Origin: a virus
Direction: 5' to 3' (one strand)
IMG/VR virus record: IMGVR_UViG_3300008110_007639
Location: 1 to 58,100 of that record
Length of the DNA stretch: 58,100 nucleotides
The notes under the pieces were generated by a model. It searched no databases and had not been told where the DNA came from. It saw only the letters and a program-made list of their open reading frames with translations. Positions 1 through 58,100 of the stretch are shown here, piece by piece (position 1 is the stretch's first letter; each line of letters begins with the position of its first letter). Made by a program: the position numbers and the translations under genes.

Positions 1-392
1 ACATAGTAAACGTAAACGGTAAACAAGCAATATACTGTCAAAATCTATTTTTAGACAATACTGCAACAACACAAGCAAGATTCTTTACCTTTGGGGGTCA
101 GGATAGAACTTTATATTCTGTAGATACATTCCCTAATTTACCATCTGCATCAAACGTTAGATTTGGAACAACATACGGTCCTGGTTCTGGAAACACAGGT
201 ACATTAAGAATGGCTTCACCGCAAGACGTTAGAAGCGGTGTATTAATAGACAATACAACTGGGTCAGCTATCCTAAGCATGGAATCACTATCAAACGAAA
301 TCCAAACAAGTACAGACCCGTTTGCACAGCGTTTAAGAAACATATCAACAGTAGATATAGTCGGATATTTATTAACAGCATTCAAGAAATGA
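1..392 (+). CDS. C-terminal end of a phage structural protein (5' partial)
   Basis: The reading frame is open from base 3 to the TGA at 390-392, giving about 129 residues whose start lies before the window. An internal ATG at 210 is not the real start, because the open frame and its Gly/Asn/Thr-rich composition continue unchanged upstream of it. The composition (many Asn, Thr, Ser, short hydrophobic strands) fits a beta-rich virion protein such as a tail fibre or baseplate appendage, and the gene stands directly before the tail module. I recognise no specific family. The stop overlaps the next start in an ATGA junction at 389-392, so the two genes are probably translationally coupled. Confidence 0.7.
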   Translation, partial: IVNVNGKQAIYCQNLFLDNTATTQARFFTFGGQDRTLYSVDTFPNLPSASNVRFGTTYGPGSGNTGTLRMASPQDVRSGVLIDNTTGSAILSMESLSNEIQTSTDPFAQRLRNISTVDIVGYLLTAFKK

Positions 393-835
393 AACGAACA
401 AACTTCATAACAAAAGATAACGTAGTAGAGCAGCTATTATCTGATGATCTAATACATCAATCATATGTATACTCAGATAAGAGTGAGAAGTATTGGAAGA
501 TCACAGAACCGATCTGTGTAACACTAAGTACAGGAAGAAGATACACAATACCAAGAGGATTTGTTTATGATATGTCAACTGTACCAAAGTGGCTGTGGAG
601 CATAGTAAGACCTTTTAATGACGGTTTATTTGGTTATCTAGTACATGATAGGCTATACGTTATAAGAGATCACAATATGACAAGAAAGCAAGTAGACAAA
701 GAGATGCTTTTTTGGACCAACATAACAAACTCAAATAAGCTTGATAACTACGTTAGATACTTTGTTGTTAGAGCTATTGGATGGTGGGTTTGGTATAAAA
801 TTACACAAAAAATAATTAAATTTCTAGGACTATGA
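389..835 (+). CDS. DUF1353 family phage protein
   Basis: 148 residues. The signature of DUF1353 is visible: [10 protein letters not shown] at residues 57-66 and HDRLY at 86-90, the two conserved blocks of this family of small phage proteins. The C-terminus has an aromatic, hydrophobic stretch (about 123-137) that may contact a membrane. The molecular function of DUF1353 is not established; members are often found near tail or lysis genes. It overlaps both neighbours by ATGA junctions (389-392 and 832-835), so it belongs to one transcript with the partial structural gene before it and the lipoprotein protease after it. Confidence 0.8.
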
Positions 836-1737
836 GATATTTGATTCTTACTATTGTCGCAATAACACTGTTTGCTACTTGCAAAAAAACGCCTGCATTA
901 ATAGAGGAAAATCAAAAACCAAATCGAGAAATCCAAATATGTGATTTTGAAAAAGGGAACTACAACTACACAAGTAGGCAAGATGAAATATTACCTGAGT
1001 ATGTAAAAGGTAGAATATCAGCAGACAGAGATAGAGACGGTATAGCAAATACAAAAGACAACTGCCCAAGAGTTTTCAATCCAGATCAAAAAGATAGCGA
1101 TAAAGACGGTATTGGAGACGCATGTGATTCAAGTCCATTCCCATCAACAGTAATAACAGGAACTTGGACATTATTTATAGATTTTGATGGTGCTAATGTA
1201 CAAACACCCTATTGGTATGGAGGAAATTATTTTTATTGTACACCATCAGGTCTTAGTTCAACTGAAATAGCAAATATATTACTAGAAGTACAAAAAGACT
1301 TCAAATTTTTCAATATAACAATAACAACCGATTCCACTGTATACAACAATGCAAGTCCGCTAAGAAGACAAAGAATAATTGTAACAGAAAACAATTCGTG
1401 GTACTCTAATCAAGCAGGTGGTGTTGCATACGTAGAATCAATAAAATGGGGAGTTGATGTGCCTGCTTTTGTATTCAGCAAGTTGCTTGGATATAGTCAA
1501 AAAAAGATAGGAGAAGCTATAAGCCACGAATCAGGACATACTATAGGACTATATCATCAAGCATTATATGATACTGCTTGTGCATTCAAGTCTGAGTACA
1601 ATCCGGGCTCTGGAACAATAGCTCCAATTATGGGCGTATCATATACAAGAGAGGGTATTTGGTGGATTGGACCTAACTCCTTTGGATGTAATAGCATTCA
1701 AAATGATTCATTAGTTATAAAAAATATTATAAAATAG
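832..1737 (+). CDS. Predicted lipoprotein metzincin-type zinc metalloprotease with thrombospondin-3 repeat
   Basis: 301 residues. Residues 1-16 form a hydrophobic signal peptide ending at Cys17 (LFATC), a lipobox-like site, so the product is predicted to be exported and lipid-anchored. Residues 65-100 carry DxDxDG-type calcium-binding loops with paired Cys, as in thrombospondin type-3 repeats common in secreted Bacteroidetes proteins. Residues 232-242 read [11 protein letters not shown], the metzincin zinc motif HExxHxxGxxH, and Met267 in IMG is a plausible Met-turn. It is therefore a predicted zinc endopeptidase. Three zinc His and the catalytic Glu233 are intact. It may act on host surface proteins or in virion maturation; neither can be decided here. 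Start overlaps DUF1353 by 4 bases. Confidence 0.8.
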
Positions 1738-1758
1738 GTGTTTTTTAAAAAATGCGTA

Positions 1759-1766
1759 TATTTATA
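1759..1766 (+). promoter_or_regulatory. Candidate phage late promoter element TATTTATA
   Basis: TATTTATA preceded by GCGTA in the 70-base gap before the gene at 1808. It is one of a set of near-identical elements at the heads of structural genes; spacing to the start codon here is 41 bases. Confidence 0.5.
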
Positions 1767-1807
1767 ATTGTAGATTTATACATTAATAAAATTAAAAAAG
1801 AAAAATT

Positions 1808-2149
1808 ATGGATTATGTTTTAATTGGTATCTTCGTTTTTATAGCTGCGGCTATCGTTTGGCAAATCAAACAAAGACCCTTTGTAAATATCGAAGACCCT
1901 AAAGAACCAACTAACAATATCCCAGACGAGTTTTATTATCCAGAGTTAGAAGAAAAACCACTATCATCTGAAAATGAAGCTATTAAGTTATTAGAACCTT
2001 TAATAGAAGAAAAGCCTATTGAAGAAACTAAAGCAGCAGAAGTATTAATACCATTAGTAGAAAATAAGACAACTACTACTAAAAAAGCTGCAAAGAAAGC
2101 TACAACAAAAGCAAAAAAGAAAAAAGTTACACCAAAAAGTACAAAATAA
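1808..2149 (+). CDS. Small membrane-anchored protein with acidic middle and Lys/Ala-rich tail
   Basis: 113 residues of unknown family. Residues 3-18 are a single hydrophobic helix (VLIGIFVFIAAAIVW), followed by a Pro/Glu-rich acidic region and then a very basic tail from about residue 92 rich in Lys, Ala and Thr, like a histone H1 tail. The likely topology is an N-terminal membrane anchor with a cytoplasmic tail able to bind nucleic acid or another acidic partner. The next start lies one base after the stop (TAATATG). A late-type promoter element lies upstream at 1759. No function is claimed. Confidence 0.7.
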   Translation: MDYVLIGIFVFIAAAIVWQIKQRPFVNIEDPKEPTNNIPDEFYYPELEEKPLSSENEAIKLLEPLIEEKPIEETKAAEVLIPLVENKTTTTKKAAKKATTKAKKKKVTPKSTK

Positions 2150-2150
2150 T

Positions 2151-2399
2151 ATGTCAGAAACAACTAAGTTAACTGAATCTGAACTAGGTAGACTACAACT
2201 ATTACAAAAAGATACTATAGAAATAGTAAGCGCACTAGGAGAGTTAGAATACCAAAAAATCATTATACAAAACCAAGTAGATCAGCTTAAAAAATCTGCA
2301 ATAGAAACAAAACAAAAAGAGCAAGATTTACTAAAAGAGCTAACTGATAAGTACGGAACTATTTCAATAAATGTAGAGACTGGGGAGTTTACTAAATAG
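2151..2399 (+). CDS. Small coiled-coil protein, unknown function
   Basis: 82 residues. Residues about 8-68 have a strong heptad pattern rich in Leu, Ile, Gln, Glu and Lys, predicting a long coiled coil, and the last 14 residues form a short beta-like tail (YGTISINVETGEF). It follows the membrane-anchored gene with a single base between stop and start and precedes the sheath gene. A small structural or assembly role in the tail module is reasonable from position, but no family is recognised. Confidence 0.7.
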   Translation: MSETTKLTESELGRLQLLQKDTIEIVSALGELEYQKIIIQNQVDQLKKSAIETKQKEQDLLKELTDKYGTISINVETGEFTK

Positions 2400-2418
2400 A
2401 TTTTGATGCAATCTTGCA

Positions 2419-2426
2419 TATTTATT
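2419..2426 (+). promoter_or_regulatory. Candidate late promoter element TATTTATT before the sheath gene
   Basis: The string TTGCATATTTATTG in the gap between the coiled-coil gene and the tail sheath gene; 21 bases separate the element from the ATG at 2448. Confidence 0.55.
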
Positions 2427-2447
2427 GATAGATAAAACTAATATATA

Positions 2448-4466
2448 ATGAGTGAAGTGTTAATTTCCCCAGGCGTTTTTTCACAAGAAAACGATCTATC
2501 ACCAATAACCCAAGGACCAGTACAAGTAGGAGCCGCATTAGTAGGACCAACTGTAATAGGACAAGTAAATAAACCTACAGTTGTTACTTCGTATTCAGAT
2601 TATAAAGCTATATTCGGAGCTTCATTTGTATCAGGTGGATCAAACTATGAGTACTTAACAAGTTTAGCAGCTGTAAACTATTTTGAACAAGGAGGAGACT
2701 CTTTAATAGTTACTAGAGTAGCATCTGGTTCATATACATCAGCAACGGCATCAGTACCATCTTTCCTTAGTACAACTGCATCTGCAACGTTAAATCTAAC
2801 TAATGCAGCCGCAGCATCTTATGTTCTTAACTTAAATGGAACATCAATAACTCTTTCTGGATCTACACCTCAAGACGTTTACAATAGAGCTACAAGTTCT
2901 ATTAATGCTGTTACAGGTATTTCAGCATCTGCATTTAGTACGCCAAATGTAACTTTTGTTACTACAGTAAAAGGAGCAGTAGCAAATTCTTACTTCTATA
3001 CTTCAGGAAGCACTACAGTTAACTTCTCTGGAGGTACAGACGCAGCATCTTTTGTTCTTGAAACAATATCTGTAGGTGAAGTAATGAATAACTCTGGTGG
3101 AACTGTAACAAACGGCGCTCTTCCAAGTGGATCTAACGCAAACGTAAGATGGGAAGTAGTATCGTCAAACTCTGGATCTGGATTATTTAGCTTAATCGTT
3201 CGTAGAGGAGATGATTACACAAACAACAAAACAATATTAGAAACTTGGACTAACTTATCATTAGATCCAAATCAAAGTAACTATATCGCATACGTAATAG
3301 GTGATCAAGTTGAAACTGCAGTTGCAGATGAAAACGGAGATTACTATCTACAAACTACAGGTAACTATCCTGTTAAAAGTAAGTATGTTAGAGTAAAACA
3401 AGTTAACTACTCAACACCTAATTACTTCGATTCAACTGGTCAACCTAAATCTGAATACTTTAATTATCTACCTATGGTAGGTTCAGGTTCAGTAAATGGA
3501 TCATTCAGTGGAGCTGTTGGAGCTTTATATGGTTGCTATAATCAAGCGCCTTTAAATCTTTTCGAAAGCATTCCATCTGTATCTACAGACATCGCTGCTA
3601 ACAATATTCAAGGTCTATTAAGATCAGACTATAACGTTGCAATTAGTCTTTTAGAAAATAAAGATGCTTACAGATTTAATGTAATATTTGCACCTGGTCT
3701 AACAAGTCAAAATGCGCCTTCTCAAATTGCAAGCATTGTTGCTTTAGCACAAGAAAGAGGAGATAATATCGCTGTAATCGATCTAGTAGGATATGCAAAA
3801 AATGTTAGTGAAGTAGTAAGTGAAGCAACTAATTACGATAACTCATACGCTGCAGCATACTGGCCATGGTTACAAGTTAGAAGTAGAGAAACAGGTAAAT
3901 TAAACTTTATTCCTGCTTCAACACTAGTTCCAGCTATATACGAATATAATGATAAAGTATCTGCAGAATGGTTCGCACCAGCAGGTCTTAATAGAGGTGG
4001 AATGGGTACAGTACTTCAACCAGAAAGAAAGTTAAGCGTTAATCAAAGAAATACACTATATCAAGGAAAAGTGAATCCAATCGCTAATTTCCCTGGAGTT
4101 GGTACAGTAATATATGGTCAAAAGACTCTACAATCAAAAGCATCTGCTTTAGACAGAGTAAACGTAAGAAGACTATTAATATCACTAAAAGACTATATCG
4201 GTCAAATAGGAGAAACATTGGTATTCGAACCAAACACTCAATCAACAAGAAATAAATTCTTAAACCAAGTTAACCCGTATTTAGAGACTGTTCAACAACG
4301 TCAAGGTCTATATGCATTCCAAGTAATAATGGATGAAACTAATAACACCCCTGACGTTATTGATAGAAATCAACTTATTGGTACTATTTACTTACAACCA
4401 ACAAGAGCTGCTGAATACATTTACTTAAACTTTAACATTTTACCGACAGGCGCTAGCTTCTCTTAA
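2448..4466 (+). CDS. Contractile tail sheath protein (T4 gp18-like)
   Basis: 672 residues, close to T4 gp18 (659). The N-terminus (SPGVF, then a VGPTVIGQVNKPT segment and SYSDYKAIFG) and the C-terminal third (NPIANFPGVG..YGQKTL, then VNVRRLLISLKDYI and the segment near GTIYLQPTRAAEYI) are typical of sheath proteins, in which the termini of neighbouring subunits form the interlocking mesh. The middle (about residues 110-330) is Ser/Thr/Gly-rich and probably forms the variable surface domains. It polymerises around the tail tube and contracts at infection. Position directly upstream of the tube gene supports the call. Confidence 0.95.
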   Translation: MSEVLISPGVFSQENDLSPITQGPVQVGAALVGPTVIGQVNKPTVVTSYSDYKAIFGASFVSGGSNYEYLTSLAAVNYFEQGGDSLIVTRVASGSYTSATASVPSFLSTTASATLNLTNAAAASYVLNLNGTSITLSGSTPQDVYNRATSSINAVTGISASAFSTPNVTFVTTVKGAVANSYFYTSGSTTVNFSGGTDAASFVLETISVGEVMNNSGGTVTNGALPSGSNANVRWEVVSSNSGSGLFSLIVRRGDDYTNNKTILETWTNLSLDPNQSNYIAYVIGDQVETAVADENGDYYLQTTGNYPVKSKYVRVKQVNYSTPNYFDSTGQPKSEYFNYLPMVGSGSVNGSFSGAVGALYGCYNQAPLNLFESIPSVSTDIAANNIQGLLRSDYNVAISLLENKDAYRFNVIFAPGLTSQNAPSQIASIVALAQERGDNIAVIDLVGYAKNVSEVVSEATNYDNSYAAAYWPWLQVRSRETGKLNFIPASTLVPAIYEYNDKVSAEWFAPAGLNRGGMGTVLQPERKLSVNQRNTLYQGKVNPIANFPGVGTVIYGQKTLQSKASALDRVNVRRLLISLKDYIGQIGETLVFEPNTQSTRNKFLNQVNPYLETVQQRQGLYAFQVIMDETNNTPDVIDRNQLIGTIYLQPTRAAEYIYLNFNILPTGASFS

Positions 4467-4486
4467 TATAATATAAAAAAATAAAA

Positions 4487-4726
4487 ATGAAAAATATAAG
4501 CGATAATACAGTATTGAGAATCAGAGTTCCTAAAGCACTTTATGAGAGCATTAAGTCTCAACTAAGCATCTTATCAGAAGGAGCTAAAAAAGAAGATAAG
4601 AAAAAAGAAACTGACGCTAAGAAAAAGAAAGAAGCTGAAGATAAGAAAAAAAAGGAAGCTGAAGCAAAAAAGAAAAAAGAAGCCGAAGCTAAGAAAAAGA
4701 AAGAAGCTGCAGCAAAGAAAAAATAA
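4487..4726 (+). CDS. Lys/Glu/Ala octapeptide-repeat protein
   Basis: 79 residues. The N-terminal 30 residues (VLRIRVPKALYESI) look like a short strand plus helix, resembling the start of a ribbon-helix-helix or small binding domain. From residue 45 on, the sequence is four tandem copies of KKKKEAEA with minor changes, expected to form a highly charged single alpha-helix. It sits between sheath and tube genes, so a tail-assembly or DNA-contact role is possible, but no family is recognised. The repeat number could vary between relatives by slippage. Confidence 0.65.
   Translation: MKNISDNTVLRIRVPKALYESIKSQLSILSEGAKKEDKKKETDAKKKKEAEDKKKKEAEAKKKKEAEAKKKKEAAAKKK
4619..4714 (+). repeat. Tandem 24-bp coding repeat (four copies)
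   Basis: Four imperfect 24-base units each encoding KKKKEAE followed by D or A, with the last copy KKKKEAAA, covering residues 45-76 of the small gene at 4487. Confidence 0.75.
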
Positions 4727-4735
4727 TATAGAGCA

Positions 4736-4743
4736 TATTTATA
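4736..4743 (+). promoter_or_regulatory. Candidate late promoter element TATTTATA before the tail tube gene
   Basis: GAGCATATTTATAG in the gap before the tube gene; 20 bases to the ATG at 4764. Confidence 0.55.
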
Positions 4744-4763
4744 GAAAATAAAATAATTAAGAG

Positions 4764-5249
4764 ATGCCAATACTAGATACAAGTGAATTAATGTTTACCT
4801 CGTTTGAACCAACAGTTCAGAATAGATTTATATTTTATATAGATGGTATACCTACATTCATGATTAAAAAAGCAGATGCTCCTGGTGTTACTTTAAACGA
4901 GATAAAGTTAGATCATATCAACGTATATCGTAAGCTAAAAGGTAAAGCTGAATGGAGAGATATGGCTTTAACGCTATACAATCCAATTAGCCCAAGCGGA
5001 CAACAAGCTGTTATGGAATGGGTAAGATTACATCATGAGTCTGTTACAGGTCGTGATGGTTATTCTGACTTCTATAAGAAAGATTGTAGCTTAAATATCA
5101 TTGGACCTGTTGGTGACATCGTATCTGAGTGGATCGTTAAGGGCGCTTTCATCAAAGAAACAAACTTCGGATCTTATGATTTCTCAGTACAAGATCCAAC
5201 TGAAATTAGTTTAACTTTAGGAATGGATTATTGTATTTTGAACTTCTAA
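4764..5249 (+). CDS. Tail tube protein (T4 gp19-like)
   Basis: 161 residues, almost the same length as T4 gp19 (163). The family pattern is present: an N-terminal strand with NRFIFYIDGIP, a middle segment DAPGVTLNEIKLDHINVYR and the stretch WRDMALTLYNP, followed by the C-terminal ISLTLGMDYC strand. These proteins stack as hexameric rings to form the inner tube through which DNA passes. It is placed directly after the sheath gene, as in T4-like phages, has its own late-type promoter element, and is followed by a strong intrinsic terminator at 5281. Confidence 0.93.
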   Translation: MPILDTSELMFTSFEPTVQNRFIFYIDGIPTFMIKKADAPGVTLNEIKLDHINVYRKLKGKAEWRDMALTLYNPISPSGQQAVMEWVRLHHESVTGRDGYSDFYKKDCSLNIIGPVGDIVSEWIVKGAFIKETNFGSYDFSVQDPTEISLTLGMDYCILNF

Positions 5250-5280
5250 TAAATAATCTAGATAATAACAAAAAGAAAAG

Positions 5281-5304
5281 CCTCTCTACTCGAGAGGTTT
5301 TTTT
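5281..5304 (+). terminator. Intrinsic terminator after the tail tube gene
   Basis: Perfect stem CCTCTC / GAGAGG (5281-5286 and 5292-5297) with a 5-base loop, preceded by A-rich sequence and followed by seven T (5298-5304). Confidence 0.9.
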
Positions 5305-5327
5305 ATGCAGAAAATTATATATTCGTA

Positions 5328-5335
5328 TATTTATA
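5328..5335 (+). promoter_or_regulatory. Candidate late promoter element TATTTATA before the gp26-like gene
   Basis: TCGTATATTTATAT lies just after the terminator at 5281 and 10 bases before the ATG at 5346, so it can restart transcription after the terminator. The implied leader is very short. Confidence 0.55.
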
Positions 5336-5345
5336 TAAAAACAAC

Positions 5346-6113
5346 ATGGCAGAAAAAAAATTTTCGATCCCAACAGAAATGATCGATCTTCCTAGTAAAG
5401 GAAAGTTATATGCAAAAGAAAATCCACTATCTTCAGGAGCTGTAGAAATGGCATATATGACAGCTAAAACTGAAGACATTCTCACCAATGTGAACCTGTT
5501 ACGTCAGGGCATCGCGATTGAACGTATGCTTAAGTCTCTTATCAAATCAGAAATAAACTATGAGGATTTAACTCTGGGTGATCGGAATGCGCTTCTGATA
5601 GCAGCTCGTATATTAGGTTATGGAAAAGATTATTCATTTAAGTATAAAGCAAGTAGTCTAGAAGAAGAAGAAACTGTAGTAGTAGATCTGCAAGATTTAA
5701 AATATAAAGAATTAGACTTTTCTAAATTTTCAGATAAAAATGAATTTAGCTTTGAATTACCTTACTCAAAAAATACAGTAACATATAAGATACTTACAAT
5801 AGCTGATGATAAGAAAATAGATGATGAGATCAAAGGTATGAAAAAGATTGCTAAGACAGAAATAGGAGAATTAAGTACAAGGCTTAAACATCAAATAACG
5901 TCTGTTAATGGAGATTATTCAACTAAAACAGTAAGAGAGTTTATTGATGAAGGTTACCTATTAGCTAGAGATGCAATTGCTCTTAGACAAGATATTGCTA
6001 AGAATACTCCTGATATTGATACAAAGATTACTTTCACACTAAAAAATGGCGAAGAGATTACAACTGATTTGCCAATGGGCGTAGGATTCTTCTTTCCACA
6101 AATAGAAGACTAA
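5346..6113 (+). CDS. T4 gp26-like baseplate hub protein (T4_baseplate family)
   Basis: 255 residues. The N-terminus has IPTEMIDLPSKGKLYAKENP, and the following block with AYMTAKTEDILTN and GDRNALLIAARILGYG matches the family of T4 gp26-like baseplate hub proteins also found in cyanophages. In T4, gp26 is needed to assemble the central hub. The gene follows the tube terminator and precedes a small gene and the tape measure, the usual position of tail-assembly proteins. Codons from about 5479 to 5612 (CTG, CGT, GCG, GGC, CAG) differ clearly from the AGA/TTA/CAA-rich flanks, suggesting a recombined patch. Confidence 0.82.
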   Translation: MAEKKFSIPTEMIDLPSKGKLYAKENPLSSGAVEMAYMTAKTEDILTNVNLLRQGIAIERMLKSLIKSEINYEDLTLGDRNALLIAARILGYGKDYSFKYKASSLEEEETVVVDLQDLKYKELDFSKFSDKNEFSFELPYSKNTVTYKILTIADDKKIDDEIKGMKKIAKTEIGELSTRLKHQITSVNGDYSTKTVREFIDEGYLLARDAIALRQDIAKNTPDIDTKITFTLKNGEEITTDLPMGVGFFFPQIED

Positions 6114-6114
6114 T

Positions 6115-6438
6115 ATGGATAACGCACAAATAATATGGGTTCCGCTCTTTCCTGGGGCGGAATACCGTGCTATTTTTATGACAGAGTGTTTTGAATTAAC
6201 TTATCATGGCGGAGGGGGATTCTCATGGTCTGAAGTTTGGGATATGCCAATACAGCATAGAAAGTATAATATAAAAAAAATTAATGAGTATCTCAAAAAA
6301 CTAGAAGATATGAGAGATCAGCAAAATAACCAAATTACAGAAAACACTGATCCCTCAAAAATAAAGATACCGGATGCAGTCGTACAAGCATCTAAGGAAT
6401 ATTCTTATAAGACTACCGCAGCTAAATCTAAAAAATAA
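6115..6438 (+). CDS. Small tail-assembly protein between gp26-like and tape-measure genes
   Basis: 107 residues. The first half is compact and aromatic (TECFELTYHGGGGF, then WSEVWDMP), the second half is a helix with a Lys-rich tail. The start is one base after the stop of the gp26-like gene (TAATATG), so the two are probably co-translated. In many tailed phages the gene just before the tape measure encodes an assembly chaperone, and T4 has small gp51 working with gp26; either role is possible here. Family not recognised with certainty. Confidence 0.6.
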   Translation: MDNAQIIWVPLFPGAEYRAIFMTECFELTYHGGGGFSWSEVWDMPIQHRKYNIKKINEYLKKLEDMRDQQNNQITENTDPSKIKIPDAVVQASKEYSYKTTAAKSKK

Positions 6439-6448
6439 TTTAGATACA

Positions 6449-6456
6449 TATTTATT
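6449..6456 (+). promoter_or_regulatory. Candidate late promoter element TATTTATT before the tape measure gene
   Basis: TACATATTTATTTG, 16 bases before the ATG at 6473. Confidence 0.5.
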
Positions 6457-6472
6457 TGTATAGTATAATACA

Positions 6473-8911
6473 ATGGCAACACCACCAACACCAGGCTCAC
6501 AAAATCCAGGAATGTCATCAAAAGATTTGATTAGGGATTTAAAAGAGCTATTAGAGGATCAAGGGGATTATAATAATCTGCTAAAAAACGCATTATCTGA
6601 TTTAAAAAAGATGGATAATGCGTATTTAAAAATTGAAGCAAGATTAGCCACATTATCTAAAGATTCAATAAATCTAAGACAAACTAATCAGGAACTTCTT
6701 AAATTAAAACAAAAAGAGTATATAGAAGAGAAGAAACTAGTTGACTTAAATAAAGATTTTGATCAACAAACTAAAGATGCATTAGCAGACGCAAAAAATA
6801 TCGTAGAATCCCAAAGAGCTAGATTAGCCGCTCAAGGCAAAAGTCATGATATAGAAAAAGCAATGATGGGAATACTAAAAAGTAAAGGCGATATACAAGC
6901 TGTAGCGCTTTATGCCCAAGAAAAACAATTAGAACTAGCTAGAAGACAAACAGAAGAAGGAGAAAAGGCAGTTATAAATGAAAAGATGGTTTCTAAACAA
7001 TTAGGTATATCGGGAAATTTAATGAAAATATTTGCTGATAATCTTGGTGTAGGAGAAGAAGCGTATAACGCAATGAGTTTCGCCGCAAGAAAAACAGTAG
7101 ACGCTACAGGAAAAGTTACAAATGTAGGTAAATGGAAAGTATTAGCAGCTGGTATAAAAGCAGCAGGAAAAACAATTATGCAAAATATATTAGATCCTGC
7201 TATTATAGCTACAGCTTTAGTAGTGGGTTTTAGTAAAGCAAAAAATGCTATAAAAAATGTAATGCAAGGCGCACTTTCAGCAGCTACTTCAGGTCTTAAA
7301 GCGTTAACTCCAGAAGGAGGAGGTGTAGTATCTGGGCTTACAGGAGGAATATCTAGTATGGCTAAAAACATACCATTTATAGGTGGTTTAGTTGGCGGTC
7401 TAATAGATGGATTTTCAGCTTTGCTCGATGTTGTAGTAGGAGTAGATGATGCTATAGTTAAAGCTGGCAGAAATCTTGGAATGACAAGCGGTCAAGCAAG
7501 GCAACTAAATAGGCATTTTCAAGATATATCACTAAATCAAGGAGATGTATTTATTACTTCTAAAAAATTATTAGAATCTTATTCAGAATTAGCAGGTCAA
7601 TTAGGTATAAATAATAAATTATCTGATGAGACATTACAAACAAACATAAAGCTAAAAGAATTTGCAGGATTAGAGTTAGATACTCGTTCAAGATTAGCTG
7701 AAGTTTCTAGTATAACAGGAAAATCAACACAAGGCGTAGTTAAAGGCGTATTAGCACAAGTAAAAGGTCTTGAAAGAGCAACTGGCATACAATTTAATTA
7801 TCAACAAGTATTAAAAGAAGTAACAAGTCTTTCAGGTGTTTTAGGCTTAAGATTCTCTAAATATCCATCTCAGCTTACTAAAAGTCTATTGACAATAAAA
7901 GCTATGGGAATGGAAATGAAAGATCTAGAATCTATGGCTGATTCATTTCTAGATTTTGAGTCTAGTATATCTAAAGAAATGGAAGCTCAAATACTAACTG
8001 GTAAAGAGCTGAATTTTAATAAGGCTAGAGAATTATTTTTAAATAATGATCTTGCAGGTGCTGCAGCAGAAATAAATAGACAAGTTGGATCTAGTGCAGA
8101 ATTTCTAAAAATGAATAGAATAGCTGCAGAATCTTTTGCACAATCCATGGGAATGTCAAGAGATCAACTAGCAGATATGCTTAAAAAGCAAGAATTATAT
8201 GCTAGTATAGGCGCAAAAGGAACAGAGAACGCCAGAGAAATGTACCAATTAGGTCTTAAAAGATATGGTAATGAGAAAGCAATGGCAGAAGCCATGGGAG
8301 AACAAGCTTTCCAATCTATGCAACAGGCTTCTACACAAGAAAAGTTAATGGCTTTTATAGAAAAAATAAAACAATCAGTTGTTGATTTTATAGAAAAATC
8401 GGGTATTATAGAAAAAATTGAAGGTTTTGTAAATATGTTAACTAATCCAAGTACTATACAGGGGATAATAAAATGGGTTAGAGATGCTATTGCTGGCGCA
8501 GTTGAAATGGTATCTGGACTTATTGGAGATTTATTTGAAGTTGTGGCCGTTTTACCATTTACAGATAAGAATAAGTGGATGACAAAAGCAGCTGTTTTCA
8601 AATCAGGAGGAGCAGATATGGCAAGTAGAATTAGATCAGTAGGAGGAGATTTTGGAGCAGCTACTATATCACAAGCTGCAGCTACAAATGCTACTGCAAG
8701 TAATACAAATACAAAAGCAGTAAATCCATATGATATTAGAAATAATCAATCTATGACAACCGTAGTTGTTAATAATCTTGTAGATAATAGACTGATTTCA
8801 TCAAATACACATAAACACAATGCAAATAATCCTAGTATAGATTCTAGTAGAGCAGCAAACCAAGCTCCAGGAATTAAAGGAAGCAGTTCTCCAGAAATAA
8901 AACAAATGTAA
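6473..8911 (+). CDS. Tail tape measure protein
   Basis: 812 residues. Residues about 20-175 form long charged helices with coiled-coil character; about 225-345 hold Gly/Ala-rich hydrophobic segments (for example AGIKAAGKTIMQNILDPAII and GGLVGGLIDGFSALLDVVVG) typical of tape measures that pass through or insert in membranes; the rest is again helical with a Thr/Asn/Ser-rich end. The type of sequence, size and place between tail-assembly and hub genes support a tape measure that sets tail length (T4 gp29 role). A lytic domain is not obvious in this protein; the hub at 10988 appears to carry one instead. Confidence 0.82.
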   Translation: MATPPTPGSQNPGMSSKDLIRDLKELLEDQGDYNNLLKNALSDLKKMDNAYLKIEARLATLSKDSINLRQTNQELLKLKQKEYIEEKKLVDLNKDFDQQTKDALADAKNIVESQRARLAAQGKSHDIEKAMMGILKSKGDIQAVALYAQEKQLELARRQTEEGEKAVINEKMVSKQLGISGNLMKIFADNLGVGEEAYNAMSFAARKTVDATGKVTNVGKWKVLAAGIKAAGKTIMQNILDPAIIATALVVGFSKAKNAIKNVMQGALSAATSGLKALTPEGGGVVSGLTGGISSMAKNIPFIGGLVGGLIDGFSALLDVVVGVDDAIVKAGRNLGMTSGQARQLNRHFQDISLNQGDVFITSKKLLESYSELAGQLGINNKLSDETLQTNIKLKEFAGLELDTRSRLAEVSSITGKSTQGVVKGVLAQVKGLERATGIQFNYQQVLKEVTSLSGVLGLRFSKYPSQLTKSLLTIKAMGMEMKDLESMADSFLDFESSISKEMEAQILTGKELNFNKARELFLNNDLAGAAAEINRQVGSSAEFLKMNRIAAESFAQSMGMSRDQLADMLKKQELYASIGAKGTENAREMYQLGLKRYGNEKAMAEAMGEQAFQSMQQASTQEKLMAFIEKIKQSVVDFIEKSGIIEKIEGFVNMLTNPSTIQGIIKWVRDAIAGAVEMVSGLIGDLFEVVAVLPFTDKNKWMTKAAVFKSGGADMASRIRSVGGDFGAATISQAAATNATASNTNTKAVNPYDIRNNQSMTTVVVNNLVDNRLISSNTHKHNANNPSIDSSRAANQAPGIKGSSSPEIKQM

Positions 8912-8923
8912 TAAAAAAATAAT

Positions 8924-10675
8924 ATGCCACTAATAGATCTAAGAACTAGTTTAAAGGATTTAAAATACGGGGTTGCTGCTTTTGATAGACGCGATAGCGG
9001 ATGGTCTGGGCAACCTTATATGCAATTTCCTATAGATGATGAAAATGCTCCAAATAATATAAGAAATTTTTATTCATTAAATAGAACTGGCTTAGATTAT
9101 CCTATAAGAGGCGGATCTACAACAATCCAATTAGGAAGTAGAACAGTAACATTATCAGCAGAAATAGACAAGACTAGAATAAGAAAGTTTTTAAGCGATA
9201 AGCCTAGAGGGGACGCATTTATAAAAAAACAAATAGGATTACAGTTGACTAATCCTAAAATGGAAACTGGTACTAGCGTAAATATATTTGGTCAAAATAT
9301 AAATGGATATAATATATTAGAAAACACTAGACTATATAATGATGGTTTAAACACTTTAGAGCAAGTAGGTTATGCAGGCTCTGGTTTACATATACAAAGA
9401 CAAGGTTTAATGCCTATCGATACTGTTTCTAAATACTACGCTAAGACTGTAGGAAGTCAATTAACGATGGATAGTGAGAGAGTACGACTAGAGAATAGAT
9501 TATTATTATTACAGCAACTAAAGTTAACGCCAGTTACTAGAGAAAGCGGAGTACTTGGTGGAATAAATAAAATAAACCAATTAGGTCTATCGCTAGATAG
9601 AAATATAATACAAAACTACTTAGGCGGTCCTGGATCAGTTTATGGAATAGGTAGTACAACTATTAGAAGATACGAAGATACAACAAAAGCTGCTACAGAA
9701 GGATTTGCGACATATGATCAAATATATACAAAAAAGACTAGAGGTGCGAGTAGAAGAATGAGATCAGTAGTTGGTCTAGAAAACTTATTAGTGGCAGATC
9801 AAGATACTATTGACTATAGATTTTATACATATGGTACTGATAGTATAGTAGATAAGATAAATGTAAAGGATATAGGTGCGCTTAATACTGGAGATCCATG
9901 GACTAATGGTAATGCGAATGATGATCTTATTAAGTTTGGATTTGAATGCTTAAGCAATGATGAAGTCGGTTCATCTATGTTTTTACAATTTAGAGCACTA
10001 TTGACAAGTGGAATTACAGATGGTCACCAAGCAACAATAAACGCTTTTAAGTATATAGGAAGAGGTGAAGACTTTTATATATATGAAGGATTTACTAGAA
10101 ATATACAATATGCATTTAGAATAGCTGCGCAATCAAAAGATGAACTTTTACCTTTATATAGTAAGCTAAATGCATTAGCATCTCAAGTATATCCAGATTA
10201 TTCGAATAGTGGTATTATGAGATCATCTGTAGTTAAGATAACTGTAGGTGATTATTTTTATAGAGTTCCAGGATTATTAGAAAGCGTTAATATAACTATC
10301 GCGAATGAAACTTCATGGGATATAGAAGATGGTAGACAACTTCCACACTATCTTGATGTTAGTATATCATTTAAACCAATTCATAGTATGTTACCAAAAA
10401 GATTTATGAGAATTGGAGGTAAACAATTACCTGAAGATGAAACAATATTAGCGAATACGACTTTACAAAAATATAATAAAGAAAAAAATACAGAAAGTTT
10501 AAAAGCTAATAATACTAATATAGGTACGATAAGTAGTAATATACCGACTAATAACACAGCTGTAAGTTCATTTGCGACTAATCTAGTAAATAGAACATTA
10601 TTACAAAATGCTAATAATGAATTTGATATAAATCAATTAAGATTTAAAATAAATAGAGAATTAAGACCTCAATAA
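8924..10675 (+). CDS. Baseplate hub / tail tube initiator protein
   Basis: 583 residues. The C-terminal part (about residues 335-510) has a two-strand and helix pattern with IKFGFECLS, FKYIGRGEDFYIYEGFTRNI, the helix KDELLPLYSKLNALAS and a YPDYSNSGIM..KITVGDYF segment. This resembles the tube-like domains shared by tail terminator, tube and hub-cap proteins (T4 gp54/gp48 role). The N-terminal half is Arg/Asn/Gly-rich and not assigned. It lies between the tape measure and a LysM-type wedge protein, fitting the platform on which the tail tube begins. The exact T4 equivalent is uncertain. Confidence 0.6.
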   Translation: MPLIDLRTSLKDLKYGVAAFDRRDSGWSGQPYMQFPIDDENAPNNIRNFYSLNRTGLDYPIRGGSTTIQLGSRTVTLSAEIDKTRIRKFLSDKPRGDAFIKKQIGLQLTNPKMETGTSVNIFGQNINGYNILENTRLYNDGLNTLEQVGYAGSGLHIQRQGLMPIDTVSKYYAKTVGSQLTMDSERVRLENRLLLLQQLKLTPVTRESGVLGGINKINQLGLSLDRNIIQNYLGGPGSVYGIGSTTIRRYEDTTKAATEGFATYDQIYTKKTRGASRRMRSVVGLENLLVADQDTIDYRFYTYGTDSIVDKINVKDIGALNTGDPWTNGNANDDLIKFGFECLSNDEVGSSMFLQFRALLTSGITDGHQATINAFKYIGRGEDFYIYEGFTRNIQYAFRIAAQSKDELLPLYSKLNALASQVYPDYSNSGIMRSSVVKITVGDYFYRVPGLLESVNITIANETSWDIEDGRQLPHYLDVSISFKPIHSMLPKRFMRIGGKQLPEDETILANTTLQKYNKEKNTESLKANNTNIGTISSNIPTNNTAVSSFATNLVNRTLLQNANNEFDINQLRFKINRELRPQ

Positions 10676-10676
10676 T

Positions 10677-10985
10677 ATGTCATATAAATACGAAAATACT
10701 CCAATAAAAAAACAAACAGATACAGGTATACAATACTATGAAACTAATGTATATCCGAGCATTCCTGTAGTTCAAGGGGATAATTATGTTATAACAACTC
10801 TTGGAGATAGATTAGATTTACTAGCTCTAGATTTTTATGGAGATATGAACTTATGGCGTATAATAGCATCTGCAAATTCTTTACCTGGTGATTCAATATA
10901 TCCACCAATAGGAGCACAAATAAGAATACCAGCTAATCCAATATCAGTAATAAATCAATATAAAAAAGAAAACTTAAATAGATAG
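10677..10985 (+). CDS. LysM-domain baseplate protein (tail protein X / T4 gp53-like)
   Basis: 102 residues. The central part (about residues 33-90) reads as one LysM fold: an initial strand VITTLGDRLDLLALDFYGD, then LWRIIASAN and a final IYPPIGAQIRIP. This layout is shared by phage tail protein X and the LysM part of T4 gp53, which link baseplate hub and wedge. It is only the LysM unit with short ends, so it is smaller than gp53 (about 196 residues). It starts one base after the stop of the preceding hub gene (TAATATG) and is followed two bases later by the giant hub gene. Confidence 0.8.
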   Translation: MSYKYENTPIKKQTDTGIQYYETNVYPSIPVVQGDNYVITTLGDRLDLLALDFYGDMNLWRIIASANSLPGDSIYPPIGAQIRIPANPISVINQYKKENLNR

Positions 10986-10987
10986 TT

Positions 10988-13900
10988 ATGGGATATATAA
11001 ATCTAGATAACATTTTTGGTTATAGAATACCTGAATGGGTGCATAATCAATTAATGGTTAGATCTAAAATGAATTCTAAAGATGTTAGAGATGATGGTAA
11101 TTTACTTTATTTAGCAAATAAAACTGGATGGGTTAGATTAGTATCTTCGATAGACATAAAAAAAGAGTTTATAGAAAAAATAAATAGAGACTTTCCTCAA
11201 GCACTTGAGGCTAGTACTTTAGCTAAGCAGTATGTGTTATTTGGAGGCACTTCTGCATACAAATCAGTTGATGGAAAAGCTAATTATGATCTAAGAAGTG
11301 GAATAGAAAATAATGGTGCTTATCAATTATTAGGAGCAAAAGAAGTACAAGAATACGGTTATAGACCAATGCCAGGTATAAAAAGTGCAAAAATTATAAC
11401 TCAAGGTAAACTAGGATCTATAAGAAGTGCTGATATACAATTTACAGTAAATGATAAAATGCAACTAGACTTAGTAGATATGTTGTATTTTAAGTTAGGT
11501 TATACAATGTTTTTAGAATGGGGAAATACGTATTACTATAAAACAAATAGTAAGAATGTAGCATCATCTACTAATATTGAGGATATACTAAAAGTTTCAC
11601 AATTAAAAAAGACAGAGGATAGTGCAATAGATCCATTTGAACAAGGATTAGATAAAGATAAGATTAGATATAAAATAATGAAAGCCGTTAGAGATACTGA
11701 TGGTAATTATGATGCTATGCTAGGTATAGTCACTAATTTTACTTTTACATCCAATATTAATGGAGGATATGATTGTACTTTAAAATTACAAGCACTTGGT
11801 TATTTAGGAGAATCTATAAGAATTAATGGTATTACTAATTTACCTAAATCTTTATTAATCGCAATAGAAAATATTGCAAATGTAGTTACTAAAATAAATA
11901 AACTTAAAAGAGAAGCAGAATTAAAAGATAAAATACAAGCAGTTAATACAGCAGAATCTCAGAATATAAATAATTTTCCTCAATGTGTAGTTAACTATAT
12001 AAATAAGAGGCTTCTCATAAATACAATTGAAAATAATGTACAAGTTGCTAAAGGCACAGCAACGTGGGAAGGATATGAATTTTACTCAGATAAACAAAAA
12101 ACTTATAAATATAAAGACAAAATAGGTAATTATGATTGTGATCAATATGGTAGAATTATAGACGCTGCAACAAGAACTTTGATCACTAATACACAACCAT
12201 TAACAATTGATGAATATTTAGTAAGTAATAATTCATCAGTAGTTAAAGAAGATAAAAGAGGGCATTACGCTGAAGGCGATATTGTGGATGTGTATATTCA
12301 AGATAAAAGAGCTGATCCAAGTAATCCAACTAAGCTTTATTATTTTCGTAAATATAAAACAGTAGTCGATTATTCACCAGATCCAACTTTGAGTAGTGGG
12401 ATTGGTATTACTTTTAATTTAAACGTAGATAGTGTTGTACAAAGACCAGATCCAAGTAATCCTGATAATCGTGAATCTTTTAGATTCGGCGATAATATAA
12501 AATATGCGTTAGATACAAATACAATAAAACCAAGTGATTCAAAATTTATTATAGAAAAATATAAATTAGAAGATATAGGCGGGAATAGCACTTTAACAAC
12601 TATATTTTCGGGGGCCTCGCTTCAACAAACAGGTGTCGTAAGTTTATCATATTTTGATGAAGAGTATAAAATAAAAATAAGACATTCATTATATCCACAA
12701 TTACAAATAGATAAAAATCAACATGGAATAAATAGTAAAGCGATTACATTTAACTTAAAGTCAGAAAAAACTCAACAAAACTTACAACTAATAAAAAACG
12801 CAGTATACGAATATGTTAATGATAATAAAAGTAAATATAACGTAGTAGTTTTTTTTAAAAATCATTATAACGACCAGGTTACTCTATGGGCATACGCCGA
12901 TATACCTGTTAAGAATCTATGGTATTCTAGATCTCCAATAGATAATGAAACTGGTAAAAATATAGAAATTTCTAGAAGTGAAAGTGTTATACATACACTT
13001 AGAATATCAGTAGCGATTAATGATTTTAGTTTAATAGGAAGTATACAAGCAAAATCTAAATTCGAATTTGCGCAAATAGCAGATCCTAATAATACAGCGC
13101 AAGCAAATACTGGTAGACAAGAATTAGAAAAACAATTAGATGAATATGCAAAAATCGATTCAAGCGCTTTACAAAAAAGTGAAGCTAGTCAGTATAGATC
13201 GCAAATAGAGTGTATACTTAGGACTATTCAATTAAATACTATAGCGTCTTCGATTGGATCACTAGGAGAAGCTAAAATAACTGAAATAAAATGGGCAAAT
13301 AAAAAAAATAAAGATTTTTTAAATAACATTCATCTTAATGGAGCTTTTTCTAATAATATAGCTAATCTTATTGATGATAATTATAAAAATACTATAAAAG
13401 GCTATATTACTAAAGATGGAGCGTATTATAAAAATGAAAATATAAAATTTGAAGTAGAATCTTATATGGGTTTTCATAGAAATATAATGAAAAATCCTAA
13501 TATAGATGATAGTGATGGATCTTTGGCAAATCTTATAGATAAGTACGCTATAGATTATAAATCTATGTTCTCTTCTTACTTAATACCGTATTATCAAAGT
13601 CAAGATCTTTTTGAAAATGCAAATATACACTATCCCACTTATATACCATTAAGTTGGTTTTTCTTTTTGATTAACCACTGTTGTTTACTTTATGAAACTG
13701 AAAATAAAAATAAGCCAATATTTTATTTAGATTTTAATACTTGGTCTAATGTATGTCAATCTAATGATACTATGTTATGTACTGATCCATTCAAATTTAT
13801 AGTGCCTTTTACTGGAAATAAAGATTCATTTAAAAAATTATTTGATCCTACTATAGTTAAAAATGACAGCATAGATGGCGTACCCGTATGGACAGGCGAC

Positions 13901-15571
13901 TCAATATCTGATATAGTTAAGGATTTTAAAATTAGTGGATCAAATACAGCAGCCTATAGAGGACGTTTTTTAAATTGTTTAATTAGTATCGATTATTTAT
14001 TAAATTTAATTAGATCGCATTCTAGTAAAGATGAAACAAATGCAGTGTATTTTAAATCTATGATAGAAGAACTATTATCTGATTTTTGTAAATCTACTGG
14101 AACTTTTAATTATTTACGATTAGCCTATGATGATGATTCTAACTGTTTTTATGTTGTAGATGATCAAGATATTCCATCAGCTGAAGAAGGTAATAAAATC
14201 TTACAAAACAATGAATATGATTTGCCATTGTATGGTAAAGAATCAATAGCAACGAGTTTACAAATAAACACTGATATATCAACTAGAATAGCAAATGTTG
14301 TAGCTATTTCTGCAAATGCTGATGTTGGTTCTCAAACCACTAATAGTACAGATGCAACTGCATATGGTAAATTAAGTAATTATGCTATAGATAGATATAA
14401 ACCAATAATAGCAGCCGCTTCTAAATCTAATGATGAATCAAAAAATCAAACAGAAATAGAATCAGCGCAAAGATTTAATTATGCTATAGATTGCTTTTAT
14501 AGATCATCTGCAACTGCTGAAGATTTAGTAAATCATGCTACTAGCTATTATATAGATAGAGTTCTTAAAGCAAAAAATAAAGACACGGGAACAAATGGAA
14601 CGATGCTAATGCCATTATCTCTAACATTTACTACTGATGGGATTTCAGGATTAGGTATAATGAATGGTTTTACTATAAATGAGAATTTATTACCATACTC
14701 TTATTCTAAGAATAATTCAGCAAAAGATGTAATTAGATCTGTAGGCTTTGTAGTTACTGGATTAGATCATTCTATAGAATCGAATAGATGGACTACATCT
14801 GTAAAAAGTAATATGTACTATTTAAAGAGCGCAGGAGACTATATGTCAAAGGTAGGCAAACAAGATAAGGTTGAATTTGAAATAATAAATCAAGCTGCTT
14901 TTAGCCAACAATCTATAATAACATCAGCTGGAGCGACATTTAAACCTAGTTTAGTAACAGCAAATATGACGTCTTTTAGAGAAGTTACAATAGCCGTAAT
15001 AACAAATTTAGAAGGCGGATACTACCATCCAGATATGTTAAAAGACGGTAGAGTACGAGATAGTCGATATGGAACAAGTGGAGAAACGATGTATGGTTTA
15101 GATAGAGAGAGAGGCGGAAGCGTAATATCAGATTGTGGCCCATGTAAAAGATTTTGGGGTAAAATTGATCAAGCTAACGCAAGAAATAGTTGGCCTTGGT
15201 CATATATTCCTAATGATCCATTAAAGTCTGAATTATTAGAATTAGCTGTTGAAATTATGCAACCAATATTTAATTATAATCTATCAACATTTGTTCCTAA
15301 TAAAGAGATTCAAACTTTAATAAAATCAGATGGTAGACTTTATTTTAATTTTGTATACGCAACTTGGAATGGTCCAGGGTGGTTTCAAGGTTTTTCTAAA
15401 GAAATAATTAGCGCATATAATAATGGTACTAGAAAAGCAGATGAATTAGCTGCTATATTTATAAAAAGAAGAATAAATAATACAAATGTATTAATTGGAG
15501 GAAATAGCCAAAATTCACTAGCAGAACAAGTTGGTAGAAAAATATCTAAAATAACAGGGATAATTGTTTAA
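10988..15571 (+). CDS. Giant baseplate hub protein with C-terminal GH108-like muramidase domain
   Basis: 1527 residues, far longer than T4 gp27 (391) or gp5 (575). The N-terminal region (about residues 100-275) has IKSAKIITQGKLGSIRSADI and MLYFKLGYTMFLEWG, a pattern of hub proteins that form the ring beneath the tail tube. Near the C-terminus, from about residue 1332, LEGGYYHPDM is followed by GTSGETMYGLDR; an EGG start followed by GGxTxYGI is the hallmark of GH108-type lysozymes, with Glu1342 the likely catalytic acid. I infer a hub whose end digests peptidoglycan on entry, as T4 gp5 does with a different lysozyme. The roughly 1000 residues between are not assigned. Start context AGTTATG. 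Confidence 0.75.
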   Translation: MGYINLDNIFGYRIPEWVHNQLMVRSKMNSKDVRDDGNLLYLANKTGWVRLVSSIDIKKEFIEKINRDFPQALEASTLAKQYVLFGGTSAYKSVDGKANYDLRSGIENNGAYQLLGAKEVQEYGYRPMPGIKSAKIITQGKLGSIRSADIQFTVNDKMQLDLVDMLYFKLGYTMFLEWGNTYYYKTNSKNVASSTNIEDILKVSQLKKTEDSAIDPFEQGLDKDKIRYKIMKAVRDTDGNYDAMLGIVTNFTFTSNINGGYDCTLKLQALGYLGESIRINGITNLPKSLLIAIENIANVVTKINKLKREAELKDKIQAVNTAESQNINNFPQCVVNYINKRLLINTIENNVQVAKGTATWEGYEFYSDKQKTYKYKDKIGNYDCDQYGRIIDAATRTLITNTQPLTIDEYLVSNNSSVVKEDKRGHYAEGDIVDVYIQDKRADPSNPTKLYYFRKYKTVVDYSPDPTLSSGIGITFNLNVDSVVQRPDPSNPDNRESFRFGDNIKYALDTNTIKPSDSKFIIEKYKLEDIGGNSTLTTIFSGASLQQTGVVSLSYFDEEYKIKIRHSLYPQLQIDKNQHGINSKAITFNLKSEKTQQNLQLIKNAVYEYVNDNKSKYNVVVFFKNHYNDQVTLWAYADIPVKNLWYSRSPIDNETGKNIEISRSESVIHTLRISVAINDFSLIGSIQAKSKFEFAQIADPNNTAQANTGRQELEKQLDEYAKIDSSALQKSEASQYRSQIECILRTIQLNTIASSIGSLGEAKITEIKWANKKNKDFLNNIHLNGAFSNNIANLIDDNYKNTIKGYITKDGAYYKNENIKFEVESYMGFHRNIMKNPNIDDSDGSLANLIDKYAIDYKSMFSSYLIPYYQSQDLFENANIHYPTYIPLSWFFFLINHCCLLYETENKNKPIFYLDFNTWSNVCQSNDTMLCTDPFKFIVPFTGNKDSFKKLFDPTIVKNDSIDGVPVWTGDSISDIVKDFKISGSNTAAYRGRFLNCLISIDYLLNLIRSHSSKDETNAVYFKSMIEELLSDFCKSTGTFNYLRLAYDDDSNCFYVVDDQDIPSAEEGNKILQNNEYDLPLYGKESIATSLQINTDISTRIANVVAISANADVGSQTTNSTDATAYGKLSNYAIDRYKPIIAAASKSNDESKNQTEIESAQRFNYAIDCFYRSSATAEDLVNHATSYYIDRVLKAKNKDTGTNGTMLMPLSLTFTTDGISGLGIMNGFTINENLLPYSYSKNNSAKDVIRSVGFVVTGLDHSIESNRWTTSVKSNMYYLKSAGDYMSKVGKQDKVEFEIINQAAFSQQSIITSAGATFKPSLVTANMTSFREVTIAVITNLEGGYYHPDMLKDGRVRDSRYGTSGETMYGLDRERGGSVISDCGPCKRFWGKIDQANARNSWPWSYIPNDPLKSELLELAVEIMQPIFNYNLSTFVPNKEIQTLIKSDGRLYFNFVYATWNGPGWFQGFSKEIISAYNNGTRKADELAAIFIKRRINNTNVLIGGNSQNSLAEQVGRKISKITGIIV

Positions 15572-15589
15572 TAGTTTATAATTTAAAAT

Positions 15590-16255
15590 ATGCCAATAAG
15601 ATATTATCCATCATTTAGAGTAAAGACAAATTTAATAACTAGCGGAAATGAATTCTTGTTAGATGGAGCACCTTATTCAGGAAAATACTATGCTACATAT
15701 GACGGTAAATTCTTTTCGGGAGCAAACCCTGTTATTGGTAGTAATAAGCCTTTAGTAAGAATATCAGAGTACGCAAATACACCAGGACTTGCTTCAGTAG
15801 CTAATACACAAGCGCAAAGACAACAATTCGCATTCAATACAAGATTAAAGAGTACTACAATATCATCAACAGGAGAAGTAATATCTTCAGAATTCAAATC
15901 TGAACCAACGTCTTATTTCCCAAAACCTACTGAAGAAGATTATAGAAAAGGATCAATAATTAGGTATTTTGTAAAAAGAATAAATGAAAATGGATATGTA
16001 AAAGAAATTTCTGGAAATGAGTATGATGCTATTGGTAATGGCACAGTACCATATGATGTTACTTATTATCAAATAGAGAATATATTTTGGAAATTAACTG
16101 GACCATTAAATACAATTAGGCTATCACAATATGATATTAGAGCTGGAATCGTAGATACTAATAAAAGATTGGTAGAAAATTTAGATAAGACTTTCTTAGG
16201 TATAAAAGCTTTTATTGCGGAAGATTACGCAAAATTCGGTAGAGTCACCCAATAA
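15590..16255 (+). CDS. Baseplate/tail structural protein, unassigned
   Basis: 221 residues. The N-terminus (FRVKTNLITSGNEFLLDGAPYSGKYYATYDGKFFSG) recurs as a beta-rich motif in phage virion proteins; the C-terminal part is mixed helix and strand with a long final helix (VDTNKRLVENLDKTFLGIKAF). Position after the giant hub and before the promoter of the replication block suggests the last gene of the tail transcript. No specific equivalent recognised. Confidence 0.6.
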   Translation: MPIRYYPSFRVKTNLITSGNEFLLDGAPYSGKYYATYDGKFFSGANPVIGSNKPLVRISEYANTPGLASVANTQAQRQQFAFNTRLKSTTISSTGEVISSEFKSEPTSYFPKPTEEDYRKGSIIRYFVKRINENGYVKEISGNEYDAIGNGTVPYDVTYYQIENIFWKLTGPLNTIRLSQYDIRAGIVDTNKRLVENLDKTFLGIKAFIAEDYAKFGRVTQ

Positions 16256-16284
16256 ATTAATTTTATTGCTATTATTATTTTACA

Positions 16285-16292
16285 TATATTTG
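16285..16292 (+). promoter_or_regulatory. Bacteroidetes-type promoter -7 element (TATATTTG)
   Basis: TATATTTG matches the Bacteroidetes consensus TAnnTTTG exactly and lies 16 bases before the ATG at 16309, marking the change from tail to replication genes. A TTG about 20 bases further upstream could serve as the -33 element. Confidence 0.65.
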
Positions 16293-16308
16293 TAAAAATA
16301 AAGGTTAT

Positions 16309-17595
16309 ATGTATTTTATTATCGAGACTATAGAGCAACTTGAAATGCTTGAGCATTCTCAAGAGTGTTTTCTACAAATAATCCCAAATAACTATAATTT
16401 TCATCCGAGCCTCACCACAGCGTGTGCATACTATTATAGAACTAATGATAAGGGTTATATAATATGTGTAAATCATTCTGAAGCATTCTCTATTCCAGAA
16501 AATATAGTAAAAGATTTTATAAGAAAACACAATAAAGTTTATGTACTTGATAAAAAACGTCACTCTTATTATATAGATACTGATAACTTAATAGATTTAC
16601 TATTCTTTGATAATAAAGAACTAGAAATAAAAACAAAGATACAATCTGAGTATGATAGAAAGTATTATGATTCGGAAGAATTAAATTCAATGATACCGAT
16701 AGTAAAACATTATGAACACTTAGAACATGTATATAGTGAATATCATGCTATAATAAAAAAAGCAAGACCTATAAAAAATCTAGATAGATTAATAGAAGCA
16801 TATTCTTATGTAGAAAAAAATCCTATAAAAGTAAAATATGAAGATTTTGTTAGCATAAATAATATAAGTAATCCAAAAATATCTATAAAAGAAGATAAAG
16901 TATACACTAGATATAATCTATATAACCAAACAGGAAGACCAACTAATACATTTAATGGCGTTAACTTTTTAGCAATACCAAAAGATGAACCGCATCGATC
17001 TTGCATAATTCCTGATAATGACTTTTTTGTAGAATTTGATTTTGATGCGTATCATCTAAGAATCATTGCAAATGAAGTTAAATATGAATTTCCAAATAGC
17101 TCAGTACATGAGTATCTAGGAAAGCAGTATTTTAAAAAAGATACGCTAACAGAAGAAGAATATAAACAGTCAAAAGCAATAAGCTTTAAGAATCTGTATG
17201 GGAGCGTACCAGAAGATCACCAGCACATCCCATTCTTTAATAGAATGTTACTATTAGCAAATTTTTTAAGCGAATCATGCGCACCTGGTGAGTCCCTAGA
17301 ACTGCCTACTGGAATTAAGTTAAAGAGAGAAGAGGATATGAATCCAAGCAAATTGTTAAATTATTACGTACAGAATTTAGAAACAAAATATAACGTTGAT
17401 AAGATACTAAAAATAAAAGACATATTACAAAACAAAAAGACAAGGTTAGTACTAATAACGTATGACGCGTTTTTATTCGATTATTCAGTAGAAGATGGAA
17501 AAGAACTATTAGTTGAAATAAAAAAGATTTTAGAACAAAATAATACGCCAACTAAGCACAAACACGGAAAAAACTACTTTTTACAAAACGGGTAA
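16309..17595 (+). CDS. Short, divergent family-A DNA polymerase palm protein (second PolA homologue)
   Basis: 428 residues without a recognisable 3'-5' exonuclease domain. From residue 206 it follows the Pol I active-site order: NQTGRPTNTFNGVNFLAIP (TGR..NLQNIP block), motif A EFDFDAYHLR with catalytic Asp244, motif B SKAISFKNLYG with Lys289 and YG 297-298, and motif C TYDAF with Asp386. Both metal-binding Asp are kept. The motif A Glu that acts as steric gate in Pol I is replaced by His249, and motif C HDE is YDA. Residues 1-200 match nothing I know. It may be a specialised polymerase, such as a primer or repair enzyme. A complete PolA is encoded at 25125. Confidence 0.75.
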   Translation: MYFIIETIEQLEMLEHSQECFLQIIPNNYNFHPSLTTACAYYYRTNDKGYIICVNHSEAFSIPENIVKDFIRKHNKVYVLDKKRHSYYIDTDNLIDLLFFDNKELEIKTKIQSEYDRKYYDSEELNSMIPIVKHYEHLEHVYSEYHAIIKKARPIKNLDRLIEAYSYVEKNPIKVKYEDFVSINNISNPKISIKEDKVYTRYNLYNQTGRPTNTFNGVNFLAIPKDEPHRSCIIPDNDFFVEFDFDAYHLRIIANEVKYEFPNSSVHEYLGKQYFKKDTLTEEEYKQSKAISFKNLYGSVPEDHQHIPFFNRMLLLANFLSESCAPGESLELPTGIKLKREEDMNPSKLLNYYVQNLETKYNVDKILKIKDILQNKKTRLVLITYDAFLFDYSVEDGKELLVEIKKILEQNNTPTKHKHGKNYFLQNG

Positions 17596-17596
17596 A

Positions 17597-17604
17597 TATT
17601 TATA
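17597..17604 (+). promoter_or_regulatory. TATTTATA element immediately before 17606 (doubtful promoter)
   Basis: AAATATTTATAG matches the late element but ends one base before the ATG at 17606, too close to drive that gene unless the transcript is leaderless or starts downstream. It could serve the genes further on. Confidence 0.3.
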
Positions 17605-17605
17605 G

Positions 17606-18043
17606 ATGGAAAAAATTGAATTCATAAAAAATAGTATAGTAACAAAAGAGATGCTTAGGAATAAATTATTCTGTACATTTACCACAGAAGAGGACTTAAA
17701 TCAATTAATTGAATCTATAAATAGAGAGTACGCAGTATTATATAAAAAAATATTTGTATTAAGCTCACCAGACACTAATGAACTGTTGTGCACATATAAT
17801 ATAGAAGAATCTGATCAACAACCAAGAATCATTAAAAATACGATACTTGTTCATAGAAAAAAAGAAACTAACACTCTATACACAATAAACTCGCTGAATG
17901 CATTGATTATGACATTAAATAACGGTGTATTAGACAGCAGATTTCCCATCAATTGGCCAGACTACAAAAACTGTATCTTATTAGTCCAAGATAATAAGTT
18001 TAAAAAGTTGAATACCGAAATAAAAAAAATCGTGAACTTGTAA
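17606..18043 (+). CDS. Conserved-type hypothetical protein between polymerase homologue and SSB
   Basis: 145 residues, no recognised family. The sequence alternates helix and strand: an N-terminal helix pair (TEEDLNQLIESINREYAVLY), a strand-rich middle (KKIFVLSSP, then LLCTYNIE) and a C-terminal region with INWPDYKNCILLVQD. The pattern looks like one compact alpha/beta domain, not a membrane or disordered protein. Placed eleven bases after the PolA-like gene and before the SSB promoter, a replication-associated role is plausible, but nothing in the sequence proves it. Confidence 0.65.
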   Translation: MEKIEFIKNSIVTKEMLRNKLFCTFTTEEDLNQLIESINREYAVLYKKIFVLSSPDTNELLCTYNIEESDQQPRIIKNTILVHRKKETNTLYTINSLNALIMTLNNGVLDSRFPINWPDYKNCILLVQDNKFKKLNTEIKKIVNL

Positions 18044-18073
18044 AATAAATTTTTTTACTATCGATTTTATATG

Positions 18074-18081
18074 TACATTTG
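18074..18081 (+). promoter_or_regulatory. Bacteroidetes-type promoter -7 element (TACATTTG) before the SSB gene
   Basis: TACATTTG fits TAnnTTTG and ends 22 bases before the ATG at 18104 in the only gap of this part of the replication block. Confidence 0.6.
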
Positions 18082-18103
18082 TTACAGTTAAATAAAGATT
18101 ATG

Positions 18104-18910
18104 ATGAATATAGAAATGCTAAAGCAGCGTTTGCATGCGTTGCAAAACCCGAAAGGTTCACAAAAAGGAGACATGCAAAAAACTTTATGGGCTCCTACAG
18201 TAGGTAAACACACGGTACGAATTGTGCCATCGTGCTACGACAAATCAAATCCATTTAAAGAACTTTATTTCCACTATGAAATTGGAAGTAAAACAATGAT
18301 TGCTTTATCCAACTTTGGAGAAAAGGATCCCATTGTAGAATTTGCTCAAGGCTTAAGAAAGTCTTCTAACAGAGAAGATTGGATGTTAGCCAAAAAATTA
18401 GAACCTAAGATGAGAGTCTTTGTTCCTGTTATTGTAAGAGGCGAGGAAGAAAAAGGCGTTATGCTTTGGGGAATTGGTAAGCAAATCTTCATGGACTTAA
18501 TCTCTATCGCTGAGGATGAAGACGTTGGAGACTACACAGATCCTATTGAAGGTCGTGATATTACGATTGAAACTTTAGGAAAAGAATCAACAGGATTGAC
18601 TTACAACAAATCTACAGTTCGTGTAAGAACAAAAATCACTCCATTATCTCAAGATCCTGAACAAGTTAAAAAGTGGCTAACTGAACAACCAAATCCAGTA
18701 GCCCAATTTAAAAAGTATGGATATGATGAGATGAAAACAGCTCTACTAAACTACCTAAACCCTGAGAGCGAGGTTGAAGATGAAACAGAAACACAGCCTC
18801 AAAAAGGAGATTTACCTTGGGAAAAAGAAGAAAAACCAGCTGGTAAATTTACCTTAGGCACTACAAAGACGAGTGTAGATGAAAAGATAGATGATCTTTT
18901 TAATTTCTAA
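18104..18910 (+). CDS. Single-stranded DNA-binding protein (T4 gp32-like)
   Basis: 268 residues from the ATG at 18104 (an ATG three bases earlier is equally open). The core has KTLWAPTVGKHTVRIVPS, then FKELYFHYEIG and a region ending in VMLWGIGKQIFMDLI, as in gp32-type OB-fold proteins of T4-like phages. The last 60 residues are acidic and low in complexity, closing with DEKIDDLFNF, the acidic/aromatic tail by which SSBs recruit helicase, polymerase and recombinase. It coats ssDNA in replication and UvsX-driven recombination. It has its own TAnnTTTG promoter and terminator, which allows high independent expression. Confidence 0.9.
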   Translation: MNIEMLKQRLHALQNPKGSQKGDMQKTLWAPTVGKHTVRIVPSCYDKSNPFKELYFHYEIGSKTMIALSNFGEKDPIVEFAQGLRKSSNREDWMLAKKLEPKMRVFVPVIVRGEEEKGVMLWGIGKQIFMDLISIAEDEDVGDYTDPIEGRDITIETLGKESTGLTYNKSTVRVRTKITPLSQDPEQVKKWLTEQPNPVAQFKKYGYDEMKTALLNYLNPESEVEDETETQPQKGDLPWEKEEKPAGKFTLGTTKTSVDEKIDDLFNF

Positions 18911-18923
18911 AAACTAATAAAAA

Positions 18924-18946
18924 GCCCCTCAAACGAGGGGCATTTT
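18924..18946 (+). terminator. Intrinsic terminator after the SSB gene
   Basis: Stem GCCCCTC / GAGGGGC with an AAAC loop (18924-18941), preceded by A-rich sequence and followed by ATTTT. The T-run is short, so readthrough into uvsX is likely. Confidence 0.85.
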
Positions 18947-18954
18947 AATCTAAT

Positions 18955-20025
18955 ATGGCAAAAGAAAAAAAACCAAGCCTGAATGGTGCAATTTCAGGCG
19001 CAATAAAAGGGCAATTTAATTTAGATAACTTTAAAAAGAAGAAAAATCTAAATACAACTTCTGTTAAGTTTAAAGATGATAGATGGATACCCCTATCAAA
19101 ATCTTTTCAAGAGGCGTTACAAATCCCAGGTCTACCAGTTGGACATATTAGTCTATTAAGAGGTCACTCAGATACAGGGAAGACTACAGCTTTATTAGAA
19201 GCCGCTGTATCATGTCAAAAGATGAATATATTGCCTGTATTCATTATCACAGAGATGAAGTGGTCATGGGAACACGCAAGACTAATGGGACTACAATTTA
19301 ATGAAGTAGCAAATGAAGATGGAGTTGTATCTGACTATGATGGCTTTTTTATATTTGTAGATAGAGAAAAATTAAATTGTGTTGAAGACGTTGCTGCTTT
19401 TATAGCTGATATTTTAGATGAACAAAAAAAGGGTAATTTACCATATGATTTGTGTTTCTTTTGGGATTCAGTTGGTTCTATTCCATGTAGAATGTCTGTA
19501 GAGAAGTCTACTAATAATAATGAATGGAATGCTGGAGCTATGTCACAACAATTTGGTAACTTCATTAATCAAAGAATTGTATTATCAAGAAAGGAAAGTC
19601 AACCATATACAAATACACTTATTGCGATAAATAAAGTATGGGTTGCTAAACCAGATAATCCGATGAGTCAACCAACTCTACAAAATAAAGGCGGTAATAC
19701 TATGTACTTTGATGCTTCTCTTGTTATTACATTTGGTAATGTAGCTAAAGCTGGTACCAATAAAATTAAAGCAAGCAAAGGTGGTAAAGATATAGAATTT
19801 GCTAAAAGAACTAGAATTTCATGTGATAAGAATCACGTAACTGGAGTTACAGCTGTTACAAAGGTAATAATGACACCTCATGGCTTTATCGACGATACTC
19901 CAGCATCAGTAAATAAATACAAAAATGATCATTCAGAAGATTGGATGAATTTATTTGGGTCAATTGATTTTGAATTAATTGAAGAATCAGTAGAAACATC
20001 AGTGGCTTATGATGATTCAGAATAA
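18955..20025 (+). CDS. uvsX: UvsX/RecA-type recombinase
   Basis: 356 residues, near the size of T4 UvsX (391). Walker A is GHSDTGKT at residues 70-77, followed by LPVFIITEMKWSW (a RecA-like strand and glutamate) and a Walker B CFFWDSVGSIP. A loop with MSQPTLQNKGGNTMYFDASLVITFG resembles the DNA-binding loop region of UvsX. It forms filaments on ssDNA for strand exchange and recombination-dependent replication. It lies between SSB and the 5'-3' nuclease, next to its functional partners. The start lies eight bases after the SSB terminator, with no promoter between them, so it is probably read through from the SSB promoter. Confidence 0.93.
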   Translation: MAKEKKPSLNGAISGAIKGQFNLDNFKKKKNLNTTSVKFKDDRWIPLSKSFQEALQIPGLPVGHISLLRGHSDTGKTTALLEAAVSCQKMNILPVFIITEMKWSWEHARLMGLQFNEVANEDGVVSDYDGFFIFVDREKLNCVEDVAAFIADILDEQKKGNLPYDLCFFWDSVGSIPCRMSVEKSTNNNEWNAGAMSQQFGNFINQRIVLSRKESQPYTNTLIAINKVWVAKPDNPMSQPTLQNKGGNTMYFDASLVITFGNVAKAGTNKIKASKGGKDIEFAKRTRISCDKNHVTGVTAVTKVIMTPHGFIDDTPASVNKYKNDHSEDWMNLFGSIDFELIEESVETSVAYDDSE

Positions 20026-20034
20026 AAATAAGTA

Positions 20035-21051
20035 ATGAAAAAAGAATATAAAGAATTATTCAACTCTTTAACGCAAGAAAAAGAAGAGTTGACATTAGAT
20101 AGTCGTGTGCTTATGGTAGACTCACTAAATACTTTTATGAGATCATTTGCCGTAATACAACATATGAATAAAAATCTAACTCCAATTGGAGGATTGACTG
20201 GATTTTTAAGATCAGTTGGTAATGCTATAGATCTCGTAAGACCTACAAGAGTAATCTTAGTTTTTGATGGAAAAGGTTCATCAACGAATAAAAGATATAT
20301 CTATCCAGAGTATAAAGCGAATAGAGGCATAAAAAGAATTACTAATTGGGATCACTATGAAAGTCAAGAAGAAGAGTCAGAATCTATCACTAATCAAATA
20401 GTTAGATTAATTGATTACCTAAGATGTTTACCAGTTGATATTCTAGCTATTGATAAAGTAGAAGCAGACGATGTAATTGGATATTTAGCGAAATCTTATG
20501 GAAAACAAGTTACGATACTATCTAGCGATAGAGATTATTTACAATTAGTAGACGATAGAATAACTGTGTATTCTCCTACAAAAAAGATATTCTATACGCC
20601 TGCAAAAGTACTATCAGAATATAAAGTGCATCCTAATAATTTTCTAATGCAAAAGATGTTATTAGGAGATACTGGTGATAACGTTCCTGGAGTTGGAGGA
20701 TTAGGCCCTAAAACGCTTATTAAAGAGTTTCCTCAGTTAGCTAAAGAAGATGTAGTAGAACTAGAGACTGTGCTTGATATTTGTTCTAAGGGTAATAAAA
20801 AAGTCCATACAAATATATTAAACTTTAAAAGTCAAATTAAAATTAATAAATTACTAATGGATTTGCATAACCCTAATATCCCTGATGAAGATATTAATAG
20901 CATTTCAGAGATGTTAGATAGCCCATATAAAGAGTTTAATACTCCAGAGTTCATAAAATTATATGAAGCAGATGATTTAGGCGCTAGCATCAAAGATCCA
21001 AGAATGTGGTTATACAATCATTTTCAACAACTTAGTAAATATACAAATTAA
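20035..21051 (+). CDS. 5'-3' exonuclease / flap endonuclease (T4 RNase H-like)
   Basis: 338 residues, similar in length to T4 RNase H (305). The FEN-family acidic motifs are visible: VLMVDSLNTF near residue 23, VFDGKGSSTNKR, KVEADDVIGYLA, LSSDRDYLQLV and GDTGDNVPGVGGLGPKT with the helix-hairpin-helix turn. These acids hold two metals to cleave 5' flaps and RNA primers on the lagging strand. The 20-30 N-terminal residues before the first motif are extra and Glu/Lys-rich. It sits between uvsX and the helicase; the next gene starts one base after its stop (TAATATG). Confidence 0.92.
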   Translation: MKKEYKELFNSLTQEKEELTLDSRVLMVDSLNTFMRSFAVIQHMNKNLTPIGGLTGFLRSVGNAIDLVRPTRVILVFDGKGSSTNKRYIYPEYKANRGIKRITNWDHYESQEEESESITNQIVRLIDYLRCLPVDILAIDKVEADDVIGYLAKSYGKQVTILSSDRDYLQLVDDRITVYSPTKKIFYTPAKVLSEYKVHPNNFLMQKMLLGDTGDNVPGVGGLGPKTLIKEFPQLAKEDVVELETVLDICSKGNKKVHTNILNFKSQIKINKLLMDLHNPNIPDEDINSISEMLDSPYKEFNTPEFIKLYEADDLGASIKDPRMWLYNHFQQLSKYTN

Positions 21052-21052
21052 T

Positions 21053-22432
21053 ATGGGTACATTAAATACGTTACAAGCGTACGGAATTTCATTCCAAATA
21101 AAAGTTATATCATCTCTTTTAAAACATAAAGAGTTTCTTCATGGAGTGTATGATCTCCTTAATCCAGAAGAGTTTGATAATCCAGCGCATAAATGGATTG
21201 TAGAAGAGACTTTAAAATATTATTCTAAATATCATACTAATCCAACTCCAGAGTACTTATCCGTAGAAGTAAAAAAGATAGAGAATGAAATATTAAGAAT
21301 CACTGTCGTTGAGCAATTAAAGGAATCATTAAAAGCTATTAATGAAGATCAAGAGTATGTTGAAATAGAGTTTAGCAACTTCTGTAAAAATCAACAGCTA
21401 AAGAAAGCTTTGATGAATTCTGTAGAATTACTATCAAAAGGTCAATACGATGATATTAGAAATATTATTGATAATGCTCTAAAAGCTGGACAAAGCAGAG
21501 ATCTAGGTCATGAATACGAAAAAGATATAGAAACTAGATATAGATTAGAAGAAAGAGGCGCAGTTCCTACTGTTTGGCCACATATTAATGAATTACTAAT
21601 GGGTGGATTAGGCGCTGGAGATTTAGGCATGGTTTTAGGATCTCCAGGTGGTGGTAAATCTTGGTTCTTAATTAATCTTGGCGCTTGGGCTGTAAAAGCA
21701 GGTTATAATGTTTGTCACTACACATTAGAACTATCACAAGAGTACGTAGCAAAAAGATATGACTCAATGCTTACTGGAATAGAATTCCAAAATATACATA
21801 AAAAAGAATATAGATCTTTGATTGAAAGTACTGTAGATAGTTTACCCGCTAAATTGATTATTAGAGAGTTTCCTATGGGTAAAACTACGCCTTCAACAAT
21901 AGAAAGCCATATTCAAAAGTGCACAACTCTAGGACACAAACCAGATTTGATTATCATAGACTATGTAGACTTACTTAGATCTAGATCGAAATCATCAGAA
22001 AGAAAAGATCAAATCGATGACGTATATACATCAATTAAGGGTTTAGCAAGGCAACTAAAGACGCCTATATGGACTGTATCTCAAGTAAATAGAACTGGTT
22101 CGAAAGATGATATTATTGAAGCAGATAAAATCGCAGGATCATATGATAAAATAATGATTGCTGACTTTGCGATGTCATTGTCAAGAAAAAGAGGTGATAA
22201 GCTTGCAGGTACTGGTAGAATACATGTTATTAAGAATAGATTTGGGTCTGATGGTATGACATTCGCAGCTAAAATTAATACCGCAAATGGCCACATAGAA
22301 ATCGATTCTTCTGAATTAGATGATGGTGATTTAGTAGTAGAATCAGAAAAAAATGGAAAATCTGGATTTTCTAAAATAGATCAAGAGGAGAAAAAATATT
22401 TATCTAATAAGTTTTTCGAACTTGGATTATAA
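21053..22432 (+). CDS. Replicative DNA helicase (DnaB / T4 gp41-like)
   Basis: 459 residues, matching gp41 (475). The N-terminal all-helical domain (about 1-150) begins LQAYGISFQIKVISSLL as in DnaB-type helicases. The RecA-like motor has Walker A GSPGGGKS at residues 196-203, CHYTLELSQEYVAKRYD (motif with catalytic Glu), Walker B LIIIDYVDLL, WTVSQVNR and the finger region VIKNRFG. It is the hexameric 5'-3' helicase of the fork. No separate primase was found in this window; the C-terminus lacks a zinc-finger primase domain. Confidence 0.92.
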   Translation: MGTLNTLQAYGISFQIKVISSLLKHKEFLHGVYDLLNPEEFDNPAHKWIVEETLKYYSKYHTNPTPEYLSVEVKKIENEILRITVVEQLKESLKAINEDQEYVEIEFSNFCKNQQLKKALMNSVELLSKGQYDDIRNIIDNALKAGQSRDLGHEYEKDIETRYRLEERGAVPTVWPHINELLMGGLGAGDLGMVLGSPGGGKSWFLINLGAWAVKAGYNVCHYTLELSQEYVAKRYDSMLTGIEFQNIHKKEYRSLIESTVDSLPAKLIIREFPMGKTTPSTIESHIQKCTTLGHKPDLIIIDYVDLLRSRSKSSERKDQIDDVYTSIKGLARQLKTPIWTVSQVNRTGSKDDIIEADKIAGSYDKIMIADFAMSLSRKRGDKLAGTGRIHVIKNRFGSDGMTFAAKINTANGHIEIDSSELDDGDLVVESEKNGKSGFSKIDQEEKKYLSNKFFELGL

Positions 22433-22448
22433 CTATCAAAAAGTCGCA

Positions 22449-22456
22449 TATTTATT
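22449..22456 (+). promoter_or_regulatory. Candidate late promoter element TATTTATT
   Basis: GTCGCATATTTATTAG in the short gap after the helicase, 20 bases before the ATG at 22477. Confidence 0.5.
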
Positions 22457-22476
22457 AGTACAAATAACGGTATATT

Positions 22477-22665
22477 ATGAGCTTACTTACAAAATTTATA
22501 AAATCTGTTAAAGGCAATAACTTTAGAATTGTAGAAAATCCAGTTAAATACGTTGGATATTTCTTTGCAGAAAGAGTAAATAAAAGCAATTCTAGAAACG
22601 CTAAATCTGGCGTATCTAATTTGTCTGCAACTGCTACTAGTACTGACACTGGTAACAATCCTTAA
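22477..22665 (+). CDS. Small basic protein, unknown
   Basis: 62 residues. N-terminal half is basic and partly hydrophobic (LLTKFIKSVKGNNFRIVENP, then KYVGYFFAERV), and the C-terminal third is Ser/Thr/Asn-rich and probably disordered. No family recognised. It has its own late-type promoter element and is the only gene between helicase and ribonucleotide reductase. Coding status rests on the full-length open frame, its promoter element and natural codon use. Confidence 0.5.
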   Translation: MSLLTKFIKSVKGNNFRIVENPVKYVGYFFAERVNKSNSRNAKSGVSNLSATATSTDTGNNP

Positions 22666-22708
22666 TACCTACGGGTAATAATTAGCTAACACATTGAAGA
22701 GCTATTTT

Positions 22709-22727
22709 CTCAAGTTAAATACTTGAG
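22709..22727 (+). promoter_or_regulatory. Leader hairpin upstream of the ribonucleotide reductase gene
   Basis: Perfect 7-bp stem CTCAAGT / ACTTGAG with a 5-base loop, about 40 bases before the ATG at 22768. It is not followed by a T-run, so it is not an ordinary terminator; a regulatory or mRNA-protecting structure is possible. No B12-box was seen, so this is not a recognisable cobalamin riboswitch. Confidence 0.4.
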
Positions 22728-22767
22728 GGTAAAAAATATTGTTTGAACTTAAAAATTTAATTTTAAA

Positions 22768-24630
22768 ATGCACATTACGCAAAGCATTCTTAGTGATTTA
22801 ACTGTATACATGAAGTATGCAAAATTTAACAAATTAGTAAATAGAAGAGAGTCTTGGGAAGAATTAGTAGATAGAAATAAGGAAATGCATATTAAAAAGT
22901 TTCCTAATTTGTTAAATGAAATAGAAGACGCGTATGAGCTAGTTTATAATAAGATGATTTTACCTTCAATGAGAAGTATGCAATTTGCTGGTAAATCAAT
23001 AGAAATTTCTCCTAATAGAATATATAACTGCGCTTATCTTCCAATTGACGATCTAAGATCTTTTTCAGAGATTATGTTTCTTTTATTAGGCGGAACAGGC
23101 GTAGGATATTCAGTACAATCTCATCATATTGATAAACTTCCAGAGATAAGAAAACCAAACCAAAAAAAGCATAGAAGATACCTAATAAGTGATAGTATCG
23201 AAGGTTGGGCAGACGCTGTTAAAGTATTAATCAAATCATATTTTGGAGGAGGATCAGTAATTAATTTTGATTTCTCAGACATTAGACCAAAAGGTGCTGC
23301 ACTTATTACTTCTGGAGGTAAAGCACCAGGTCCACAACCATTAAAAGAATGTTTAGTTAAGTTAGAAGGTATCTTATCTAGAAAAGAAGATAATGACAAA
23401 TTAACTACCATAGAAGTACATGATATAGTATGTCATATTGCAGACGCAGTATTAGCTGGAGGAATTAGAAGAGCCGCTTTAATTTGCTTATTCAGCGCAG
23501 ATGATCAAGATATGATCGCAGCAAAATCAGGAGCATGGTGGGAACAAAATCCTCAAAGAGGAAGAGCAAATAATTCAGCTGTATTACTTAGAAATAAAAT
23601 AACAGAAGAATTCTTTTTTAATTTATGGAAAAAAATAGAAGCTTCTGGAGCAGGAGAACCTGGAATTTATTTCTCAAACGATAAAGATTGGGGAACAAAC
23701 CCGTGTTGCGAAATTGCTTTACGTCCTTATCAATTCTGTAATTTATGCGAAGTTAATGTCAGTGATGTACAATCACAAGAAGATCTTAACAATAGAGTAA
23801 AAGCTGCAGCGTTTATAGGAACTTTACAAGCATCTTATACTAATTTCCATTATTTGAGACCTATTTGGCAACGTACAACTGAAAAAGAAGCACTTATTGG
23901 AGTTGGTATGACAGGTATTGGATCAGGAAAGGCACAAAATCTAGATCTAAAAGAAGCAGCTGATGTTGTAAGAAAAGAAAATGAAAGAGTAGCAAAAATA
24001 CTAGGTATCAATACAGCTGCGAGATGCACTACTATCAAACCTTCTGGAACATCATCTTTAACCTTAGGAACTTCTAGTGGAATCCACGCTTGGCATAATG
24101 ATCACTATATTAGAAGAATAAGAGTAGGTAAAAATGAAGCAATCTATACACACCTATCTATCCACCATCCAGAATTAGTAGAAGACGAGTATTTTAGACC
24201 ACATGATACCGCAGTTATTTCTGTACCACAAAAAGCACCAGTTGGATCAATTCTAAGAACAGAATCTGCAATTGATCTACTAGAACGAGTTAAGTTTTTT
24301 TATACTAATTGGATAAAACCAGGTCACGTAACGGGACAAAATACTCACAATATTTCTGCAACTGTATCTATAAAACAAGGAGAATGGGATAATGTAGGTA
24401 AATGGATGTGGGAAAATAGAAAATACTATAATGGATTATCCGTATTACCGTATTCAGATCACACATATATTCAAGCTCCTTTTGAAGATTGTACTGAAGA
24501 AAAGTATAATGAAATGGTAGAACACTTAACAAATATAGATCTATCTAAAGTTATAGAGTATGATGATACTACGGATTTAAAAAATGAAGTTGCTTGTGCT
24601 GGTGGTGCGTGTACTGTAAATGAGTTTTAA
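22768..24630 (+). CDS. nrdJ: Adenosylcobalamin-dependent (class II) ribonucleoside-triphosphate reductase
   Basis: 620 residues. It converts ribonucleotides to deoxyribonucleotides with an AdoCbl-generated thiyl radical. The active-site spacing is that of the monomeric class II enzyme: Cys313, Glu315 and Cys324 (NPCCEIALRPYQFC) correspond to Lactobacillus C408/E410/C419, and Cys88 in NCAYLP is the partner redox cysteine. The C-terminus keeps the mobile reducing pair in CAGGAC. The fingerprint GGTGVGYSVQ near 110 is also typical. It is somewhat shorter than the Lactobacillus enzyme (739). Class II enzymes need no oxygen but do need B12 from the host or medium. Confidence 0.93.
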   Translation: MHITQSILSDLTVYMKYAKFNKLVNRRESWEELVDRNKEMHIKKFPNLLNEIEDAYELVYNKMILPSMRSMQFAGKSIEISPNRIYNCAYLPIDDLRSFSEIMFLLLGGTGVGYSVQSHHIDKLPEIRKPNQKKHRRYLISDSIEGWADAVKVLIKSYFGGGSVINFDFSDIRPKGAALITSGGKAPGPQPLKECLVKLEGILSRKEDNDKLTTIEVHDIVCHIADAVLAGGIRRAALICLFSADDQDMIAAKSGAWWEQNPQRGRANNSAVLLRNKITEEFFFNLWKKIEASGAGEPGIYFSNDKDWGTNPCCEIALRPYQFCNLCEVNVSDVQSQEDLNNRVKAAAFIGTLQASYTNFHYLRPIWQRTTEKEALIGVGMTGIGSGKAQNLDLKEAADVVRKENERVAKILGINTAARCTTIKPSGTSSLTLGTSSGIHAWHNDHYIRRIRVGKNEAIYTHLSIHHPELVEDEYFRPHDTAVISVPQKAPVGSILRTESAIDLLERVKFFYTNWIKPGHVTGQNTHNISATVSIKQGEWDNVGKWMWENRKYYNGLSVLPYSDHTYIQAPFEDCTEEKYNEMVEHLTNIDLSKVIEYDDTTDLKNEVACAGGACTVNEF

Positions 24631-24637
24631 TAACGCA

Positions 24638-24696
24638 TTTCATATATGAAAGAGGATTATATCGTGGTTGGAAATTTAGATTTCAAGTTACGTAAC
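24638..24696 (+). repeat. Three consecutive inverted repeats between nrdJ and 24759
   Basis: TTTCATATATGAAA (24638-24651), GAAAT-TTAG-ATTTC (24671-24684) and GTTACGTAAC (24687-24696) lie in a 128-base gap. None has a T-run directly after it. They may be operators, protein-binding sites or RNA hairpins. Confidence 0.5.
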
Positions 24697-24712
24697 ATAA
24701 TTCTACTAAAAA

Positions 24713-24720
24713 TATTTATT
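24713..24720 (+). promoter_or_regulatory. Candidate late promoter element TATTTATT
   Basis: AAATATTTATTT, 38 bases before the ATG at 24759, just after three palindromes. Confidence 0.4.
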
Positions 24721-24758
24721 TTATTTTATAAGATAATATAGTTATATTTAAACAAAAA

Positions 24759-24947
24759 ATGACTTTTACATTAAACCAACAAAATTTGTATTTTATTATA
24801 TGCATTCTATTATTAGTATTACAAGTATATCAAAGATACGAAATAAATAGAATGAAAAAACATATAGATATTTTAGCAAATAACGTATTAGCAGTATTAT
24901 TATACATCAAAGGTAAACAAGATGAAGAAGGAAAAAAAGAAAGTTGA
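24759..24947 (+). CDS. Small single-pass membrane protein
   Basis: 62 residues. Residues about 9-25 form a hydrophobic helix (LYFIICILLLVLQVYQ), followed by a basic, helical cytoplasmic tail. A second weaker hydrophobic stretch (ILANNVLAVLLYI) lies at 38-50. No family recognised. It overlaps the next gene by 26 bases. Confidence 0.55.
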   Translation: MTFTLNQQNLYFIICILLLVLQVYQRYEINRMKKHIDILANNVLAVLLYIKGKQDEEGKKES

Positions 24948-25122
24948 GTCTGAAGGTCTTGGTGATACTGTAGCAAAATTTACAGAACTACTCCAAATCG
25001 ATAAGTTAGCAGCTGTAATAGCAGAAGCATTAGGAGAAGAGGATTGCGGTTGTACTCGAAGACAAGAAAAGCTAAACGAATTATTTCCATACAAAAATAA
25101 AAAAAGTAAAAAAGAAGAATAG
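24922..25122 (+). CDS. Small CGC-motif phage protein
   Basis: 66 residues. The centre reads GLGDTVAKFTELLQIDKLA and the C-terminal part EDCGCTRRQEKLNELFPYKN. Small proteins with this CGC..R.EKLN..FPY ending recur in phages of several groups, so this is a conserved type although its role is unknown. The two Cys could bind metal with a partner. It overlaps the membrane protein gene upstream by 26 bases in another frame and ends two bases before the DNA polymerase start, so it is probably co-transcribed with it. Confidence 0.65.
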   Translation: MKKEKKKVESEGLGDTVAKFTELLQIDKLAAVIAEALGEEDCGCTRRQEKLNELFPYKNKKSKKEE

Positions 25123-25124
25123 TT

Positions 25125-27431
25125 ATGTCTACACAAAAAAGTTATGTATTAGTAGATTCTTTAGAAAAAATAAAGGATCTTGCTAAATATGTTTTAGAAT
25201 CAAATCTAATATCATTCGATACTGAAACCAATTCATTAAATCCTAGAACTGGAAAAATAATTGGTTTTTCTGTAAGTACTTCACCAGGCTCAGGATATTA
25301 TTTACCTACTATGGTATTTGAAAATGATGAATTAAAAGATCATCAAATACATGGTGAGCTTTGTCATGATATTGCTAAAAAAATCATTCAACTACTTACT
25401 AGTAAAAGTATTATTGGGCACAATCTGTCCTTTGACTGTAGATTCGTAAAATGTTTCTATGGAATAGATCTAACTCCATACATACACGCAGATACGATGC
25501 TAATGGTTCATACTGTTAAAGAGGAAGGCGCTGGATTTGGATCTAATTCACCTTTTGCATTAAAAGAAATTGCTAAAATGGTTCAAGAAGAAATAGGTCT
25601 TGATGTAGAAAAAGAAGCGAATGAAGAGCAAATAGAACTAAAAGCATCAATAAAAAAGAATGGTGGATCTACATCAAAAGATAACTATGAAATTTATAAA
25701 GCAGATTTAGAAATACTAGCAAAATATGCTATTGCAGATACTGATTTAGCTTTAAGAATATTCTACTACTTTTCTACAATATTAGAAAAAGAAGGTCTAG
25801 TAAAATTCTTTTATGAAGATGAAGTAATGCCACTATATAAAGAAGTTACAATACCTATGGAAGAATGTGGTGTTAGATTAGATATGCCGCTTATAACAGA
25901 AGCTAAAACAAAGATCGCAGAAGATCTAAAAAAATACCATAATATAGTTATTGAAGCTTTATTAGAAAAGCAAGCAGTGCGCACCTGGATAGTCTACAAA
26001 GCTATGGAAGCATATCCACCTAATAGTAAAGGCACATTTGCTCAAGAACTTATAGATGAATTAAAATTAGAGTTTCCAAGATCAGCAAGTGGTAAATATT
26101 CCATAAATGCTAATTCAGTAGCAAACTTACCTGATGGTGACGTAAAAAACTTCTTTCTTACAGGAGATGAGAAGTTGTTATCTGAAGATGTGATTATAAA
26201 GGTTTGTGTAAAATTATGGAAAGATAATAATAATGGTAGTTATTTTAACATACAGTCAAAAGACCATATGGGAGAGATAGCTTTTGCTGCTTTAGGTATT
26301 AAACCATTATCTTCAACAAAAACAGGTAAGCCACAATTTGATGATGATCTAATACAATCAATAGCAGATAAGCACCCATGGGCAAAAAGCTTACGTATAT
26401 ATAACAAACTACTTAAAATAAAATCTACGTATATTGATCGTTTCTTAGAAAATGAAGAGTTAGGAAACTATTACTTCTACTACAAACAACATGCTACAGT
26501 TTCTGGTAGATATGGATCTGATGCTCAACAGCTACCTAGACCTAAAGAAGAAGGTGATGATGATCCAATCGTTATAGAATACAATAATATGATTCGTGCA
26601 TTCTTTGTACCAAAAGAGGGCAACATTTTCATAGACTGTGACTATGAATCTCTTGAACCTAAAGTGTTTTCTCACGTATCAGGAGATGATGGACTTAAAG
26701 ATATTTTTAGAAACAACTGGGACTTCTACTCTACTATCGCTATTAAAACAGAGAAATTAGATCAGTACTCACCAGATAAAAAATCTCCAAACTTCTTAAA
26801 AAAGGTAGCACCTCAATTAAGAAATAAAGCCAAATCATATTCATTAGGTATACCATATGGTATGGGAGCGTATGCATTAGGTATGACAATTGGAGTAACT
26901 AAAAAAGAAGCACAAAAACTTGTTGATGGTTATCTAAACGGATTTCCAGAACTTAAGAAGTGGATGGAACAATCTAAACAAAAAGCAAAAGATAGCGGTT
27001 ATATAACAAGTCAAGTTGGAAGAATTAGGCATTTACCAAAAGTTAAAAAATTACATGAAGTATTTGGTGAAAGTTTATTCGATTGGGAATTCAAAAAACA
27101 ATTAGAATATAAATACGGAAAAGATAAAGCTAAAGGCATAGTTAGAGATTATGTTAATGGATTAAATAACTCTATGAATTTCCAAATTCAAAGTCTAGCG
27201 GCTTCTATAGTAAATCGAGCAGCGATTGCGATAAATAGAGAATTTAAAAATAAAAATATAAGAGGCCAAGTAATAGCACAGATACATGATCAGCTCGTAA
27301 TGGAAGTAGAAGAATCTAAAGCAGAAGAAGCAGCTAAAATAGTCCAAGATAAAATGGAGAATACAACAAAGTTAAGCATAGAATTAGTTGCTCCACCTGC
27401 GATTGCTAAGAATCTTCGCGATGGTCACTAG
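25125..27431 (+). CDS. polA: Replicative family-A DNA polymerase with 3'-5' exonuclease
   Basis: 768 residues. The proofreading domain has exo I SFDTETNSL near 35, exo II IIGHNLSFDCRF and exo III YAIADTDLA. The polymerase domain has TVSGRYGSDAQQLPRP, motif A FIDCDYESLEPK with catalytic Asp506 and Glu511, motif B RNKAKSYSLGIPYG and motif C QIHDQLVMEV. All catalytic acids are intact. There is no 5'-3' exonuclease domain; that activity is supplied by the gene at 20035. T4 uses a family-B polymerase, so this is a major difference from T4 within an otherwise T4-like replication set. Confidence 0.95.
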   Translation: MSTQKSYVLVDSLEKIKDLAKYVLESNLISFDTETNSLNPRTGKIIGFSVSTSPGSGYYLPTMVFENDELKDHQIHGELCHDIAKKIIQLLTSKSIIGHNLSFDCRFVKCFYGIDLTPYIHADTMLMVHTVKEEGAGFGSNSPFALKEIAKMVQEEIGLDVEKEANEEQIELKASIKKNGGSTSKDNYEIYKADLEILAKYAIADTDLALRIFYYFSTILEKEGLVKFFYEDEVMPLYKEVTIPMEECGVRLDMPLITEAKTKIAEDLKKYHNIVIEALLEKQAVRTWIVYKAMEAYPPNSKGTFAQELIDELKLEFPRSASGKYSINANSVANLPDGDVKNFFLTGDEKLLSEDVIIKVCVKLWKDNNNGSYFNIQSKDHMGEIAFAALGIKPLSSTKTGKPQFDDDLIQSIADKHPWAKSLRIYNKLLKIKSTYIDRFLENEELGNYYFYYKQHATVSGRYGSDAQQLPRPKEEGDDDPIVIEYNNMIRAFFVPKEGNIFIDCDYESLEPKVFSHVSGDDGLKDIFRNNWDFYSTIAIKTEKLDQYSPDKKSPNFLKKVAPQLRNKAKSYSLGIPYGMGAYALGMTIGVTKKEAQKLVDGYLNGFPELKKWMEQSKQKAKDSGYITSQVGRIRHLPKVKKLHEVFGESLFDWEFKKQLEYKYGKDKAKGIVRDYVNGLNNSMNFQIQSLAASIVNRAAIAINREFKNKNIRGQVIAQIHDQLVMEVEESKAEEAAKIVQDKMENTTKLSIELVAPPAIAKNLRDGH

Positions 27432-27466
27432 GAATTAAAAATGCTATAATTTATAAAAAAGTAATA

Positions 27467-27474
27467 TATTTATT
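27467..27474 (+). promoter_or_regulatory. Candidate late promoter element TATTTATT before hsp20
   Basis: GTAATATATTTATTA, 28 bases before the ATG at 27503 and directly upstream of the left arm of the inverted repeat that flanks the gene. Confidence 0.5.
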
Positions 27475-27481
27475 AAAAATA

Positions 27482-27994
27482 AAGCACTCAGGTAGGCAAG
27501 TTATGAATTTTAAAAAAACAATTATTAAACAGTTCACCTATAACGGGAACACAAAACAAAACGACATGACGTACATTAGACCATTTTCATTGGATCAGTT
27601 CGATCTATTGTGGAGAGATTTCTTCAACACATCATCCACATTCACAGATTTATTACAAAAAGTATCACACCCCACAGACATTTACGAAACTGAAGAAGGA
27701 ATCGTATTTGATGTCGCCGCGGTTGGTTTAAACAAAGAAGACATTGAAATCTTAACTGAAGGCGATACGCTAAGAATTACGTATCAAAAGAAAGATACTC
27801 CAGACACACAAGTAATTTACAAAGGAATTAAAAAAGGTTCATTCGATTTAGGATGGAAATTAGCATCTAAATTCGATTTATCAAAATTAACCGCAAAATT
27901 AGATAAAGGTTTACTAACTATTAGCGTTCCTTTCTCTGAACAAAAACAAGTAAAAAAAGTACAAATCAATTAATACGTATCTTCCTGAGTGCTT
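27482..27994 (+). repeat. 11-bp inverted repeat bracketing the Hsp20 gene
   Basis: AAGCACTCAGG at 27482-27492, in the 5' leader, is perfectly complementary to CCTGAGTGCTT at 27984-27994, just after the hsp20 stop. The two arms could pair in the mRNA and close the whole coding region in a loop. Confidence 0.6.
27503..27973 (+). CDS. Small heat-shock protein (Hsp20 / alpha-crystallin)
   Basis: 156 residues. The alpha-crystallin domain begins about residue 56 (HPTDIYETEEGIVFDVAAVG) and contains the family signature AKLDKGLLTISVPF near the end. The N-terminal region (about 1-50) is rich in Phe, as in substrate-binding arms of sHSPs. The C-terminus VKKVQIN ends in an IxI-like tail. It holds unfolding proteins for refolding by ATP-driven chaperones, here probably the GroEL/GroES encoded just downstream. 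The start at 27503 has the AAGTTATG context; an in-frame ATG at 27566 would lose only the first 21 residues. Confidence 0.92.
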   Translation: MNFKKTIIKQFTYNGNTKQNDMTYIRPFSLDQFDLLWRDFFNTSSTFTDLLQKVSHPTDIYETEEGIVFDVAAVGLNKEDIEILTEGDTLRITYQKKDTPDTQVIYKGIKKGSFDLGWKLASKFDLSKLTAKLDKGLLTISVPFSEQKQVKKVQIN

Positions 27995-27999
27995 AAGTT

Positions 28000-28215
28000 A
28001 TGTTTTCAATCTGCAAACAATTTTTAAAAATTAACGAAGACCTATTTCTGTTAAAGAAAGTGTATGAGGAATCTTACGTTAAAGACGTAGATCTAGTTAA
28101 AGAATGGCTAGATGCTAATAGTGTCTTTAGAAAAGATGGCAAATTATACTTTTGTGATAAAATAGAAGATCTAGAGTTAGTTGAAGAAAAAGAACAAGAG
28201 TTATTAACCAAATAA
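28000..28215 (+). CDS. Small protein between Hsp20 and GroES, unknown
   Basis: 71 residues, acidic and helical. It starts MFSICKQFLKINEDLFLLKK and includes the segment YFCDKIEDLELVEEK, possibly a winged helix or a short alpha/beta fold (helix followed by KDGKLYF hairpin). No family recognised. Placement inside the chaperone operon, with the AGTTATG start context, suggests co-expression; an accessory role with the chaperones is a guess. Confidence 0.6.
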   Translation: MFSICKQFLKINEDLFLLKKVYEESYVKDVDLVKEWLDANSVFRKDGKLYFCDKIEDLELVEEKEQELLTK

Positions 28216-28227
28216 ACAAAAATAAAA

Positions 28228-28521
28228 ATGAATATGTTAACTCCACTAAATGGAATCGTAGTTCTAAAAAAAATAGAAGAACAAGAGGTTACCTATGGAA
28301 ACATTGTTATTCCAGACATGGGTAAAGAAAAACCTGAAATGGGCGAAGTTGTAAGCGCTAGTGATACTTACAATTGGCATAGAGGTGATTATTACAAAAC
28401 AAAATTAGTACCTGGCCAAAAAGTATTAATTCCTAAAATGGGATCTATGGCAATCACATTAAATAACGAAGATTATATCTTAATCAAAGAAACAGAAATA
28501 TTAGCAATATTAGAAAACTAA
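28228..28521 (+). CDS. groES: GroES co-chaperonin
   Basis: 97 residues, the normal Cpn10 length. The N-terminus LTPLNGIVVLKKIEE, the mobile-loop region (about 22-35, GNIVIPDMGKEKPEMGEV) and the closing strands (GQKVLIPKMG, YILIKETEILAIL) follow the family fold. It caps the GroEL ring. The mobile loop lacks the usual hydrophobic tripeptide exactly as in host GroES, and has IVIP instead. It is followed six bases later by groEL in the usual order. Confidence 0.9.
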   Translation: MNMLTPLNGIVVLKKIEEQEVTYGNIVIPDMGKEKPEMGEVVSASDTYNWHRGDYYKTKLVPGQKVLIPKMGSMAITLNNEDYILIKETEILAILEN

Positions 28522-28527
28522 AAAATT

Positions 28528-30150
28528 ATGAGTACAACAAAAAATGTTTTTGGACAAGATCTTAAAGAACGTCTATTAGCTGGAGTAGAAAAATTAAACG
28601 CATCAGTATCTTCTACATTAGGACCAGGAGGACGTACTGTTTTGATTAGAGAGCAAAATGGAGAAGTAAAAATTACAAAAGATGGCGTAAGCGTTGCAAA
28701 GTCATTTAATAAATTAGAAGATGATATTGAGGATATTGGAGCACAATTAGTTAAACAGGTGTCTATTAAATCAGCTAATGAAGCAGGAGATGGTACAACA
28801 ACATCAACTATAATTGCTTCAACAATGGTAAAAGCTGGCTTAAAAGAAATTAGACAGGGGAATAATGCAGTTGAAGTTAAAAATGAAATTGATAATTTAA
28901 TTCAAGAAGTAATTCAAGAAGTTAAGAAAGTTTCGATTGATATTTCTACAGAAGATCAAATTAAACAAGTTGCAACAATCTCTGGAAATAATGATGAAGA
29001 AGTGGGTTACCTAATCTCAGAAGCAATACAAAAAGTTGGAAGAGATGGCGTAGTTACTATTGAAGAATCTAAAAGTGGTGAAACTAGTTTAGAAGTAGTT
29101 GAAGGTATGCAATTTAGTAGAGGTTATAAATCCCCGTACTTTGTTACGAATAATACTACTATGCAAGCGAACTTAGAAAATCCTTATATATTACTCTATG
29201 ATGGTAGAATTTCTACTGCACAAGAGCTACTTCCAGTTTTACAGATTGCTAATACTAATAATAGGTCGTTGCTTATTGTAGCAGAAGACTTTGGAGAAGA
29301 AGCGTTAGCTACTATGATTGTAAACAAAATGAGAGGAATAGTGCAAGTGTGTGCAGTTAAAGCTCCAGATTTTGGAGAAAGAAAGACTTTAATTTTAGAA
29401 GATATTGCAATTTTAACAGGAGCGCAAGTAATCTCAAAAGATAAAGGTCATAAACTAGATAAAATTAATGTTACTCAATTAAGTGCACAATTAGGATCTT
29501 GTAAATTAGTTAATGTATCAAAAGAAGAAACAACAATCGTAGACGGAAAAGGAGATGAAGCAGCTATTGAAAGTAGAGCAATTGAAATCAAAGATCAAAT
29601 TGATAGAGCGACATCATTCTTTGAGAAAGAAAAGTTACAAGAACGTTTAGGCAAAATGGTAGGCGGAGTAGCAATCATTAATGTAGGAGGAAACTCTGAT
29701 ATTGAAATAAAAGAGAAAAAAGATAGATTAGAAGACGCGCTATTTGCCACAAAAGCTGCATTAGCTGATGGTATTGTTCCTGGAGGCGGCAGTGTATTAT
29801 ATAGGCTATCTTTGAATTATGTAAATGAACACACCACTACTTCAACAATCGCAAAAGACATCGTAAGAGAGGCACTTCAGGCACCATTTAAAACGATCCT
29901 ATCAAACGCAGGTATTGAGGATTGGTGGAATAGAGTACCAGGCGAAGGTGAAGTATATGATGCAAAAAATCATAAAATTGTTAACGCTATAGAAGCTGGT
30001 ATTATAGATCCAACTAAAGTTGTAATTACTGCACTACGTAATGCAACATCAGTAGCAGGTACAATCCTCACAACAGAATCGGTTGTTTTTTCTGTAGAAG
30101 ATAAAAATGATAATAATAAAAATCCTATGAATGGAATGATGGGAATATAA
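28528..30150 (+). CDS. groEL: GroEL chaperonin
   Basis: 540 residues, full length for Cpn60. Nucleotide-site motifs are present: LGPGGR at 31-36, TKDGVSVAK at 50-58, GDGTTTST at 88-95, and [13 protein letters not shown] in the second equatorial half. The apical domain has the helix pattern typical of substrate binding ([21 protein letters not shown]). The C-terminal tail ends NPMNGMMGI and lacks the long GGM repeat of host GroEL. A catalytic cycle with the phage GroES is expected; it probably folds large virion proteins such as the capsid, sheath or giant hub. Sequence divergence from typical Bacteroidetes GroEL suggests long residence in phages. Confidence 0.95.
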
Positions 30151-30160
30151 TTACCACATA

Positions 30161-30206
30161 TTTATTATAGATAGAATTGCTACTCTAACTAGCTATCTAT
30201 AATAAA
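30161..30206 (+). repeat. 14-bp perfect inverted repeat with embedded TATTTATT element
   Basis: TTTATTATAGATAG (30161-30174) pairs perfectly with CTATCTATAATAAA (30193-30206) around an 18-base loop, in the gap between groEL and the HNH gene. The left arm overlaps a TATTTATT (30159-30166) of the late-promoter type. Confidence 0.6.
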
Positions 30207-30211
30207 CTTAT

Positions 30212-30270
30212 TGGTCCATTAAACTTAGGAAGGTTAGAGCTCCTTTGTTTTTTGGACCATTTTTATTTTT
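30212..30270 (+). terminator. Hairpin with T-rich tail before the HNH gene (candidate terminator)
   Basis: TGGTCCA (30212-30218) pairs with TGGACCA (30253-30259), with an inner AGGA/TCCT pair, followed by a T-rich run (30260-30270). Termination after groEL is the simplest reading. The HNH start codon follows the T-run directly. Confidence 0.5.
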
Positions 30271-31032
30271 ATGGACTATAAAAAGATATATAATGAAATT
30301 TGTCAAAGAGCAAAAAATGAATTAGAAATAAGAAAAACTAATTCGAAATTATGGAAAAAAACTAACGGAGATTTAGGTGTATACTATGAGGGACATCATA
30401 TAACTCCTAAGTGTATGGGAGGAAAAGGTCATGCTTATGACTTAAATCACCCAAATATAGTTCCTTTAACCGCTAGAGAACATTTTTTAGCTCATAGAAT
30501 ATTAGCGAACTTATATTCAAATAATATTAAACTAACAAGATCTTTTTGGGGAATGTGTAATCAAGATAGATATGGAAATAGATACATTCCCAATTCTAAA
30601 GAATATGAAGAGGCTAGAATACTGTTTTCTAAAAGTATATCTGGTGATAATCACTTTAATAAAAAACCTGAGAATAGAATAAAATTAATATGGACCAAAG
30701 AAAGACGAGATAAAGACTGGAGCGGGTGGAAAATGAATGATGAGGGACGTAAAAAAATTAAAGAATCATATACACCAGAAAGAAAAGATAAATACAAAGA
30801 GATGTTTAGTGGAAAAAATAACGGTATGAGTAAACCTGAAAACGCCATTAAATCCAGAGGAGGTAATAATGGCATGTCTAAAAAAATTAATCAGTACTCT
30901 AAAGATGGAGAGTATATTACTACATATAATGCTATTTCTGAAGCTTTAAAAGTTTATGGATCGATAGCTATCAGCGCTTGTTGTAGAGGAAAAGTAAAAA
31001 TAGCTGGTGGTTATATATGGAAATATGTGTAA
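30271..31032 (+). CDS. HNH homing-type endonuclease with NUMOD DNA-binding modules
   Basis: 253 residues. The HNH nuclease core lies at residues 38-80: EGHHITPKCMGG (His42/His43), NHPNIVPLTAREHF with Asn59/His60, His71 and His75. Residues around 190-210 have two short repeats containing NNGMSK, typical of NUMOD3 DNA-binding modules, and the last 50 residues (QYSKDGEYITTYNAISEA.. ending GGYIWKYV) resemble NUMOD1. This layout is common in free-standing homing endonucleases of phages, which copy themselves into related genomes by cutting the allele that lacks them. It interrupts the line of chaperone and small phage genes and is flanked by hairpins. No intron was seen around it. Confidence 0.88.
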   Translation: MDYKKIYNEICQRAKNELEIRKTNSKLWKKTNGDLGVYYEGHHITPKCMGGKGHAYDLNHPNIVPLTAREHFLAHRILANLYSNNIKLTRSFWGMCNQDRYGNRYIPNSKEYEEARILFSKSISGDNHFNKKPENRIKLIWTKERRDKDWSGWKMNDEGRKKIKESYTPERKDKYKEMFSGKNNGMSKPENAIKSRGGNNGMSKKINQYSKDGEYITTYNAISEALKVYGSIAISACCRGKVKIAGGYIWKYV

Positions 31033-31033
31033 T

Positions 31034-31041
31034 TATTTATA
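31034..31041 (+). promoter_or_regulatory. TATTTATA copy after the HNH gene (weak candidate)
   Basis: AATTATTTATAC directly follows the HNH stop; 57 bases before the next ATG. A better placed copy lies at 31076. Confidence 0.25.
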
Positions 31042-31075
31042 CAATAAAGAATCTTCTTTCAAGAGCTTTTTTGCA

Positions 31076-31083
31076 TATTTATA
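31076..31083 (+). promoter_or_regulatory. Candidate late promoter element TATTTATA
   Basis: TTGCATATTTATAT, 15 bases before the ATG at 31099. Confidence 0.5.
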
Positions 31084-31098
31084 TAAAACAATAATATA

Positions 31099-31455
31099 AT
31101 GAACCATTTTGACTATAATAAATACTTACAAAATAATCCTCTTTTGAAAGAGGCAGATTCGTTAAGTGAAGTATCGACAAAGAGCGTACAAGCATCAGCT
31201 AGAAAATTTGTAGATGCGATGAAAGCCTACGATCCTCAAGAGTCTCAGATACAGAAGTTCCAAGGAAGTCGCTATTTTGTAGTAGCCGTGCCAGAGAAAA
31301 ATTTTGATAAAGCGCAAGAAGCTGCAGCCGCTTATAAGAAAGAAAACTCAGATGAGCTTAAAGCTATCAAGGCTTCTGTAAGAGTAACCCAATCTGCCGA
31401 AGGAAGGAAAACTCTTTGGCCAGCTGACAATAAAAAGTTTTTTGATATAAAGTGA
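31099..31455 (+). CDS. Small soluble protein, unknown
   Basis: 118 residues. It begins HFDYNKYLQNNPLLKEADS, a kind of N-terminus (a short 'YL..NPLL.E' peptide) often seen in small proteins of T4-like marine phages, followed by a helical middle and a basic C-terminus with RVTQSAEGRKTLWPADNK. No catalytic motif or membrane segment is visible. It has its own late-type promoter element and a strong terminator after it, so it is probably expressed alone and at a high level, which would fit a minor virion protein. Confidence 0.6.
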   Translation: MNHFDYNKYLQNNPLLKEADSLSEVSTKSVQASARKFVDAMKAYDPQESQIQKFQGSRYFVVAVPEKNFDKAQEAAAAYKKENSDELKAIKASVRVTQSAEGRKTLWPADNKKFFDIK

Positions 31456-31480
31456 TAAAAATATAATAAAATCTAATAAA

Positions 31481-31501
31481 AGCACCTTCGGTGCTTTTTT
31501 T
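31481..31501 (+). terminator. Intrinsic terminator with TTCG loop
   Basis: AGCACC / GGTGCT stem (31481-31486, 31490-31495) around TTC, closed by a C-G pair as in stable cTTCGg loops, followed by six T (31496-31501). Confidence 0.92.
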
Positions 31502-31564
31502 ATGACCCTAGATATATAGTTCTTAAATTCAATTATTTTTATTACATTTATAAAAAAATAGCCC

Positions 31565-32452
31565 ATGTTCTTAAATAAGTGCACTACAAAAGACAGTCTA
31601 GACCAATCAAATGGTAGAGATCTCGAGTACTATCTAAACATCACCAAAGATTATAATCATGATTACACTTTCGTAACAAAGCAAATAGACGGATTTAATG
31701 TCATAGATGATGGTGAATTTCAATATGGTACTAAAACAAAGATGGCAGATTTCTTTATATCTCAAGTAAAAGAGGATGCACTAGTTTATGTAGCGCCAAG
31801 AACTGGTTATGCGCCTTATTCTCTATGCTATCTAGCTAAGAAGTATAATAAAAAACTATACTTAGTAATGCCTGCGTCAGAGAAAGCATCAGAACATCAA
31901 TTAACAGCTATAGAGGAAGGAGGCATACCGTTATTTGTAAGAATTCCAGCAATGCCAACAGCAAATATATGGGCAAAGAAGTTCGCTGAAAAAATGGGAG
32001 CAAAATATCTTCCATTTGGACTTAAGCATGAGATGGTTGTTGCAGGTGGCGTTAGAGTATTTTACGATAATTTTAAAGATACAAATATAGAAACATTGTG
32101 GAGTGTATTTTCTACAGGCGTACTATCAAGAACTTTACAGATAGCTTTACCAAAAACCCAATTCAACGCAGTCGCTGTTGCTAGAAATATCCAAGAAGGA
32201 GAACTTGGTCGTGCTAACTTCTACAGTTACGATAAAGCTTTTACCAAAAATTCAAGAGTTGTCCCACCATTTGATTGTGTATTAACTTATGACGCAAAGG
32301 GATGGGAAGTATTAAAACAACATGGGAATCAAGGCGATTATTTCTGGAATGTAGCGCCAGCGATGAGGAAGCCAAATTTAAAACCAAGCGATATTGATTC
32401 GAATCGGGTATGGGGAGACTTTAGCGATTTTAAAAAGTACTGCGATTATTGA
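31565..32452 (+). CDS. Pyridoxal-phosphate fold-type II-like enzyme
   Basis: 295 residues. The order of segments resembles tryptophan synthase beta / ACC deaminase-type enzymes: an early Lys in FQYGTKTKMADFF (candidate PLP lysine), VYVAPRTGYAPYSLCYLAKK with KKLYLVMPASEKASEHQ and a following IEEGG, then WSVFSTGVLSRTLQIALP, near the phosphate-binding and subunit-swap regions. Related phage genes are often labelled only 'PLP-dependent enzyme'. The reaction is unknown. It begins after a terminator, with a TACATTTA sequence (31543-31550) that is one base off the host promoter consensus. Possible alternatives are a non-catalytic homologue. Confidence 0.5.
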   Translation: MFLNKCTTKDSLDQSNGRDLEYYLNITKDYNHDYTFVTKQIDGFNVIDDGEFQYGTKTKMADFFISQVKEDALVYVAPRTGYAPYSLCYLAKKYNKKLYLVMPASEKASEHQLTAIEEGGIPLFVRIPAMPTANIWAKKFAEKMGAKYLPFGLKHEMVVAGGVRVFYDNFKDTNIETLWSVFSTGVLSRTLQIALPKTQFNAVAVARNIQEGELGRANFYSYDKAFTKNSRVVPPFDCVLTYDAKGWEVLKQHGNQGDYFWNVAPAMRKPNLKPSDIDSNRVWGDFSDFKKYCDY

Positions 32453-32488
32453 TTTATTTAATAAAAATAAAATTATTATATTATAGTT

Positions 32489-32767
32489 ATGAAAGAAAAA
32501 AGTATATTAGAACAAGCACACGAAATCGTCTTTGAGCGAGGCGAAGAAAAAGAACGTATGTATGGACCCTTTGAAGAAGGCATGGAACAAACTGCCAGAA
32601 TCGCTTCAGAGATGTCAAGAAAAGAATTTACAGCGTTTGATGTTTATAATGTATTAATTGCATTAAAACTATCTAGAGCATCTTGGAATTATAAAGAAGA
32701 CAACTATCTAGATTGTGTTGCATATATGGCATCATTAGATAGTTATTTAAAAAATAAAAAGAAATAA
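32489..32767 (+). CDS. DUF6378-like small phage protein
   Basis: 92 residues, helical. The pattern ILEQAHEIV..RMYGPFEEGMEQTARI with the later EFTAFDVYNVLIALKLSRAS and DNYLDCVAYMAS matches small phage proteins of the DUF6378 type (YG.P..N..r.A, then D...m...LK..R, then D...D..gY). The fold is thought related to all-alpha NTP pyrophosphohydrolases, but catalysis is not proven. It starts a run of close genes leading to dUTPase, dCMP deaminase and the thymidylate-synthase homologue, so a nucleotide role is reasonable. Confidence 0.6.
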   Translation: MKEKSILEQAHEIVFERGEEKERMYGPFEEGMEQTARIASEMSRKEFTAFDVYNVLIALKLSRASWNYKEDNYLDCVAYMASLDSYLKNKKK

Positions 32768-32770
32768 GTT

Positions 32771-33049
32771 ATGATTACATACATACTCACTTTTATAATG
32801 GTCATAATTATGATGGCTATAGCTGATATTTGCTGGACACTTTACTTCATAAAAATAGAAGAAAGAAAAAGTATACAAGCTGGTATATGGGGATCTATGA
32901 TATACCTTTTTAGTGCTATTACAGTGACTAAATATATGGAGAATCAATCTTACATAATAGCTGCGATAATCGGTGCATTTCTTGGCACATATTTAACAGT
33001 TGAATGGAAAATAAAAAAGGACAAAAAAAGAAAAACAAATAAACAATGA
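32771..33049 (+). CDS. Small membrane protein with three helices
   Basis: 92 residues with three hydrophobic helices at about 2-24 (ILTFIMVIIMMAIADICW), 38-56 and 60-78, and a Lys-rich C-terminal tail. The AD-ICW..YF.K segment and the loop between helices 1 and 2 recur in small phage membrane proteins, but no function is known. It overlaps the dUTPase gene by 4 bases (ATGA) and carries the AAGTTATG start context. Confidence 0.65.
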   Translation: MITYILTFIMVIIMMAIADICWTLYFIKIEERKSIQAGIWGSMIYLFSAITVTKYMENQSYIIAAIIGAFLGTYLTVEWKIKKDKKRKTNKQ

Positions 33050-33483
33050 AAATTAAAAAAATCAGAGAAGTAAAGACACCTTCCAGAGGCACACCCGACA
33101 GCGCTGGCATAGACTTTTATTTGCCTAAAGATTATATTCAAGAACCAAAAACACTGCAGCCAGGTGAGTCTGTGTTGATCCCAAGCGGTATCAAAGCTGA
33201 TGTTCCTAATGGATATGGGCTAGTCGCTATGAATAAAAGCGGAGTTTCAACAAAACAAGGCCTCATATATGGTGCTCAGCTTGTAGACCCAGATTATACT
33301 GGAGAGATTCATATACATGTGTTCAATGTATCTAATCAACCACAAACTATCCAACCAGAACAAAAAATCATGCAATTCGTATTGATTCCAATTAACTTCG
33401 AAAACATAGAATTAGTAGATGAATTACCAGAAAAAAATACAGAAAGAGGCTCCGGAGGATTTGGAAGTACAGGAGTCTTCTAA
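33046..33483 (+). CDS. dut: dUTPase (deoxyuridine 5'-triphosphate nucleotidohydrolase)
   Basis: 145 residues, typical for the homotrimeric enzyme. All five motifs are seen: I TPDSAGIDFY, II NKSGVSTKQG, III GAQLVDPDYTGEI, IV PEQKIMQFVLIP and V ERGSGGFGSTG. It splits dUTP to dUMP and pyrophosphate, keeping uracil out of phage DNA and feeding pyrimidine synthesis. Motif V is near the C-terminus and complete. It overlaps the membrane protein upstream; the downstream deaminase may start inside its last 65 bases. Confidence 0.95.
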   Translation: MKIKKIREVKTPSRGTPDSAGIDFYLPKDYIQEPKTLQPGESVLIPSGIKADVPNGYGLVAMNKSGVSTKQGLIYGAQLVDPDYTGEIHIHVFNVSNQPQTIQPEQKIMQFVLIPINFENIELVDELPEKNTERGSGGFGSTGVF

Positions 33484-33904
33484 ACAAAGAAGACTTGACA
33501 TGGTATATATGACTATGGCCATTGCAGTATCTTCATTATCGCATTGTAAAAGAAGTAAAGTAGGCGCAGTGATAGAGAAAGATGGTAATGTTATTAGTAT
33601 AGGTTACAATGGTACTCCATCTGGAATGGATAATTGTTGCGAAGAGTTACATGAAACTGGAATGAGCACAATTACTAAAAGTATAGTACTCCATGCTGAA
33701 ATGAATGCGGTGATAAAAGCTGCAAAGACAGGAAATGCTGTGCAAAATTCAACATTATATGTAACATTATCTCCATGCATTGAATGCTCGAAATATATAT
33801 TACAATCAGGAATAAAAAGAGTTGTATATTTAGATCAATATAGAGATACATCAGGAATAGATTTATTAAAAAAATTCATAAAAATTGAACAATATGTTAT
33901 TTGA
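33419..33904 (+). CDS. dCMP deaminase
   Basis: 161 residues from the ATG at 33419, though the catalytic domain begins near residue 24 (RRLDMVYMTMAIAVSS). The zinc site is complete: HAEMNA with the proton-shuttling Glu and the pair of Cys in PCIECS. It converts dCMP (or dCTP-derived dCMP) to dUMP. The start at 33419 overlaps dut by 65 bases; an in-frame ATG at 33500 would cut off the RRLD stretch that similar deaminases have, and a TTG at about 33460 is another choice. It ends 20 bases inside the next gene, so the three pyrimidine genes overlap in series. Confidence 0.9.
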   Translation: MNYQKKIQKEAPEDLEVQESSKQRRLDMVYMTMAIAVSSLSHCKRSKVGAVIEKDGNVISIGYNGTPSGMDNCCEELHETGMSTITKSIVLHAEMNAVIKAAKTGNAVQNSTLYVTLSPCIECSKYILQSGIKRVVYLDQYRDTSGIDLLKKFIKIEQYVI

Positions 33905-34553
33905 AAATGCAAATCATGCTTTCCAAGCTTTTTACGAGTATATAGAAGATCGCTATGATAAGCCAAACTTTGCTGGTACTAAAGCACTATTTAATATAAG
34001 CTTTGGAGTTGAGAATGTATTAGAGCGAGTTATAACAAATCCAAAAAGGAACTTTAAACAAGAGTATGCAGATTATGAGTGGGAATGGTATCTTAAAGGT
34101 GATAGAGATGCTAGCGAAATAGCTGAACGTGCAAAGATATGGAAAAATATGATGGTAGATGGTACTACAGAAGTAAATAGTAATTATGGATATTTTTGGA
34201 ATAAAAATAATCAACTAGAGCGTGTTATAGATCTTCTTAAAAAAGATCCAAATACTAGACGCGCAGTAGTTGTCCATTATGATTTAGATGAACTAGATAG
34301 ATACCAATATGATACGCCATGTAATATGGTTCTTAATTTCTATGTTAAAGATAATAAATTAGAATTAAGCGTATTTGCTAGAAGTATAGATCTTTGGTTT
34401 GGATTTTGTAATGACTTCTATACGTTTTCAAAGCTTATGGAATTAGTATCAGAAAAGACTGGTTATGAAGTAGGAGATATGAATTGGTTAATAACTAATT
34501 TACATATATACGAAAGACATTTTAATAAAGGCATCAAATGGAATGATAAATGA
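33885..34553 (+). CDS. Thymidylate-synthase homologue, predicted dCMP hydroxymethylase
   Basis: 222 residues (thymidylate synthase 264, T4 dCMP hydroxymethylase 246). The residues fall at the E. coli ThyA numbers: catalytic Cys146 in TPCN, Arg166, Ser167, Asp169 in RSIDLWFG, and His207/Tyr209 in HIYERH; Glu65 matches ThyA Glu58. The key position 177 is Asp (FCNDF) in place of the Asn that selects dUMP; Asp there is the mark of dCMP-specific members such as T4 gp42. His147 is also replaced by Asn. I therefore predict dCMP hydroxymethylation, with dCMP or dUMP methylation as alternatives. An ATG at 33894 would remove three residues. Confidence 0.75.
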   Translation: MNNMLFENANHAFQAFYEYIEDRYDKPNFAGTKALFNISFGVENVLERVITNPKRNFKQEYADYEWEWYLKGDRDASEIAERAKIWKNMMVDGTTEVNSNYGYFWNKNNQLERVIDLLKKDPNTRRAVVVHYDLDELDRYQYDTPCNMVLNFYVKDNKLELSVFARSIDLWFGFCNDFYTFSKLMELVSEKTGYEVGDMNWLITNLHIYERHFNKGIKWNDK

Positions 34554-35002
34554 GTTTACCAAAACTATCGAGAGAGTTTTTAGAAGAGCAGTTATCAAAG
34601 CTTACACCTGTTTCATATAACCAATACTATTGGCATAGAAGATATAAGTCTAGAGAAGTGCTAAGTAATAAGTACCCATTATATGAAAGAATTGCCCGCG
34701 GTGATTTTGATGTATCAGACTACTATTATCAAGCCGAGTATGAATATTACTTAATGCAAGATAAATTAAAACTCTGTAAAAATGCTGATCAAGAACACGA
34801 AGTTCGATGTCTATTTATGGAAAGACGAAGAAAGCTTATAGAAGATTTTGAAAAAGAGGAAACAACCACTCTAAAAAAATTAAAAAGCGAGTTCTGTAAG
34901 ATTTTTAAAATAAATGTAACAGCACTAGAAACTATAATGAATGAATTCGATGGAAATTTAGTAGATTTATATAACCATATTAAAAAATTAAATAATGGAT
35001 AA
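34550..35002 (+). CDS. Helical protein of unknown function
   Basis: 150 residues, highly charged and helical, with an aromatic N-terminal third (PVSYNQYYWHRRYKSREV, then DYYYQAEYEYYLMQDK). Its C-terminal part (FKINVTALETIMNEFDGNLVDLYNHIKK) looks like a small helical bundle. No catalytic motif or family is recognised. It overlaps the thymidylate-synthase homologue by an ATGA junction and the next gene by eight bases, so it is part of the same translation unit. Confidence 0.6.
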   Translation: MSLPKLSREFLEEQLSKLTPVSYNQYYWHRRYKSREVLSNKYPLYERIARGDFDVSDYYYQAEYEYYLMQDKLKLCKNADQEHEVRCLFMERRRKLIEDFEKEETTTLKKLKSEFCKIFKINVTALETIMNEFDGNLVDLYNHIKKLNNG

Positions 35003-35243
35003 TATCATTAAAATAGGACAAATAGTTAAGTGTATTAGAGGTGCAATTGGTCTACTCGAAAATGGTAAAGAATACACTATTTATGGTGTAACAAATAGCG
35101 GAAATTATCTATTAATGGAAGTGGATCCTCCTGCACCTTGTAATTGTTTTGATTCAAGTAGATTTGAATTAACAGATAGATTTCATATATTTGATTTCCC
35201 AGAAAGTGATTACTTTTTTTCTGAACACATAGAACAACAATAA
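34995..35243 (+). CDS. Small SH3-like phage protein
   Basis: 82 residues with strand-rich sequence: VKCIRGAIGLLENGKEYTIY, then YLLMEVDPP and a final SSRFEL. This arrangement (G.L..GK.Y.V...., ending in ..RFE) is common to small phage proteins with an SH3-like barrel of unknown role. The stretch PAPCNCF carries two Cys. It is co-translated with its upstream neighbour. Confidence 0.55.
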   Translation: MDNIIKIGQIVKCIRGAIGLLENGKEYTIYGVTNSGNYLLMEVDPPAPCNCFDSSRFELTDRFHIFDFPESDYFFSEHIEQQ

Positions 35244-35256
35244 TAAAATAAATAAA

Positions 35257-35481
35257 ATGCAACAACCAAAACTAAATATCTCATTCGATAAAACAACTGG
35301 AGTAATTTGTGAAAAATGTGGATGCTCTGTATTTACAGAAGTACTAATGATTAGAAAAGCATCTAAGTTCATTACTGGTACTCCACAAGATGCTTTAATA
35401 CCAATTCCAGTATTTGCATGTGCAAAGTGTAAACACATCAACGAGGATATGTTACCTCAAGAATTAAAAAAACAAGACTAA
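35257..35481 (+). CDS. Small zinc-ribbon protein
   Basis: 74 residues. Two Cys pairs, CEKCGC at about 19-24 and CAKCKH at 54-59, form a likely zinc ribbon, separated by strands (VFTEVLMIRKASK, then IPIPVFA). Zinc ribbons of this sort in phages usually bind nucleic acid or a protein partner. Function is unknown. Confidence 0.7.
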   Translation: MQQPKLNISFDKTTGVICEKCGCSVFTEVLMIRKASKFITGTPQDALIPIPVFACAKCKHINEDMLPQELKKQD

Positions 35482-35483
35482 TT

Positions 35484-35744
35484 ATGGGAGATTTTAGAAA
35501 AGAAACTAGATCAATAACTTTCTCAAGCGAGAATAGTAGGACTATACTAAAAACAGATTCAGTAGTAGATTCAGTAATTGATTCTTTTGTTGATAGAGCG
35601 TCATTTGGCAAACAGAAGTATGGAACTAATATGGATAGGGAAGACTTATCTCTTGATGAATGGTTAGAGCATGCTATTCAAGAAAGTATGGATCACATAT
35701 TATATCTTAAAAAAATACAACAAATAGTTCGTGGAAAAAAGTAA
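35484..35744 (+). CDS. MazG-like small phage protein
   Basis: 86 residues. The C-terminal half (FGKQKYGTNMDREDLSLDEWL, then HAIQESMDHILYLKKI) follows the pattern of small phage proteins in which E..DhilYL ends an all-alpha nucleotide pyrophosphohydrolase-like fold. Only one of the MazG helix pairs is present, so catalytic activity is doubtful. It overlaps the nuclease gene that follows by 14 bases. Confidence 0.6.
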   Translation: MGDFRKETRSITFSSENSRTILKTDSVVDSVIDSFVDRASFGKQKYGTNMDREDLSLDEWLEHAIQESMDHILYLKKIQQIVRGKK

Positions 35745-36636
35745 AATAGAAATTAATTACGCATATCAAAAGAGTGTATCTTACAGTCAATTTTCTATGT
35801 ATAGTAGCTGTCCTCACTCATGGTACTTAGCGTATGTAAAGAAGAAAAAGGTATTCAAACCAGGAATACACCTTTTATACGGTACTTCTTTACACGAAAC
35901 TTTACAACATTATTTAAGTGTAATGTATAATGAATCAATAGTTGCGGCTGATAAAATAAATCTATCTGAATATCTTGAGAATCGAATGGTAGATAACTAC
36001 AAAAAAGATTTAGAAAGTAATAATAATGAGCATTACACAACTAGAGAAGAACTTAAAGAATTTACATTAGATGGAATAGCCTCTATAGAGTGGTTTAAAA
36101 AGAATAGATCTAAATATTTTTCAAAGAAAGATACAGAATTAGTTGGTATAGAAATCCCAGTACTACAACAAGTAACTGATTACAGTCCTAATGTATTAAT
36201 ACAAGGTTATATAGATTTTATCTTATATCATAAAAATACTGATACATACACAATATATGATATAAAAACATCAACACGCGGTTGGGGAGAAAAAGAAAAA
36301 AAGGACAAAGTTAAATTAACACAAATTCTATTATATAAACACTTCTATTCAAAAGCATTAAATATACCTGAAGATAAAATAGATGTTAAATTCTTTATTG
36401 TTAAAAGAAAGATCTATGAAAATTCTGAATTCCCAATCTCAAGAATTCAAGAGTATGTTCCTGCTAATAAAAAGAAAAAGGTTAAAGAGGCTTATGAAGG
36501 TTTTGAGAACTTTATAAAAGAGTGTTTTACTCCAGAAGCTAAGTATAATACAGAAAGAGTATACGAAAAAAATACTTCGTCTTGCAAGTATTGTCCATAT
36601 AATGCAAGTCCAGATCTTTGTGATAAAAATAAATAA
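35731..36636 (+). CDS. Cas4/RecB-like PD-(D/E)XK nuclease with Fe-S cysteines
   Basis: 301 residues. The N-terminus SYSQFSMYSSCPHSWYLAYV is the RecB/Cas4 start with one Cys, followed by GTSLHETLQ, the core IQGYIDFIL and IYDIKTS (the D and E/D-x-K residues), and the helix QILLYKHFYSKAL. Three Cys at the C-terminus (CKYCPYNASPDLC) complete a probable [4Fe-4S] cluster with the N-terminal Cys, as in Cas4 and AddB. It likely acts as an exonuclease on DNA ends in recombination or packaging. There is no Cas1/Cas2 or CRISPR nearby, so CRISPR function is not supported. Confidence 0.88.
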   Translation: MEKSKIEINYAYQKSVSYSQFSMYSSCPHSWYLAYVKKKKVFKPGIHLLYGTSLHETLQHYLSVMYNESIVAADKINLSEYLENRMVDNYKKDLESNNNEHYTTREELKEFTLDGIASIEWFKKNRSKYFSKKDTELVGIEIPVLQQVTDYSPNVLIQGYIDFILYHKNTDTYTIYDIKTSTRGWGEKEKKDKVKLTQILLYKHFYSKALNIPEDKIDVKFFIVKRKIYENSEFPISRIQEYVPANKKKKVKEAYEGFENFIKECFTPEAKYNTERVYEKNTSSCKYCPYNASPDLCDKNK

Positions 36637-36648
36637 TGTGTATTTCCA

Positions 36649-36666
36649 TATTTATGTATATTTATA
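36649..36666 (+). promoter_or_regulatory. Two tandem TATTTAT elements before the ribbon-helix-helix gene
   Basis: CCATATTTATG (TATTTAT at 36649-36655) and GTATATTTATAA (TATTTATA at 36659-36666) are 10 bases apart, about one helical turn. The second ends 9 bases before the ATG at 36676, the first 20 bases before it. Confidence 0.5.
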
Positions 36667-36675
36667 ATAAAAGAT

Positions 36676-36891
36676 ATGGAAAAAAAATTTTCTACCACAA
36701 CAGTAAAGATGCCTGATAAAATATATCAAGACTTTAAAATTATGAGTATAAGAACATCAATTAATTTTCAAGATTTAGTTCATAGATCAATGTTCTTATA
36801 TATGACAGATGCAGATTATAGATACAAAATACATCAAACATATAATACTCACTATACAGGAAGTGAGATCCTAAACGCAATCGGAAAATAA
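36676..36891 (+). CDS. Ribbon-helix-helix protein at the head of the glycan cluster
   Basis: 71 residues. The opening strand FSTTTVKMPDKIYQDFKIM followed by a helix and TSINFQDLVHRSM.. is typical of Arc/CopG ribbon-helix-helix dimers that bind DNA through their paired strand. About 20 extra C-terminal residues follow. It begins 39 bases after the nuclease and six bases before the first glycosyltransferase, with tandem promoter elements upstream, so it could regulate itself or the glycan genes. A resemblance to the N-terminus of the small gene at 4487 (VLRIRVPKALYESI) was noticed. Confidence 0.72.
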   Translation: MEKKFSTTTVKMPDKIYQDFKIMSIRTSINFQDLVHRSMFLYMTDADYRYKIHQTYNTHYTGSEILNAIGK

Positions 36892-36897
36892 AAGTAT

Positions 36898-38349
36898 ATG
36901 CAAAGTTTACCAGAAGGTTATATTGAAAAATCAAAAAGAAAGAAGATCTTACTAATGAGTGACGATCTTCGAATGACAAGTGGTATCGCTACAATGTCAA
37001 GAGAAATAGTTATAGGCACTTCTCACAGATTCAATTGGGTTAATTTAGGAGCTGCTATCAATCATCCAGATTACGGCAAAAGGTTTGATCTATCAGAAGA
37101 TACGAATAAGACCATGAATATCCCAGACTCTTCTGTGACGCTTTATCCATGCAATGGATATGGAACACCAGAGATTGTTAGACAGATACTAGAAATTGAA
37201 AAACCCGATGCGATCATGTTATTTACTGATCCTAGATATTGGGTGTGGTTATTTCAAATGGAAAATGAAATTAGAAAAAAAATACCTATACTATACTTAT
37301 CAATCTGGGATGACTATCCTGCTCCTTTATATAATAAGCCATATTATGAATCATGTGACTTATTAATGTCAATATCTAAACAAACTAAAAATATCCACGA
37401 ATTAGTTTTAGGAGAAAAAGCAAAAGACAAAGTTATTACTTACGTTCCTCATGGTATCAATGATAGACTATTCTACCCCATAAATGAATTTATGAAAGAG
37501 GAGTATGAAGGTTTACAATCATATAAAAAGAACTTATTCGGTGAAGATCAACCAGAGTTTGTAGTTTTCTATAATGCTAGAAATATTCGTAGAAAGTGTA
37601 CTTCTGATCTTATCGCAGCATATGCACTATTCTGTGATAGCATAGGAAAAGAGAAAGCTAAGAAGTGTACATTATTATTGCATACGCAAGCTATGGATGA
37701 GAATGGAACTAATCTTAATGCAGTAGTTGAATTATTATGTGATCCTGAATATCAAAAAGTAAAATTTGAACAAGGCGCGGTACCTACTAATATATTAAAT
37801 TACATGTATAATATCGCAGACGTTACTGCGTTAATATCATCTAATGAAGGTTGGGGATTATCATTAACAGAATCTATGATGGCTGGCACTATGATCATTG
37901 CTAATGTTACAGGCGGTATGCAAGATCAACTTAGATTTGAAGATGAAAAAGGAAATTGGGTAGATTTTACAAAAGATTTCCCTTCTAATCATTTTGGTAA
38001 ATATAGACAACATGGAGTATGGGCAATGCCAGTATTTCCTACTAATATGTCAATAGTTGGTTCTATACCTACGCCATACATATTCGATGATAGATGCGAT
38101 TTTAGAGATGTGGCTAATGCTATAGAGAATGTATATAACCTAACTCCAGAAGATAGAATACATAGAGGCATGAAAGGAAGAGACTGGGCAACATCAGATG
38201 AGTCTATGATGAGTAGTACAAATATGAGTAAAAATGTCATATCATCTATAGAAAAAACTTTTAGTGAATGGAAGCCAAAAGAGGACTTCGAATTCATAAA
38301 AATAGAAAAATTACCAAGAAAAAAAATAACACACAAATTAGTATATTAA
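36898..38349 (+). CDS. Family 4-type (GT-B) glycosyltransferase
   Basis: 483 residues. The N-terminal domain has KKILLMSDDLRMTSGIATMS and the C-terminal domain VVFYNARNIRRKCTSDLI, then a donor-binding stretch SSNEGWGLSLTESMMAGT. In this stretch the two Glu eight residues apart (E-x7-E) contact the nucleotide sugar. These are features of retaining GT4 enzymes. It moves a sugar from a nucleotide donor to an unknown acceptor. It is the first gene of the glycan island and is joined to the second transferase by a TAATATG junction, so they are probably made together. Confidence 0.87.
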   Translation: MQSLPEGYIEKSKRKKILLMSDDLRMTSGIATMSREIVIGTSHRFNWVNLGAAINHPDYGKRFDLSEDTNKTMNIPDSSVTLYPCNGYGTPEIVRQILEIEKPDAIMLFTDPRYWVWLFQMENEIRKKIPILYLSIWDDYPAPLYNKPYYESCDLLMSISKQTKNIHELVLGEKAKDKVITYVPHGINDRLFYPINEFMKEEYEGLQSYKKNLFGEDQPEFVVFYNARNIRRKCTSDLIAAYALFCDSIGKEKAKKCTLLLHTQAMDENGTNLNAVVELLCDPEYQKVKFEQGAVPTNILNYMYNIADVTALISSNEGWGLSLTESMMAGTMIIANVTGGMQDQLRFEDEKGNWVDFTKDFPSNHFGKYRQHGVWAMPVFPTNMSIVGSIPTPYIFDDRCDFRDVANAIENVYNLTPEDRIHRGMKGRDWATSDESMMSSTNMSKNVISSIEKTFSEWKPKEDFEFIKIEKLPRKKITHKLVY

Positions 38350-38350
38350 T

Positions 38351-39664
38351 ATGAAACCGTTATGCGTAATTAGTTGTCCTATCGATACCAATAGTGGATA
38401 TGGATCAAGAGCTAGAGATTTTGTAAAGGCTCTATATGAACTTAAAAAAGATGATTGGGATGTAAAAATACTTTCTCAAAGATGGGGAGCTACAAGTTGG
38501 GGATATATAGAAAATCATGCAAAAGAATGGGGATTTTTAAAAGATCTTATTTTACCAAATAATCAACTAACAGTACAACCAGATTATTGGTTTCAAATCA
38601 CAGTACCTAATGAATTCCAACCAATTGGAAAGTTAATGAATGTTGGTGTAACTGCGGGTATTGAGACTACTATAGCACATTCAACTTGGATAGACGGAGT
38701 TAATAGAATGAATTTAACTTTAGTATCTTCAGAGCATGCAAAGAATGTATTTAATAGTTCTCAATTCCAAGAAAAAGATAATCACGGTAATGTTAGAAGA
38801 GAGATTAAACTTGAAAAACCTATAGAAGTTCTTTTTGAAGGTGTAGATCTTAATAAGTATTTCCATATACCAGAAAAAGAATTAACAAATACCAAATTAG
38901 TTAAAACAATAAGTCAAGTTAAAGAAGATTTTTGTTATTTATTTGTTGGTCATTGGTTGCAAGGAGATTTTGGAGAAGATAGAAAGAATGTATCTGGAAC
39001 TATAAAAATATTTTTAGAGACTTTTAAAAATAAAAAAAATAAGCCTGCTTTAATATTAAAAACTACAAAAGTAGCTAATAGCATCATAGACAGAGAGGAC
39101 CTCTTAGAAATGATAGATAAAATAAGAAATACTGTCAACTCTAAAGATTTACCAAATATCTATCTATTACATGGTGAAATATCTGAAGAAGAGATTAACA
39201 ATCTATATAACCACCCAAAAGTAAAATCAATGATATACTTTGGTCATGGTGAAGGTTATGGCCGACCTCTATTAGAATTCTCAGTATGTAAAAAACCTAT
39301 CATAGCATCAAATTGGTCAGGACATATAGATTTCTTAAATGAAGAGTTTTGCGTAATGTTACCAGGGGAATTACAAAATATCCATAGATCAGCAGTCGCA
39401 GAAAATATGTTAATTCCAGAATCGCAATGGTTTAAAGTTAATACCAAAGCTGCACAAACGGCCTTAGAACAAGTTTATAACAACTATGATAAGTATAAGT
39501 CTGATTTAGCAAATAGACAAGCCTATTATGCAAAGACAAACTTTTCAATGGAAAAAATGAAAGATAAACTTTCAGAGTATTTATCGACTTTTCCAAAACC
39601 TGTTCAATTACAGTTACCTAAATTGAAAAAAATAGAATTACCAAAACTTACAAAAGTAGAATAA
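38351..39664 (+). CDS. GT-B glycosyltransferase with Leu-Pro-Lys tail repeat
   Basis: 437 residues. NSGYGSRARDFVKAL at the N-terminus and GHGEGYGRPLLEFSVCKKP in the C-terminal domain, with E-x7-type donor contacts, indicate a GT4-like enzyme. After the catalytic domain it ends with two near-copies of the string PKL (LQLPKLKKIELPKLTKVE), a tail that might bind a partner or a membrane. It is paired with the transferase before it. Acceptor and donor are unknown. Confidence 0.83.
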   Translation: MKPLCVISCPIDTNSGYGSRARDFVKALYELKKDDWDVKILSQRWGATSWGYIENHAKEWGFLKDLILPNNQLTVQPDYWFQITVPNEFQPIGKLMNVGVTAGIETTIAHSTWIDGVNRMNLTLVSSEHAKNVFNSSQFQEKDNHGNVRREIKLEKPIEVLFEGVDLNKYFHIPEKELTNTKLVKTISQVKEDFCYLFVGHWLQGDFGEDRKNVSGTIKIFLETFKNKKNKPALILKTTKVANSIIDREDLLEMIDKIRNTVNSKDLPNIYLLHGEISEEEINNLYNHPKVKSMIYFGHGEGYGRPLLEFSVCKKPIIASNWSGHIDFLNEEFCVMLPGELQNIHRSAVAENMLIPESQWFKVNTKAAQTALEQVYNNYDKYKSDLANRQAYYAKTNFSMEKMKDKLSEYLSTFPKPVQLQLPKLKKIELPKLTKVE

Positions 39665-39665
39665 C

Positions 39666-39923
39666 ATGACACACGAACAATTTGTATATTGGCTAAAAGG
39701 TTATCTAGCAGCACAAACAGATAGCCAAATGAAAATAGATATTGAAAAGGCAATAAAAGAAGTAGACAAGGTAGACAGTACTTGTGCACCATCTCCTATA
39801 GGAGTTAATCCATGGACTAGTCCATATTCTCCGACTGTCCCACCTGGACAGCCTTTTTGGTACACTACTACAGATTCAAATGGAACTACTACTACTACTA
39901 CAAAGGAGGTGTTACATGGATAA
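39666..39923 (+). CDS. Small phage protein with helical N-terminus
   Basis: 85 residues. It begins MTHEQFVYWLKGYLAAQTD, an N-terminus found in several small phage proteins, continues with a charged helix, and ends in a Pro/Thr-rich stretch (SPYSPTVPPGQP, then TTTTTT). It follows the second transferase by one base (TAACATG). Its last codons, KEVLHG, encode the strong Shine-Dalgarno of the next gene, so the ribosome may be passed from one to the next. Function unknown. Confidence 0.65.
   Translation: MTHEQFVYWLKGYLAAQTDSQMKIDIEKAIKEVDKVDSTCAPSPIGVNPWTSPYSPTVPPGQPFWYTTTDSNGTTTTTTKEVLHG
39902..39910 (+). promoter_or_regulatory. Unusually strong Shine-Dalgarno (AAAGGAGGT) fixing the start at 39916
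   Basis: AAAGGAGGT ends five bases before ATG 39916. Nothing like it was noticed upstream of the other genes of the window, most of which have only A-rich leaders. It supports 39916 rather than the longer open frame beginning at 39880. Confidence 0.8.
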
Positions 39924-40362
39924 AGTAAAAGACAACCTAATAGATTGTCCTCTATGCGGAGAAAAAGGTGCTTGCTACTCTATAGCTATGAATGAATTTC
40001 ACAATGCATATATGTGTTTAGGTTGTGGACATCAATCAAACGATTTAGCAAGAGAAGGGGAATTTGATTTTGAAACATTCGAAGCAGAGATGCCAGAACT
40101 ATATAAAGATCTTAAGAAAATAGATTCTGAAGGAAGAGTGTGGTACCCGACCGTAGTTAATATACTAGATAGAGGCACTATTTTTATGAATGGAACTTGT
40201 AAAGAAGATGCTCAATGGTGTGCAATTAAAAATATACCATTAACAAAACAAGAAAAGAAGAAACCAGTATTTAAAAACAAATCTCATAAATCAGATCCAA
40301 GTAGTATGCAATATTTTGGAACAGATTATGTAAGCGCATTAGAATATTTAGATTTAATATAA
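39916..40362 (+). CDS. Zinc-ribbon phage protein
   Basis: 148 residues from the ATG at 39916, chosen because of the Shine-Dalgarno at 39902 and because the twelve residues upstream in the longer frame (Leu/Arg runs) look non-coding. Two Cys pairs, CPLCGE near residue 11 and CLGCGHQSND near residue 34, make a zinc ribbon. The middle reads RVWYPTVVNILDRGTIFMNG, with CKEDAQWCA after it. Relatives occur in T4-like phages without known function. It overlaps the upstream gene by eight bases. Confidence 0.72.
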   Translation: MDKVKDNLIDCPLCGEKGACYSIAMNEFHNAYMCLGCGHQSNDLAREGEFDFETFEAEMPELYKDLKKIDSEGRVWYPTVVNILDRGTIFMNGTCKEDAQWCAIKNIPLTKQEKKKPVFKNKSHKSDPSSMQYFGTDYVSALEYLDLI

Positions 40363-40371
40363 ATCATCAAA

Positions 40372-41007
40372 ATGATAACTATATCTTACGCTATAACTTG
40401 CTGTAACGAATACAAAGAATTCAAAAGACTTATTAAACAGTTGTTACCTTGTATAAAAGAAAATGATGAGATTGTAATTCAACAAGATGAATGTACAGAT
40501 AGCGATGCATTATCGATAAAGAAGTATATTGAACAGCTTATTGATTCTGATAGTAGAGTAAGATATATAACATATAAGCTAAATAAAAATTTCGCAGACT
40601 TTAAAAATAATTTAAAAAGTAATTGTAAAAAAGATTATATTTACTTCATAGATGCTGACGAAACTTTATCTGAGAATATGTTGTACTATCTACATCAAGT
40701 ATTAGATAGCAATCCAGTTGATCTATTCATGGTACCAAGAGCAAATACGGTTAAAGGACTAACACAAGAGCATATAAAAGTATGGAATTGGAGAGTCGAT
40801 CCTGATGGACTAATTAACTGGCCAGATTATCAAAGTAGGATAGTTAGAAATAAAGTTAATATAAAATGGGAAGGAAAAGTGCATGAACGAATAGTCGGTT
40901 ATTCTCATATAGCAGAGTTTCCTACAGATAGTTTAGATTGGTGTTTACATCATAATAAAGACATAGCTAAACAAGAGCAACAAAATAATTTTTACAGTAA
41001 AATATAA
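40372..41007 (+). CDS. Family 2-type (GT-A) glycosyltransferase
   Basis: 211 residues. ISYAITCCNEYKEFKRLI begins the nucleotide-binding fold; IYFIDADETLSENML has the DxD-like metal motif; the end reads WEGKVHERIVGY, as in the WaaE/KdtX-type core transferases. It is short for the family but complete. It probably adds one sugar to a lipopolysaccharide-like or other acceptor. Confidence 0.82.
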   Translation: MITISYAITCCNEYKEFKRLIKQLLPCIKENDEIVIQQDECTDSDALSIKKYIEQLIDSDSRVRYITYKLNKNFADFKNNLKSNCKKDYIYFIDADETLSENMLYYLHQVLDSNPVDLFMVPRANTVKGLTQEHIKVWNWRVDPDGLINWPDYQSRIVRNKVNIKWEGKVHERIVGYSHIAEFPTDSLDWCLHHNKDIAKQEQQNNFYSKI

Positions 41008-41010
41008 AGC

Positions 41011-41259
41011 ATGAAACAAAATACTTATCAGGATTACGAAAATGTATATCCAAATTCAGAAGAAAATGATTGTTTATTTAATTGGATATTTCATTATAAT
41101 CCAATAAGTAAAGTTTGGAATGCTATTCCAAGAGATAAATACAATGATTATTGGAATAATATAAATTGCGATGATGTTATAAAGAGTACACAAATTAGCA
41201 CTCTTGTGGATTTGATAATTAAGATGAATAACTCTAATTTAGATCTAAATAGTTTATAA
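41011..41259 (+). CDS. Small protein in the glycan cluster
   Basis: 82 residues, rich in Asn, Tyr and Trp (WIFHYNPISKVWNAIPRDKYNDYWNN). The C-terminal part STQISTLVDLIIKMN is a short amphipathic helix. Homologues seem to occur as small companions in phage glycan loci, but I cannot assign a function. It lies three bases after the preceding transferase and seven before the dehydrase. Confidence 0.55.
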   Translation: MKQNTYQDYENVYPNSEENDCLFNWIFHYNPISKVWNAIPRDKYNDYWNNINCDDVIKSTQISTLVDLIIKMNNSNLDLNSL

Positions 41260-41266
41260 ATAAAAA

Positions 41267-42595
41267 ATGGTTACGGAAAAAGAAATAGTATCACTAGTTG
41301 ATCAATATATAAAAGATAAACACAGCAAAAAATCATGGAAAGCTGGAGAAGATTGGGTTCAATATGCAGGTCCATATTTTGATTCAGCAGAGTATATAGT
41401 AGCTGTTAAAACTCTATTAAGCGAGTGGCTAGTATTAGGTGCTGAAGCTACAAAGTTTGAAAGAAAATTTCCTAAAAAACTTGGTAAAAATTTTGGTTTA
41501 CTAACAAATAGTGGATCTAGCGCAAATCTATTGATGATGTTAGCAATGACTTCAAAAAGATATGCTAATTTACCTAAAGGCACCAAAGTAATTACGCCTA
41601 TAGCTGGATTTCCAACAACTATAAATCCAATATTGCAAGTAGGATTTAAGCCAATATTTGTAGACATAGAATTAGATACACTTAATTTAGATTTAGATCA
41701 AGTAGAGCAAGCATGCATAGAAAATCCAGATGTAAAAATAATAACTTTTGCGCATGTTCTTGGTAATCCTCCGAATATGAAAAGGTTAATGGAGATTGTA
41801 GAAAAATACAAATTAGTATTACTTGAAGATTGTTGTGATGCACTTGGTTCAACTTATGAAGGGAAACCTTTAGGATCTTTCGGTAAAATGGCAAGTTGTT
41901 CTTTCTATCCAGCGCATCATATAACTATGGGAGAAGGCGGATTTGTAGCAGTAGACGATCCTATACTAGAAAGAGTTATAAGAAGTTTTAGAGAATGGGG
42001 AAGAGGTTGTTTTTGTATTGGTAAACAGAATCTATTAGAAAATGGAGCATGTGGTTGCAGATTTAATAATTGGGTGCCAAGTATACCAGACGAATTATTT
42101 GATCATAAGTATGTATATGAAGAAATAGGATATAATCTAAAACCCATAGAATTACAGGCCTCTATTGGATTAGTGCAAATGGAAAAATTAGAGGAAATAG
42201 GTATAAAAAGAAGAAATAACTATAAAAACCTATATAATGTTTTTTCTAAATATAATGAATATTTCCACTTACATGAAGCTCAATTAGGCGCAGATGTAGA
42301 TTGGTTTGCTTTTCCAATTACTATAAAAGATGGTGCTCCATTTAAAAGATCAGATATTTGTAAATTTTTTGAATCTAATAAAATACAAACAAGACCGTAT
42401 TTTGCTGGAAATATAATGTTGCAACCAGCGTATGCGGGTTTGATGGATCCAAAAGAAGTAATAGAAAAATATCCAATCGCAAGAAAGGTTACAACCGATA
42501 CATTCTTTCTAGGCACATCTCCAGTAATAGATAAAGAAAAGATTGATTATATAGAAGTTGTATTAAACAAATTTATTGATGGAAAAACAAAATAG
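41267..42595 (+). CDS. rfbH: RfbH/E1-like nucleotide-sugar 3-dehydrase
   Basis: 442 residues, DegT/DnrJ fold but not an aminotransferase. The cofactor site reads SFYPAHHITMGEGG with His217 in place of the PLP-binding Lys, the hallmark of E1 (CDP-4-keto-6-deoxyglucose 3-dehydrase). After it, EWGRGCFCIGKQNLLENG and then ACGC give the four Cys of the [2Fe-2S] cluster of this family, though spacing differs slightly. E1 removes the C3 hydroxyl of a 4-keto-6-deoxy sugar with PMP, and needs a reductase (E3) for electrons. No E3 gene is in the window. It is probably fed by the dehydratase at 44964. Confidence 0.88.
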   Translation: MVTEKEIVSLVDQYIKDKHSKKSWKAGEDWVQYAGPYFDSAEYIVAVKTLLSEWLVLGAEATKFERKFPKKLGKNFGLLTNSGSSANLLMMLAMTSKRYANLPKGTKVITPIAGFPTTINPILQVGFKPIFVDIELDTLNLDLDQVEQACIENPDVKIITFAHVLGNPPNMKRLMEIVEKYKLVLLEDCCDALGSTYEGKPLGSFGKMASCSFYPAHHITMGEGGFVAVDDPILERVIRSFREWGRGCFCIGKQNLLENGACGCRFNNWVPSIPDELFDHKYVYEEIGYNLKPIELQASIGLVQMEKLEEIGIKRRNNYKNLYNVFSKYNEYFHLHEAQLGADVDWFAFPITIKDGAPFKRSDICKFFESNKIQTRPYFAGNIMLQPAYAGLMDPKEVIEKYPIARKVTTDTFFLGTSPVIDKEKIDYIEVVLNKFIDGKTK

Positions 42596-44222
42596 GTTTG
42601 TAATAATTACGCCTTCATATAATAACGAAGATTGGGTAGAATATAATTTAGCCAGTATAATAAATCAAACATATGACAATTTTAAAGTGTTATATATAGA
42701 TGATGCGTCGATTGATGGCACGTATGAAAAAGTAAAATCAATAATAGAGCATGATAGTCGATTTACGTTAATAAGAAATGATGAAAATAAAGGAGCAGCT
42801 TATAATTATGTTGAATATATAGATTTTGCGTCTGATAGCGATGATGATATATTAGTGCATTTAGATGGTGACGATTGGTTTTTTGATGAGAACACTCTTT
42901 CGAACTTAAATAAACTATATAATGACTATGATTATTGGATGACTTATGGTAGATTCGTATGTTATGATGGATCTGATAGACTTATAGAATCTACAGTATA
43001 TGGTGTACCTCATGAAAATTTTGTACATGATCATAAACTCTATAGGAGAGATATGTTTAAAGCGAGTCATCTAAGAACATACCGTAAATTTTTATTTAAA
43101 AGTATAAATAAGATAGATTTAAAATCGCTTATTACAGGCGATTATTATTGGCATGCTATAGATGTCGCTTGGGGTTGTATCTATCAAGAGATGTGTCCAA
43201 AAAATAAAATAGGCGTACCTGATTTCTTCACATGCGTTTATAATATGACACCAAAAAACCAAGTAAGATCTCAAGAAAGACAATCAATAGAGAATCATAA
43301 GTTTGAAGTTGAAATTAGAAATAGAAAAAAATATAAAGAAGGACTATCAGGAGATAAACTTCCATTAGTAAATGTATTTGGAGAATATAGAGAAAGAAAT
43401 ACGATTCCAACATTATTTTCTTATGTGTACAATCAATTAAATGGAGAATTTGATGTTACCTTAATTCAAGATACAGAAATAATCAAGTATATTAATGGAG
43501 AAATTCCTATTAAACGAGGAAAAATAGTTGCAGATATACACGAACCTAGGCACTTATTAGAACATAATAGCGTATATGAAATTGTATTTAAAAATTATGA
43601 AAAATTTGATCGTATACTAACCTATGATCCTCAATTACTAGAGTTACCTAATGCTGTTTTTAGAAATGGAGGATATGAGGTTGTCTTAAATAAGAATGTG
43701 CACTCCTTAGAATATCCAGTTTTATCAGATGAAGGTTTATATAATATTTACGAAAAAACAAAATTAGTATCTTTTATAACTTCTAATAAAACTATTACTG
43801 ATGGCCATAGATTTAGAGTTGCGTGTGTTAATTCTTTAAAAGAACTAGGTTCTACAATAGATATTAGAGGCGTTGGGTATCATGAAGTAACAGGAAAAAT
43901 AGAAGCATTAAAAGATTATAGTTTTTCAATTGCAATTGAGAATGGCATTTCAGATAATTATTTTACAGAAAAAATATTAGATTGCTTTTTAACTGGAACT
44001 ATCCCAATATATAGAGGTTGCACAAATATTGGTAATTTTTTTAATACAAACGGTATTATTACATTTAATACAATAGATGAATTAATTAACATAGTTAATA
44101 ATCTAAATGAAGAAACCTATGAAAGTATGTTAATATATGTTAAACATAATTTTGAAGTAGCCTTAAAGTATGCTTATAATAACGATAAACTATATAACAT
44201 ATATTTAAAAGATTTAATATGA
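42579..44222 (+). CDS. Two-domain glycosyltransferase: GT2 plus GT10-like (fucosyltransferase)
   Basis: 547 residues from ATG 42579 (an upstream TTG at 42576 adds one). The N-terminal domain, about 1-270, is GT2: ITPSYNNEDWVEYNLASIIN and DDDILVHLDGDDWF with the DxD motif. The C-terminal domain (about 370-530) has KDYSFSIAIENGISDNYFTE followed by KILDCFLTGTIPIYRG, the conserved donor motif of GT10 alpha-1,3-fucosyltransferases. The two activities could add two sugars in turn. A middle region (about 270-370) links them. It overlaps the end of rfbH by 17 bases. Confidence 0.82.
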   Translation: MEKQNRFVIITPSYNNEDWVEYNLASIINQTYDNFKVLYIDDASIDGTYEKVKSIIEHDSRFTLIRNDENKGAAYNYVEYIDFASDSDDDILVHLDGDDWFFDENTLSNLNKLYNDYDYWMTYGRFVCYDGSDRLIESTVYGVPHENFVHDHKLYRRDMFKASHLRTYRKFLFKSINKIDLKSLITGDYYWHAIDVAWGCIYQEMCPKNKIGVPDFFTCVYNMTPKNQVRSQERQSIENHKFEVEIRNRKKYKEGLSGDKLPLVNVFGEYRERNTIPTLFSYVYNQLNGEFDVTLIQDTEIIKYINGEIPIKRGKIVADIHEPRHLLEHNSVYEIVFKNYEKFDRILTYDPQLLELPNAVFRNGGYEVVLNKNVHSLEYPVLSDEGLYNIYEKTKLVSFITSNKTITDGHRFRVACVNSLKELGSTIDIRGVGYHEVTGKIEALKDYSFSIAIENGISDNYFTEKILDCFLTGTIPIYRGCTNIGNFFNTNGIITFNTIDELINIVNNLNEETYESMLIYVKHNFEVALKYAYNNDKLYNIYLKDLI

Positions 44223-44947
44223 ATAAAGTTGTAGTAACTGGAGCTGATCAATCAATGTGGAATGTTTTAGATTTAACATTAAATTCAAAATTAAAATATT
44301 GTAAACAACATAGTTATGACTTAATTATAAAACGACATTTTAATGAAATAGAACAATGTGGATTTACTAAAAAAAATATAGGCACATCTTATATAGGATT
44401 TGTTAGAGCTTGGGAGTGTTTTACATTATTACAACAATATGATGTTGTTATGTGGTTAGATGGAGATTCAATAATAACAAATCCAAATATTACTATAGAT
44501 GATATGATAGATAGTAAGCATACTTTTTATAGTTCATATGATTGGTTATGCTATGAAGGAGGTCCAGCTGGAAAAAATGGATTTAGCACAGGGAATTTTA
44601 TTATTCGTCGTACAGAAGATGTAAATGATTTATTCAATAAATTTTATGAAACTAGTCAATATTATTTACATAATATTATGGCTGAACAAATTACACTAAA
44701 TATAATACATCAACATAACGATATAGTAAATTGTTTTAAAATTTTAGAGCATAAATACTTAAATAGCGTTCCTCTTTGTTTAACAAAAACTAAAACGTGG
44801 TTAAATGATCCAGTTCGAACTGGACCTAATGCACAAAATTTAATAATAAATGAATGGACTAAAGAAAGTTTTATTGCTCATTTAACTGGAATTACTAATT
44901 ATGAAAGAGAAGAGGTATTAAAAACCCATTTTAATCAATACATATAA
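44219..44947 (+). CDS. GT34/GT8-like (GT-A) glycosyltransferase
   Basis: 242 residues. VVVTGADQSMWNVLDLTL opens the fold; VVMWLDGDSIITNP is the DxD metal motif (LDGD) of GT-A enzymes, followed by GFSTGNFIIRRTED and a long C-terminal part with His-containing NIIHQHND and LTGITNYE. The arrangement resembles GT34 (alpha-galactosyl/mannosyl) and GT8 enzymes, with some family ambiguity. It joins the fusion transferase by ATGA. Confidence 0.7.
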   Translation: MNKVVVTGADQSMWNVLDLTLNSKLKYCKQHSYDLIIKRHFNEIEQCGFTKKNIGTSYIGFVRAWECFTLLQQYDVVMWLDGDSIITNPNITIDDMIDSKHTFYSSYDWLCYEGGPAGKNGFSTGNFIIRRTEDVNDLFNKFYETSQYYLHNIMAEQITLNIIHQHNDIVNCFKILEHKYLNSVPLCLTKTKTWLNDPVRTGPNAQNLIINEWTKESFIAHLTGITNYEREEVLKTHFNQYI

Positions 44948-44963
44948 ATTAATATTTTATAAA

Positions 44964-45920
44964 ATGATAAAAGTAGTATATATTACTGGATGTTTGGGAT
45001 TTATAGGATCTTACATAACTAGAATATGTTTAGAAAAAGGTTGGTATGTGAAAGGCGTAGATAAAATAACATATGCGGCTAATAAATATCTATTAGAGGA
45101 GTTTAAAAAATATAAAAACTTTTCTTTTGTACACTGTGATATTAATGATCTTACGTTTTTATATGATTGTGATTATGTTATTAATACAGCAGCAGAAACT
45201 CATGTTGGAAATAGTATTGTAAGTAGTACTGAGTTTGTAAAATCTAATATAGATGGTGTACATAATCTTTTAGAGCTAATAAAGAATTATAGAGCTGAGA
45301 ATTCAAAAAAACCAACATTGATACATTTTAGTACAGATGAAGTTTATGGAGATATAGGATTAGGAGAGCATATAGAAATAGATATGCTTAAGCCATCAAA
45401 TCCATATTCAGCTACAAAAGCAGCTGCAGATATGCTAATAATGGCTTGGGGTAGAACACATAATATACCGTATATAATACTAAGACCTACAAATAATTAT
45501 GGAATAGGGCAATATGTTGAAAAATTAATACCTAAAGCTGTTAAATTTTTGAATTTAGGGAGAAGAATACCTTTACATAATAATGGAGAACCTTATAGAA
45601 CTTGGCTACACGCAGAAGATACAGCTCACGCAGTTATAACAATTATTGATAAGGGAACTATTGGAGAAATTTATAATATATCTGGAGGATTTGAGCAACA
45701 AAACATAGACACTATTAAGCAAGTAATTGAATTTTACGGAATACCAGAGCATGAGTCATATTTAAACTACATAGACTTTTCATATAGTAGACCAGGTCAA
45801 GATATACGATATGCATTAAATGATAATAAGCTTAGATCTTTAGGATGGACACCAAAAAAGAAATTTAACATTGAAATAAAAAATATAGTAAATTACTACA
45901 ATAACAAATTTATATGGTAA
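44964..45920 (+). CDS. RmlB-like nucleotide-sugar 4,6-dehydratase
   Basis: 318 residues, extended SDR. GCLGFIGS is the NAD-binding loop; STDEVYGD holds the Asp-Glu active acids that remove the 6-hydroxyl; NPYSATKAAAD supplies the YxxxK catalytic pair; then LRPTNNYGIGQYVEKLIPKA and YRTWLHAEDTAHAV follow, as in dTDP-glucose 4,6-dehydratase. It would make a 4-keto-6-deoxy sugar from an NDP-glucose. Canonical RmlB works on dTDP-glucose and RfbH on CDP-sugars, so the actual base is uncertain. It overlaps the thiamine enzyme gene after it by seven bases. Confidence 0.85.
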   Translation: MIKVVYITGCLGFIGSYITRICLEKGWYVKGVDKITYAANKYLLEEFKKYKNFSFVHCDINDLTFLYDCDYVINTAAETHVGNSIVSSTEFVKSNIDGVHNLLELIKNYRAENSKKPTLIHFSTDEVYGDIGLGEHIEIDMLKPSNPYSATKAAADMLIMAWGRTHNIPYIILRPTNNYGIGQYVEKLIPKAVKFLNLGRRIPLHNNGEPYRTWLHAEDTAHAVITIIDKGTIGEIYNISGGFEQQNIDTIKQVIEFYGIPEHESYLNYIDFSYSRPGQDIRYALNDNKLRSLGWTPKKKFNIEIKNIVNYYNNKFIW

Positions 45921-46564
45921 CAATAGAACAATTAATTGAATTTGAAAATGAAATAGCTAGTCTATTTAATAATAAAAAAATAAAAGCTCCAATACATTTA
46001 TATAGTGGAAATGAGGAAAAGATAGTTAGCGTATTTAATAGTGTAGATATTACTAATGATTGGGTATGTTGTACTTGGAGAAATCACTATCAAGCTTTAT
46101 TAAAAGGTATACCTGCAGATCTTCTAAAGAATGAAATCATTAAGGGCAAATCCATGATTCAAACACTCCCAGAATATAAATTTATATGTAGCTCTATTGT
46201 AGGAGGAATTCCATCAATAGCTACTGGAATAGCTTTGGGAAATAAATTAAGAGGCAGTACCGGCCATGTTTGGTGTTGGATAGGTGATATGTCTGCTGAG
46301 ACAGGTAATTTTCATGAAGCATATAAATATTCTAGAAACTACAATCTACCAATAACGTTCGTAGTAGAATCAAATAAATTATCTGTATTAACTCCAACTG
46401 ATGATGTATGGAAAAGATCTACACCCTATTTTATAGATGATAAAGATCGATTTATAAATGATATAAAAAATAATTGCATATATAAACAATCAAATTTAGT
46501 TTATTATGAATATGAAAATAAAAAATATCCGCATGCTGGAGCTGGTCAACGAGTTCAATTTTAA
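45914..46564 (+). CDS. Thiamine-diphosphate enzyme, E1-alpha / transketolase-N-like (PP domain)
   Basis: 216 residues. The stretch WRNHYQALLKGIPADLL, then SSIVGGIPSIATGIALGNKL, then WIGDMSAETGNFHEAYKYSR and NLPITFVVESN follow the E1-alpha/transketolase PP domain. The ThDP motif, usually GDG(x~26)NN, appears as GDM and SN, so the metal ligands Asp and Asn remain. It pairs with the next gene to rebuild a full ThDP active site. In a sugar cluster this suggests a two-carbon transfer to a keto-sugar (as proposed for AviB1/AviB2 in avilamycin), not central metabolism. Confidence 0.75.
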   Translation: MVTIEQLIEFENEIASLFNNKKIKAPIHLYSGNEEKIVSVFNSVDITNDWVCCTWRNHYQALLKGIPADLLKNEIIKGKSMIQTLPEYKFICSSIVGGIPSIATGIALGNKLRGSTGHVWCWIGDMSAETGNFHEAYKYSRNYNLPITFVVESNKLSVLTPTDDVWKRSTPYFIDDKDRFINDIKNNCIYKQSNLVYYEYENKKYPHAGAGQRVQF

Positions 46565-46576
46565 ATTATACAAATT

Positions 46577-47113
46577 ATGAAATATTTTGAAGAGTTAAAA
46601 AAAGCGATGACTATGTTATCGTTAAATGATAAGGTTGTATTCATAGGACAAGCAGTTGAATATGCTGGAACCGGATTATATGATACATTAGAACATATTA
46701 GTCCTAATAAAAAAATGGAATTTCCAGTAGCTGAGTATTTACAATGCGGTGTAGTAAACGGATTAGCTTTAAATGGATATATACCAGTTTCTATAATACC
46801 TAGATGGAATTTTTTATTAATGGGTACAGATCAAATAATCAATCATTTAGATAAATTTTCACTAATGTCAGATGGTAGATGCACTCCAAAAGCAATTATA
46901 AGAGTAGCAGTAGGTAGTGAAAGACCAGTAGATCCACAAGATCAACATAAGGGTAATTTTTCTGATGCGTTTAGATCTATGTGTAAAACAATACAAGTTA
47001 TTGAATTACATGAACCAAAAGATATTGTTCCAAGTTACGAATATGCTTTAAATAGAACAGATGGAAAAAGTACTATTATTGTTGAGTTCGGTGATTATTC
47101 AAAAGAAAAATAA
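46577..47113 (+). CDS. Thiamine-diphosphate enzyme, E1-beta / transketolase-Pyr-like
   Basis: 178 residues. FIGQAVEYAGTGLYDTL, MEFPVAEYLQCGVVNGLALNG with the conserved Glu that activates thiamine, and MGTDQIINHLDKFSLMS match the Pyr domain of E1-beta. RVAVGSERPVDPQDQHKGNF resembles the R..G....GPQHS region. The usual C-terminal third domain of E1-beta and transketolase (about 120 residues) is missing, so this is a minimal subunit. Twelve bases separate it from the PP-domain gene. With that partner it probably forms a small heterotetramer. Confidence 0.75.
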   Translation: MKYFEELKKAMTMLSLNDKVVFIGQAVEYAGTGLYDTLEHISPNKKMEFPVAEYLQCGVVNGLALNGYIPVSIIPRWNFLLMGTDQIINHLDKFSLMSDGRCTPKAIIRVAVGSERPVDPQDQHKGNFSDAFRSMCKTIQVIELHEPKDIVPSYEYALNRTDGKSTIIVEFGDYSKEK

Positions 47114-47887
47114 ATGCGAATACTAATAACCGGATCAAGAGGTTATATAGGCTATAGCTTATATTTAGCGTTAAAAGACAAATATGAAATAGTGGCTCAT
47201 ACACGAGATCTATTTGATCTAACATCGTCTAAATCAACATTAGATTATTTTAAAGGCCAATATTTTGATATTATATTACATTGTGCAATAGTTGGTGGAA
47301 GTAGACTTAAGAAAGATGATTGGAATGTAGTTGATGATAATTTAACAATGTACTATAATCTATTACAATGTAAAGAAAATTATGGAATGTTTATTAATCT
47401 TGCATCAGGCGCAGAAATCAATAGTCCAGAATCTCCATATGGTATAAGTAAAAGAATAATAGCTAATTCTATTTTGCAAAAAGATGGTTTTTATAATATA
47501 AGAATATTCGGTGTATTTAATGAGTATGAGTTAGATACAAGATTTATAAGAGCAAATTTACTAAGATACATTGGTAAACAATCTATGAATATTCAAAATA
47601 AAAAAATGACTTTTTTCTATATGAAAGACTTAATTAAAGTCATTGAATATTATATAGAAAATGACCAAAGTTTATTACTTAAGGATGTTGATTGTGCTTA
47701 TTCAAGATCTATTAGTCTATTAGAGATAGCAAATTTAATAAATAATTTAAGTGATTATAAAGTACATATAAATGTTGAAAATGCTAAAATAGATGACTAT
47801 ATATCAAATAAACTTATACCTTACAATATAGATTATATAGGATTAGAACAAGGTATATTAGAGGTATATAAAAAAATGACATTATGA
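47114..47887 (+). CDS. SDR nucleotide-sugar reductase/epimerase
   Basis: 257 residues, short extended SDR. GSRGYIGYS is the cofactor loop and SPYGISKRIIA gives the YxxxK pair; INLASGAE carries the Ser. The closest types are GDP-fucose synthase and RmlD-like reductases that reduce a 4-keto group at the end of deoxysugar pathways. It is likely to finish the sugar made by the dehydratase, dehydrase and thiamine enzyme. The next transferase starts in the ATGA junction at its stop. Confidence 0.75.
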   Translation: MRILITGSRGYIGYSLYLALKDKYEIVAHTRDLFDLTSSKSTLDYFKGQYFDIILHCAIVGGSRLKKDDWNVVDDNLTMYYNLLQCKENYGMFINLASGAEINSPESPYGISKRIIANSILQKDGFYNIRIFGVFNEYELDTRFIRANLLRYIGKQSMNIQNKKMTFFYMKDLIKVIEYYIENDQSLLLKDVDCAYSRSISLLEIANLINNLSDYKVHINVENAKIDDYISNKLIPYNIDYIGLEQGILEVYKKMTL

Positions 47888-48765
47888 AGATATTAATTGG
47901 TTGCTTAAATGTAAATGGTTTAGGAGGAAGTGAATTATATCACTATGAATTAGTTAGAGAATTAAATTATTTAGGCCATGAAGTTACGTTATTTACTTTA
48001 CGTAATATTGATAATGCAGATCAAACTAGATTAAAGTTAAGTGGTATTAAACAATTGGATTTAACAAATATAGATACTAATGAAAAATATGATATTATTG
48101 TGGCAAGTCAACCACAAGTTAATTCATATATGCTTAGTAATTTTAAAAATACACCACTCGTAAGTATAATACATTCAGAAATAAGATCAGAAGATCCAAT
48201 TATCGACTCTAATATTTTTCACTATATCGCTATAAGAGAGCCTATAAAGAAAATGCTAATAGATCAATATAATATACCTGAGAGTAAAGTATCTTTGATA
48301 TATAATCCAATAGATCAAAGCAGATTTAATTTAGAATATATAAATAAACTAGATAGATATTCTGGAATATTTGTAGGAGAAGTATTAGATCCTATTCGAT
48401 TTAGTGCAATATCTCACTTAGCTAATGAATGTATTAAAAATGATTGGGATTTATATATAATGAGTGAAAGTAGATTTCAATTTAATCATCCTAATATAAA
48501 GTATCTAGATAAGCGATGGAATACTGAAACTATTGTTAAGCAGATGCACTTTACAGGCGGTATTCTACTAGGTCGTACGACTCTTGAAGGATGGTGTTGT
48601 GGAATTCCAGGTTATATGTATATAATAGACATTCATGGAAATATTCTTAATATAGAAGTAGATCAACCTGCGAATATTATAGAGCTATGCGACAGTAAGA
48701 AGATTGCTATTTCACATATTGAATTATATAATAAATTATTAACAAGTATTAAGAATGAAAAATAA
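47884..48765 (+). CDS. GT4-type glycosyltransferase
   Basis: 293 residues. ILIGCLNVNGLGGSELYHYELVR opens a GT-B fold with the G-G-S acceptor loop; the end has GGILLGRTTLEGWCCGIPGYMY, a donor motif with E-x-type contacts though weaker than usual. It is short for GT4 (usually 350-400), and the C-terminal domain is abbreviated. Activity is probable but not certain. It overlaps the last transferase gene by 11 bases. Confidence 0.75.
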   Translation: MKILIGCLNVNGLGGSELYHYELVRELNYLGHEVTLFTLRNIDNADQTRLKLSGIKQLDLTNIDTNEKYDIIVASQPQVNSYMLSNFKNTPLVSIIHSEIRSEDPIIDSNIFHYIAIREPIKKMLIDQYNIPESKVSLIYNPIDQSRFNLEYINKLDRYSGIFVGEVLDPIRFSAISHLANECIKNDWDLYIMSESRFQFNHPNIKYLDKRWNTETIVKQMHFTGGILLGRTTLEGWCCGIPGYMYIIDIHGNILNIEVDQPANIIELCDSKKIAISHIELYNKLLTSIKNEK

Positions 48766-49930
48766 TATTTCATTATTAGTTGGATTAAAAAATAATCTAG
48801 ACTATACTAAACATTTTTATAAAACAACAAGAGCACTTTATCCAAAGATTGAGATTTGTTTTGTTAGTTATGCATCAACTGATGGTACACATGAGTGGTT
48901 AGATTCACTAAATGACGCTTATTTAAAATATTATTATTCTAAAGAGTATGGAACATTTTCAGATACATTTAATAAAGCTGCAGAGATTTCAACAAAAGAG
49001 TATGTTGTTTATTTACATAATGATATAGTATTAGCTCCTAATTTTATAGAGAATCTAATAAAACACATAAGTGTAAATAAAGTTATATCGTATACAACTG
49101 TTGAACCACCGATCTTCTCAGACCATGAAAGACCTGGTAAGATTATTAGAGATTTTGGAATTGATCTTGAAACCTTCAATCTTAGTAGTTTTTACGAATT
49201 TGCAAAAGAAGCTCAAAAATCATATGAAAATAAATATGAGCAAGGCATAACATTTTTTATGTGTTTATCTAGAAATCTATTACTAAGCATTAAAGGAATG
49301 GATAATTTATTTAATCCTATGTTTTGTGAAGATGATGATCTAATAATGAGATTAAAACTTTTAGGATTAGAATGTATAACTATATTAGATGCAATTTGCT
49401 ATCATTTCGTTAGTAAAACATCTAGATTTTCAGAAGAATATATTAATACTACAAAGCTAATAGAAGTTAAATCAAATCGTAATTATATTAGAAAATGGGG
49501 AAATAGATCATCAACAACTAAATATAATATAGCGTTTGTTGTATCTAACTGCACTTTACAAGCTTTACAAATACTTGAACCGTGGTGCGATAGAATATAC
49601 ATAGATGATACAATGCAAGTTATTACTATAGCATACATAGAAAATGAACAAAGCAATACAAAGTTTGATTTAAGTAAAAGAGTGTTATTAAAAGGATTTA
49701 ATGATCCTATTAGTGAAAATAATATAGTAATTGAATTTGATGCAAATAAACTAACAAATGATAGTTTTAGAATAATACAACAATTAGCTGACATAATCAT
49801 AGAGTCTGGAGATATTGGAGAATTCGAATTAGATATATTTAAGATAACTATTAAAAGTTTAGACACTTACGAAAAAAATCTAATTAGATTAGACGACGAA
49901 TATTATACAAGTAAATTCATAAAAATTTAG
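48755..49930 (+). CDS. GT2-type glycosyltransferase with a C-terminal extension
   Basis: 391 residues. ISLLVGLKNNLDYTKHFYKT, then STKEYVVYLHNDIVLAPNFIE with the metal-binding HND (instead of DxD), and MFCEDDDLIMRLKLLG are GT2 features. Residues about 265-391 are an extra strand-rich domain of unknown role. It ends the glycan island; a late-type element follows inside its 3' end at 49932. Confidence 0.78.
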   Translation: MKNNISLLVGLKNNLDYTKHFYKTTRALYPKIEICFVSYASTDGTHEWLDSLNDAYLKYYYSKEYGTFSDTFNKAAEISTKEYVVYLHNDIVLAPNFIENLIKHISVNKVISYTTVEPPIFSDHERPGKIIRDFGIDLETFNLSSFYEFAKEAQKSYENKYEQGITFFMCLSRNLLLSIKGMDNLFNPMFCEDDDLIMRLKLLGLECITILDAICYHFVSKTSRFSEEYINTTKLIEVKSNRNYIRKWGNRSSTTKYNIAFVVSNCTLQALQILEPWCDRIYIDDTMQVITIAYIENEQSNTKFDLSKRVLLKGFNDPISENNIVIEFDANKLTNDSFRIIQQLADIIIESGDIGEFELDIFKITIKSLDTYEKNLIRLDDEYYTSKFIKI

Positions 49931-49931
49931 A

Positions 49932-49939
49932 TATTTATA
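49932..49939 (+). promoter_or_regulatory. Candidate late promoter element TATTTATA
   Basis: TAGATATTTATAAG directly after the stop of the last glycosyltransferase, 11 bases before the ATG at 49951. It would make the downstream genes independent of the glycan island. Confidence 0.5.
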
Positions 49940-49950
49940 AGAAAACATAG

Positions 49951-50262
49951 ATGAGCTCATTAAACCCAAAATACCCAATTACAATACTAGGACAAAGCCT
50001 AACACTTCAGTTTGAAATCTCTAGTGCTCCAACAAAAAAAGGAATCAACTTACAATTCGTAATGAGTCAACCACCAGAAGATCCAAGAGAAACTCAAGAG
50101 TTGGCAAATAAAATAAGTGTAGCTCTTCAAAAAAGATTTGGAGATTCAGGTATTGCCTTAGATTATAATGAAAGAAACCCATACAAAAATGTAATATCTT
50201 TTATAGTACCATTAAACTCCATCTCAAAGATATTAATGGACGTTATTAAAGGTAGTAAATAA
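49951..50262 (+). CDS. Small phage protein of unknown function
   Basis: 103 residues, single alpha/beta domain: an initial strand pair (YPITILGQSLTLQFEI), QPPEDPRETQELANKISVALQ as a helix, then strands with VISFIVPLNSISKILMDV. No known family. It follows the glycan island and is the first gene after a late-type promoter element, a position often held by a small structural or scaffold-associated protein in such genomes, but that is only context. Confidence 0.6.
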   Translation: MSSLNPKYPITILGQSLTLQFEISSAPTKKGINLQFVMSQPPEDPRETQELANKISVALQKRFGDSGIALDYNERNPYKNVISFIVPLNSISKILMDVIKGSK

Positions 50263-50279
50263 AATAAAAATCAAAAGTT

Positions 50280-50630
50280 ATGGCAAAAAACAACAGAAAA
50301 GTTAGAGCATATATTGAAAACCTAAGCTCATATGATTCAGAAGATTTACTAACTTCAGAATCTTTAAAGACTCTTGTTCTTAAAGAAACCCCAAATGCAA
50401 TAGAAGAAGCTATCAAGAATAAAAGTAATTATGCTACTTTATTCGAAATAAATAATAGTAGCTACTATATGGACTTACACAAAAAAGATTGGGTATCTGC
50501 ATTATCATCATGCTTATCTGAGAATGTTGCTAAAGAGGATTACGTAGAGTGTGCAAGAATTAATGCTCTAATCACAAAGATACAATCAAAGCAATCTAAA
50601 TCACTTAAAAAAATTGATGCAAATGGATGA
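50280..50630 (+). CDS. Small helical protein of unknown function
   Basis: 116 residues, mostly helical and basic (RKVRAYIENLSSYDSEDLLT, then IKNKSNYATLFEINNSSYYM). It carries the AAAAGTTATG start context. No family recognised. The end overlaps the next gene by about 14 bases in another frame. Confidence 0.55.
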   Translation: MAKNNRKVRAYIENLSSYDSEDLLTSESLKTLVLKETPNAIEEAIKNKSNYATLFEINNSSYYMDLHKKDWVSALSSCLSENVAKEDYVECARINALITKIQSKQSKSLKKIDANG

Positions 50631-51030
50631 TTATAAGGATTTAAAAATAACAGTAGATAAGATATTAAATACAAATTCTGTAGTTAGAAGAAAGAGAAGA
50701 TCAGAAGCTGATAAGAAACTTGAGTTGTTTAAACAAGTAATTAATACGTTAGAGGAGATTCAAGCGAGATCTATAATATCACAATATGATTTGAATATAG
50801 ATCTATCTAACTATGATGATAAGTTTTTAGAAGTTATTGATGCATTACTTTATACTAGTTATGGAAAAGAGTGCTATAATCTAATATCATTTTATCTATA
50901 CGAAAGAATAAATCCAGAAGATAACACTATCAATCCAATTATAATTGAAATGACAGGAGAAGAGGTGTACTTAAACAATCCTTATGACTTATATAATCTA
51001 ATGAGAAGAGTCAATCCAAAAATAGATTAG
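50617..51030 (+). CDS. Helical protein of unknown function
   Basis: 137 residues from ATG 50617; ATG 50623 would be two residues shorter, and a TTG at 50614 is also open. It is rich in Leu, Asp and Lys, with a long helical part (TVDKILNTNSVVRRKRRS, then ELFKQVINTLEEIQA) and a C-terminal IIIEMTGEEVYLNNPYDL. No known domain. Very close to both neighbours. Confidence 0.55.
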   Translation: MQMDDYKDLKITVDKILNTNSVVRRKRRSEADKKLELFKQVINTLEEIQARSIISQYDLNIDLSNYDDKFLEVIDALLYTSYGKECYNLISFYLYERINPEDNTINPIIIEMTGEEVYLNNPYDLYNLMRRVNPKID

Positions 51031-51033
51031 TCT

Positions 51034-51768
51034 ATGGAAGAAAAGAAGTTTGAAAACCAAATAGGGAACTGGGTATATAAAGGAATAGAACTCACAGAAG
51101 AGGATATTAGAAAAGCTATGGCAAATAGCACGTCTAATAAAAAAGCGGCTGAATTTCTTGAAGTAAGTTATCCTACATACAAGAAGTATGCTAAGGCGTA
51201 TAGAGATCCTGAAACGGGTAAAAGCTTATTCGATCTACATATGAATCAAGCTATGAAAGGGGTTATAGGTCGTAGTTGGGTTGGTGGAAAGCAAAGAATA
51301 AATTGGGAAAATATACTTCAACCAAATCAAAAATACAGTCCTGAACGTATACAAAAATTAAAGGACAACTTAATAGTACACGAAAAACTAGAAGAGAAGT
51401 GCAATAGATGTGGCTTCGAAGAAAGAAGAGTCGAAGATAATAAAATTCCGATACTATTAAACTTCAAGAATGGGGATAAAAGTGATTGGAGAATACAAAA
51501 TATGGAATTTGTTTGCTATAACTGTTCATTCTTACATTGTTTAGATTTCTATGAAGATTCAGTTGTTGAAAAAGTAGAAACTATATCTTTAAATTTACCG
51601 CAAGCGAAGCAAGAGAAAAAAGAATTTTACCAATTAGATAGTTTTTATATAGATCATATTAAAAAATTAGGTGTAGAATTAGATAACCTAAATAAAGATA
51701 GTATAGAAAAAGCAGATACAAATTATAAATCGAGTGACGATCTCTCAGATTTAGTAGACTACGTTTAA
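51034..51768 (+). CDS. Helix-turn-helix protein with HNH-like zinc finger
   Basis: 244 residues. An N-terminal region around NKKAAEFLEVSYPTYKKYAK looks like a helix-turn-helix. The middle holds two Cys pairs, CNRCGFEERR and FVCYNCSFLH, around ILLNFKNGDKSDWRIQNMEF, a zinc-stabilised beta-beta-alpha pattern as in HNH proteins, although the catalytic His are not clearly present. The C-terminus is acidic. It could be a DNA-binding regulator or a degenerate homing-type nuclease. I cannot decide which. Confidence 0.6.
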   Translation: MEEKKFENQIGNWVYKGIELTEEDIRKAMANSTSNKKAAEFLEVSYPTYKKYAKAYRDPETGKSLFDLHMNQAMKGVIGRSWVGGKQRINWENILQPNQKYSPERIQKLKDNLIVHEKLEEKCNRCGFEERRVEDNKIPILLNFKNGDKSDWRIQNMEFVCYNCSFLHCLDFYEDSVVEKVETISLNLPQAKQEKKEFYQLDSFYIDHIKKLGVELDNLNKDSIEKADTNYKSSDDLSDLVDYV

Positions 51769-51811
51769 ATATCACTAGAAACTTAAATTTTACCATATCG
51801 AAATATAGTGG

Positions 51812-51819
51812 TATATTTG
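51812..51819 (+). promoter_or_regulatory. Bacteroidetes-type promoter -7 element (TATATTTG)
   Basis: TATATTTG matches TAnnTTTG exactly, 21 bases before the ATG at 51841. It shows that the longer open frame beginning GTG 51808 would start inside the promoter and is not the real start. Confidence 0.65.
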
Positions 51820-51840
51820 TATCTATTCAAAATAAAAGTT

Positions 51841-52254
51841 ATGTTACTCGAATCTAATTTTGTGCATTACGGTGTACTTATTTCAACTTATCTTAATATA
51901 TTTTGTGTACTTTTTGCACTAATATTATTTCCTTTATCAATATTATTAGGCATATTATGGTCTAATAGTAGTTTTTTTGCTAAGTTAATTTATTATGTGA
52001 CTAAGATAACATATGTGCTATTTCTTTTATTAATCATATGTTACTCTTTAGGATTTTGCATTTTAATATTAAGTGGATTCTTAGAATCTATAAAGTTTAA
52101 AGACGCACTTTTATTGGTTATAGAACAATGGATATTCCTTACAATAATATGGGGAATTTCTTTATTAGCATACTTAGCAATAATAATAGTACTGCTTCCA
52201 TTTGGAATCACCTTAATATCGCTATCACAAGTAAAAGATCAATTAACTAAATAA
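51841..52254 (+). CDS. Small multi-pass membrane protein
   Basis: 137 residues from ATG 51841, chosen because of the AAAAGTTATG context and the promoter at 51812; a longer frame from GTG 51808 is rejected. Three hydrophobic helices cover about residues 12-36 (LISTYLNIFCVLFALILFPL), 45-75 and 98-128. It is highly hydrophobic with few charges. No family recognised. It may be a host-membrane early protein, because the promoter is of host type. Confidence 0.7.
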   Translation: MLLESNFVHYGVLISTYLNIFCVLFALILFPLSILLGILWSNSSFFAKLIYYVTKITYVLFLLLIICYSLGFCILILSGFLESIKFKDALLLVIEQWIFLTIIWGISLLAYLAIIIVLLPFGITLISLSQVKDQLTK

Positions 52255-52258
52255 TAAT

Positions 52259-52861
52259 ATGACAAAAAATACAAAAGCGTTCATCGATCATGTAAAATCA
52301 GAGTGTGCTAAATATGGAATAAAATGCAAACTTAAACCAGTTTCATATCTAAGATTATCAAATAATATTAAATGTTCTGGATATTTTGATGAATCCTCTT
52401 TAGAACTAGTATGCGCAATGAATCGAGAAGATAGTTTAGAGATACTTGTTCATGAGTATGCGCATATGACTCAGTGGTTGGATAATTGTGACATATGGAA
52501 AAAAATGATCAAATATGATTCTGTCAATAAGATGGATGCATGGTTATCTAAAAAAGAAGTAGTACGAGATTACAAAAAACATATCGATATAGTAAAATAT
52601 CTCGAACTAGATAATGAAAAGCGATCTGTAAATATAATCAAAAAGTTTAATTTAGATATTGATTTAGATCATTATATAAAAAAGGCAAATGCATATGTAC
52701 AGTTTTATAATCACATAAAAACAACAAGACGTTGGAGTACACCTAAAAATAGTCCATATACAAATATAAGTGTAATTAATGTTATGTCACCCACCTTCAG
52801 AATGAATTACAGAAAGATGAGTAAGAAAGTAATAAAAGCTTTTCAAATATCGGGAATATGA
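52259..52861 (+). CDS. Zincin-like metalloprotease
   Basis: 200 residues. ILVHEYAHMTQW carries the HExxH zinc motif (HEYAH) in a hydrophobic helix, at about residue 61; an upstream strand SLELVCAM lies in the usual place before it. The second half, with KKHIDIVKYLELDNEKRSV, is helical. Proteins with HEYAH are common in T4-like phages of marine bacteria, with unknown substrate. The third zinc ligand is not certain; E96 or a later residue is possible. Confidence 0.75.
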   Translation: MTKNTKAFIDHVKSECAKYGIKCKLKPVSYLRLSNNIKCSGYFDESSLELVCAMNREDSLEILVHEYAHMTQWLDNCDIWKKMIKYDSVNKMDAWLSKKEVVRDYKKHIDIVKYLELDNEKRSVNIIKKFNLDIDLDHYIKKANAYVQFYNHIKTTRRWSTPKNSPYTNISVINVMSPTFRMNYRKMSKKVIKAFQISGI

Positions 52862-53238
52862 GATTGAATAAAGGACATGTTAATAAAGTATTATATTGGT
52901 GCATTCAAAATTACGGTAGATCTAAATATGCACCGTATCCACATATAAGCTATAAGAAGTTTAAAGATCATGAAGATCAAGATCTAGATGGTTATTATGA
53001 ACCCTTAGAAAACATTATCTATATAAATAGCGACATAAAAAAGCCAGAAGAACTAGAGTATCTGGTATCAACAATTATAGAAGAATACGCTCATTACAAG
53101 CAATCAGATAGTCAATATCAAAAGCTTGCTGAAAAGTTTGATTACGATGATCATCCTTTTGAAATAGCCGCAAAAAAGCTAGCAAAAAAAGATACAAAAA
53201 AGTGCATAAATTATTTAAGATTATTTTACAATATCTAA
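52858..53238 (+). CDS. Zincin-like protein with altered active site (EEYAH)
   Basis: 126 residues. The helix VSTIIEEYAHYKQ replaces the first zinc His by Glu (EEYAH instead of HEYAH), while DHPFEIAA later resembles the downstream Glu of zincins. It may be inactive or bind metal differently. It overlaps the preceding zincin gene by the ATGA junction at 52858-52861, so the two are likely products of one duplication and could form a heterodimer. No function can be claimed. Confidence 0.65.
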   Translation: MRLNKGHVNKVLYWCIQNYGRSKYAPYPHISYKKFKDHEDQDLDGYYEPLENIIYINSDIKKPEELEYLVSTIIEEYAHYKQSDSQYQKLAEKFDYDDHPFEIAAKKLAKKDTKKCINYLRLFYNI

Positions 53239-53257
53239 ATTTACAAGACTTTCGGTA

Positions 53258-53265
53258 TATTTATA
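53258..53265 (+). promoter_or_regulatory. Candidate late promoter element TATTTATA
   Basis: CGGTATATTTATACAC in the 73-base gap, 46 bases before the ATG at 53312. Confidence 0.45.
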
Positions 53266-53311
53266 CACAGAAAAGGTAATATACAAAGCTAGTAAAAATT
53301 AGACTATTAGG

Positions 53312-53581
53312 ATGGATCCAAAAATTTCACTATCTACCGAATTCCTTCAATACGGGGTATTAGGTGCTTTAGCATTAGTATTAGGATATTTTGCTTATAA
53401 TCAATGGCAAAGACTTGAGAAAAAAAATAGTGAATTAGAAAAGAAGGTAGATAAACTTCAAGAGGAAATGCTTGATCTAATTAGTGAAGAGCGAGATAGA
53501 ATGGCGTCTTTAGTGCAAGAGAACACAAAAGCTATTCAAGAGCTATCAAGAATCATATTAGAGTATATTGCTAGGCCCTAA
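53312..53581 (+). CDS. BhlA/UviB-like holin candidate
   Basis: 89 residues. Residues about 13-28 form one membrane helix (YGVLGALALVLGYFAY), followed by a long charged coiled coil (NSELEKKVDKLQEEMLDLIS) to residue 80. This layout is that of BhlA/UviB small holins or holin-associated proteins. The candidate lies about 4 kb from the endolysin, so it may instead be a membrane-anchored spacer protein. It is followed by a 283-base gene-free region. Confidence 0.55.
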   Translation: MDPKISLSTEFLQYGVLGALALVLGYFAYNQWQRLEKKNSELEKKVDKLQEEMLDLISEERDRMASLVQENTKAIQELSRIILEYIARP

Positions 53582-53680
53582 CGACCATTATAGAAGCTTC
53601 CCTAAACACACCAAGTAAAATTTGGGCAGCTATTTTTACTTCCATAGATCATATATCGTCAAAAATTATGCGCTGACCAT

Positions 53681-53697
53681 GAGCTTCTGGTGAGCTC
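53681..53697 (+). repeat. Hairpin GAGCT/AGCTC
   Basis: Perfect 5-bp stem with 7-base loop in the gene-free region; a competing ACCA/TGGT pairing across the same bases is also possible. Confidence 0.45.
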
Positions 53698-53732
53698 GTA
53701 ATATAACAGATTGATAGTCAATTAGTTGCAAT

Positions 53733-53749
53733 TTATTGGTTTCCAATAA
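53733..53749 (+). repeat. Hairpin TTATTGG/CCAATAA
   Basis: Perfect 7-bp stem with a 3-base loop (TTT). No T-run follows. Confidence 0.5.
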
Positions 53750-53864
53750 GTTAGGTTAACTATTTGGTTATCAATGGACAATTTTTAAAAAAACTATAAA
53801 AAATTTTTTTAGTTCAAAACATTGTTATAATTTTACGTTTCTCGTTTAACTAAAAAAATAAGTT

Positions 53865-54800
53865 ATGAATAAAAAATCAAAATTGAGTTACGGACAAATG
53901 TATTACGCGAAATTAAAAGCAAAGGAATTAGGCATCACTGTCGATCAATATTTAGCAAACAAAGGTAAACGTACGCACACAATTAAAAAAGGCGTAAAAG
54001 TTGCAAAAGCCGAAGATATTAATTTCTCAAAAGTAGTTAAGCTGAATTCACTCGATGTTAATGACAGCATGTTAAAATGCCATAGTAGTGGACTTATCGT
54101 AGATATGTTGTTTTCTCACGAAGGCGGTGTGCCTGTCGCGACTAACATTATGTGTACAGGTGACCCAGGTGTGGGTAAAACTACCGTATTACTTCACACA
54201 TTATCAAATATGCAGAAAAAGAATCCAAACTTAAAATGCTTATTTGTGTGTGCTGAGATGAGTAAGATTCAGATGTTTAAATATATGCGTAGATTTCCAG
54301 TGTTTGGTGAAGTAGATACTATATTCACATCTGACTTTATGAACCACAACTTTAAAGACGTTATGGAAAAGCTTATGCAAGAGGGCTACGATTACGTACT
54401 TGTAGATAGTATCGTAGAAGTACTCGCATCTGTTAAGGAAGATAACTCTATGTCTCAAACAGCCGCAGAAAAATGGTTAGTAGATCTTTGCGTAATGAAT
54501 AACGAAGGGAATAATAAACGTAAAGCGTATACTACATTCATGCTGATTCAACAAGTTACCAAAAGCGGAGTATTCGTGGGTAGCAATAAGATGAAGCATA
54601 TTACTGATGCTCATATGGAAATGCGTAGAGAGTCAGATAAAGATGGTGGTGGTACATATATCATATTCTCTAAGAATCGTAACGGACAAGCAGGAATCAA
54701 ATTCGGTTACCAATTAACTAATGACGAAGTACAATACGGTACTTTAGTCGAAGAAAAAGCAGGAGAAGTATCATATTCATTAACAAACGAAACTAAGTAA
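53865..54800 (+). CDS. RecA/KaiC-like P-loop ATPase
   Basis: 311 residues. MCTGDPGVGKTTVLLHTL is Walker A near residue 98; CLFVCAEMSKIQMFKYM follows the RecA strand 2 pattern, and YVLVDSIVEVLAS is Walker B. FMLIQQVTKSGVFVGSN and YIIFSKNRNGQAG correspond to the sensor and loop regions. It is closest to RadA/DnaB/KaiC-type ATPases and may be a recombination mediator or helicase loader. The N-terminal 50 residues are basic and helical. Codons here (CGT, GCG, more C/G third positions) differ from the neighbours, suggesting a different origin for 53865-56147. Confidence 0.8.
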   Translation: MNKKSKLSYGQMYYAKLKAKELGITVDQYLANKGKRTHTIKKGVKVAKAEDINFSKVVKLNSLDVNDSMLKCHSSGLIVDMLFSHEGGVPVATNIMCTGDPGVGKTTVLLHTLSNMQKKNPNLKCLFVCAEMSKIQMFKYMRRFPVFGEVDTIFTSDFMNHNFKDVMEKLMQEGYDYVLVDSIVEVLASVKEDNSMSQTAAEKWLVDLCVMNNEGNNKRKAYTTFMLIQQVTKSGVFVGSNKMKHITDAHMEMRRESDKDGGGTYIIFSKNRNGQAGIKFGYQLTNDEVQYGTLVEEKAGEVSYSLTNETK

Positions 54801-54802
54801 TT

Positions 54803-55390
54803 ATGAAGCAATACACTAAATTACCAATCCCGAAAGATTCGGCATGGGATAGAAAGACCTGGCGTAGACACACTCCTATCTGGTTCAAAGAGTTTATAGA
54901 TGGCATAACAAACATTATCAGATGGATGCCTACTCTCTACAAGGATAGAAATTGGGACGATTACTACATTACAAAGGTATTACAGAAGAAGATAGAGTTC
55001 CAAAGAGAGTACATTGTTAAGCATAACAGGCATACTAGAGTACCTATGGATAATCGTGATATGACTTTGGTACTCAACTTAATTGAACGTAAGCATGAAG
55101 AGTATTATGTATTTGAAAAATACAACTACGAAGATAGCGAGCTTGTTTTTACGCCTTGTGAAGATAGCTCAGATCACTTTACAATAAGTACAAAAACTAA
55201 CTCTGAAAACTGGGATGATTATTTAACTAAATATAAAGGTGCTGTCAAACGAATTAAGAAATTATACCCTAACGAGGACTTATCAAATAAAGAAAGACTT
55301 GCGTTTTTTGTGAGTAAATATAATCAAGACCGGTGTCATAGACTACTTTGGAGAATAATGGAAGAGCGTAGTCAACGTTGGTGGGACTAA
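54803..55390 (+). CDS. Conserved phage protein of unknown function
   Basis: 195 residues, highly charged. The parts NIIRWMPTLYKDRNWDDYYI and CHRLLWRIMEERSQRWWD form a pattern common in many phages (a helix with W, then D..DY.., and a C-terminal LLW.I.EE.....WWD). Function unknown. It follows the ATPase with a two-base gap and shares its codon use, so the two were probably acquired together. Confidence 0.7.
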   Translation: MKQYTKLPIPKDSAWDRKTWRRHTPIWFKEFIDGITNIIRWMPTLYKDRNWDDYYITKVLQKKIEFQREYIVKHNRHTRVPMDNRDMTLVLNLIERKHEEYYVFEKYNYEDSELVFTPCEDSSDHFTISTKTNSENWDDYLTKYKGAVKRIKKLYPNEDLSNKERLAFFVSKYNQDRCHRLLWRIMEERSQRWWD

Positions 55391-55400
55391 AAAATTTATT

Positions 55401-56147
55401 ATGAAAACATTAGTATTTGGAGATTTACATGGCCGTTCCACTTGGAAATTAGCCACATATATGGAGACCACATTCTCAAAGCATCCAGATAGAATCATAT
55501 TCGTTGGAGACTATTTCGATTCATTTGATTTAAAAACCGAAGAACAGATTAATAACTTTCTCGATGTAATTGAATTCAAAAAGAAATCAGGGATAGAAGT
55601 AATATTACTAATAGGCAACCATGATCATCATTACTTTCCAGAGATCGGATATACTGGTACCTCTGGTTACCAAAGCGTAGGCAAATATCAAATCGAATAC
55701 GTCATTGACCAAAATCGAGAGCATTTACAAATGGCATATAGCTTTAATAACTATCTATTTACCCACGCAGGTGTAAGCACTGTGTTTATGAATAATGTGT
55801 TCGGCGAAGGAGGATGGTCAGTAGAGCATGTCACTGTAGAACTAAACGAGTTATTTAGGTATAAACCGCATGCTTTCGAATTCACTGGATGGGACCCGTA
55901 TGGTAATGATAAGAATCAGACTCCTATATGGATACGACCTACGGCTCTTCTTAAATCAAATAAAAAGTCTGAATTAAAGAAACAATACATTCAGATATTC
56001 GGCCACACAGAAATAGATCGTATAGATTTAAAAGCTGTGCAGAAAGCGTATGGTAATAAGTACTATTGCATAGACTGTTTAGGCACAAGCGGAGAATATC
56101 TAGTTATAGAAGACGATGTCATTAGCGTACATTCGACAAGACAATAA
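55401..56147 (+). CDS. Metallophosphoesterase (calcineurin-like)
   Basis: 248 residues. All motifs of the family are present: GDLHG, FVGDYFDSFD, GNHDHHYF, THAGV and FGHTE. The two-metal site hydrolyses phosphoesters; relatives include PP2A-like protein phosphatases, diadenosine-tetraphosphatases and phage lambda phosphatase. The substrate cannot be told from the sequence. It ends the block with unusual codon use. Confidence 0.93.
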   Translation: MKTLVFGDLHGRSTWKLATYMETTFSKHPDRIIFVGDYFDSFDLKTEEQINNFLDVIEFKKKSGIEVILLIGNHDHHYFPEIGYTGTSGYQSVGKYQIEYVIDQNREHLQMAYSFNNYLFTHAGVSTVFMNNVFGEGGWSVEHVTVELNELFRYKPHAFEFTGWDPYGNDKNQTPIWIRPTALLKSNKKSELKKQYIQIFGHTEIDRIDLKAVQKAYGNKYYCIDCLGTSGEYLVIEDDVISVHSTRQ

Positions 56148-56164
56148 TCACAAAAACAAAAGTT

Positions 56165-56263
56165 ATGAACAAAAAAGAAAAATTAGCCATAAAAATGGCG
56201 TTAATATCCGCATTATGGGTATTTTTAACAATCGCATTATATTATTTAGTAAAAACAAAGTAA
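56165..56263 (+). CDS. Short single-pass membrane peptide (32 residues)
   Basis: A frame of 32 codons begins at ATG 56165, shortly after the phosphoesterase stop and within the AAAAGTTATG context shared by many real starts. Its basic N-terminus (MNKKEKLAIK) is followed by one hydrophobic helix (MALISALWVFLTIALYYLV) and a basic end. This looks like a small membrane peptide, possibly an accessory or lysis-related one. Confidence 0.6.
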   Translation: MNKKEKLAIKMALISALWVFLTIALYYLVKTK

Positions 56264-56284
56264 TCAACCATTAAAATTAAAGTT

Positions 56285-56491
56285 ATGCAAAAAAAGTATT
56301 GTAAAGTTTGCCAATCAGAAATACCAGAAAAACGTGTTCAATTGGGATATAAAGACACATGCGTTAATCATAGTTCCGCTCAACGATATTCCGGTGTAAT
56401 TACATCAAGTGGAAAATCTGACTATGAAATCGCTGTCATAAAAGATCCTAAGCAAGCAGAACACATTGCTAAATTGTCGAATATTTATTAA
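56285..56491 (+). CDS. TraR/DksA-like zinc-finger phage protein
   Basis: 68 residues. YCKVCQSEIPEKR, then CVNHSSAQRYSG and GKSDYEIAVIKD are the pattern of small phage zinc-finger proteins related to TraR/DksA, with one of the usual Cys replaced by His (CVNH). They may modify host RNA polymerase or sigma action, though most phage versions are untested. It has the AAAGTTATG start context. Confidence 0.72.
   Translation: MQKKYCKVCQSEIPEKRVQLGYKDTCVNHSSAQRYSGVITSSGKSDYEIAVIKDPKQAEHIAKLSNIY
56482..56489 (+). promoter_or_regulatory. TATTTATT copy overlapping the end of 56285 (weak candidate)
   Basis: GAATATTTATTAAA lies at the stop of the zinc-finger gene, 11 bases before the ATG at 56501. Confidence 0.3.
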
Positions 56492-56500
56492 AAAATATTA

Positions 56501-56689
56501 ATGAGACTTAGCAAACTTTCTCCGGACGAAAAAAAGAAACTGCAAGAATATATAAGCAGTTTGAAAGAAATCAAAAAAGAGATTCATACACTATTAGAAA
56601 AAGCTGGCGTGAACTATAAAAACTCCATCGAAGAAGAAGGTGGTAATAGATCAACTGGTTTGTATCTAAATGTGAATGAAGAAGATTAA
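56501..56689 (+). CDS. Small helical phage protein
   Basis: 62 residues. LSPDEKKKLQEYISSLKEIKKEIHTLLEK forms a charged helical hairpin, followed by a glycine-rich acidic end (EEEGGNRSTGLYLNV). Function unknown. Confidence 0.55.
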   Translation: MRLSKLSPDEKKKLQEYISSLKEIKKEIHTLLEKAGVNYKNSIEEEGGNRSTGLYLNVNEED

Positions 56690-56722
56690 TCGCTTACACA
56701 AATAAGCGCAAAACGGACAGTT

Positions 56723-57061
56723 ATGAAAATGCTATTAGCTATTTTGTACGGAGCTTTAGGACAAGCTATAAGTTTCGTATCATTTCAAGGATCCTACAAA
56801 TATAAAATACTGCAACAGAACGAGTGGCTGATATATCTATCAGGTATACCAGCCGCTTTCGCGTTCTATAAGAGTGTACACTACTTCGCCGATTATTATA
56901 AAGGCGATATGTGGCCAGGCAGATTGTTAGGTTTTGCAATTGGCGTAGTTGTATTTTCAGCATTGTCTTGGTTAATATTCAAAGAAGGCGTAAGTCTTAA
57001 AACAATCGTGTGCATAATCTTAAGCTGTATCATAATAGCTGTTCAAGCACTCTGGAAATAA
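56723..57061 (+). CDS. Small phage membrane protein
   Basis: 112 residues with four hydrophobic stretches: about 2-20 (MLLAILYGALGQAISFV), 34-52, 67-86 and 92-110. The pattern YGALGQ.I.F...QG.YK....Q..W is shared with small membrane proteins of T4-like phages; no function is known. A holin-type or immunity role is possible. The start has the CAGTTATG context. Confidence 0.65.
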   Translation: MKMLLAILYGALGQAISFVSFQGSYKYKILQQNEWLIYLSGIPAAFAFYKSVHYFADYYKGDMWPGRLLGFAIGVVVFSALSWLIFKEGVSLKTIVCIILSCIIIAVQALWK

Positions 57062-57079
57062 ACAACAAACAACCAATAA

Positions 57080-57286
57080 ATGAAAAAGTATTTTTTAGCA
57101 AAAGTGCAATTCACTCATGCAGATGAAAAGTCCGGTAAAATTAAAAAAGTTATAGTGCAATATCTAGTTGATGCTATGAGTTGTACTGAAGCTGAGGCTC
57201 GAATAACAAAATACCTTGGTGGTATCATGGACTTCGAAGTTAAATCAGTATCGGAATCTATTATAGCTGACGTAATATCTGCTTAA
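57080..57286 (+). CDS. DUF4494-like protein
   Basis: 68 residues. The stretch KKVIVQYLVDAMSCTEAEARI matches the core of DUF4494 (K..E.YLVDA.S.TEAE.RI), a small family mainly in Bacteroidetes and their phages. It supports a Bacteroidetes host. Function unknown. Confidence 0.78.
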   Translation: MKKYFLAKVQFTHADEKSGKIKKVIVQYLVDAMSCTEAEARITKYLGGIMDFEVKSVSESIIADVISA

Positions 57287-57305
57287 CGATATTATCATTT
57301 GCTTA

Positions 57306-57313
57306 TATTTATA
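57306..57313 (+). promoter_or_regulatory. Candidate late promoter element TATTTATA before the lysis genes
   Basis: GCTTATATTTATAATA, 16 bases before the ATG at 57330, in the gap after the DUF4494 gene. Confidence 0.55.
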
Positions 57314-57329
57314 ATAAACGTATAGGCTT

Positions 57330-57536
57330 ATGAAATATTCGTGGAAAGGATATTGGGAACCCACTCCTAAATCTATAAGAAAAGCGGCTGATTCTATATT
57401 AGCTGGAGCAATGACTATTGCAACATTTAGTTTTATGGTAGACTATAAAGGTTTATCTTTAGCTATTATGATTATCGCTGGTGTCTCAAAGATACTATCT
57501 AATTTCTTCACCAATGAAAACGAAGACAATGGATAA
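57330..57536 (+). CDS. Small membrane protein, probable holin
   Basis: 68 residues. After a polar start (YSWKGYWEPTPKSIRKAADS), two hydrophobic helices lie at about 24-39 and 42-56 (GLSLAIMIIAGVSKILSNF), with an acidic tail NENEDNG. It overlaps the endolysin gene by eight bases, the typical arrangement of holin and endolysin. Class is uncertain. Confidence 0.65.
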   Translation: MKYSWKGYWEPTPKSIRKAADSILAGAMTIATFSFMVDYKGLSLAIMIIAGVSKILSNFFTNENEDNG

Positions 57537-58062
57537 TATTACTTTACAAAGAATTCAACTACTGCATCCAAAAGTTAGAACAGAAGTAGATAACATATAT
57601 AGGAATCAAATCGTACCCGCTTTAACTGGTAGGGCGATATGTAGATTCGCTTATACTTATAGATCATTTGCAGAACAGAATGCTTTATACGCGCAAGGTA
57701 GAACGAAATTATTTGATGCACAAGGAAGACGATTAGGCGTTATTACAAAGGCTAAAGGCGGACAGAGCATTCACAACTATAGGTTAGCACTTGATATTGT
57801 TCTTTTACGTGATAGAGATGGTAATGGCACATTTGAAACAGCATCTTGGGAAGATACTATTGATTTTGATAAAGATGGAAGAGCTGATTGGATGGAAGTT
57901 GTAAATATTTTAAAAGCTAATGGTTGGGAATGGGGCGGAGATTGGAAGTCTTTTAAAGATAAACCGCATTTTCAAAAAGATTTTGGTTACACGTGGAGAC
58001 AATTACTCGAAAAATATAATAAAAGAGATTTTATTCCCGGTACAGATTATGTTAATATATAA
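57529..58062 (+). CDS. M15 peptidase endolysin (VanY / L-Ala-D-Glu peptidase type)
   Basis: 177 residues from ATG 57529. The longer frame from a GTG at 57481 is rejected because its extra residues overlap the holin and look unlike protein. Motifs: YRSFAEQNALYAQGRT near 44; zinc ligands His82 and Asp89 in SIHNYRLALD and His147 in KPHFQ; Glu134 in WEWGG is the general base. Between them, DRDGNGTFE (95-103) and DFDKDGRAD (112-120) resemble calcium-binding loops. It cleaves a peptide bond in peptidoglycan to release the phage. It has no signal peptide, so it depends on a holin. Confidence 0.93.
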   Translation: MDNITLQRIQLLHPKVRTEVDNIYRNQIVPALTGRAICRFAYTYRSFAEQNALYAQGRTKLFDAQGRRLGVITKAKGGQSIHNYRLALDIVLLRDRDGNGTFETASWEDTIDFDKDGRADWMEVVNILKANGWEWGGDWKSFKDKPHFQKDFGYTWRQLLEKYNKRDFIPGTDYVNI

Positions 58063-58100
58063 TACCGAAAACGAATATTTTTTTAATTAAAATATAATTC

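Follow-up and report, generated by a model that had tools for sequence, protein, structure and literature searches.

A phage glycan island with a sugar cassette proposed to make a carbon-branched deoxysugar

Gene content of the island

The DNA analysed here, called the window, is a stretch of 58,100 nucleotides of the IMG/VR virus record IMGVR_UViG_3300008110_007639, and its genes are named by their start positions. Open reading frames and family profile matches showed that positions 36898 to 49930 form a gapless block of genes, all of them on the + strand (Table 1). An initial annotation had placed an RmlB-like dehydratase, an RfbH-type dehydrase, thiamine-diphosphate (ThDP) subunits, an SDR and transferases in this block, and the profile search matched the expected families at those positions and on that strand. 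The seven glycosyltransferases that it counted are indeed seven genes, which hold eight transferase domains, one gene (42576/42579) being a GT2 + GT10 bidomain, and its split ThDP subunits could be specified as PDH-E1-alpha-like (E1_dh) and E1-beta-like (Transket_pyr only). Three small ORFs inside the block (39666, 39880 and 41011) have no family match. In relatives, the homologues of 39880 are placed after two GT-B genes and before the GT2 gene.

Table 1. Genes of the glycan island (positions in the window)
Feature	Position	Strand	Evidence and remarks
GT-B glycosyltransferase, core gene	36898..38349	+	Glycos_transf_1; phrog_2170; in phage immuto too (60.9%)
Second GT-B glycosyltransferase	38351..39664	+	phrog_2170; Glycos_transf_1 match under curated cut-off
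Small protein	39666..39923	+	Without family match
Small Cys-rich protein	39880..40362	+	Zinc-ribbon-like, by eye
GT2 (GT-A) glycosyltransferase	40372..41007	+	Glycos_transf_2 match
Small protein	41011..41259	+	Without family match
RfbH/E1-type NDP-4-keto-6-deoxyhexose 3-dehydrase	41267..42595	+	NF011936; residues aligned to 3bcx
Bidomain glycosyltransferase GT2 + GT10	42576..44222	+	Glycos_transf_2 match; start TTG 42576 or ATG 42579
GT34-like glycosyltransferase	44219..44947	+	Glyco_transf_34 match
RmlB-like NDP-glucose 4,6-dehydratase	44964..45920	+	PF16363/TIGR01181; motifs STDEVYGDI, YSATK
Mini PDH-E1-alpha-like ThDP subunit, 216 aa	45914..46564	+	E1_dh; AlphaFold model
Mini PDH-E1-beta-like ThDP subunit, 178 aa	46577..47113	+	Transket_pyr match, Pyr domain only
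SDR ketoreductase, proposed branch-ketone reductase	47114..47887	+	Fold match of predicted model
GT-B-type glycosyltransferase	47884..48765	+	Glyco_transf_4 match only
GT2-type glycosyltransferase	48755..49930	+	Glycos_transf_2 match

Positions 36898-41007 are phage core, common to relatives with other sugar cassettes, and the stretch from about 41267 to 49930 is the variable sugar cassette of the island. None of the island proteins presents a convincing or strong transmembrane segment, and the polyprenyl-phosphate transferase, flippase and polymerase of a complete O-antigen assembly locus are absent from the island, as is any other membrane protein. The acceptor would therefore be reached from the cytoplasm.

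Phage identity and genomic context

In its tail sheath, its GroEL and its core transferase this phage is nearest, among isolates, to Flavobacterium phage immuto, which is cultivated on Flavobacterium sp. LMO8, and the phage of the window probably infects a Flavobacterium-like bacterium. The initial annotation had mentioned marine T4-like cyanophages as carriers of LPS-type genes; a cyanophage-like T4 origin was rejected on the basis of the PolA-type polymerase and of the GroEL and tail sheath. Flavobacterium phage vB_FspM_immuto presents the same genomic site, with the order DUF3310 - PD-(D/E)XK - GT - GT - small protein - GT2 - sugar cassette. However, its cassette carries a PseC/WecE-type aminotransferase gene and a methyltransferase where the window has RfbH-RmlB-E1-SDR. 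A literature search combining immuto and glycosyltransferase found no report.

Enzymes of the sugar cassette

The 3,6-dideoxy part of the pathway, as predicted from the RmlB-like and RfbH-type sequences, is well supported. The 41267 product scores 458.6 bits against NF011936 (RfbH), above the equivalog cut-off of 423, and its alignment to Yersinia E1 (3bcx) showed that His217 replaces the PLP lysine and that the [2Fe-2S] ligands of that enzyme match Cys190, Cys248, Cys250 and Cys262. The 44964 product keeps the catalytic TDE and YxxxK motifs and its nearest solved structures are dTDP-glucose 4,6-dehydratases (RmlB), with a score against TIGR01181 (292.8 bits) under the equivalog cut-off (365.1). 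Because of this lower score the nucleotide is not fixed by family, which counts against the branched-octose proposal made below.

No nucleotidyltransferase or E3 is encoded in the window, as the initial annotation had noted, nor in a 179.6-kb sibling record with an identical island. Moreover, PF00175/PF00111 matches that could reveal an E3 reductase partner for 41267 were absent from the window and from 12 related viral records. Hence, activation and reductant would come from the host. The absence of an encoded E3 is a further point against the branched-octose proposal.

Regarding the ThDP subunits, the alpha and beta proteins are encoded by neighbouring genes (45914 and 46577) within the deoxysugar locus, and from its sequences the pair is predicted to be a minimal PDH-E1-like heterodimer lacking the transketolase C domain. 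In fact, the AlphaFold model of 45914 (pLDDT 90) matches PDH/BCKDH E1-alpha structures, and 46577 is confined to the Pyr domain, without the transketolase C domain of a full-length beta subunit. Both subunits are truncated with respect to full-length pyruvate dehydrogenase E1, and among the ORFs examined there is no E2-like gene adjoining the pair, nor any YerE-like single-chain acetolactate-synthase-like protein among those of the cassette. The ThDP GDG motif appears as a GDM variant, which is unusual and speaks against a branched octose, and to our knowledge no enzyme activity has been reported for any mini-E1 pair, which weighs in the same direction.

A sequence search of the SDR 47114 against solved structures gave no match, and the fold search of its predicted model (pLDDT 96) returned the fold of NDP-4-ketosugar reductases, the nearest being GDP-fucose synthase and GDP-4-keto-heptose C4 reductases.

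The gene set in other viruses and in cells

The initial annotation had proposed looking for the same gene set in relatives, and it was found again in dozens of distinct viral contigs, a recurrence that argues against a chance assembly. The orders RmlB-E1a-E1b-SDR and RfbH-E1a-E1b-SDR-RmlB are contiguous and repeated in many contigs. The counts of ThDP enzymes and 3-dehydrases are based on 80 viral loci chosen by RmlB alone. Of these loci, 78 encode a ThDP enzyme, nearly always of one class: 53 carry a YerE/JanthE-like chain, 15 a mini-E1 pair, 9 a mini-transketolase pair and 1 two kinds, and in the two loci without ThDP enzyme the sequence extends only 2.3 and 3.9 kb downstream. When RmlB was grouped into 60 clusters at 90%, the distribution was 40 (YerE-like), 12 (E1 pair), 5 (transketolase pair), 1 (two classes) and 2 (none). 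The RmlB tree shows about 36 switches between ThDP classes. In most of the E1 and transketolase loci the SDR is immediately preceded by the ThDP gene. On the other hand, the E1 pair occurs together with a YerE-like or transketolase enzyme in 8 of 135 representatives, so it may play another role there.

The single-chain viral relatives have as best solved match JanthE (8rph), a YerE-like aldehyde-ketone carboligase (PMC12188165). In bacteria, sugar-branching ThDP enzymes belong to three superfamilies, YerE-like, alpha-keto-acid-dehydrogenase-2-type and transketolase-type (PMC12247030), and the three classes exchanged among the viral loci are these same three superfamilies known to branch 4-keto sugars. 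The possibility that loci without the E1 pair do not branch carbon was rejected, as YerE-like or mini-transketolase genes fill the same slot. A His-type (lysine-less) 3-dehydrase of at least two kinds was found in 72 of the 80 loci; an apparent lack of RfbH in 25 RmlB loci was for the most part accounted for by a second His-type dehydrase class with the motif SFYASH.

Among the cellular mini-E1 relatives, a ColD-like His-type dehydrase follows the pair in 9 of 27 loci and lies upstream in one more. Some cellular genomes and cyanophages carry the mini-E1 among heptose genes and without RfbH, an arrangement that goes against the branched-octose proposal.

Proposed pathway and alternative readings

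Taken together, the cassette probably makes a yersiniose-type C4-branched 3,6-dideoxy octose as a nucleotide sugar, which would be transferred in the infected cytoplasm. For its substrates, product, SDR reaction and acceptor we infer the following route. Host RmlA or another nucleotidyltransferase would provide NDP-glucose (probably dTDP), which 44964 would convert to NDP-4-keto-6-deoxyglucose, and 41267, together with a host electron donor, would remove the C3 hydroxyl. The heterodimer 45914/46577 would decarboxylate pyruvate (or another 2-oxo acid) and attach the two-carbon unit at the C4 ketone. The branch ketone of the resulting 4-C-acetyl sugar would be reduced by 47114, and the phage glycosyltransferases would then pass the sugar to its acceptor without membrane proteins. 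Comparison with other loci suggests that the ThDP pair, as a C-branching carboligase, and the SDR, as the ketoreductase after it, are the point of the pathway. The initial annotation had given these genes no role; its special deoxysugar attached by transferases is supported, and a plain 3,6-dideoxyhexose is the less probable product.

That simpler product, an abequose/paratose-type sugar in which the SDR reduces C4 and the ThDP pair serves elsewhere, needs exactly RmlB, RfbH and an NDP-4-ketosugar-reductase fold, all of them there. Nevertheless, it is improbable considering the nearly constant ThDP enzyme of the RmlB-selected loci, its exchange among three classes and its position directly before the SDR, since a bystander would be lost and not replaced. 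The pair could also act on something other than the NDP-4-keto sugar, either in sugar-phosphate chemistry (transketolase- or heptose-like supply) or by decarboxylating a 2-oxo acid to an aldehyde that is used in a different step. Cellular and cyanophage relatives near phosphoheptose isomerase and heptose-kinase genes favour this role, but such genes were not found in the cassette of the window, and the viral pair goes together with RmlB and His-type dehydrases, as the cellular pair often does, which makes it equally improbable.

The branched octose is closest to yersiniose A of Yersinia pseudotuberculosis O:6 (Ddh enzymes and YerE, then ketoreduction), whose glycan locus likewise has a 4,6-dehydratase, an RfbH/E1-type 3-dehydrase, a ThDP carboligase and a reductase; related phage loci even present a YerE-like enzyme at the same place. 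The window differs in its two-subunit PDH-E1-like enzyme in place of YerE, in a dehydratase that is RmlB-like and not CDP-glucose-type, and in encoding neither nucleotidyltransferase nor E3. Heterodimeric PDH-E1-like ThDP enzymes of the alpha-keto acid dehydrogenase 2 type also occur in other deoxysugar loci (AviB1/AviB2, Pau11/Pau12 and KbDH-alpha/beta) and are proposed to acetylate a C4 ketone carbon, in the case of AviB1/B2 and Pau11/12 in antibiotic sugars. However, Pau11/12 have 325 + 345 aa, whereas the phage subunits have 216 + 178 aa and no transketolase C domain, and, unlike the AviB1/B2 kind, the phage pair is coupled to a 3-dehydrase and belongs to phages instead of actinomycete antibiotic clusters.

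Candidate acceptors

A virion protein, a host glycan intermediate and DNA are possible acceptors, and the alternatives weighed here are compatible with the branched octose. Modification of a host surface polysaccharide, altering the receptor or blocking superinfection, is conceivable but rather doubtful: several transferases belong to GT2/GT4 families like those of polysaccharide clusters, and yersiniose-type sugars are known in O-antigens (PMC4753412), but the lack of membrane proteins in the island means that such a modification would rely on host lipid-linked intermediates. DNA glycosylation, raised in the initial annotation, stays in consideration due to a dCMP-hydroxymethylase-like gene at 33885 (33885-34553), which encodes a thymidylate-synthase-family protein with Asp at TS Asn177, as in dCMP hydroxymethylases, and which the soluble transferases adjoin. 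Hydroxymethylated phage DNA as acceptor is nonetheless unlikely, as this gene is not tied to the cassette in relatives (among the fetched loci, homologues with the Asp feature appear only in the sibling and in L084/L138, and the cassette is widespread) and no DNA glucosyltransferase family was matched.

Implications for phage glycan islands

Yersiniose and other branched octoses occur in bacterial O-antigens and antibiotics, and a limited literature search gave no account of phages that make them. A broader reading, tentative and put at somewhat below even, is that aquatic phages carry a modular factory for sugars with carbon branches: a constant core (4,6-dehydratase, His-type 3-dehydrase and ketoreductase) would be combined with a carboligase exchanged among three ThDP classes, including the minimal PDH-E1 heterodimer. 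Related phages would then differ in the branched sugars shown on their virions or on the host surface, which, if true, would be an arms-race device previously undescribed in viruses. The exchanged carboligase slot would be a natural experiment on ketone-attacking ThDP enzymes, which are sought as biocatalysts for tertiary alcohols, and the mini-E1 pair, whose two subunits add up to <400 residues, would be unusually small among them. The targets decorated by phage glycan islands also become directly testable.

Furthermore, these results suggest a possible function for phage proteins annotated as 'transketolase central region' or unknown (phrog_34187). Those of cyanophages P-TIM68 and S-SM2 present the same two mini domains, with ~35% identity, in viral sugar clusters, but as one fused chain among heptose/zinc-alcohol-dehydrogenase genes and without RfbH.

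Enzymes of the glycan island

The glycan island of the 58.1-kb virus record was found, at 99-100% protein identity, in a longer sibling record, IMGVR_UViG_3300008262_000042 (179,597 bases; L004/L116). ORF and family searches recovered all the enzymes that the initial annotation had named in proposing a deoxysugar pathway. The RfbH-type 3-dehydrase scored 458.6 bits against an equivalog cut-off of 423. Its alignment to 3bcx places His217 at the DegT PLP-lysine position and shows all four cysteines matching the [2Fe-2S] ligands of Yersinia E1. The RmlB-like protein retains the TDE and YxxxK motifs, and since it scored much higher with the dTDP model (292.8, still below the dTDP cut-off) than with the CDP model (61.2), the nucleotide of the pathway is probably dTDP.

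Positions of the features discussed
Record	Position	Feature
Window	28528-30150	phage-encoded GroEL
Window	31565-32452	PHROG 'threonine dehydratase' match (6.9e-22)
Window	33046	dUTPase
Window	33419	dCMP deaminase
Window	33885-34553	short thymidylate synthase (TS)-family protein
Window	36898-41007	left transferases
Window	41267	RfbH-type 3-dehydrase
Window	42576-44222	GT2 domain and fucosyltransferase-type GT10 domain in one protein
Window	44964	RmlB-like 4,6-dehydratase
Window	45914, 46577	mini-E1 alpha and beta subunits
Window	47114	SDR
L002	12049-13194	cyanophage 'transketolase central region' protein: mini-E1 alpha and beta fused in one chain, among heptose genes
L003	11983-13191	as in L002
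L220	8838-10001	SFYASHVITAGG-motif DegT protein
L201 (NC_055915.1)	38000-78000	immuto region with the same flanks around a different sugar cassette

Regarding the thiamine diphosphate (ThDP) pair, the alpha subunit is PDH-E1-alpha-like (E1_dh, 216 aa) and the beta subunit is E1-beta-like, with the Pyr domain alone (178 aa). The 50 best solved structures for the alpha-subunit AlphaFold model (pLDDT 90) are E1-alpha subunits of PDH or branched-chain 2-oxo acid dehydrogenases. Viral alpha subunits (n=72) conserve the GD-motif Asp that binds Mg as well as an Asn lying 29 residues further along; the third residue of GDG is Met. The nearest structures to the SDR model (pLDDT 96) are GDP-fucose synthase and GDP-4-keto-heptose reductases.

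Exchange of ThDP enzymes and proposed pathway

With E1-alpha as the query, viral contigs repeatedly carried RmlB-E1a-E1b-SDR or RfbH-E1a-E1b-SDR-RmlB as contiguous genes. RfbH-picked contigs often lacked the E1 pair, its place being occupied by other ThDP enzymes: a split mini-transketolase (TK; 209+159 aa) in L103, and acetolactate-synthase-like proteins (583-600 aa) in L090 and L134, best matched among solved structures by JanthE (8rph), a YerE-like enzyme that joins 2-oxo acids to ketones (PMC12188165).

To avoid selection for ThDP genes, 80 loci were fetched with RmlB as sole query. A ThDP enzyme was present in 78 of these nearest 80 loci, the neighbourhood to which the frequencies apply (YerE-like 53, E1 pair 15, TK pair 9, two classes 1); sequence beyond RmlB extends just 2.3 and 3.9 kb in the other two. 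As the loci include near-copies, RmlB was also clustered at 90% (n=60), giving 40 YerE-like, 12 E1, 5 TK, 1 with two classes and 2 with none. All viral cassette loci are metagenomic and span 10 kb each side, so a gene missing from a locus may lie elsewhere in the genome. Mapped by parsimony onto an RmlB tree (135 proteins), the ThDP class changes at least 36 times; well-supported branches require the E1 label to have been gained or lost 10 times. The E1 pair coexists with another ThDP enzyme in 8 of the 135 representatives, which a simple one-slot picture leaves unexplained. Such pairings were seen with YerE-like enzymes (L018, L020, L021, L033, L036, L040, L141) and with mini-TK (L011, L158).

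A review of ThDP enzymes that form tertiary alcohols describes three superfamilies as branching sugars: YerE-like decarboxylases act in lipopolysaccharides, and for secondary metabolites the review names alpha-keto-acid-dehydrogenase-2 pairs and transketolases; the YerE substrate is CDP-4-keto-3,6-dideoxyglucose (PMC12247030), the kind of product that 4,6-dehydratase and RfbH chemistry supplies. The viral slot swaps these three classes. Given this swapping and the kind of substrate, the simplest account of the window pathway would be a 4-C-branched 3,6-dideoxy octose. The 4,6-dehydratase and the 3-dehydrase would yield a 4-keto-3,6-dideoxy sugar, the ThDP enzyme would add the branch at C4, and the SDR could reduce the acetyl branch, in the way that the aldo-keto reductase Pau7 acts in paulomycin synthesis (PMC4753412).

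As the initial annotation had stated, the window lacks a nucleotidyltransferase and an E3 reductase: domain searches found no NTP_transferase, Fer2 or NAD_binding_1 domain, all of which are contained in the control genomes, Bacteroides included. Its suggestion that other phage genes might provide them was not borne out in the sibling, where these domains are equally absent; hence, sugar activation and electrons must presumably be supplied by the host.

Dehydrase classes and cellular relatives

A DegT protein with His for Lys occurs in 72 of the 80 RmlB-picked loci, 56 being [2Fe-2S] RfbH and 16 belonging to another class (SFYASH, without CxC), often encoded immediately before RmlB. DegT proteins of this second kind, with the SFYASHVITAGG motif (L220, L222, L225, L244 and others), look like a further, iron-free phage 3-dehydrase class.

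One scan of cellular genomes returned mini-E1 alpha in 27 loci (37-49% identity). In nine of them a gene for a ColD-like dehydrase (SFYYAHH-type motif, His for Lys) comes after the pair, a tenth has such a dehydrase upstream, and others lie beside a GMD-like dehydratase and heptose-phosphate genes. From these neighbours, the pair tends to accompany putative makers of 4-keto sugars, and it could be used with different kinds of 3-dehydrase.

Acceptor of the sugar

None of the island's products is a convincing membrane protein, and for this reason the island is not a self-sufficient surface-polysaccharide locus; transfer of the sugar would take place in the cytoplasm, onto virion proteins, host lipid-linked intermediates or DNA. 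Placement on phage DNA is a less probable alternative. In the TS-family protein, encoded directly after the dUTPase and dCMP deaminase genes, the alignment puts Asp in place of Asn177 of TS, and this Asp is a mark of dCMP hydroxymethylases. The presence of this protein suggests a modified cytosine in the phage and would allow DNA as the acceptor, but the gene is missing from most cassette-bearing loci fetched.

Phage identity and cassette exchange

The nearest isolate is Flavobacterium phage immuto (tail sheath 49.8%, GroEL 52%, first transferase 60.9%). Its genome carries a different sugar cassette at the same site, so the left transferases are core and the sugar cassette is exchanged; phages of this group may use the site to exchange sugar cassettes.
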